Source: a virus
Reading direction: 5' to 3' (one strand)
Length of the DNA stretch: 32,051 nucleotides
Virus record (IMG/VR): IMGVR_UViG_3300020371_000034
Span: 1-32,051 of that record
Of the stretch, positions 1 through 32,051 are shown in pieces. Within the stretch, counting starts at the first letter, position 1, and each line of letters starts with the position of its first letter. Made by a program: the position numbers and the translations under genes. The notes under the pieces were generated by a model. That model did not search any database, had not been told where the DNA came from, and saw nothing but the letters and a program-made list of their open reading frames with translations.

Positions 1-835
1 TAAGACCAGCACCTGCAGTTACATCTTCGACATAGTTGCCAGTGGTGTCAGTGCCAAGAGCAACAGAATTAGCAACGATAGTTGCATCTAAAGTTACATT
101 ACCTAAATCAGTAACAGTTACGTTACCAGATAGGTCACCTCCAAGAGTGATGGTGAAATCAGCAACATCAAAATCTAGTTTGCCGTTGGTGTCATCATAA
201 ACTACTGCAATACCAGCTTCACTGTTAGCACTTACCATAGCACCAACAATGTCTTCAACTCTTTCAGTATTGAGAGTGACATCACCAGAAGTTACAGTAA
301 AATCAGTTGCATCGAAAGAAGCAACACCCTTATTTGAATCAGTTGCGTCTTCCGCAGAAATTGTAATCTGATTGTTTGATACAGAAGTGTCAATACCTTC
401 ACCACCAGTAAAGGTTAGTGTTTCGCCAGTATTGAATGTATCACTAGTGCCTGAATCTGCAGCAAGAGTAAAACTAGATGCAGCAGGTGCGGAGAATGAT
501 AGATTACCACTACCATCAGTAACGAGGACATTACCAGACCCACCATCTGCAGCAGGTAGTGCAAATGAAATGTCTGATGCTACATCAGGTGCTACCAAAC
601 TTACGCTACCACCACCACTACCATCAGTGCGTGAATAGAGTTTTACTGCATGACCAGTTGTTGCTGTCTCTTTAACCCAATAACGGGCAGAGCCTAAAAA
701 CTTATTATTGCCAGATGTGCCATCAAGACCAAGATATAGATTATATTCATCATTAACAAAAGCGGGCTCACCTGCGGCGAGAGCGGGCAGGTTAGCCTGA
801 GCGCCTCTCTTAAACTTAATTTGTGGTGCCGCCAT
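1..835 (-). CDS. Tail fibre protein, N-terminal part (gene runs off the window)
   Basis: This is the first 278 codons of a gene that starts at the ATG at 835-833 and stays open to the window edge. The N-terminus, [20 protein letters not shown] followed by [15 protein letters not shown], is the short 'hammock' typical of phage fibre proteins and resembles the N-terminal domain of the Bordetella phage tropism determinant (Mtd_N type). It probably attaches the fibre or starts trimer folding. After it comes low-complexity beta-rich sequence full of G, S, T, D and V, with phrases such as [13 protein letters not shown] that are common in trimeric fibre shafts. AGGA lies just upstream of the start, and an exact late promoter sits at 869-876. 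The receptor-binding C-terminus is not visible, so host specificity cannot be read. Family-level call is good; the exact fibre type is inference. Confidence 0.8.
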
Positions 836-868
836 TTACTTTTCCTACAGAGTACAGAATTCTAGTAT

Positions 869-876
869 TATTTATA
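869..876 (-). promoter_or_regulatory. T4-type late promoter for the tail fibre gene
   Basis: The minus strand reads TATAAATA, an exact match to the T4 late promoter -10 element. It lies directly after the stop codon of the preceding gene and 34 bases before the fibre ATG, leaving a short leader with an AGGA ribosome site. Position and exactness together make it convincing. Confidence 0.75.
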
Positions 877-878
877 GT

Positions 879-1241
879 TTAGAAAGTCCCCGCATCGAGA
901 TGAATTTCATCTTCAACCTCATCAAGAATCTCATCAACAAAGTCTTGGGGCAATCCAGGTTGAGTAGTGCCATCAGCAGCTGCTACAGACAATACAGTAT
1001 CAGGATTAACAAAGGCATACTTCTGGATAGAAGCGTCCCATACCATAACATATTTGTCTGTTGTTGTTCCTGCTTTGTCAAGAGCAGAGGTATCGACATT
1101 ACCTAAATCTTCTACAGTTTGTGCCACGAGTTGCGTTGTTTCGATGGTGAAATTTGAATCTACTTGATTATTCAGTGCTGAGTCTAGAGTCACACTAGTC
1201 TCATTGTCATAAGACATGACGACTTGATATTCCTCTGCCAT
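879..1241 (-). CDS. Small virion-associated protein, 120 residues (function unknown)
   Basis: This is an acidic 120-residue protein. Residues about 45-90 carry the pattern VEDLGNVDTSALDK, then KYVMVWDASIQKYAFVNPDT, which resembles the short 'tunable' beta segments found in marine myovirus fibre and adaptor proteins. The C-terminus, FVDEILDEVEDEIHLDAGTF, is strongly acidic and could be a docking tail. The start ATG overlaps the upstream stop as TGATG, with GGAG seven bases before it, so the pair is probably translationally coupled. It sits between a beta-sandwich protein and the tail fibre gene, which suggests a fibre-attachment or fibre-assembly role. That is inference from position; I do not recognise a named family. 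Confidence 0.75.
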   Translation of the reverse strand: MAEEYQVVMSYDNETSVTLDSALNNQVDSNFTIETTQLVAQTVEDLGNVDTSALDKAGTTTDKYVMVWDASIQKYAFVNPDTVLSVAAADGTTQPGLPQDFVDEILDEVEDEIHLDAGTF

Positions 1242-1576
1242 CAGGTAACTCCAGGTGTAACAGTAACTTGTCCTTCAACCACTCTACGTTTTGCACCACC
1301 AATAGAGTTAGTGATAACAATGTCGTAAACATAACGACCTTCTTTCAACATACTTGTATTGAAAGAATCCAAGGTCAGTTTCAACTTTCCTGCAGTCCTG
1401 TCTAGGAATACAACAGCAAAGTTTGTTGACGTAGATGATGTATAGTTTTTCTTGATTTTGGCTTCTGCTGAAAAAGTGGTCAAATCTAAAGCAACATTGT
1501 TTGCACCAGAGATGGTGAAGGTTGCTTCAAAATCTGCCCTCTGCTCAACAATCAAATTAATTGGTATAGCTGCCAT
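1241..1576 (-). CDS. Ig-like beta-sandwich structural protein, 111 residues (function unknown)
   Basis: The reading frame can be extended to a TTG at 1585, but the ATG at 1576-1574 (MAAIPINLIVEQRADFEATF) gives the more natural N-terminus. The sequence alternates beta strands, including AEAKIKKNYTSS, GKLKLTLDS, LKEGRYVYDIVITN and RVVEGQVTVTPGVT. This fits a single Ig-like or jelly-roll domain. I remember small proteins of this pattern from other marine T4-like phages next to fibre genes, without a known function. It is the first gene after the hairpin at 1590-1617 that contains a late promoter, and it overlaps the next gene by one base. A structural role in fibre attachment is likely but inferred. 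Confidence 0.75.
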   Translation of the reverse strand: MAAIPINLIVEQRADFEATFTISGANNVALDLTTFSAEAKIKKNYTSSTSTNFAVVFLDRTAGKLKLTLDSFNTSMLKEGRYVYDIVITNSIGGAKRRVVEGQVTVTPGVT

Positions 1577-1589
1577 TGGATACAAGAAA

Positions 1590-1617
1590 ACCCTTCTTAT
1601 GTATTTATAAGAAGGGT
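1590..1617 (-). terminator. Terminator-like hairpin, 11-bp stem with 6-base loop
   Basis: CCCTTCTTAT (1591-1600) pairs with ATAAGAAGGG (1607-1616), and A1590 pairs with T1617. On the minus strand the stem is followed by TTTTCTT, a weak U-tract. It sits eight bases beyond the stop of the 92-residue gene, where a Rho-independent terminator would be expected. The stem also holds a late promoter (see 1602-1609). Confidence 0.65.
1602..1609 (-). promoter_or_regulatory. Late promoter inside the terminator hairpin
   Basis: The minus strand reads TATAAATA exactly. The element occupies the loop and the first pairs of the hairpin at 1590-1617. It lies 26 bases upstream of the ATG at 1576 and would drive the 111- and 120-residue genes. 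Confidence 0.65.
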
Positions 1618-1624
1618 CTTGTGA

Positions 1625-1903
1625 TTATTCTGTTACTACTTCAATTCCTTCTGGTGGAGGAGGAATCTCTCCATCTGCAGCTGCTGGAGGTGGTGGCAAT
1701 TCTCCTGGGTCAACACTAATATCAGATGTCGGACTCTCCATGACAGGTTCTTCTTTAATAAGCATCTGAATAGTTTCTAAACCACCCTCTAATTTTAATT
1801 TATATTCTTTTGCTTTACGCAATTCATCTTGAATTTGCTCAATTTTTTCATCAATCTCTTTTAACTGATTGGTAAAATTATCTTTCAACTCAAATTTATT
1901 CAT
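1625..1903 (-). CDS. Coiled-coil protein with proline-rich tail, 92 residues (function unknown)
   Basis: The start is taken as the ATG at 1903-1901 (MNKFELKDNFTNQLKEIDEK). A TTG nine bases upstream is also in frame, and neither has a clear ribosome site. Residues about 10-52 form a heptad-rich helix (NQLKEIDEKIEQIQDELRKA, continuing to GGLETIQMLI), so a coiled coil and oligomerisation are likely. The last third is acidic and proline-rich, with PPPP runs (GELPPPPAAADGEIPPPPEG), which suggests an extended, flexible tail. It stands alone between a promoter region (1928-1941) and the hairpin at 1590-1617, so it may be a single-gene transcript. Position among fibre genes hints at a fibre or baseplate accessory or chaperone role. 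I do not recognise a named family. Confidence 0.7.
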   Translation of the reverse strand: MNKFELKDNFTNQLKEIDEKIEQIQDELRKAKEYKLKLEGGLETIQMLIKEEPVMESPTSDISVDPGELPPPPAAADGEIPPPPEGIEVVTE

Positions 1904-1927
1904 TTTAGTCAATCATTGACGACATAA

Positions 1928-1941
1928 TATTTATTATAGCA
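1928..1941 (-). promoter_or_regulatory. Overlapping sigma70-like extended -10 and late-type promoter
   Basis: The minus strand reads TGCTATAATAAATA. TGCTATAAT (1941-1933) is a perfect extended -10 element (TGnTATAAT), and AATAAATA (1935-1928) is one base away from the late element TATAAATA. No good -35 lies 17 bases upstream. It precedes the 92-residue gene and lies just after the stop of the 1758-residue gene. Which of the two elements is used cannot be told from the sequence. Confidence 0.5.
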
Positions 1942-1947
1942 CAGGTG

Positions 1948-4900
1948 TCAACTCAATACATAGTTTTTCTGTATTGTCAATCTATTCAAATAATCATTCT
2001 GGTTTGTTGCTGGTTGATAAACTAATCTTACCTGCCCACTTACAATTTCTGCTGTAAAACTACCTAGAGACCTATCATTGAAAATTGAAGCATATTCTGT
2101 CAAATAAACATCTGTGCCATCATGCAATACCAAAATCTTAGTTGAATGGAAATATGGATTCTGACTATTCTTCATTTGAATGAGATATTCAACGGTATTG
2201 ATATCACTAGCAACACCAAATTCATCAACAATAAGACTATTGGCGCTAGTAGAATCTACAACTTCTAGATTGTCACCAATTTTTACAATCTTGATAATAC
2301 CAAAATTCGCTGCATCTCCACCAGATTGATAGTATAAGAATTGTGGACTATCTTGAGGGACTGTAAATCTTACTAGGTCTCCAACATTGCCACTACCATT
2401 TCCCACAACACCATCAGAATATAAATTTGCTCCAATAGCTCCTGGTGAAGAAACAATATAGAATGGATGTCCAGTAACATTATCCAAACGGAAGACATAT
2501 TCTTTGCCAGCAACTAATTGTAAATCTGGAGTAGTGCCGTATGACTTACTAACATTTTCATCAAAAACTTGATATCTATTAGCAGAGATAGATATCTGAA
2601 ATGTAGGTACTCCAGCTACGCCGACACCAATTTCAATTTCTTGGGGATTAGATGCTAATGTGCCATTATTACCAAGTAATGTTTTGGGTGCGATGTTTTG
2701 CATCTTACCCAATGTAATAGATTTATCACGAATGTCTACTACATTTTGAGTATCAATGGTAAATCTATCATACAAGAAACTAGCAACACCAAGGTTACTA
2801 GACCCACTATTCTGACCTGTTGTATATCCAGCAGCATTGACATCTAATTCAACAAATCCACTTTCATTCAATTCACCAGCAGTTACCAAACCACCAGAAA
2901 TATAACTACCAGGACTACCTACTCTATCATAAGTAAATTCTGTTGTGCTAGTTACAGTAACTTCATATACACCGTTGAATGTATCAGGAATTACTTGCTC
3001 AACTTCTACATAATCGCCAGTAGTCAATAAATGTGCCGAAGCAGTAGTTAACGTGGCAGTATCAGAAGTCCAGGTAATGCCAGAAACAGTTAATGGTGTA
3101 CCAGTTTTCTTGAGTGTTTCTGCTGTGCCAACAACAGTAATAGCAGAGTTTGATGGAGGTAAAATACCTTTAACAACTGGTGTGAATTTATTCAGACCAT
3201 TTAAGTAGGTATCATCATTTGCAACACCAGTGCCTAATCTAGATGGTGAAATGAGACCAGAAACAATAGCAGCAGCATCCAACTGGTTGAGAGCAATCAA
3301 CTCCCAGTTATTTGCATCTGTGCCAGGTAATGCAGTTAGAATCCAAGTTTGGAGAAGTGTTAGTGGGTCGCCATCTGCTTCATTTTTCTGGATGACAATA
3401 TCACCTGCCTTTAGTGGGTCTCCAAGGAAACTTAAAGTAGCACCAGATGTTAAAGCTGGAATTGCCTGGTCAACCTCAATGGTTTTGTTAACGACATCAA
3501 TACCATTCTGGACAATTCTTGTGTTTGTTGGAATGTTAGTGCCAACAACAACTAAACCATCAGATAAGTCTGTTAAATCTGCCTCGTCTAATGTAATGAG
3601 ATATGGTGCTGTGGTTGTATTACTATCAACTGTTTTAGTTGCAACAGGAATATAATCTTGTAATCTTTCTGCTTCTGTTTCTACAGTGTATACAACGAAA
3701 GTCGATGTCTGTGGAATCTGTGAAGAATCAATCTTACCAGTAGCATCTAACTGGACAACTAGACCAGGAATACTAGACGTGCCTTTATTGAGACCAACAA
3801 AGTTTCCTAATACAGAAGATTTGTTGATGTAATCTCTAACTGCTTTTTGTGTAGGTAATACAGTATCAGATCTACCTACTGCTCCACCTAACTCATTATC
3901 TGGAGAGAATTCAAAAATTGGGACACCAGGAGACCCTTTAAGTTGTAGAGAATCTAAGACACCAAGTGCAACAGACCCATTAAATGTAACCTTACCACTT
4001 CTGAGGTTTACATTGAAGAAAGGACCAACACTAAAGTTACCACTTTGGTCTGTGGCACTGACATAAGTCTTACCAGAATTTACCTCAACATTTTGCTTAG
4101 CTGCATCAGTAATACCACCATTCTGTGGGAATGCAGTGTAGTTAATGCCAGTGCCAACATATTCAAAGGTATGTGAAGAGCTGTTTACCGTAGATGGTGC
4201 AAACAACTGAGCAGATGCATTGTTGCCAATAGAATTAACTTGTGCATCCGTAAGTGGGAAGTTAGTAGTAAACTCTGTAAAATTGCCAGCATCATATGAT
4301 AAAACTTCACCAACTACTTGCTCATTGCCTGTTGGGTCTAAACCCAGACCAGGAATCTTGAGGACGTAATTTGGAATAGGTGGTGCCTGATAACCAGTTA
4401 CATTAATCTTGGTGAAAACAGATCCTGATGCAATTTCAATTTCACCAGTAGTGCCACCATCAACAAAAGTTGCTGCGTCATATGCAACTTGCTCGACAAT
4501 AGAAATTTTATTATTTTGGAAATCAACAGTGTCGATTACTTTACCAGTGCCATTGATGTCTGGTGTTGAAATATGATTAGAAATGGTAACAGTTTGACCT
4601 CTCTCAAACTTACCAATATCAACAATAGAAACTTCAATGGTTGCTCTAGTTGCGGTACCACCTGTTTCTGATGAGAATACAGTGCCAACAATATCACTAG
4701 GGGCAGTATTAATATCTGTTTTGGTAATATTCTGGACACTAGATACTTGACCGCCAGCAAAAATAGGTAGAACATTCTCAGAGAAACCTACTGCCTTGAG
4801 ACCTTCAAAACCAAAGTTGGTAGCAGAGTTAGTAATAGATGCATAACCACCAGATTCTGCAAGAACGCCAACGGATTCAAAAACTTGGAAAATGGAAACT

Positions 4901-7224
4901 AACTGAGCATAAGCATCATTCTTTAAGTGGAAACCAATTGACCCAAATACGATTTGAGTGAATGCATCCACAACCATAGACTCAAGAGGGCTATTGCTGT
5001 TGAGCTGGTCACCATCAGCAAGGAGGCCACCACCTCTGGTTTTGGTCGTATCATATTCTCCTAAATTACTATCATATACTGCTCTACCTAATTTAGAGAT
5101 ACATGAGCAGTTTTGTGTGTATGGTGATAAGAAAATTCTCTCTTTGGGTGGAATCACATACCAAATGTCTAAAGTATGTGATACACCAGATGGTGTTGGA
5201 TTTACTAAAGTTAATTGACCATTATTGTCTACTGAAGCAATTTCATACTCTACACCACCAACTTTAATTTTCCAACCAGCAGACAATTCTTCTGTGAAAA
5301 CAGTAGATGCATCTCCAGAAACAACAGCATTATTTGCAGTTAAAGTTACTCTACCTTTTCCTTGGTAACCATTTTGGTCTGGATATGCAACTGCATATCT
5401 CCATGTAAAACCACTTTGTGAAACAAATGCACCAGTAATGTGCTTGTCATCTGTTGTTGGCTCACCTGTAATAGGATTGTTGACACCTCTTGTTACAGTA
5501 AAAGTATTAGTAGTAGTGTCAAAATCCAAGACCTGCATCCATTCTTGGTCAACAAGGATGAATCCAGGACCCACATGATACTGTGGGACATCACCACCCT
5601 GCATGATGGAGGTGATAATTGATTCCGCTGTACTAATGAATGCTTGTGCTCTAGCACAAGCGGGATAACCTGAAGTATCTTGAATAATTGCTGGATACGT
5701 CCATCCTGGGTCTGAAGATGGATTATTCAGAAGCTCTTGCTGAGCATGATATGACAATCTTTCGATTGCAAAAATTTGCTCGATTTCTTCCTGGTCAATC
5801 TCAGAAATTAATTCTCCACCATAAATTGTTTTCTGAGTAATAACTGCGTCTTGGGCAGCAGAAACAAATGTATGTGCTGATGTATCAGAAGAAATACCAG
5901 CATTTACAGTAACAGTAGTTGCATCAGAAGCAGTAATCTCCATGAATACATTGTAGTTTCCATCGCCAGAACGAGGATACGCATGTTGAGACTGGTTGTT
6001 GTCAGTAGCACATGTAAATACTAAACTTCCTGGTGCAAATTTAATATAATCACCATTAGTCAAACCATGATTAGGAATAGTTAATACTGCTACTCCAGTT
6101 GCTGGATCGTATGTCGCATTTGTTGGGGTATAAAATCTCGTAGCACTTGGAGTCCTATAAGAAAGACCAGCTTGAATAGACTTGACATTACCACCTGCTC
6201 TGAGGTCAGCAATGATAGCATCAGCAATTAGACCTAGGTCTCTTTCGCAAGTTGTTTGGTCATAATCTGGATTGTTTACTATTGCTGGGAATTGCGTCAA
6301 CATATCTGCAATAGCAGATGCAATCAAATCAGTTTTCTTAAACTCAACTTGGTTTGCAGCGTCACCAAAAACGACATCATTTCTAGTAAGAGTGTGTCCA
6401 GGAAGTACTCTGAATACTTGGTCTCCAGGACTGAGGACACGATTATCTGCTTGCTCAGTCTCAAGATAACCTAGACCACCGCTGAAGTTATCCTCGAATA
6501 CCATGTAGTTAACATAGCATCCAGATGTAATCCAGAATAAGTCTCTACCCTCATTCTGGGGGATTACAATAGTTTCTCTTAAGTTATCACCAACAATGGA
6601 TGTGCCATTGGGAAGATAAATTGGGTTGTCCTCGACATATTTGCCAGTAGCAACACGGATAGTAGTGTTACCATCTGTAGCTGCAGCTGCTTTTGCTGCT
6701 GCTTTGATTGTTTGGAATGCTTTTGATGGACTTGCGCCAGTATTACTGTCGCTACCATTGGGTTTTACATATAAGACATTCTGATAATCTGCTTCACCTA
6801 GAGGTGTTGGTGTGCCCCAACCAGATGATGTCTTAGGACCATATAGCTCTTTCTTAGCACTATCAAAGTAATAATCGTTTACTTTACCTAATGTACTAAG
6901 AGGTGCTACTACACCAGAAAGAATTTGCTCCGAGAAAGAAATAGTGTCTGCTGGCCAAGCACCATTTTCTTTAGGACCATAAAGGTCATTAGTAGAAGTG
7001 TCTAACCAGAAATCTCCATTAGCACCATCTCCTGCTGTAGGTGCTGCAGGACCATTTAGGAATTCACCACCATCCGCAGACCCAGCTTGCAGCGAATTAA
7101 TCGCAGCAACAACACTGGGTAAACCACTAGCAAGTTGAGTGATATCACCTAATTCATTTGCAATTTCGTTAATCTCCTGACGCTGTTGGTCGAAGGTATA
7201 ACTTAGGGGGATTCTTTCTGACAT
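1948..7224 (-). CDS. Large fibre-like structural protein with beta-helix segment, 1758 residues
   Basis: The N-terminus (residues 1-50) is helical. Residues about 55-145 hold two related segments, GDFWLDTSTNDLYGPKENGA and NDYYFDSAKKELYGPKTSSG, of a kind common in phage fibres. Residues about 150-240 (VLYVKPNGSDSNTGASPSKA, later YLPNGTSIVGDN) match the start of a DUF1565/pectate-lyase-like right-handed beta-helix. Near 1130 is SDTVLPTQKAVRDYI, and near 1330 is LDAAAIVSGLISPSRLGTG, both typical fibre phrases. Residues about 1555-1646 look cupredoxin-like (HPFYI, then FTVPQDSPQFLYYQSGGD). The end is beta-rich (TEYASIFNDRSLGSFTAEIV). It starts at a TAATG junction with the 70-residue gene and follows the peripheral baseplate genes. 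A peripheral baseplate or side-fibre role is likely; enzymatic activity of the helix is unproven, since no catalytic residues could be assigned. Confidence 0.8.
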   Translation of the reverse strand: MSERIPLSYTFDQQRQEINEIANELGDITQLASGLPSVVAAINSLQAGSADGGEFLNGPAAPTAGDGANGDFWLDTSTNDLYGPKENGAWPADTISFSEQILSGVVAPLSTLGKVNDYYFDSAKKELYGPKTSSGWGTPTPLGEADYQNVLYVKPNGSDSNTGASPSKAFQTIKAAAKAAAATDGNTTIRVATGKYVEDNPIYLPNGTSIVGDNLRETIVIPQNEGRDLFWITSGCYVNYMVFEDNFSGGLGYLETEQADNRVLSPGDQVFRVLPGHTLTRNDVVFGDAANQVEFKKTDLIASAIADMLTQFPAIVNNPDYDQTTCERDLGLIADAIIADLRAGGNVKSIQAGLSYRTPSATRFYTPTNATYDPATGVAVLTIPNHGLTNGDYIKFAPGSLVFTCATDNNQSQHAYPRSGDGNYNVFMEITASDATTVTVNAGISSDTSAHTFVSAAQDAVITQKTIYGGELISEIDQEEIEQIFAIERLSYHAQQELLNNPSSDPGWTYPAIIQDTSGYPACARAQAFISTAESIITSIMQGGDVPQYHVGPGFILVDQEWMQVLDFDTTTNTFTVTRGVNNPITGEPTTDDKHITGAFVSQSGFTWRYAVAYPDQNGYQGKGRVTLTANNAVVSGDASTVFTEELSAGWKIKVGGVEYEIASVDNNGQLTLVNPTPSGVSHTLDIWYVIPPKERIFLSPYTQNCSCISKLGRAVYDSNLGEYDTTKTRGGGLLADGDQLNSNSPLESMVVDAFTQIVFGSIGFHLKNDAYAQLVSIFQVFESVGVLAESGGYASITNSATNFGFEGLKAVGFSENVLPIFAGGQVSSVQNITKTDINTAPSDIVGTVFSSETGGTATRATIEVSIVDIGKFERGQTVTISNHISTPDINGTGKVIDTVDFQNNKISIVEQVAYDAATFVDGGTTGEIEIASGSVFTKINVTGYQAPPIPNYVLKIPGLGLDPTGNEQVVGEVLSYDAGNFTEFTTNFPLTDAQVNSIGNNASAQLFAPSTVNSSSHTFEYVGTGINYTAFPQNGGITDAAKQNVEVNSGKTYVSATDQSGNFSVGPFFNVNLRSGKVTFNGSVALGVLDSLQLKGSPGVPIFEFSPDNELGGAVGRSDTVLPTQKAVRDYINKSSVLGNFVGLNKGTSSIPGLVVQLDATGKIDSSQIPQTSTFVVYTVETEAERLQDYIPVATKTVDSNTTTAPYLITLDEADLTDLSDGLVVVGTNIPTNTRIVQNGIDVVNKTIEVDQAIPALTSGATLSFLGDPLKAGDIVIQKNEADGDPLTLLQTWILTALPGTDANNWELIALNQLDAAAIVSGLISPSRLGTGVANDDTYLNGLNKFTPVVKGILPPSNSAITVVGTAETLKKTGTPLTVSGITWTSDTATLTTASAHLLTTGDYVEVEQVIPDTFNGVYEVTVTSTTEFTYDRVGSPGSYISGGLVTAGELNESGFVELDVNAAGYTTGQNSGSSNLGVASFLYDRFTIDTQNVVDIRDKSITLGKMQNIAPKTLLGNNGTLASNPQEIEIGVGVAGVPTFQISISANRYQVFDENVSKSYGTTPDLQLVAGKEYVFRLDNVTGHPFYIVSSPGAIGANLYSDGVVGNGSGNVGDLVRFTVPQDSPQFLYYQSGGDAANFGIIKIVKIGDNLEVVDSTSANSLIVDEFGVASDINTVEYLIQMKNSQNPYFHSTKILVLHDGTDVYLTEYASIFNDRSLGSFTAEIVSGQVRLVYQPATNQNDYLNRLTIQKNYVLS

Positions 7225-7436
7225 TACTTACCAGCTATTTCTCGTAGAAGATGTTTAATTTCGGACAATTCGCTTTTCAAAGTTTCTACATCTGACTGAA
7301 GATTTTTGATAATCCCTGAGGCAGATGTAGACCTCTTACTATTTTCAAATAAACTTTTATCTGTATTTATTATGGCACCAGTAGTATTATCACGGTAGAG
7401 GTTATCATGCCCCTCTACCCTAGAAAATTTATTCAT
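7224..7436 (-). CDS. Small coiled-coil protein, 70 residues (function unknown)
   Basis: The N-terminal half (KFSRVEGHDNLYRDNTTGAI) is polar and contains the phrase TGAIINTDKS. The C-terminal half (about residues 42-70, KNLQSDVETLKSELSEIKHL) is a clear heptad coiled coil. The start overlaps the stop of the 2836-residue gene (TGATG), and its own stop overlaps the start of the 1758-residue gene (TAATG), so the three are probably made together. A short protein of this pattern, with an N-terminal DNTTGAIINTD-like phrase and C-terminal coil, is familiar from marine T4-like phages but has no function I can name. A linker or assembly factor between the two giant proteins is a reasonable guess. Confidence 0.75.
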   Translation of the reverse strand: MNKFSRVEGHDNLYRDNTTGAIINTDKSLFENSKRSTSASGIIKNLQSDVETLKSELSEIKHLLREIAGK

Positions 7437-10400
7437 CAGTATGCCGCTACAATTCTAGCGTCTTGAATCTTAGGAGTGTAACAGGGGTTGGATGCCTTCA
7501 TAACAATCTTCACGGCAAGGGAAGAGAATTCACTCAAATCAGAAACACTATATTTGTGCTCTTTATATGAAGACTGCGATTCAAACAATCCTGAAATAGC
7601 TGCTTCATTTGAGGGAATGACTTCGATATCAGGACGACCAGTCTCATTGAATGCAACCCATTCAATATCATCAAAGACTAGTTGAGAGTTTACAGGTTTT
7701 ACCTTATAGTAAACTTCAACATCATCTTGTGCTGCCATGTTTGCCGTCAATCTAACTTCAATTGTTGTTGCTGGATTTGCAAGTGTTACTTCTTTGGTAA
7801 CATACTTGGAAAGTGATGTGCTATTCTTAGATGTGGTGTCTGGTGTAAATCCAACACCCTCACTATATTCAAATGATGCAACTTCAATAAATCCTGCAAC
7901 AGATTCATTTGTATCAGTTTGATTTTCTGGCTCAATTTTTTGGTGCCAAAGATTATCACCCACTCTAATAATATCACTAACTTGATTAGCACCACCATTT
8001 GAAGAATTTCTAGCAAAATCGCCAGTGTTGTAAGAATTATAGTCACCATTAATAGGTGCTTTTTCTTCTAGGATAGTAAGAGTTTCAGTTTTTTCATCCC
8101 AAGAAATAATCTTTCCGTAAATTTTTGTGCCGAATCTATCTGATAAGTTTTCTTGATATACTTCAACTTGAGTATTTGGAGTAAACTCACTTACAAATCT
8201 TGTAACTCCATCAGGGGAAACTGCCACTCCAGTATATGCTTGGACACCAAATGTCAAAGTCTCACCTGCTTGATATACGCTATTATTCGTAACTTTTACA
8301 TACACCGTAGAGCCTACTACTTTAACAATATCACCGCGACACTTAGATGTATCACCTGTAACACTCTGGTCTGTGGTTGGAATAATAGGATCTCCAGCTT
8401 GGTCAACAGGCAGGTTAGTTACAGTAAACTTATAAACTGGATAGAAAGATAGTAACTTGTATCTTCTTCCGAATCTTACTTCGTTACCTTTTGGTTTATC
8501 AATTTGTGTAGAAATACACTTAACAGAAGAAGACCTTAAATCAATTACTGGTGACAAATTATCTTTAGTTGTGCTAAACGTAAACTTGTAGCATAGAGAT
8601 TCGTCAATATTATTCTTGACCTCATTAAACGAAGATGCGATAACTTTCTGATTATCAAAGAAATGCTCTTCATTCAAGAAAGTGGTTTCATAGTCAGAAA
8701 CTTGATATGACGTATAATTTTCTCCAGGAGAATCTTGAGGAATAATATTTGTAGTCTTTACACTTACATTGAATGGAGTATCACTAAAAGAAAGATATCC
8801 AATCTCTGGATATAATTTTTCATATTTTCTATTATATGATGCCAAGACTTTACCACCGCCGCCAAAGGTGCTAGAGCCAGCACCAAGTATCGATGTAATA
8901 TTGTAAGAATTTAATCCAGAGTTAGAAACTTGGAATAGAGTATTGTTAATTGCCTCTGCTTCAATTCCTCCAACATCAGTTGATTGCTTGAAAGTAACAT
9001 ATGATTTTCCAGAATCTTCAAATCCACTATCTTTGTGAGAAACTCTAATAATTCTATTGTTATTTTTAAACAGAGTAGAATCTGCACTGTCATTGGATGA
9101 AGAATCTGTCTGGATTGGATTGAAGTCTAGTAACTCATATCCTAAATCTTCGTTGGTTAGGACGATATTTGCTGGTGTGTCAGTAACAAACACTGCTCTC
9201 TTCATTACAAATTTAATATCTTGATTCAAATCTTCTGTCCACGCATCTACATTTTGAGATCTATACACAGAACCTAGTAGAGGTTGCTGAGTAATTACTT
9301 GAGATGTTGAGATGTCAGTTTCACCCAACTTAGAAGACCATACTCTATAATCGGTTGAATCTGTCTCAATACCTAACGTATAATCTGTATTATTTTGTAG
9401 ATAAATTGGATTCTCGAAAGTGAATCGAGTTGGAGAAACAGAGTCTAAAGTTTGACCATCTTGTGGGTCAACAGAAACTCCCATTCTAACTGCAGGTGTA
9501 TCAATTTCCAAAACAGGATTGATGACTGCTTCTCTACTAATAGATCCGTTAGGTCTTAAGATAATAGATGGTGCATCAGTATAACCAGACCCCTCAAGGA
9601 GAATTGATGTGTTGTATACTTCACCATTAGAAATAGATATGTTTGCGGTTGCTACACTTCCTCCAGGAAGTTGAGGACTTTGAATAATTAAAGTAGCAGA
9701 ATCATATCCTTCACCATAATCAGAAATATTCAAATCAACAATACGACCAGAATCTTTTGCAATAGTTACAGATAAATTTGTATTATTGAGAGTATTATAA
9801 GTTTGTAGAGATGGAATAGATAATCCTTCATTTGGTTGGAATGGACTACCATCAATACTGGTATAATTTGAAATTACTAAAGTATAAACTTGGTCATTGT
9901 TTAAAGTGACCTTATTTTGTAAAGTTGGTAATAATTTATTTTTATTCTGGTCAAAGACTTCTTTAACAGTCCCCTTTACTCCAGAAACAGACCCAGCAAT
10001 AATTTCACCAATTTCCATTTCCAGAGTGCCACTTACATAAATCTGCAAGAAAGTATCTGAAGATTTAATCACTTCGCTACCTGGGACAACATATGTGCCA
10101 GGTTTGCCAGCATTGGTGTCTGTCAAATATATTTTTACTGGTAGAGAAGCACTCTTCTCTGCAAAGAATAAATCAACACTGGTAACAAAACAACCACCAT
10201 CCATATTTTCAACACGGAATGTCTGTGATAGTGGACTTGGTTTTGCTTGAGTTGATGCATTATCAATAAACTGCACACCTTCAGCACCTTTCAAAAATGC
10301 TGGAATTGTTGAAATGATAGATGCGGGTTGATTTGGATAATTGCCAGTAGCAAAATATTTACATTCTGCAAAACTATCGACACTATCGTCATTTGCGTCT

Positions 10401-13400
10401 TCTTCACTAGAAGTAAATCTGATGGTTTTGATTCCTGTTGAGAAATTCAATTGCTCAGCATCGTCCGATGTCTCGTAGCTAACGGAATTGATATCTCCAG
10501 TCCAAGAAGAATTTTGTAGAGGAGCAGATCCTGCAGGGAAAATTAATAGACCACTAGCATCGCCATTGTCGTCAGATTTAATAGAAGACCCATCAATGTT
10601 AGCTCCAAATGGTCCAAGAGAATTGCCTGGGATGCCAGTATACTTAACGTCCTGACAAACGTATCTAGATACATTTCTACCGTCAATGAAAGCATAGAAT
10701 TTAGTATTTGGTTTTAACCTACGAAGATTAAATTTAATTGCTCTAGACCTAACAAAAAGTTGTAAAGAAGAAGCGACTGTTTTCTTGCCTGATGAATTGG
10801 TTGTAATTCCTTTACCAATTTCATTATTCTGTGGACTGATGTTAGAAGACGTAGAAACCTTCGCAGCAACGACATTTGCTTCTGTATTTGTCGTAATGTC
10901 ATTCAAAGAACTAATATTAAAGAATGCTCTATCTGTGCCAATCCAGTTAGTGATGTAGAAATTATTGAGACTTGCATAACCTTCTCTAGCATCTGTCTTA
11001 TTGACAAACACGGAGAATACCTTGGTGTCATTATTCAGAATGTTTGGTGTTTGAGTGTCATCATACCAATGGTCGATAGATGGTGAAATAGAAGCATCAC
11101 CGACATATTGGACAACTACAAATGGATTTGGATTAATCTTGCCATTTGCTGTTGCAAACTTATTGGAAACAAAATCCTGAGTTGCATATGGAAGAGTCAA
11201 TACTTCACCAGTCTTTTGATAACCAGCAACAGACCTTTCTTGATTTGTCGTAGTTGTCTCTTCTAGAGCATATGAATTTTCGACAGTTGGAGAAGTCAAA
11301 ACAGACTGTTGGGTGTCAATAGAGCACTTGTAGTCAAATGATTTCAAGTTACCAATCGCATGATTCTCAAAATTGTCTACAATGATACCAGACTTAAATC
11401 TATCAAGTCCTACACTGTCTTTAATTTGAGTATTGAATGTTTGTTGCTCAAGAATACTTAGGGTAGTGTAATATTCTAAACGCTCGACACGTTTTTCCAA
11501 CTTGCCAATATCACGCATCGTATAACGACGATTATCAATCGGAGTCACACGAATGTCTTTGACATTTTCAGTGAAAGCTGGTAAAAATAGATAATATAGA
11601 GCAATAGCGTCGTCAGGAGATTCTGGTTTAGATGGGTTTAGTGATGAATTCCCTTTTTTGACAATAAAGTCTCCTTTCTTATTGAGGAAGACACCATCAA
11701 TTCTATCTAGATATTGCTTGCTGTTGAATCCAAAAGTAAATTCTAGATTCTCGTCATGAGCAGGTGTTGCAGAAGGAATACCACCAGACCCATTAAATGA
11801 GATAGTATTGTTACTTGCTAATAACGCCTTGTCTTGGAATCCAGAAATAATTGAGTTAACATCGACCTTAGGTCTGAAGTCAACTAAGTCGGCAAGATAA
11901 ACTCTACCTAAAGAAGGTGAATTAAAGTATGGAATATCTGTTGTTGGGACACCAGTGAGAAGATATGAATCGACAGTGCAGAAATCACCAGCAGAATGCT
12001 CAAAGTAATTGAATACAATAACTACTTGACCAGATGGAGCATCAAATCCAGGTTTCAATACCAATCTAGAAACATCATAGAATGTATCTCTTTGACCATC
12101 GTCAAATGTAAATCTGTCAGTTACATCATAACCTTCAATTACATTGTTTTGGTCATCTAGAGTAGGTGGATTGGATACAGACCCCTCGAAGACTTTAATA
12201 TCGGTGCCATAGGTGCCAAATACATCTGCATATGAAACAACATCTGCTGTCTTGGCATCATAGTCATACCCACGGAAAGGAATGACTTTATCGCCAGATG
12301 ATACGACAACGATTCTTTTATTTCTAATGGCAGTTTTGGTTTTTGGTGATGCCTTAGTAACTTCAATGGTTGCAGTTAGTTTTAATACAACATTTGATGC
12401 TGAAGAAGCATCATTCCTGAATGTCAAATTATCTAAAGTGATAGAAACACCACCAGAAGATAATGCAGATACTTGGTCTCCAGTGATATACATGATATCA
12501 CCATTCTCTAGACCAGTGTCTGCATTTCCTTTATCTAAAACTGTGAGCAAGAAGTTGCTTTCTCTAAAATCAATAAACTGCTGTGTGCCAAACTTTAATT
12601 GTGCAGAGAAAGTGATTTGACCACCAGATGTAGAAGATGTAGTAATGAAATCTCTACGAATATAATATTTAATCTTGGTATCATCGCTATCTTCAATTAG
12701 ACTACTAGCAGATTTAAATCCTAGTGGGAATAGTAAAGAAGCGTTTTCTGGATTTGTAATTTTATTTCTTTTTCTTACAAGAGTTGCATTAACAACATCC
12801 TCTCGAAGAGCAGTATCTAAATGAATTTGACCTCTCACCAATCCACTTGGAGGAGTAATTCTCTCTACAATATTTCTTCGTAATGTATCTGTAGAATCGA
12901 TAAACTCGACAATATCACCAGGAAGTAAATCTACAGTAGGATTACCAGAGAATGCTAAGCAAGTAAGAATTTTTTTGCCAGCAGATCCTTCAAAAGATGA
13001 TGTGGTTACATCTTTGCTGGATGAGTAAGAATTCTCAAAAGTTTCTACGTCCGCACTGAATTTATTAATTTCACCATCACCAAATTCAGAGAATACAGAT
13101 TTTACATTTTCGTTTGTATATGTAAAGACAGTATTTCTATACAAAACAGCTCTAACCACTGCTGATGTTGGTGTAACACTAGTGTCATGCCTAACAATTA
13201 CATTTGGAGTAGAAACATATTCTTCATTTAGTGCTTTTCTGTCAATAATATCAACTCTGATTACTTTTCCACCTTCAATAACTGGTTTTGCGACAGAGAC
13301 ATCAATATTTTTTCCATCAACACTCAGGGGTTTTGTCGCAATGTCTGATGTTGCTTGGGAATATTGAGACCCTCTCTTAGTAACAACAAAATGAGAAATG

Positions 13401-15946
13401 GTATTTTCTTTAGCAATTCTTAAAACATTGCCAGATTCGTCAATAATAGTTTCTCCAGGTATGAATGTGCCATATACCATCTTGACATGTAAAGTGGTAT
13501 AAGACGAATATGAAGAATCAGCAGCACCTTCTACTACAGCATATGCTTGACTGGTTTGACCAGTGATATATCTACCTGCTGTAAATCCTGCAGTTACTGG
13601 GGAATCTAAAGTTAATTTTGTAAAGAAAACTGGATTGAAATATTCAAGTTTAAAGATAGAATTGTATACTGCATCGCCCGCAGCATTTCTACCTTTGGAA
13701 AGAATTTTATCAGTTTGCTCATTAAATCCAGCCCCTCTGGAAAGCATTGAAATATTTTTTGGTTTGCAAATGCCAATTGTTGGAGAGATTAATTCGCTAT
13801 AGTCAACAATTTCACCATATGGGAAAATTTTATTTCCTTGTGAAATTGGCACAGTAAGAATGATATTGCCAGAAGCTGCTTGTCCTGGATTTGTTGGAAT
13901 TACATATTCAAAATATTTTGAAGATAATCCATTTGCTAATACGGTAGCGCCAGTTTCGTTGTAATCTGATGGAATAGCACCCGCAACAGTGATAGTATTG
14001 CCAGCGGTCAAACCGTGGTCAGTAACGGTAGTTACTTTTGCAATATATTCATTTACACCAGCATTAACTCGCACCTCATAATCCATGCTAGCCACTTGGA
14101 CTTGAGTGCCACTTTGTTGGAAATAATAGTTTTGTGCTCGGAAAGCGCCATCATCCGTAGCATTTCCTGATGTCCTTGTAAACAGTTGTCTCCTTTTTAC
14201 ATCAGCTCCAGAAGAATTTCCTAGTGCTAGAGGAATAAAATCTAAATTGTCATATTCAATAAATTTCGATTCTAATTCTCTCTTAATACCCAATACTGTC
14301 AATTCTAGATAAATTTCACCACCAATATCATCTGGTCTGGTTAGTTGAGAGAATCCAATAACTTCCACATAATCAACAGCTGTGCCAGCTACAGTTTGCG
14401 CTAGGTCTGATACATACCACAATTTAGTGCCTAGAATGCCACTATAATCCGCTGCAGGAGACTTTGCCTTGAGGTAGATAGTCTTTACCCCATAATCATG
14501 AATTAAATTAGTTTTATTGGGAGACTTGAGAGCTTGTCCTCTTCTACCTAAAGTTTTTCTAGTGCCAGAATCGCCATTATATCCAAGATATCCGTCATTA
14601 AACAATCTAGACATATAGACTGTTGGATATGATGACAGTTGATTGCCTTCCGAATTTAAAGGGACTGTGCCATAAATGTTGGTTACATTGAAATATGGCG
14701 TGCCATATGTTTTAATTTTGTTATTTTCTTTAACTAAAACATCTCTAGCTTTGTCAATTTCTAAAAATTTAGTTTCTTTATTAACTAACTCATAACCTCT
14801 GACATATGCTTTACCAGACCCAACACCAGCTACTAATTTTGCTTCCGAAACTTCTTGAGAATAAGATTTGGGACCAACAGTGCCATCAACTCTACTTGGA
14901 TATAAACCTTGATTTCCCTTTCTCTGCCAGTATTCTCTTAATTCGATTGGGAAGTTATCTACAACATAATCACCAGACTCGTCATAAGTCCTTCTAGCTA
15001 GAGTTTCCTCTAAAATATTGTATTCTTTTTTATTAACTTTCTTCTGAATTACACCAAGTCTTAGAGTGAGTAACTCAATGAAGTTATCACCTGTATCAGC
15101 ATCTAACTCAAGTGCTTTTAGATTTAAATTAATTTGTAATCTATGCGCTCCAGGAGCAGCATAGTTTGATGACCCTCTAGCGTTGTCATAGAGAGTAATG
15201 TCTTTTTCTGGAGTGATTAACTCTTCTTCGATTTCAAAACCAACCTTTGCAGATGGTTGAGAATAATACTTATCAACAACTAGTAGACTTTCTGCACACT
15301 GCACAAAGAAACCATTGACAAAGTAAATACCTGTTTCTACCTTAACAGCAGAAGCATATCCCATTGCAGGACTATCAATTAGTGTTGCTTCTAGAGTATC
15401 TGGATTTACACTAGTAACAGATGATGGCAATGAGCTACCATCTGTGCCAACAGTAAGAATAGGACTGTTAGCAATGTTTACTTCTAACTCTTCACCCTGT
15501 CTAAATTTCGCTTCACTATCATCACCACCACTGATATAATTGACAAAAATGGTATCAGATTCTGTCTCTGACCCATATGCTGCCTCAATTACAATTGCCT
15601 GTACACCAGAAGTTAATCCAGTGAGGGTGTAACCGATGAGGTCTTTAATGTCATACTTATTAAATACGACTTCCCCACCCACATTCTCAGCAACCTCGGA
15701 AACAGAGGCAAGTTTTACATAGTTGAGTCTGTTGTTAAACGAGACTTCACCAGGAATAACCTGTTGCCCCTGTTTGAATTGGTATTTTCCGAATTGCTCA
15801 ATCTGATTCTGTAGAATCGATTGTAATGTAGTTAACTCCCTAGACTGAATAGAGTATCCTGGTCTAAAAAGGACTTTGTAAAAGTTTTTAGACGCATCAA
15901 AATCGTCATTATACTCTTTGGTATTTAAGTTGGTATTTTGTGGCAT
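7436..15946 (-). CDS. Giant baseplate/tail structural protein, DUF4815 type, 2836 residues (gp9/gp10 position)
   Basis: The N-terminus (NDDFDASKNFYKVLFRPGYS, then SRELTTLQSILQNQIEQFGK) is the hallmark of the DUF4815 phage structural family, and that homology continues for several hundred residues. Near residue 1475 a helical stretch (DIGKLEKRVERLEYYTTLSI) is typical of these proteins. Near 1755 is KFYAFIDGRNVSRYV. Around 2090-2130 are GEGY/GSGY beta modules (ISDYGEGYDSATLII, LLEGSGYTDAPSIILRP). It follows gp8 after a 40-base gap and occupies the place of T4 genes 9 and 10, so it probably forms the outer baseplate that carries fibres. I see no direct sequence similarity to T4 gp10, so the equivalence is positional. 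It is much larger than T4 gp10 (about 600 residues). Confidence 0.8.
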   Translation of the reverse strand: MPQNTNLNTKEYNDDFDASKNFYKVLFRPGYSIQSRELTTLQSILQNQIEQFGKYQFKQGQQVIPGEVSFNNRLNYVKLASVSEVAENVGGEVVFNKYDIKDLIGYTLTGLTSGVQAIVIEAAYGSETESDTIFVNYISGGDDSEAKFRQGEELEVNIANSPILTVGTDGSSLPSSVTSVNPDTLEATLIDSPAMGYASAVKVETGIYFVNGFFVQCAESLLVVDKYYSQPSAKVGFEIEEELITPEKDITLYDNARGSSNYAAPGAHRLQINLNLKALELDADTGDNFIELLTLRLGVIQKKVNKKEYNILEETLARRTYDESGDYVVDNFPIELREYWQRKGNQGLYPSRVDGTVGPKSYSQEVSEAKLVAGVGSGKAYVRGYELVNKETKFLEIDKARDVLVKENNKIKTYGTPYFNVTNIYGTVPLNSEGNQLSSYPTVYMSRLFNDGYLGYNGDSGTRKTLGRRGQALKSPNKTNLIHDYGVKTIYLKAKSPAADYSGILGTKLWYVSDLAQTVAGTAVDYVEVIGFSQLTRPDDIGGEIYLELTVLGIKRELESKFIEYDNLDFIPLALGNSSGADVKRRQLFTRTSGNATDDGAFRAQNYYFQQSGTQVQVASMDYEVRVNAGVNEYIAKVTTVTDHGLTAGNTITVAGAIPSDYNETGATVLANGLSSKYFEYVIPTNPGQAASGNIILTVPISQGNKIFPYGEIVDYSELISPTIGICKPKNISMLSRGAGFNEQTDKILSKGRNAAGDAVYNSIFKLEYFNPVFFTKLTLDSPVTAGFTAGRYITGQTSQAYAVVEGAADSSYSSYTTLHVKMVYGTFIPGETIIDESGNVLRIAKENTISHFVVTKRGSQYSQATSDIATKPLSVDGKNIDVSVAKPVIEGGKVIRVDIIDRKALNEEYVSTPNVIVRHDTSVTPTSAVVRAVLYRNTVFTYTNENVKSVFSEFGDGEINKFSADVETFENSYSSSKDVTTSSFEGSAGKKILTCLAFSGNPTVDLLPGDIVEFIDSTDTLRRNIVERITPPSGLVRGQIHLDTALREDVVNATLVRKRNKITNPENASLLFPLGFKSASSLIEDSDDTKIKYYIRRDFITTSSTSGGQITFSAQLKFGTQQFIDFRESNFLLTVLDKGNADTGLENGDIMYITGDQVSALSSGGVSITLDNLTFRNDASSASNVVLKLTATIEVTKASPKTKTAIRNKRIVVVSSGDKVIPFRGYDYDAKTADVVSYADVFGTYGTDIKVFEGSVSNPPTLDDQNNVIEGYDVTDRFTFDDGQRDTFYDVSRLVLKPGFDAPSGQVVIVFNYFEHSAGDFCTVDSYLLTGVPTTDIPYFNSPSLGRVYLADLVDFRPKVDVNSIISGFQDKALLASNNTISFNGSGGIPSATPAHDENLEFTFGFNSKQYLDRIDGVFLNKKGDFIVKKGNSSLNPSKPESPDDAIALYYLFLPAFTENVKDIRVTPIDNRRYTMRDIGKLEKRVERLEYYTTLSILEQQTFNTQIKDSVGLDRFKSGIIVDNFENHAIGNLKSFDYKCSIDTQQSVLTSPTVENSYALEETTTTNQERSVAGYQKTGEVLTLPYATQDFVSNKFATANGKINPNPFVVVQYVGDASISPSIDHWYDDTQTPNILNNDTKVFSVFVNKTDAREGYASLNNFYITNWIGTDRAFFNISSLNDITTNTEANVVAAKVSTSSNISPQNNEIGKGITTNSSGKKTVASSLQLFVRSRAIKFNLRRLKPNTKFYAFIDGRNVSRYVCQDVKYTGIPGNSLGPFGANIDGSSIKSDDNGDASGLLIFPAGSAPLQNSSWTGDINSVSYETSDDAEQLNFSTGIKTIRFTSSEEDANDDSVDSFAECKYFATGNYPNQPASIISTIPAFLKGAEGVQFIDNASTQAKPSPLSQTFRVENMDGGCFVTSVDLFFAEKSASLPVKIYLTDTNAGKPGTYVVPGSEVIKSSDTFLQIYVSGTLEMEIGEIIAGSVSGVKGTVKEVFDQNKNKLLPTLQNKVTLNNDQVYTLVISNYTSIDGSPFQPNEGLSIPSLQTYNTLNNTNLSVTIAKDSGRIVDLNISDYGEGYDSATLIIQSPQLPGGSVATANISISNGEVYNTSILLEGSGYTDAPSIILRPNGSISREAVINPVLEIDTPAVRMGVSVDPQDGQTLDSVSPTRFTFENPIYLQNNTDYTLGIETDSTDYRVWSSKLGETDISTSQVITQQPLLGSVYRSQNVDAWTEDLNQDIKFVMKRAVFVTDTPANIVLTNEDLGYELLDFNPIQTDSSSNDSADSTLFKNNNRIIRVSHKDSGFEDSGKSYVTFKQSTDVGGIEAEAINNTLFQVSNSGLNSYNITSILGAGSSTFGGGGKVLASYNRKYEKLYPEIGYLSFSDTPFNVSVKTTNIIPQDSPGENYTSYQVSDYETTFLNEEHFFDNQKVIASSFNEVKNNIDESLCYKFTFSTTKDNLSPVIDLRSSSVKCISTQIDKPKGNEVRFGRRYKLLSFYPVYKFTVTNLPVDQAGDPIIPTTDQSVTGDTSKCRGDIVKVVGSTVYVKVTNNSVYQAGETLTFGVQAYTGVAVSPDGVTRFVSEFTPNTQVEVYQENLSDRFGTKIYGKIISWDEKTETLTILEEKAPINGDYNSYNTGDFARNSSNGGANQVSDIIRVGDNLWHQKIEPENQTDTNESVAGFIEVASFEYSEGVGFTPDTTSKNSTSLSKYVTKEVTLANPATTIEVRLTANMAAQDDVEVYYKVKPVNSQLVFDDIEWVAFNETGRPDIEVIPSNEAAISGLFESQSSYKEHKYSVSDLSEFSSLAVKIVMKASNPCYTPKIQDARIVAAY

Positions 15947-15986
15947 CTCTACTCAAAGTGACAGGTTTTATAACGAGAAAAAGATA

Positions 15987-17861
15987 TCAGAATTCAATAA
16001 CTAGCTTGATATCTTCGATTTGGTCGGGAGCACGGGTGATTAGTCTTCTATTCTCGACATAAACAACGTCACCAGTATTCTTTGCAAGTTCGGGGACTGC
16101 AAGACCATTGGTGAAAGTAAGACCAAGTAGGGGGAGAGTTGCACCGCCAGTAGAGTATCCAACTTCAACTGACCCAGTAATTAATGAAGTTTGACCTTCT
16201 ACCAATCTTGCAGCATCAGAAACAAATGCTCTTACGACTCCTTCATCAGTATGTAGGTCAGAGCTCTGGAAGTATTTTAGTGTACCTGAAGTTGGGGTTT
16301 GACCTGCTGCCACTTCATCCCAAACCCAAGAAACAACAGTACCGTATGCTTCACCTGTTGGCACAGTTTGCTTAATAACTTCATCTGGAGAGAATGACCC
16401 AGAGACATTATCTAATTTCAATGCATAAACTGCACTAATAGTTTCTTGTGTTGCAAAATCAGTTGATGGTGCAGGAAGTTTAGGATTCTTGATAATGCCG
16501 ATTCTACGGAAATCATTATCAACAGGGAAATCACCTTGTCCTTCTGCATATGTCAAACGGATGTTTGCCATAATTCTTTTTGCTAGCATCTCAGTAATAA
16601 CATCTGAGCCATGACCACCTTTTGGTGGAATGATGATTTCTACATCACCAGAGGCATTTGCTGCAACTGTGAATGGTTGAGAAAGGGAAGCATCTTCAAA
16701 CAAGTAACCATTCTTGAGGAGGACACTTGCGTAAGTATAACCACTGCCACTAACATTAACTCTTACACCAGCATTATTTACTAGGTATGCACTTGTGATT
16801 TGACCGTTAGAATCTGTTTCTAACTTAAGTCTACCATTAGCACCGTCGCCTTTAATTTCAGTATAAATCGTTTCACTTGCAGGCAAGTTGCTACCATTGT
16901 CTCTAACAACAACTGCAGTAATAGCACCTGCTTGAGAAGCTGCTAAAGTAGTAACAGCAGATTCTTCTACGATTGGCATAAAATCAGTGGAGAGGAATCT
17001 CAACACATCATTTGTTGGGATAGTATAGAGATATTTCCAAATATAACCATTAGTTACGTCAGGATACTCAGTAAAGATGCCAGTTGCTGAATCATATACA
17101 CCTTCACCAGTAGGACCAGGATTTCTCTTGGGTTCTAGTGATGCATTAATGCCAGATGGTGCCGCAGGTGATACACCATTATAGATGCACTTAAATACCT
17201 CATAGCTGTTATTCACAACGTAGAATTGTGCATTTGCTAGAGACTCTGCAGCAGTTAAACTACCAGCACCATCAGGGTCAACTTGTGCTGCTCTTGCATA
17301 AGAGTAGTCAGGTCTCCACATGTCAAATTTAGGATTGACAGTAGGATTCCAGTTAAATCTTCTAACTACCGCTCTTACTTGGTCACTACCAATTCTCTTA
17401 AGAGCAATCATGTCATCATGAATACTCTTCTCTTCTTCTTCGTTATCTGCTGGACGAAGAGGCACTTCGTCTGTAGCATATCTGTAAATTGCTGTATATG
17501 CAGTAGCATTAGAAGTATCACCTCTAATCTGACTACCAATGCCAGGGACTGCTGCAATGTTAGGGAAAACACCAGATAGAAGAATACTATTTGGATAAAC
17601 TGCCTCAACAGTTGCTCGGAATGGAGAATTTGCTACTGTAATATTGTTTCCAGTAACATATACAGTCTCACCCAGTTGGAAATTACCAACTACAGAGTAT
17701 ACTTCTAGATATGCATTCCACCTTTGGGGACGACCTACAAAAAAGTAGGATTTAGTTCTTTCGTCAGAAGTTGCTTCAGTGCCAGTAGCGCCTTCAGATA
17801 AAGATTCTAAAAATTGCTTAGCATTAAAGATTCTGAATTTTTCAGAAATGATGGCAGCCAT
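15987..17861 (-). CDS. 8: Baseplate wedge protein gp8, 624 residues
   Basis: The N-terminus (FRIFNAKQFLESLSEGATGT, then KSYFFVGRPQRWNA) and the segment DDMIALKRIGSDQVRAVVRR followed by FDMWRPDYS are characteristic of the T4 gp8 family. So is the later stretch NGYIWKYLYTIPTNDVLRFL. In T4, gp8 is a dimeric wedge component contacting gp10, gp7 and gp6. At 624 residues this copy is nearly twice T4 gp8 (334 residues). The extra length is mostly in the second half, which includes a GSGY module (VSGSGYTYASVLLKNG, about residue 370). The ATG at 17861 has AAGGGAAAAC before it, and two overlapping late promoters lie about 40 bases upstream. It is the first gene of the late unit gp8 / 2836 residues / 70 residues / 1758 residues. 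Confidence 0.9.
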   Translation of the reverse strand: MAAIISEKFRIFNAKQFLESLSEGATGTEATSDERTKSYFFVGRPQRWNAYLEVYSVVGNFQLGETVYVTGNNITVANSPFRATVEAVYPNSILLSGVFPNIAAVPGIGSQIRGDTSNATAYTAIYRYATDEVPLRPADNEEEEKSIHDDMIALKRIGSDQVRAVVRRFNWNPTVNPKFDMWRPDYSYARAAQVDPDGAGSLTAAESLANAQFYVVNNSYEVFKCIYNGVSPAAPSGINASLEPKRNPGPTGEGVYDSATGIFTEYPDVTNGYIWKYLYTIPTNDVLRFLSTDFMPIVEESAVTTLAASQAGAITAVVVRDNGSNLPASETIYTEIKGDGANGRLKLETDSNGQITSAYLVNNAGVRVNVSGSGYTYASVLLKNGYLFEDASLSQPFTVAANASGDVEIIIPPKGGHGSDVITEMLAKRIMANIRLTYAEGQGDFPVDNDFRRIGIIKNPKLPAPSTDFATQETISAVYALKLDNVSGSFSPDEVIKQTVPTGEAYGTVVSWVWDEVAAGQTPTSGTLKYFQSSDLHTDEGVVRAFVSDAARLVEGQTSLITGSVEVGYSTGGATLPLLGLTFTNGLAVPELAKNTGDVVYVENRRLITRAPDQIEDIKLVIEF

Positions 17862-17899
17862 AGTTTTCCCTTATTGTATTATTTCTGGTAATTCCGAGT

Positions 17900-17913
17900 T
17901 ATTTATATTTATA
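17900..17913 (-). promoter_or_regulatory. Two overlapping late promoters upstream of gp8
   Basis: The minus strand reads TATAAATATAAATA, which contains two exact TATAAATA elements (17913-17906 and 17907-17900) shifted by six bases. They lie in the 56-base gap between the 3206-residue gene and gp8, and would give leaders of roughly 30-40 bases. Confidence 0.75.
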
Positions 17914-17917
17914 CCAA

Positions 17918-20900
17918 TTAGAGCGAACTTCTCAAGTAGTCACCTGCATTATGAGTAGAGCCTTTGGTCATTACATATTCATAAATTTCTGCTGTATCAT
18001 TGCCAATGACAAACATCTTATTTCCTTCTGGTTGTGCATAAACACCATGTGGATTTGTAGTTGTGCCAGCAACAACTCTAGTAGCAGTAAGTGATGCAGA
18101 TGTGATATCCCATGGAGTTGTCATGGTGTATTCATAGACAGAATCATTTTGTGTGCCACTTACGAAGAATTTTGCACCATTTGGATGGAAAGTAATACCT
18201 AATGGAAGGTTATCCTCAGTATTAACACTGAATGTAATATTGTCATAAGATGCTGTAGATACATCCCATGGAGTTGATAAAGTGTATTGGAATACCGCAT
18301 CTGCAGATGTGGTGCCACCACCCATAATAAACATGGTAGTGCCATTATCTCTGATATAAATCTGCATTGGAGTTTGCGAAGCACCAGTATCGACAACAAA
18401 ATCATTACTACTGTATGATGCTGTGCTCAAATCCCATGGAGTTGCCAAATCATATTCAAATACACGCTTGTCACTATTTGATACCGAGCTACTTCCACCA
18501 ACATACATCTTATGTCCTGTTGGACTTAGATATAAACCTTGAGGATTGAAATCTTCACTGACAATACTGAATGAATTAGTAACTGATGCAGTTGTGATAT
18601 CCCATGCAGTGGATAGAGTATATTGATATACAGAATCAGTATTGGTGCCAATTATATACAGATATTCTCCATTTGGAGAGAAATAGATGTCTCTAGGTCC
18701 ATTTGCAGATTCTTCGTTAGATACATCAAAGGATATCCCTACATACGATGCAGTATCTAATTCCCAAGCACCTAGATTTTTATTAACACCTCTAGTGACT
18801 TCAGTAAATCTATCAGACGCCTTAGATGCATAATGCACCACTTCATCGCCAATCAATAATTTACCAGAGCTTGGGAATCTACTAGTGTCTTGGATGTAAA
18901 TAGTAGAATCGGTTTCATTCATCGGAATCTGCAGCAATGCACCATGCTCATTGATTGTTGGCCAGGTTAATTTCCAATTAGCACCATTTGCACCAAGAGA
19001 GGACTCACTTCTATTAGCAAAATCACCTATCGTGATGGTGGGGTAGTAAACTAACATTTCTTGGAGAGTATTTTGACCACTAATTGGCAATCCATTATAT
19101 GTTGCAACACCCAAATCTTGACTAAACTTGATATTCTCATATACAGAGAATCTATTACCCAATTGTGCGAATTCATACTTATCTTCATCAACACTACTGC
19201 TGAATACGTCGCAAGCACCGAATTCAACTTCGACAGTAACAAGTTTCGTGATTTGGTCAATGCTACTGACATCAAAATCAGTTGTGATTCTAGAAGTCCT
19301 CTGGAATTCAACCACAGAAGACATGCTGAGGACATTGACAGATGCATCTAATATCGTAACAATTTCTCTTTCAGATTGAGTAATTGAAACTTCAACCGAT
19401 GGAGGAGTTAATATAATAGTCGGCTCAACTTCAATTTTTTGATATTTGACATCAATAACTGTATTGATATCTGGGACCAACTTAGACCCAATATCCAACA
19501 AGAACCAAGAAGTTAAATTAAAATTGGACTTGATAATTGGTTTTAGAATCAAATCTGTCCTAGATTCAATTACCTTATCTGGAGTCCTGAAGATATTATA
19601 TCCTCTAGTAATGAAAACTTTTGGTGGAGCAGAATATTCACTACCAGCACTAGTCAATACAACATCAATAATTTCACCACGATTCATGACAACAAATCCT
19701 GATGCACCACCACCAGTTACAGGACCAGTGATGTTTCCATATTCGTCTCTTGGAGGTTGTGGCACAAACACTAATTTAGGTGTTTCTGTGTAACCAAATG
19801 CGTTTGGCTGAATGTTTATATTTTCTTTAATTAACTCTGCAGAATCTTTATTTGTAATATTAAGTCTTTGACCAGATCTTAGTAAAACAGTAGTCTGAGA
19901 TGCTAAAGAAACCAATCCTGCTCTAGTAGAAATAATTTTTGGAATTAATACACCAACGTCATCTCTAGATACAAACTCTTTATAGTTGCGTTGATTCCAA
20001 CTGATAGCTTTAACTTTGCCATCAGATATCTCGGCTAATACACTAAGACCAATGCCAGCAATCTGACCATTGTAATCAGTGACTCCAACTTGTGCCCAGT
20101 GATTATCCTTAATTAAGTCTTCTTTTCTATGACCAAGTTTTTTAAGAATTTCTGGGATGAGAAGGACTTCACGGTATTCATCCTCACCATCAACTTTAAT
20201 TTTATCTCCAACATTAATGTTATTCTTATAAGCAGGTGTCAATTCAGTGTTAAACATCCATCCTGCTTTAGTTTTAAACACTAACTCATTTCTTTCGTCA
20301 TCTTCTTTATAATCAGTGAAAGAAATAATCTCATTTGCATCAATAGTAAATTCATTAACAGGATATTTGTAGTTGGTTAATTTCAGTGGATATGATGGGT
20401 CGATTTTGCAGTTTTGCTGTTTGAAAATAATTCTTAAAGTAGGATTGCCTTGCCCGTCAGTACTAGCAAATGAATTGAGAATTTCACCAACAGCAAACCA
20501 CTCACCAAAAGAATTGCCTTGGTAAACAGTGTTATATTGAATTAATTGCTCATTACTAATAAACGCGCTAGAAATTAAATCAACAGTATTGAAGAATTTA
20601 TTGTTTTCATAATTATAGAAAGTTAATTTTCTTTCTGTTTCTCTACCAAAGATGTATAAGATGTTTATAATCTGTCCTGGTCTTGGAGCTTCTGCAAATG
20701 TAATCGTAGACCCTGTAACAGAATATGCACGATTTCTAATTTGTAAAACACCCTCGATAAAGACTAAGATAGTCCTATCATTATTGACCGTGACCGTTTG
20801 ATTGCCTAATACCGTCCTCATAATAAAAGGACCTTTTCTCACACCATCATACAAGTCTGTCTCTAAGTAAATTCTTTCATAACTAGAGATACTGTATGCA

Positions 20901-23900
20901 AAGAATCTGGTGTAATTAACATCATCAAGTCTCCTAGGAGCATCGATGAATACAATCTGATTTGGTGTTACAGTCCTATCAATATAATAAGATGAAAATG
21001 CAGGAATCAGAGGAGTCATCTTATTTTCCTGAATGACACCATCCAAGGAAACTAGTAAGTTTTCCTTAGCATCTAAAACAACATCTGTGCCATCATCATA
21101 GTATAATGGGAATCTCGTAGATACTCCATCAAACTGCTCTTGAATATTTTTAATCTTTCTAAAGTATTGATTGTTAAGAGCATCATTCTTAAACTTAACT
21201 AATCTACCAACAAATTTCTGTGCTTCGATTTGTTGATTATTTGCAACTCTAGGACCAAGTGGTGCTTTAGCGAAGGTAAGCACAGAACCAGCAACAGTGT
21301 ATGCCACTCCAGGTTCTTGGACTACACCATCAATAGTGATAAAGAGATTGTTAATGTTGCCAACATTTAAAATACCACTGCCTGGTAACACCATGTTGAA
21401 TGATGTTCTACCGACAATATTACCAGCTTCATCAAAGTCTCCATCGAAAGGTTGCTGCAACTCAAATTGATATGATTGCAATTCAGTAGTATCGATACCA
21501 GATACCAACACACTACCTTTACCTCGGACAACATTAGTATCCTTGACGGTAATTGTATTCTGTGTCAGTTGGATTCTGGTGCTGGTAATAGTCGCTTTAT
21601 TCTTCTGTGGGTCCCACAATTCAATTTTGCTAATATTTTCTATCTTTGGTTGCCCAACAGGCATTTTTGTTGGAGCTGAAGCATCAATCGAAACTTCGCC
21701 AAACATTTTAAATCCAGCTGGGTGGACAGTCTGTTTGACGAGTTTTTTCCAAATATTAATAGGACTCTTCGATTTTACAACGTATGAATAGTCCTGATAG
21801 AAATATGAATCTGCTAATTTTTGACTATATGAAGATGGTTGTCCTCTGTTTGTGTCAAAATAACCAGCATTATCAAAATATGATTTGATATCTGGATTGA
21901 ATAATGAAAAATATACATTGGTTACATCTACACTCTTATTGAGGAGATTGCCAACAACAGGAAGTCCTGCTTTAAACTCACCAACAACATTTTCTACTTT
22001 TAAGAAATTTTTCCTATAATCATATCCATCTTTTGCTAATTGACCTTCAGCAATTAAGAATCCCGCATCATATTGTTTGATAATTTCACCATTTAAGAAA
22101 TTCTTTTCATCAAGATTAGTTACTTGTAAAATTTGATGAGATGTGAATAATGTAGAAATAGTATTATCATTATAATAAGCAGTGCCATTATAAGAAATCT
22201 TGATATTATTAGGAGCACCAATAGTGTTACTTCCAAAATAAACTTTTACATCACTTTCCAAAACATAAACTAGTGGTTTTTGTGTGAAAGTATAATCTTT
22301 TTCTGCGATAATCGCAATAATTTCACCATCATCACCAATTACAATATTAAATGGTAAATATACAGGATTTCCATTATCCACCAATAACACTCTTGGTTTA
22401 GAATATCCTGACCCAGAGTCTCCTATTGAAATAGATAGAATTTGGTTAGTTTTTTCGCTGTAATTCAATACAGGGTTGCATCTTTTTGTAGAGGATGGCA
22501 AAACACCAAATGTATTTGGTAATTTTTTATATTCCTTTCCTGCATTCACAATAGATACTTTGTCTATCTCACCGATAGCAAAAATTGAATTTGTGGTGTA
22601 AGAAAAACTTCCTGACCCATCATATGCAGGAATAGCATTTAAATTATATGCGAAAGAATTTGGAGAAACATAAATTACAGTTTTTTCTCCTTGTAGGGGG
22701 TCATCTACTAATGAAAGGTAGCTATCATCGGAAGTAACAACACCTGCCTTATCAAAGTAGTAGTAATTAGTAAAATCTACTTGTTTCTTTTCAGTGTAAG
22801 TATTTGTCGGAGAAGCATCACCAAAACCAAATCTTACTGAGATAAATGAAGTGTTTTCGTCTCCCGTGCCAGGAAGTAGAGATCCTTTAATTGATTCTGT
22901 AGTAATAATGTTTTTATTTCTACTGGGAGAGAATTCCAAGAAAGACCCGCCCATTGACGAATCACTAGTAATAAACTTATAACGATAAAACTTTTGTACA
23001 GGGATAATTGGGTTTGGAGTCCATGGACCTGTATTGTTATCTTTTGAAAACTCGAATTTATACGCAGAAGGAGAAACTACACTATCGATAACAACATTTT
23101 TTGCTGGAGTGCCATTATCAGTAAAAGATGAATTAAATGTGAGTTGCTCAATAGAATCTAAAGATTGGTCTAAATCATAAATTACTGTCAATTCTTGAGA
23201 AGATTCATCGTAATATTTTACTATTGGACTACCAGTGCTAGACCCTAGACTAGACCCTTCTGTGAAGGTATATGCTCCAGACAAGAAAGTAACAGTATTA
23301 CCATCAAAATGATTGGTTTTGGAAGTATTATTTACTCCTCTCAATACAGTTAAATTATTATCAGATACTGAAGTAACTTTTACATTTTCTTGATTAATTT
23401 GTAAAACATCATCTACCGATACACCATTTGCATCATCAACAATCAATACACTATCATTAGCGCCGAATCCAACGTGACCAACTTCAATATAAAGATATGA
23501 TTGACTTACAGATCCTGCAAGTCTATTTAAATCACTATCATCTACAACTAAAATATCACCAATCTTATATCCACTACCCTTTGATGTGATAGTAACATTT
23601 GTTACCTTATTGCCAGAAACTGTAATAGTTGCTTTTGCGTTACCAGAAGCACCTGGACCACCAACAAACGAAGATGCTGCCGATACAATAAATCCACTAT
23701 CATCTCTTGTGCGTGTTTGGTCTGCGAATAACAATTCGACATCTGTATAAACATTATCAGTATAATCGTCCCCAGCATTTAATAGTTTAGTTGCACCAAT
23801 ACCTGTATCATTGATAGATGTGGATAGTTGAGGAGAGAATAATTTTACCGTTTGATAAATTCTTCTTCTTACATGATAATCAGTAGTAGTTACTGCGTCA

Positions 23901-26900
23901 TCTGGAGTAATGTCAACATTAATTTTATCTCCAAACGTAACACCATGTGGAGTAGAAGTAGTAACTAGTCCAATATTATCATTCAATTCAAAAATTTCTA
24001 CATTTTTACTCAATTCATCTACTTGAGAAATTCTAGCACCAATAGTGTCATCTAAGGAATCACTGCGTAAGTAGAAATCATTTGATGCTGTGAAGTCTCC
24101 ATCATCTACTCTAACCTTCACAGTATTGCTAGCGATTGCTCTTTCTAGAATTAGACCTTTACCAATTACGCTGGTAGCGACAACACCAAATGAAGCTTCT
24201 GGTGTTAAACTAATTGGTGTGCCATTAGGTGTAGAAGCAATTTGGAAAGAGTTTACAGTCGAATTAATTACATAGTAAATTACGTCTTCCGTGATACCAT
24301 TTTTAGTCTGTGGAAAAGCAATTCCATCACCATCTTCAAATGGATTGGATGCAACTCGTAAAGTATCAGAAGAAATTGACAACACAACAACTTCAGTGCC
24401 ATTTGTCAATCTAACTACAGTATTTTCTGTGAAGAAAGATTCTGTGTCAACAATTAGATTCAAAATTCTTAAGGAGGAATCTAATTGTGCGGTTGCATTA
24501 AATGTGCCAGAAACATTTCTCAATACAAAATCATTTGATGAAAAAACATCCCCAACTACTTCACCAGAGGCATTTGTACCTCGTTGTGTGACAATAGATT
24601 TGTCGAAAAAGTATACAGGATTTTTAGAAGTAATTTTTACTGCCTTTACTTCTGTAGATTCGATAGAAGTGACAGTTTTACCTTTTAAACTAGAAATCTC
24701 ACTAACTAATCCATTTCCATTAGTATTGCGATTGTCAACAAAAACTTGATTGCCTACAGAGAAATTGCTTGGAGAAGATTCGACCAAAGCAGAAGTTACA
24801 GTGCCCTCTCTAGTAGTCTCAATAATCGCAGAAGCAGAAACACCGTTATTTGGAGTAATAGAAGTTTTTAACCTTCTGGATTTACTAGAGACATTAGCTT
24901 GATTGATAGCAGAGTTATAATTAGACTCAACTGGAATGGAATAGAATCTTTCACCTAGAATATATGGGAATATTGGTGTCCCACCAGCACTTACAGTAAT
25001 AAAGTAAGCATATACTCCATTTGGGTAATCTGGCGTTACACAATATCGACCATTATTCTCATCTAGGTCGCCAAAACGGTGCTGATAGTAATAATCAGCA
25101 ATAAATGTCCCCAATGGATAAGTTGCTTCATCTGGACCATCAGAATCACGTCTATTTTTGATTCTCCAACTAGTAAGCATTCTGTCAATGCCAGAAGTTG
25201 GGTCTAGAGGGTTGCTATATCCATATGGACCATAAATTGGATTTCCATCATAGGCATAACCAATAATTGGTGAATGTGCATTAGCGTTAGTATCACCAAG
25301 AGAATTTCTTAGAGAAACTGGATTTCCAAGATGTGCATAACCGTTTCCAAATGATTTTGTAAAATTCTCAAACAAATAACCGTTTTCAGAATCAACATTT
25401 GTTACTTCATATCTATTTTTCTTCCAACGCTTTACAGAAGCGGTAGCTTCAGCACCTTTACCGACAGCAACGACTTCTACACTCACATTTGCTTGTGTAT
25501 AGAATTTACCTTCGGCAATTTTGTCAAATCCTACTAATTTGCCTTCATTCGACACAATAGCATTATATTCCGCCAATCTACCACTATTCATGGAATCGCG
25601 GATAACAATCAGGGGAGGAGATGAGTAATATTCACCTGGGTCAACAATTGTTAGTTTAGTTACCTTATCTTTAGTAACCGTTGCCGTAACAATTGCACCG
25701 CGACCAGAAGTAATCGTAACTGCTGGGTTTGAATTGTAGTTTTTACCAGGACTTACGACTTCAATACGCTCAACAACCTCTCCAGAGAGAATTGCTTTAC
25801 CAACTGCTTCTTTATCGCCATCAATTACTACAAAAGGTGCTGCTTTGTATCCACTACCCTTTTCAGTGACCTTAAAACTCTCTACACCACCGAATACAAC
25901 ATCGTTTGCGTCATAATCCTTATAACCATAAGCAACTACGCCATTTAAGAAGATACCAATGTCTCTAGTTGGCGTTGGATACAATTCTGTGTTTCTAATC
26001 GACTCTTTACGAATCAATTTAAGGAATTTTTGGTCGCTTGGCGTTAAATTAGTAAAAGTGCCAATACTATAAGAGGGAAGACCTGAAGAAGCAATGTAAT
26101 AGTATTGCTCGTCTTCGTAAATTGCTTGTACATCAGTTAATACCTCAGTTAATCCTGCAATGTTACTCTTTGTGGAATTATTGTTAATATTCCATCTAAC
26201 AGCAGATTGTGATTTGTCATAAATGACAGTATTTCTTGTCTCAAATCCTGAATCGCTAACTTGAATGACATCACCCTCTGTAGAGTAAGGATTTGTGTCC
26301 TTTAGATTCAATCCATACAAGACACCATAACAAACAAATCTTACAGTGTATTCTACACCATTTTCTTCATAACTAGCACTAAGATTAGCATAGTTATACA
26401 CAGGAGTGTTGACTGGATAGTCGCCATTTCCATTTCTAGCGTCAACTACAAATTGATTAACGTTTTTATCTTTAAAAGTAAACGTCTCATTGCCAATTTG
26501 AAGCTGTCCCTTTACGTTTTTCCATCCAGTGGTAGAGAATACATCAATTCTATTCCCTGTATTGACAGATGGAAGTAATCTTTGAGTTAAAAACGTTTTT
26601 TGTGCTACAGCAAACTCACCAACAATAGTTTCTGGCGCTAGAGCAACTTCATAGATACTCTCATCATCAAAATTGCCTAAAAAGTTGACATTATCAATAG
26701 TTGCAAACGCATTACCAACGCTATCGTTGTAAACGTCTTCTTCTTGTCTCAATACCTGTCCAATTACCTTATTTGCATCTCCAGATAAGACTTTTACTCT
26801 TAAGGCAAACTTATTAATCCAGTCTGAAGTAGATGCTTTAAGTGTATTTTCCTTAGGATAGTAAATTGAAGGAATATCTTCAGCATCTTGAGCAACAATC

Positions 26901-27538
26901 GAGTTGAAGATAAACTTGATTGATTGGTCGGTGCCTTTTGCTCTATAAAACTGTTTGATGTTTTTGATTAGAGTCCTTTTATCAACTTCTGGTTTGAGTG
27001 ACTCTTCTGGGAAGGACGCTAGATATTGCGTTTCGTAATTTTTAACAAACGCATATAAGAAAAGATTACTGATGTTATAAACAGTCGCACCACTCAAGTG
27101 GTCTTCACCATTTCCGTAATTGCCTTGAGTCCAGGTAGACTCATTATATAAATCACCGAGTTTTGTGGTACCAGAAACGTTTCTGATGCAATTTTCTAGA
27201 GTAGTATCAGTTTTAGACTCATAGAAAATGACTTCATCGTCAATTAAGACATAACCATTGGTTTCTGGGAAAGATTCTGATACTGCAATCTGAATAGTGG
27301 TGTCATTAGCAGCAATATTAGCAGTACATGTCGTAAATTCGGATAGTAGACCCTTTTCATAGGTGTCAATATCCGAATATTGTGTTAAATTCTGAATAAT
27401 GTCAAGAGGTTGTCCCCTTAATTCAAGCTGCTCATAGTATTTCTGCAAGAATGCAGAAAACTTTGGATATTCAGCGGTAATAAAGTCAGGTAATTGCTTA
27501 TTGACTAACGCAGAAATTCTTTTCTTAATTGCAGCCAT
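17918..27538 (-). CDS. Giant baseplate wedge protein in the gp7 position, 3206 residues, YHYH-like domain and C-terminal beta-propeller
   Basis: The gene lies between gp6 and gp8, the place of T4 gene 7 (about 1030 residues), but is about three times longer. The first 250 residues (LPDFITAEYPKFSAFLQKYY, DIIQNLTQYSDIDTYEKGLL, LIKNIKQFYRAKGTDQSIKF) are helical and characteristic of large marine T4-like baseplate proteins. Residues about 550-645, 1313, 1660-1720 and 2621 carry GSGY-type beta modules. About 750-860 resemble a YHYH domain (IIGYAYDGNPIYGPYG, LDENNGR, YPNGVYAYFIT, FPYILG). About 2056, 2156 and 2256 are three 'DGVVQE' modules. Residues about 2920-3200 form five propeller-like repeats. 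The gene starts four bases after the gp6 stop. gp7 equivalence is by position; the C-terminal part probably faces outward and could bind host glycans, which is inference. Confidence 0.8.
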   Translation of the reverse strand: MAAIKKRISALVNKQLPDFITAEYPKFSAFLQKYYEQLELRGQPLDIIQNLTQYSDIDTYEKGLLSEFTTCTANIAANDTTIQIAVSESFPETNGYVLIDDEVIFYESKTDTTLENCIRNVSGTTKLGDLYNESTWTQGNYGNGEDHLSGATVYNISNLFLYAFVKNYETQYLASFPEESLKPEVDKRTLIKNIKQFYRAKGTDQSIKFIFNSIVAQDAEDIPSIYYPKENTLKASTSDWINKFALRVKVLSGDANKVIGQVLRQEEDVYNDSVGNAFATIDNVNFLGNFDDESIYEVALAPETIVGEFAVAQKTFLTQRLLPSVNTGNRIDVFSTTGWKNVKGQLQIGNETFTFKDKNVNQFVVDARNGNGDYPVNTPVYNYANLSASYEENGVEYTVRFVCYGVLYGLNLKDTNPYSTEGDVIQVSDSGFETRNTVIYDKSQSAVRWNINNNSTKSNIAGLTEVLTDVQAIYEDEQYYYIASSGLPSYSIGTFTNLTPSDQKFLKLIRKESIRNTELYPTPTRDIGIFLNGVVAYGYKDYDANDVVFGGVESFKVTEKGSGYKAAPFVVIDGDKEAVGKAILSGEVVERIEVVSPGKNYNSNPAVTITSGRGAIVTATVTKDKVTKLTIVDPGEYYSSPPLIVIRDSMNSGRLAEYNAIVSNEGKLVGFDKIAEGKFYTQANVSVEVVAVGKGAEATASVKRWKKNRYEVTNVDSENGYLFENFTKSFGNGYAHLGNPVSLRNSLGDTNANAHSPIIGYAYDGNPIYGPYGYSNPLDPTSGIDRMLTSWRIKNRRDSDGPDEATYPLGTFIADYYYQHRFGDLDENNGRYCVTPDYPNGVYAYFITVSAGGTPIFPYILGERFYSIPVESNYNSAINQANVSSKSRRLKTSITPNNGVSASAIIETTREGTVTSALVESSPSNFSVGNQVFVDNRNTNGNGLVSEISSLKGKTVTSIESTEVKAVKITSKNPVYFFDKSIVTQRGTNASGEVVGDVFSSNDFVLRNVSGTFNATAQLDSSLRILNLIVDTESFFTENTVVRLTNGTEVVVLSISSDTLRVASNPFEDGDGIAFPQTKNGITEDVIYYVINSTVNSFQIASTPNGTPISLTPEASFGVVATSVIGKGLILERAIASNTVKVRVDDGDFTASNDFYLRSDSLDDTIGARISQVDELSKNVEIFELNDNIGLVTTSTPHGVTFGDKINVDITPDDAVTTTDYHVRRRIYQTVKLFSPQLSTSINDTGIGATKLLNAGDDYTDNVYTDVELLFADQTRTRDDSGFIVSAASSFVGGPGASGNAKATITVSGNKVTNVTITSKGSGYKIGDILVVDDSDLNRLAGSVSQSYLYIEVGHVGFGANDSVLIVDDANGVSVDDVLQINQENVKVTSVSDNNLTVLRGVNNTSKTNHFDGNTVTFLSGAYTFTEGSSLGSSTGSPIVKYYDESSQELTVIYDLDQSLDSIEQLTFNSSFTDNGTPAKNVVIDSVVSPSAYKFEFSKDNNTGPWTPNPIIPVQKFYRYKFITSDSSMGGSFLEFSPSRNKNIITTESIKGSLLPGTGDENTSFISVRFGFGDASPTNTYTEKKQVDFTNYYYFDKAGVVTSDDSYLSLVDDPLQGEKTVIYVSPNSFAYNLNAIPAYDGSGSFSYTTNSIFAIGEIDKVSIVNAGKEYKKLPNTFGVLPSSTKRCNPVLNYSEKTNQILSISIGDSGSGYSKPRVLLVDNGNPVYLPFNIVIGDDGEIIAIIAEKDYTFTQKPLVYVLESDVKVYFGSNTIGAPNNIKISYNGTAYYNDNTISTLFTSHQILQVTNLDEKNFLNGEIIKQYDAGFLIAEGQLAKDGYDYRKNFLKVENVVGEFKAGLPVVGNLLNKSVDVTNVYFSLFNPDIKSYFDNAGYFDTNRGQPSSYSQKLADSYFYQDYSYVVKSKSPINIWKKLVKQTVHPAGFKMFGEVSIDASAPTKMPVGQPKIENISKIELWDPQKNKATITSTRIQLTQNTITVKDTNVVRGKGSVLVSGIDTTELQSYQFELQQPFDGDFDEAGNIVGRTSFNMVLPGSGILNVGNINNLFITIDGVVQEPGVAYTVAGSVLTFAKAPLGPRVANNQQIEAQKFVGRLVKFKNDALNNQYFRKIKNIQEQFDGVSTRFPLYYDDGTDVVLDAKENLLVSLDGVIQENKMTPLIPAFSSYYIDRTVTPNQIVFIDAPRRLDDVNYTRFFAYSISSYERIYLETDLYDGVRKGPFIMRTVLGNQTVTVNNDRTILVFIEGVLQIRNRAYSVTGSTITFAEAPRPGQIINILYIFGRETERKLTFYNYENNKFFNTVDLISSAFISNEQLIQYNTVYQGNSFGEWFAVGEILNSFASTDGQGNPTLRIIFKQQNCKIDPSYPLKLTNYKYPVNEFTIDANEIISFTDYKEDDERNELVFKTKAGWMFNTELTPAYKNNINVGDKIKVDGEDEYREVLLIPEILKKLGHRKEDLIKDNHWAQVGVTDYNGQIAGIGLSVLAEISDGKVKAISWNQRNYKEFVSRDDVGVLIPKIISTRAGLVSLASQTTVLLRSGQRLNITNKDSAELIKENINIQPNAFGYTETPKLVFVPQPPRDEYGNITGPVTGGGASGFVVMNRGEIIDVVLTSAGSEYSAPPKVFITRGYNIFRTPDKVIESRTDLILKPIIKSNFNLTSWFLLDIGSKLVPDINTVIDVKYQKIEVEPTIILTPPSVEVSITQSEREIVTILDASVNVLSMSSVVEFQRTSRITTDFDVSSIDQITKLVTVEVEFGACDVFSSSVDEDKYEFAQLGNRFSVYENIKFSQDLGVATYNGLPISGQNTLQEMLVYYPTITIGDFANRSESSLGANGANWKLTWPTINEHGALLQIPMNETDSTIYIQDTSRFPSSGKLLIGDEVVHYASKASDRFTEVTRGVNKNLGAWELDTASYVGISFDVSNEESANGPRDIYFSPNGEYLYIIGTNTDSVYQYTLSTAWDITTASVTNSFSIVSEDFNPQGLYLSPTGHKMYVGGSSSVSNSDKRVFEYDLATPWDLSTASYSSNDFVVDTGASQTPMQIYIRDNGTTMFIMGGGTTSADAVFQYTLSTPWDVSTASYDNITFSVNTEDNLPLGITFHPNGAKFFVSGTQNDSVYEYTMTTPWDITSASLTATRVVAGTTTNPHGVYAQPEGNKMFVIGNDTAEIYEYVMTKGSTHNAGDYLRSSL
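18070..18775 (-). repeat. Tandem degenerate repeat of 156-168 bases (propeller blades)
   Basis: CCATGGAGTTG occurs at 18110-18120, 18266-18276 and 18434-18444, with the variant CCATGCAGTGG at 18602-18612. The spacings are 156, 168 and 168 bases. Surrounding phrases such as GTGTATT and GATGC recur in the same register. They encode the recurring protein phrase TPWDxSTAS. The spacing in multiples of three and the protein conservation show this is a domain repeat, not a regulatory array. Confidence 0.8.
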
Positions 27539-27542
27539 TTAA

Positions 27543-29354
27543 CTACTCTTGAATAATAGTGAATTTGCTCTTGGTGATGTCTACATCGAGGAACATCTCT
27601 CTAGCGGAGACGATATCATTCTGTGCGGGCATTGCACGAATCTCAATCTTGTCATCATTAAAACTACCTTTAACGATAATCAAGTCATACATTCTCAACT
27701 CCCCAGTCCCATAATCAATTTCGCCAAGGTTGGAGTTTAGGACTTGTTTGTCGCCTGTTACACTATCTAATTTATACAAGACCAACTTGCCCATTCTGTC
27801 TTCGATATAAACCGTGTCTAGAGGGTATTCTCTGACTGTAAAACCTGTGCTACGAATAGTTGGCTCGTCATCTGAGACAATTGGATTCTTAAAACAAATC
27901 TCATAATAGAATTTTGAGTTGAGAGCAGGATAGAAGTCCTTTCTCATCTCAATGCTAGTCAAATTAGACATAATCGAGTTGTCAGAGTCGTCGATTACGC
28001 CTGTAAACTTACTATAACGATATTTTCCATTGAATTTTTCAGTATCCGACAACTCAATGTAGTCTTCAATGTTTTTGATGACCAATGATTTGATTTTATC
28101 TGACTTATAAGTCGTCAAATTAGTGTCATAGTAAATATTTGAGGTCATCTCAACGTATAGAATCGACGGATCGACAATTTTCGGCGTTACCGAGGCAACA
28201 CTATACTTTTTCAACTTAGTTTCAAGGTCTTTTTTGGTGTAAGACGTGAGTGCAGTCGCATATTTTGGTTTTACGACGATTTTCACAACGCCATATTCAG
28301 GAGGACTGTCCTCTTCACCACCAAATGCTGTAATATCAGCAACAGAAGGATATAAATTCCTTATAATTGCCTTATAATCTTCTGCTGTTACCGCTCTATC
28401 TTGTGTAGCGTAGTTTTTAGCAGCGTTAAACTTGATTCTGTCTAGACTCTCAGAGTTTTCACCACCTGCTGATGCCTCAACAGTTGTCAAATTCGTCAAG
28501 GTAACGGAAAGTGCATTCAAAGTCTGACTGGTTACATCGGGGTCTTCCAATACACCATTGAAAGAGAAAACCTTTGCACCATTAGTATCAGGACCAGAAG
28601 TCGTTAGGTATGAAATCTCTACATACTCACCATTCTCCAACTTCCTGCCGAAGACACCATCACCAAATTTAATCTCATAATTCTCATCCTCAATCTCAGT
28701 CAAGAAGAAGACCTTACTACCTGGGTCTACATTAAGGATGTTTTCTGCATAGTCATACAACTCAAATGCAGTTGACTGTGCAGACTCGAATACTTTTACA
28801 CGAATTGATGTTGTATCAATGTTTAGATTGTTGAGAAGGAATCTCTGATTACGAAGCGAAGTGTTTACTGTGTGATAATCAGTGACAATATTACCAGAGA
28901 AGATTTCTACATTCTCTAAAACTGCAATGCCATTGTTAACTGGCACCCTAACATCATCCAATACACTGTATTGATATACGGTATTATCGAATAAGGCGGT
29001 GAATGCCTTGCCACGTCGTAACAACGCTGTTGCAGGGGCATTTGGAGAGGTGTAGCGAAGCGTTGCACTCACTACTGCTCTCGACGCTGTTGCCGATTTT
29101 GGGCGATATCCAAGTTGTTTGGCAAGTGCTACTACATTATCACGCAGAGTAGCAGAATCCAAAAACATTTCATTCACCACCATGTTGGTGTTGAATGCTG
29201 TATAGTAAGTATTATATGCTAATACATCAATAAGTTGTGCTAATGCACTACCTTCAAAGTCATAGTCAGTAAAATCCGTCTGCGACCTCATGTATTCCTT
29301 GAGGGCAGTCTTGATATTACCGAAGTCTAATTGGTTTAACTGAGAGTAAGGCAT
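27543..29354 (-). CDS. 6: Baseplate wedge protein gp6, 603 residues
   Basis: The N-terminus (QLDFGNIKTALKEYMRSQTD, then FEGSALAQLIDVLAYNTYYT and MFLDSATLRDNVVALAKQLG) is the conserved start of the T4 gp6 / baseplate J-like family. The later segments FGDGVFGRKLENGEYVEISY and NAAKNYATQDRAVTAEDYKA are also standard J-like motifs. In T4, gp6 forms the inner iris of the baseplate and couples wedges to the hub. The length is close to T4 gp6 (660 residues). The ATG lies three bases after the gp25 stop and the gene ends four bases before the 3206-residue gene, so the three form one late unit started at 29788. No anomaly was seen. Confidence 0.93.
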   Translation of the reverse strand: MPYSQLNQLDFGNIKTALKEYMRSQTDFTDYDFEGSALAQLIDVLAYNTYYTAFNTNMVVNEMFLDSATLRDNVVALAKQLGYRPKSATASRAVVSATLRYTSPNAPATALLRRGKAFTALFDNTVYQYSVLDDVRVPVNNGIAVLENVEIFSGNIVTDYHTVNTSLRNQRFLLNNLNIDTTSIRVKVFESAQSTAFELYDYAENILNVDPGSKVFFLTEIEDENYEIKFGDGVFGRKLENGEYVEISYLTTSGPDTNGAKVFSFNGVLEDPDVTSQTLNALSVTLTNLTTVEASAGGENSESLDRIKFNAAKNYATQDRAVTAEDYKAIIRNLYPSVADITAFGGEEDSPPEYGVVKIVVKPKYATALTSYTKKDLETKLKKYSVASVTPKIVDPSILYVEMTSNIYYDTNLTTYKSDKIKSLVIKNIEDYIELSDTEKFNGKYRYSKFTGVIDDSDNSIMSNLTSIEMRKDFYPALNSKFYYEICFKNPIVSDDEPTIRSTGFTVREYPLDTVYIEDRMGKLVLYKLDSVTGDKQVLNSNLGEIDYGTGELRMYDLIIVKGSFNDDKIEIRAMPAQNDIVSAREMFLDVDITKSKFTIIQE

Positions 29355-29357
29355 CGA

Positions 29358-29756
29358 TTATCTCGTTCTTTCTAGAAGAAGTTCCGTTGTCAATGGACCC
29401 GAGTCAAGCTCTCTGCCTATAATTTCATACTCAATCTGAATTTCGTATGCATTACTGTCAAAGTTGGGGGTAGTTACCACATCAACTAGACGCACACGAC
29501 GCTCATATCGGTCAACTAATGTAAAAATTTCATCACTAATGGTAGCAGCAGTTGCGAAGTCTAGAATGTCAAACAACAATTCAGGAATTCTGCTACCAAT
29601 TAGTGGTTGGAAGGGTCTCTCTCCCCTCCTAGTCATGATTAAATTCTGCAGCGCAATCTTAATGGCAGTCTCATCTTTTGCCACCAGAACATCGTCAGTG
29701 TTAGGATGCTTACCAAAGGTAACCATCACATCTTTAAATGTCTGAAAGGTGGGCAT
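29358..29756 (-). CDS. 25: Baseplate wedge protein gp25, 132 residues
   Basis: The core LIMTRRGERPFQPLIGSRIP matches the defining motif of the gp25-like (GPW_gp25) family, followed by the usual helix and the strand pairs RRVRLVDVVTT and YEIQIEYEII. gp25 has a lysozyme-like or sheath-like fold and in T4 links the wedge core to the sheath and tube. The ATG at 29756-29754 gives 132 residues, the same as T4 gp25. An in-frame TTG at 29777 would add seven residues but lies only three bases downstream of the late promoter element at 29781-29788, within the region where transcripts should begin, so the internal ATG is preferred. It is the first gene of the unit gp25 / gp6 / 3206-residue protein. Confidence 0.92.
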   Translation of the reverse strand: MPTFQTFKDVMVTFGKHPNTDDVLVAKDETAIKIALQNLIMTRRGERPFQPLIGSRIPELLFDILDFATAATISDEIFTLVDRYERRVRLVDVVTTPNFDSNAYEIQIEYEIIGRELDSGPLTTELLLERTR

Positions 29757-29780
29757 AGAGACACCACTACGAGTCAAAAG

Positions 29781-29788
29781 TATTTATC
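29781..29788 (-). promoter_or_regulatory. Late promoter (GATAAATA) for the gp25 unit
   Basis: The minus strand reads GTGATAAATAC. GATAAATA differs from the T4 consensus TATAAATA only at the first base and keeps the ATAAATA core. It lies 24 bases upstream of the gp25 ATG and overlaps no upstream coding sequence. Confidence 0.6.
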
Positions 29789-29792
29789 ACAG

Positions 29793-29954
29793 TTACTGAC
29801 GGAGTTTCGCGCCTATGTCGGAGTCGCGCTCCTGGCGTTTTTTAGATGCCATTGCAAGATACTTGTCTGCCTTAGTGTCAGTAATTAGCACAGTAGTGCC
29901 GAAATCACTCTCCATCATCGAAGGGACGTTATCAGGGACGTGGTTAGTTGCCAT
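29793..29954 (-). CDS. Small protein, 53 residues (function unknown)
   Basis: This short gene runs from the ATG at 29954-29952 to a TAA at 29795-29793 and encodes MATNHVPDNVPSMMESDFGT followed by TVLITDTKADKYLAMASKKR and a basic tail ending in KLRQ. The ATG is preceded by a strong AAGGAGAG ribosome site (29960-29967) inside the end of the upstream gene, overlapping it by 11 bases. This supports real, coupled translation. The N-terminal half is polar and acidic, the C-terminal third basic and probably helical. I do not recognise a family. It lies directly before the late promoter of gp25, so it is probably the last gene of the upstream unit. Confidence 0.7.
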   Translation of the reverse strand: MATNHVPDNVPSMMESDFGTTVLITDTKADKYLAMASKKRQERDSDIGAKLRQ

Positions 29955-30411
29955 TGTTTCTCTCCTTTTGTACTAATTCATAGTCATCACCGAGCACTTC
30001 CCGCAGAAAGTTATCACTCCAGTAGTCGTAATACTGGGTAGACCCCAGTTTTTCACGCATTTTCCGCAACTTATCTCTGTTTTGCATCAGAATTAAGTTG
30101 TAAAGCCCGTTATTCGTCTGAATTTCCCCGATATACGACGGTTTTTCCGCAGCATCCTCTAAAAATATCATATCAGAGTAGATAGTATTCAAAGATTCAC
30201 ACCAGTCTTCGACATCTTCGGGCTCCAATTCACGCTCAACCACAAAAATAACGACATCAAACCCTTCAATAGGCTCGATATCGTTAACAGGACACTCAAT
30301 AATCTTAAAACTTGCTCCAGAGGCATAGGGACAGACTGCAAAACCTCCCAACTCGGGGCGTAACACCGCTAGTCTGCGAATCCAATCCCTAATATGCGCC
30401 TCGTCGTACAT
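29944..30411 (-). CDS. Conserved-looking protein with CPYA motif, 155 residues (function unknown)
   Basis: The protein begins MYDEAHIRDWIRRLAVLRPE and then has GFAVCPYASGASFKII. It continues with an alternating strand-helix pattern (FDVVIFVVERELEPEDVEDW, SDMIFLEDAAEKPSYIGEIQ) and ends in a basic helix (QNRDKLRKMREKLGSTQYYD). The W...F.VCPYA pattern followed by a VVIFVV strand is loosely like DUF1415 proteins (which carry LNLCPFA), but this similarity is from memory and weak. It is a soluble alpha/beta protein without a signal peptide or membrane segment. Its position before gp25 resembles that of other baseplate genes, but I see no gp53 signature, so that label is withheld. The start overlaps the upstream stop by one base (TAATG). 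Confidence 0.75.
   Translation of the reverse strand: MYDEAHIRDWIRRLAVLRPELGGFAVCPYASGASFKIIECPVNDIEPIEGFDVVIFVVERELEPEDVEDWCESLNTIYSDMIFLEDAAEKPSYIGEIQTNNGLYNLILMQNRDKLRKMREKLGSTQYYDYWSDNFLREVLGDDYELVQKERNNGN
29960..29967 (-). promoter_or_regulatory. Strong ribosome binding site AAGGAGAG
   Basis: The minus strand reads AAGGAGAG five bases before the ATG at 29954. It lies inside the last codons of the upstream gene and decides in favour of a real 53-residue gene. Confidence 0.7.
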
Positions 30412-30554
30412 TACCGTCCTTGTCCTCTGTATCGCTTCTTTGCACCGTTGCGTGATGTTGCACTGATTTTCGTGTTTGATGACCGTCCTTGACGAGTCAT
30501 TTTGGGTTTGCCAGCAATATAGCTGCTCTTAGTAAAACTTGGTGACTTTGCCAT
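30411..30554 (-). CDS. Tiny basic protein, 47 residues (function unknown)
   Basis: The ATG at 30554-30552 is preceded by AGAGGAAG (30559-30566). The product starts MAKSPSFTKSSYIAGKPKMT and ends NGAKKRYRGQGR. It has many K and R residues, plenty of S, T and G, almost no hydrophobic core and only hydroxyl-rich, charged segments, so it is strongly basic and probably disordered. Such a peptide could bind nucleic acid or an acidic protein surface. I recall very similar tiny basic proteins in other cyanophage baseplate regions, still unnamed. It has its own sigma70-like promoter candidate at 30581-30589, and its stop overlaps the next start by one base (TAATG). Good ribosome site, coding length and coupling support a real gene. 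Confidence 0.75.
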   Translation of the reverse strand: MAKSPSFTKSSYIAGKPKMTRQGRSSNTKISATSRNGAKKRYRGQGR

Positions 30555-30558
30555 GATG

Positions 30559-30566
30559 CTTCCTCT
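30559..30566 (-). promoter_or_regulatory. Ribosome binding site AGAGGAAG for the 47-residue gene
   Basis: The minus strand reads AGAGGAAG four bases before the ATG at 30554, with the GAGGA core at normal distance. It fixes the start of this very short gene. Confidence 0.65.
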
Positions 30567-30580
30567 GTATCAACTTAGTT

Positions 30581-30589
30581 ATTATAGCA
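30581..30589 (-). promoter_or_regulatory. Sigma70-like extended -10 promoter (TGCTATAAT)
   Basis: The minus strand reads TGTGCTATAATAA, a perfect TGnTATAAT extended -10 box. A weak -35-like TTTGCA lies 17 bases upstream (30604-30609). It is in the gap after the PAAR stop and 27 bases before the next ATG. The same 12-base string TGTGCTATAATA occurs at 1932-1943. Confidence 0.5.
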
Positions 30590-30594
30590 CAGAA

Positions 30595-30906
30595 TCAACC
30601 ACCTGCAAAGACATTCGTAGACCCTCCTGTGACGCTTCCTAGGTCGGCAGAGTCTCCAATCCTTGCCATTGCCTTCCCATTGACCCTTACGGTCTGACTA
30701 CCTATGTTTACCTTCTGATTAGGGTGTGGTATACACGCAGGAGGCGCAGAGGGATTAGTAATCGTATGTGTCGAAATATCTGCACCTTGAAATGTTGCAC
30801 TTCTTCCATTCACAAAAACATTATTGCTGCCCACAATGATAGTTGCAGTAGTATCACAACCATGCCCAGTATTAATAGTGTCATTGACCCTCGCGCATCC
30901 TGGCAT
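30595..30906 (-). CDS. 5.4: PAAR-domain tail spike tip protein (gp5.4-like), 103 residues
   Basis: The pattern MPGCARVNDTINTGHGCDTT, then NVFVNGRSATFQGADI and NGKAMARIGDSADLGSVTGG, is a full PAAR domain (DUF4280/PAAR-like repeats with GH.C, a second H, and a terminal GS..V..GG). In T4, gp5.4 is a 97-residue cone that caps the gp5 needle and binds a metal ion with three histidines and a cysteine. H15, C17, C58 and H61 are candidate ligands here. It would form the sharp tip that first pierces the outer membrane. It starts at a TGATG junction with the coiled-coil gene and is followed by a new promoter. The gene 5 hub protein itself is not in the window. Confidence 0.9.
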   Translation of the reverse strand: MPGCARVNDTINTGHGCDTTATIIVGSNNVFVNGRSATFQGADISTHTITNPSAPPACIPHPNQKVNIGSQTVRVNGKAMARIGDSADLGSVTGGSTNVFAGG

Positions 30907-31118
30907 CAGTCCATAGCATCTTCAATGGTATTTAGACGGATGTGTAGTGCATCTAGCACTTTATCTAATTTCTTGTAATCTTCGCCAGGTGGTTTATACC
31001 GAATCGTAAAATCACTCGGGACTTTCTTCATCCGAGTCTCTATCCTCTCTATCCGAGTAGAGAGTGAGTCCATCTTCGATAGGATTTTCAACAAGCTCTC
31101 TTTCAACTCCACGTCCAT
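30906..31118 (-). CDS. Small coiled-coil protein, 70 residues (function unknown)
   Basis: The frame stays open upstream to a TTG at 31151, but the ATG at 31118-31116 has GGAG (31125-31128) at the right distance and is chosen. The product, MDVELKESLLKILSKMDSLS followed by RIERIETRMKKV and, at the end, KKLDKVLDALHIRLNTIEDA, has two heptad helices joined by a short PPGED loop. This suggests a helical hairpin or coiled-coil oligomer. Its first 107 bases lie inside the upstream gene in another frame. It is coupled to the PAAR gene by TGATG, which suggests work in the spike or hub, perhaps as a chaperone or linker. No named family is recognised. Confidence 0.75.
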   Translation of the reverse strand: MDVELKESLLKILSKMDSLSTRIERIETRMKKVPSDFTIRYKPPGEDYKKLDKVLDALHIRLNTIEDAMD

Positions 31119-31332
31119 AATCTTCTCCGCCAAAGCTACTCTTGTCTTCAAATACTACTTTACCATCTTCAATCCTTTCGATAACAATATTATCACCAGG
31201 GTCTTGTAATCCAGCATACCACTTATCTGCTGCGTCTAACATATAGTCAGCAACAGAGTCGATATCGTCAAACATTAAATCTTCAATAATCTTACCGTCT
31301 TTTCCAACGATATTAAATTTAAATTCAGACAT
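31012..31332 (-). CDS. Acidic protein, 106 residues (function unknown)
   Basis: The product begins MSEFKFNIVGKDGKIIEDLM with a strand, a GKDG turn and a strand, followed by a helix (DSVADYMLDAADKWYAGLQD). The next strands are NIVIERIEDGKVVFED. This part looks like a small alpha/beta domain of about 70 residues. The last 35 residues, from GGEDYGRGVERELVENPIED on, are highly acidic and polar, and probably disordered. Exactly that part is also read in another frame by the start of the coiled-coil gene. The ATG overlaps the end of the AbrB-like gene by eight bases. I do not recognise the family. Confidence 0.75.
   Translation of the reverse strand: MSEFKFNIVGKDGKIIEDLMFDDIDSVADYMLDAADKWYAGLQDPGDNIVIERIEDGKVVFEDKSSFGGEDYGRGVERELVENPIEDGLTLYSDREDRDSDEESPE
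31125..31128 (-). promoter_or_regulatory. Ribosome binding site GGAG for the overlapping coiled-coil gene
   Basis: The minus strand reads GGCGGAGAAGATT before the ATG at 31118. GGAG at six bases from the ATG decides the internal start and hence the size of the overlap with the acidic gene. Confidence 0.6.
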
Positions 31333-31483
31333 CTGCTTTCTTCAATAAAATAGAATCATCATTATATTCCCATTGTAGCACATCACCAATGTCCCAGCCA
31401 AGACTATCTAAAATCTCGTCTGGGATTGGTAGGAAAAGCTCATCAGTGCCAGCATCGTATTGGACTTCACTGATTAATTTCAT
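31325..31483 (-). CDS. AbrB/SpoVT-like swapped-hairpin protein, 52 residues
   Basis: This short gene begins at the ATG at 31483-31481 and ends with TGA at 31327-31325. The protein starts MKLISEVQYDAGTDELFLPI, then PDEILDSLGWDIGDVLQWEY and a final strand DSILLKKADV. The order 'strand, LPIP, helix EIL..LGW, DIGDVL turn, strand, ILLKK' fits the AbrB/MazE swapped-hairpin domain (consensus like IPKEIRKALGIKEGDELEVE). Such proteins dimerise and many bind DNA. If the fold is right, it could be a small transcriptional regulator or an antitoxin-like protein; no toxin gene is visible next to it. It overlaps the upstream stop by ATGA and the next start by eight bases. The fold is by pattern recognition only. 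Confidence 0.7.
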   Translation of the reverse strand: MKLISEVQYDAGTDELFLPIPDEILDSLGWDIGDVLQWEYNDDSILLKKADV

Positions 31484-31695
31484 AGGGCATCCTCTACTGG
31501 TTGATTTGTTTCAAAATCAGGTTGAATGATTTCGCAGTCGGTTGCAGCTGCTTTCTTTGCTTCATTTGCTCTGGTCTTAGCAGTGAAAACCTTGGCGTCT
31601 AGTTTTCTAGTTGTGAAAGAGCCATCCTCAGTAAGGTAAACCTTACCAGGGACTAATGAGGAAGCGGACTCTGCTCTTAAGATGTAATCTGCCAT
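31480..31695 (-). CDS. Hypothetical protein, 71 residues
   Basis: The product begins MADYILRAESASSLVPGKVY with beta-strand phrases (GKVYLTEDGSFTTRKLDAKV), then a basic helical middle (TAKTRANEAKKAAATD) and an acidic tail. The ATG at 31695 lies five bases after the upstream stop, and its stop overlaps the next start as ATGA. The first half could be a small beta module; the second half looks helical. I do not recognise a family and see no motif for a function. The compact spacing and consistent strand support a real gene within this run of short phage genes. Confidence 0.65.
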   Translation of the reverse strand: MADYILRAESASSLVPGKVYLTEDGSFTTRKLDAKVFTAKTRANEAKKAAATDCEIIQPDFETNQPVEDAL

Positions 31696-31700
31696 TGTGG

Positions 31701-31949
31701 TTACTCGTATGAAATGAAATCTACTGGGGTATTATGAGACGGTAGTCTCATCGGAGTGTCGTCTGCAGCTCTGAGTCTAATCATATCTGCAGCCCTATTT
31801 AGTGCGGCGGCAACTTCTACTCGCCTTTCTCTCATTGCGAAACTTTTGCAAATTCTTTCACAATCTGCTCTTTCAAATTCAGCGGCGGCTTTAAGAAGCT
31901 CTGTAATACCTGCTTCTTCTGCCATCTCATACAGTTGTCTCTTATTCAT
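31701..31949 (-). CDS. Hypothetical helical protein, 82 residues
   Basis: The product begins MNKRQLYEMAEEAGITELLK and continues with a long amphipathic helix (AAEFERADCERICKSFAMRE, then VEVAAALNRAADMIRLRAAD). It ends in a proline-containing tail (MRLPSHNTPVDFISYE). The first two thirds are almost entirely helical, with A and E/R repeats. No transmembrane segment or signal peptide is visible. The ATG at 31949 overlaps the stop of the upstream partial gene (ATGA). I do not recognise a family, and nothing in the neighbours gives a function. Confidence 0.65.
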   Translation of the reverse strand: MNKRQLYEMAEEAGITELLKAAAEFERADCERICKSFAMRERRVEVAAALNRAADMIRLRAADDTPMRLPSHNTPVDFISYE

Positions 31950-32051
31950 ACCGAATCACTCACAGTTACTTTATATAGCTCAGTAACTCTTTGAGCGTTA
32001 TCCAAATATACGATACCTGCTCCCTCAGAGTAGTGCGGGTTTCTGGGAGAT
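31946..32051 (-). CDS. 3' end of a gene (partial), last 34 residues
   Basis: Only the C-terminus is in the window. The open frame from the edge reads SPRNPHYSEGAGIVYLDNAQ and then RVTELYKVTVSDSV, ending in TGA at 31948-31946. That TGA overlaps the next ATG as ATGA, the same coupling seen throughout this run, which supports the frame. The fragment looks like a strand-helix-strand end of a small protein. It is too short to assign a function. Confidence 0.6.
   Translation of the reverse strand, partial: SPRNPHYSEGAGIVYLDNAQRVTELYKVTVSDSV

Follow-up and report, generated by a model that had tools for sequence, protein, structure and literature searches.

A late promoter motif enclosed in a terminator-like hairpin upstream of virion genes in T4-like marine phages

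In T4-like marine phages, a single hairpin at the boundary between two transcription units probably acts both as an intrinsic terminator and as a gp55-type late promoter. The stretch of DNA in which we studied this arrangement, referred to here as the window, is a viral record of 32,051 bases, taken as a whole, and a genome fragment of such a phage. In the gap between two of its genes, a perfect hairpin of 11 bp with a 6-nt loop encloses an exact copy of the late promoter motif TATAAATA. A preliminary description of the window had pointed out this combination; the sequence itself and comparisons with shuffled sequences bear it out, and the hairpin with its enclosed late promoter is confirmed as real. 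Geometry, promoter motif, pairing, recurrence in relatives and covariation can all be read from the sequences directly.

Results and Discussion

Architecture of the element

The genes around the hairpin are encoded on the minus strand, on which the elements follow each other in the order ACCCTTCTTAT AAATAC ATAAGAAGGGT TTTCTTGTATCCA ATG (Table 1). Upstream lies a small gene, homologous to the one that precedes gp13 in leaders of the S-PM2 type, whose product appears coiled-coil-like when its sequence is judged by eye. Downstream, at a distance of 48 nt from the small gene, follows a gene resembling those for tail fibre assembly, with 13 nt between the end of the hairpin and its ATG at 1576. The baseplate gp6-like protein of the window is most similar, among the matches listed, to those of the Synechococcus phages S-B43 (58% identity) and ACG-2014i (56%). 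The baseplate/tail region also contains two giant open frames on the minus strand, of 2836 aa (7436-15946) and 3206 aa (17918-27538), and two overlapping tandem copies of TATAAATA (TATAAATATAAATA) are found at 17900-17913 on the minus strand, ahead of a 624-aa gene.

Table 1. Features of the window around the hairpin, and groups of related loci with other designs
Feature	Position or loci	Strand	Details
Hairpin	1590..1617	minus	5' arm 1617-1607 (ACCCTTCTTAT), loop 1606-1601 (AAATAC), 3' arm 1600-1590 (ATAAGAAGGGT)
Late promoter TATAAATA	1602..1609	minus	exact match; positions -13 to -6
Predicted late start (+1, G)	1596	minus	in 3' arm; from T4 spacing and sequence
T tract past the stem	1583..1589	minus	TTTCTTG; TTTTCTT when counted from 1590
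Downstream gene, L-shaped tail fibre assembly-like (T4-like GC 211)	1241..1576	minus	PHROG 3304, E 4.5e-28; annotated homologues
Upstream small gene, 92 aa	1625..1903	minus	PHROG 580; tblastn and blastp between contexts
Composite box TTGACA-N7-TATAATAAATA	1928..1951	minus	upstream of small gene; 1 match, 0 expected
AAGGAG loci	L008-L015, L026, L028, L031-L033, L039, L041		upstream of fibre-assembly gene; late RNA predicted to begin at ribosome site
Alternative layouts upstream of gp13	L446-L449, L454, L456, L457, L459-L470		strong terminator with T tract running into TATAAATA, or promoter as base of 5' arm

Three of the eight letters of the promoter motif close the 5' arm and the other five belong to the loop. 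The preliminary description placed the motif across the loop and the right arm, which holds for the plus strand; read on the functional, minus strand, it covers the left arm and the loop. Judging by the motif and its location shortly before a late gene, 25 nt ahead of the fibre-assembly-like ATG, it fits a T4-type late promoter.

Late promoters of T4 are described as extending from -13 to -6 (PMC1524935), the cyanophage late motif is given as NATAAATA (PMC2984593), and g55 is stated to be present in all cyanophages sequenced at the time of that review. With the T4 spacing, the predicted +1 falls into the 3' arm, and the late RNA, whose predicted leader measures 20 nt, would thus be unable to re-form the hairpin. 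The notion that transcripts started inside the hairpin escape it is therefore in line with the promoter geometry, and also with fold predictions, in which the unpaired fraction of GAAGGG in the 3' arm is 0.00 for read-through RNA and 0.69 for late RNA.

Hairpin and promoter coincide more closely than expected by chance

That hairpin and promoter overlap accidentally and without function is hardly credible. The frequency of TATAAATA alone would be compatible with it, being at chance level in the window (4 copies found, 3.0 expected). However, when the flanks of a fixed promoter were shuffled (30 nt on the upstream side, 40 nt on the downstream side), an enclosing stem as strong as the observed one (score 17.3) arose in 0 of 20,000 flank shuffles and a stem of score ≥12 in 21. 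The RNA fold of the region, computed on the plus strand, has a z-score of -3.94, with 0 of 200 shuffles as good. There is also a clear strand bias: all seven copies of NATAAATA in the window, six of them intergenic, are on the coding strand and none is on the other. When terminator-like hairpins from 13 genomes and the window were compared, eight contained NATAAATA on the same strand and one had it on the opposite strand, this one being among the eight, read backwards. The flank shuffles and these counts, together with the recurrence, scan and covariation results given below, led us to reject chance. An automated terminator scan listed the hairpin on the plus strand only, and probably missed it on the minus strand through greedy stem extension, which swallowed the T tract.

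We further scanned for the pattern TATAAATA N8 GGG N TTTTT, leaving the 5' arm free. It was present in at least 120 stretches, with 119 loci read, and sites were kept only if 30 nt lay upstream, giving at least 117 usable ones. At least 26 of these had an enclosing stem of score ≥12, whereas exchanging the upstream parts between sites gave 2.9; since some are near-identical copies, and the same element on several contigs does not yield independent copies, the at least 26 sites are not independent events. Other contexts found in this way were baseplate hub lysozyme genes, with two further arm pairs (L285, L216), and a group (L238 and its kin) with ACCCGCCTATA arms before an unassigned gene.

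Occurrence upstream of fibre-assembly and neck genes

Homologues of the fibre-assembly-like gene were found at 42 loci, 40 of which could be read at the gene start; L040 and L042, where the match begins within the gene, were excluded. Seven of the 40 leaders (L001-L007) have the hairpin followed by a T tract. Among these, L007 carries a different, still complementary arm pair (CCCCTCGTAT / ATGCGAGGGG) with TTTTTT behind it. In the remaining 33 there is a late motif but no perfect hairpin, a number that includes 15 loci with an interrupted ribosome-site hairpin.

The second gene associated with the element is gp13, which encodes the neck protein (PHROG 211). The identical 26-mer is present in 17 viral-contig stretches, seven times ahead of the fibre gene and ten times ahead of gp13. 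We evaluated two sets of gp13 leaders, S-PM2-type and G001-type, which were counted separately and may overlap. The S-PM2-type set comprises 79 of 80 loci (41 distinct leaders), L423 being excluded because it begins within the gene. In 76 of the 79, terminator-like hairpin and late promoter are combined, and three layouts occur: the promoter core lies within the hairpin, which is followed by a T tract (57), the promoter forms the base of the 5' arm (12), or a separate terminator has a T tract that abuts the promoter (7). The other three have no hairpin, where L326, with one mismatched pair, was scored as lacking one. In the G001-type set, made up of the best 80 of 598 loci, the three layouts are represented by 6, 5 and 4 leaders, respectively; one more has an embedded promoter without T tract, 23 have a promoter but no detected hairpin and 41 have no promoter. 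These counts make the element lineage-specific rather than obligatory. The search for hairpins with an embedded motif in related phages, which the preliminary description had proposed as a check, was thus successful for both genes.

In named phages, reading the leaders directly revealed the element before gp13 in Syn1, S-RIM44, S-H9-2, Sf-FR1, Sf-CH11, Sf-CH3, ACG-2014j and ACG-2014i, and it is also carried by locus L410. In S-PM2, where 52 bp separate p092 from gp13, it takes up most of this gap (66785-66817 in AJ630128); the late motif reads GATAAATA there and CCTAAATA in ACG-2014i. The gp13 leaders of the cultured phages S-CAM7, Syn9, Melnitz-1, P-HM2, S-SM2, P-SSM4 and S-B43, and those of S-CAM3 and G004, are without the element, and in the close relatives L310 and L312-L314 the promoter and the 3' arm are kept but a matching 5' arm is absent.

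An alternative function of the hairpin would be to shield the upstream mRNA at its 3' end, or to provide a processing site, with the promoter overlapping it because gaps are short. The 48-nt gap of the window, in which hairpin and promoter must share space, speaks for this. Yet all three gp13 layouts link a hairpin with T tract to the promoter, and the promoter core stays in the loop region across differing loop sizes, even though space could be shared without nesting. We consider this explanation very unlikely.

Covariation of the stem

The covariation analysis was limited to 9 equal-length gp13 elements, out of 13 elements of all contexts, because the alignment of all 13 shifted the arms by one column. 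In these nine distinct but related sequences, which are a small sample, 98.9% of cells are paired (reached in 0 of 500 shuffles), and the covariation score is 0.311, compared to 0.139 on average in the shuffles (none of the 500 as high) and to at most 0.067 in slid controls. Two stem pairs change on both sides, one between U-A, C-G and A-U and the other between C-G and G-C; six stem pairs never vary, and the loop core TAAATA is invariant. The number of cells with a double change was equalled in 1 of 500 shuffles. For the number of pairs with a double change, 386 of 500 shuffles were as high, and for that of further pair types 374 were; as neither count exceeds the shuffles, the support lies in the score, the cells paired and the cells with a double change. 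The promoter letters appear to be under selection, and so does the pairing.

The compensatory changes also bear on the proposal that the hairpin serves mainly for recombination or as the boundary of a module, with a secondary role in transcription, similar to the PeSL cassettes discussed below. The genes upstream of the exact 26-mer vary; in G003 an additional gene separates the small gene from the hairpin. G001 has hairpins before both its fibre-assembly gene (34281) and gp13 (49787), separated by roughly a dozen open frames, and the small gene preceding the first of them is the one that directly precedes gp13 in S-PM2. These observations would suit an exchange of modules, but the two G001 hairpins have different arms, and arms kept by compensatory change are not required for recombination driven by identity. 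As the main role of the hairpin, we therefore find recombination quite unlikely. The G001 hairpins (34281-49787, tiles L088-L089) are about 15.5 kb apart and flank the fibre-assembly gene with its neighbours. Possibly this interval is a swappable fibre module, and a behaviour of the hairpins as module boundaries is a lead rather than a result.

Termination and translational control

Rho-independent terminators consist of a stem followed by a T tract. The element of the window resembles them in its stable stem with a T tract behind it, and differs in that this tract is marginal and that the loop region is a promoter. The preliminary description had called the tract weak, and the terminator d scores agree: the window is near zero (-5.1 or 2.1, depending on how the stem is defined), the relatives L003, L004 and L007 reach 16 to 23, and the frequent gp13 variant L393 reaches -10.6. 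In L003-L006, TTTTTTT takes the place of the TTTTCTT of the window. Taking the three leader sets together, 70 of the 71 perfect promoter-enclosing hairpins are followed by a T tract. The reading of the element as a composite of terminator and promoter, which the preliminary description had put forward, is supported by this comparison with relatives, from which we infer termination, late initiation and the separation of units in infected cells.

The hairpin could instead act on translation. In T4, the e (lysozyme), soc and I-Tev genes are described as having late promoters within hairpins at their ribosome sites (PMC3014915, PMC2988022). By analogy, the hairpin of the window would hide a Shine-Dalgarno-like sequence that late RNA exposes, and termination would be minor. 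The GAAGGG of the 3' arm, paired in read-through RNA and mostly open in late RNA, is consistent with this, but it ends 14 nt before the ATG, a large distance for a ribosome site, and the region around the ATG of the window is paired alike in the two RNAs (0.47 vs 0.44). Moreover, many gp13 leaders have an SD-like AGGTG that is downstream of the hairpin and outside it, and a T tract is not needed to hide a Shine-Dalgarno sequence. Its presence in all but one of the perfect hairpins and the external AGGTG favour termination over ribosome-site hiding as the probable role.

Translational control is also suggested by a different clade of fibre-gene leaders. At 15 of the 15 loci examined, the promoter is located in a hairpin whose 3' arm carries a Shine-Dalgarno-like AAGGAG at -15, with a predicted mean unpaired fraction of 0.03 in read-through and 0.77 in late RNA, and there is no T tract. 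The T4 e and I-TevII sites are recovered by the genome-wide stem count given below. We predict that this clade represents control of the T4 lysozyme type in marine phages; the Melnitz-1 leader resembles its design. On account of these ribosome-site hairpins without T tract we retain translational control as a rival explanation for the element of the window, albeit an unlikely one. One and the same gene thus has either design, depending on the lineage, and the shared theme would be that upstream transcripts are silenced and late transcripts are free.

Frequency of enclosed late promoters in whole genomes

We also considered nesting in a hairpin as a general rule for late promoters, and rejected it, as few late promoters are enclosed genome-wide. 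Counting perfect stems of score ≥9 around exact copies of TATAAATA, we found none in S-B43 (0 of 11), ACG-2014i (0 of 9), S-PM2 (0 of 12), Syn9 (0 of 9), Melnitz-1 (0 of 25), P-HM2 (0 of 10), S-SM2 (0 of 8) and P-SSM4 (0 of 16), one in S-CAM7 (1 of 32) and some in T4 (6 of 32), G003 (4 of 20), G001 (2 of 10), G004 (2 of 12) and the window (1 of 4). With the reversed motif as control, the counts were 2 of 12 in G003, 3 of 24 in T4, 1 of 15 in Melnitz-1 and otherwise 0. The gp13 elements of S-PM2 and ACG-2014i are missing from this count because an exact TATAAATA was demanded, from which their motifs differ. The first tile of HTVC008M (L096) and the G002 tiles were left out of the comparison. 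Two sites in S-B43, at 54765 and 182244, look like coincidence, the latter overlapping the end of a gene that faces an opposing gene.

A model for the element and its input

We propose the following model. Polymerase arriving from the upstream small gene would transcribe both arms, so that the hairpin could fold in the RNA, and a share of the read-through transcripts would terminate at about 1590-1583, within the T tract. At the late stage of infection, initiation by the late holoenzyme would take place near 1596, beyond the 5' arm; the resulting RNA would contain just 7 nt of the 3' arm, would not fold and would continue into the fibre-assembly-like gene. One transcription unit would thereby be ended and the next begun within about 35 bp.

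What is read into the hairpin may differ between lineages. Upstream of the small gene, the composite box of the window has a sigma70-like TATAAT overlapping the late motif. Of the eight sequences formed by the window and L001-L007, all have TATAATAAATA and seven have TTGACA, and the box is possibly a dual early/late promoter. If so, the small gene may be transcribed in the late phase as well as before it, and in the window and L001-L007 the hairpin would restrict the fibre gene to late expression. The box is absent from the 30 distinct S-PM2-type leaders, 26 of which have plain late motifs before the small gene, so that the hairpin would there separate two late units. Blocking of early read-through is not supported as a universal purpose for this reason, the sigma70-like/late composite being confined to the clade of the window.

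A more speculative variant of the model, which we think improbable, is that polymerase releasing its RNA in the T tract stays on the DNA some 15-25 bp beyond TATAAATA, returns to it by diffusion and restarts there upon binding gp55. In vitro, E. coli polymerase retained after intrinsic termination reinitiates (PMC6978380). If this applied here, the terminator would feed its own promoter late in infection, the nested form would be the tightest use of reinitiation, and the closeness of hairpin, T tract and promoter in all three layouts would be explained.

Comparison with known systems

The element shares one half each with two known types of control. With T4 e, soc and I-TevI it has in common a hairpin whose 5' strand contains the late promoter and which, here by prediction, is formed by upstream transcripts only. 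What the hairpin conceals in T4, however, is the ribosome site or AUG, whereas in the window a T tract follows the stem and, unlike in T4, many gp13 elements have their SD-like sequence outside the hairpin. The second type is PeSL, a name associated with Arbiol 2010 and Comeau 2014 that stands for promoter-early stem-loop, the promoter being an early one of sigma70 type. PeSL cassettes of T4-like phages are described as a terminator stem-loop joined to a promoter (PMC4503421). As in PeSL, a compact, here predicted, terminator hairpin and a promoter lie between genes; in contrast to PeSL, the promoter is a late one nested within the hairpin, and the element has virion genes as neighbours. PeSL is associated with the exchange of neighbouring genes, and in the relatives of the window upstream genes differ and G001 has two hairpins. 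Of the sigma70-type promoter sites predicted in the window, none of the best 60 of 78 lies in the hairpin. As neither definition fits fully, the element is best called a variant.

In its exact motif, on the coding strand and ahead of a virion gene, the promoter is a typical TATAAATA / NATAAATA late promoter of T4 and cyanophages, for which the available portions of the published accounts (PMC2984593, PMC1524935) describe no nesting in a terminator. In the literature searched, which was available in part and from which the PeSL papers themselves are excepted, we came across no account of cyanophages in which a terminator hairpin has a late promoter nested in it.

Conclusions

The element is conserved in several lineages and mechanistically sensible, its function being suggested by comparison alone. 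The arrangement recurs in many related marine viruses, of cyanobacterial and other bacterial hosts, while the letters of the hairpin differ, and a cultured phage, S-PM2, carries it. Annotating promoters and terminators separately would miss such joint elements. In the parts of the literature available to us, control of cyanophage late genes is treated mostly in terms of promoter motifs. The element would link the hairpin-escape trick of T4 to termination, and a nested terminator-promoter before gp13 and the fibre gene would offer a simple rule for separating transcription units in the dense genomes of T4-like phages.
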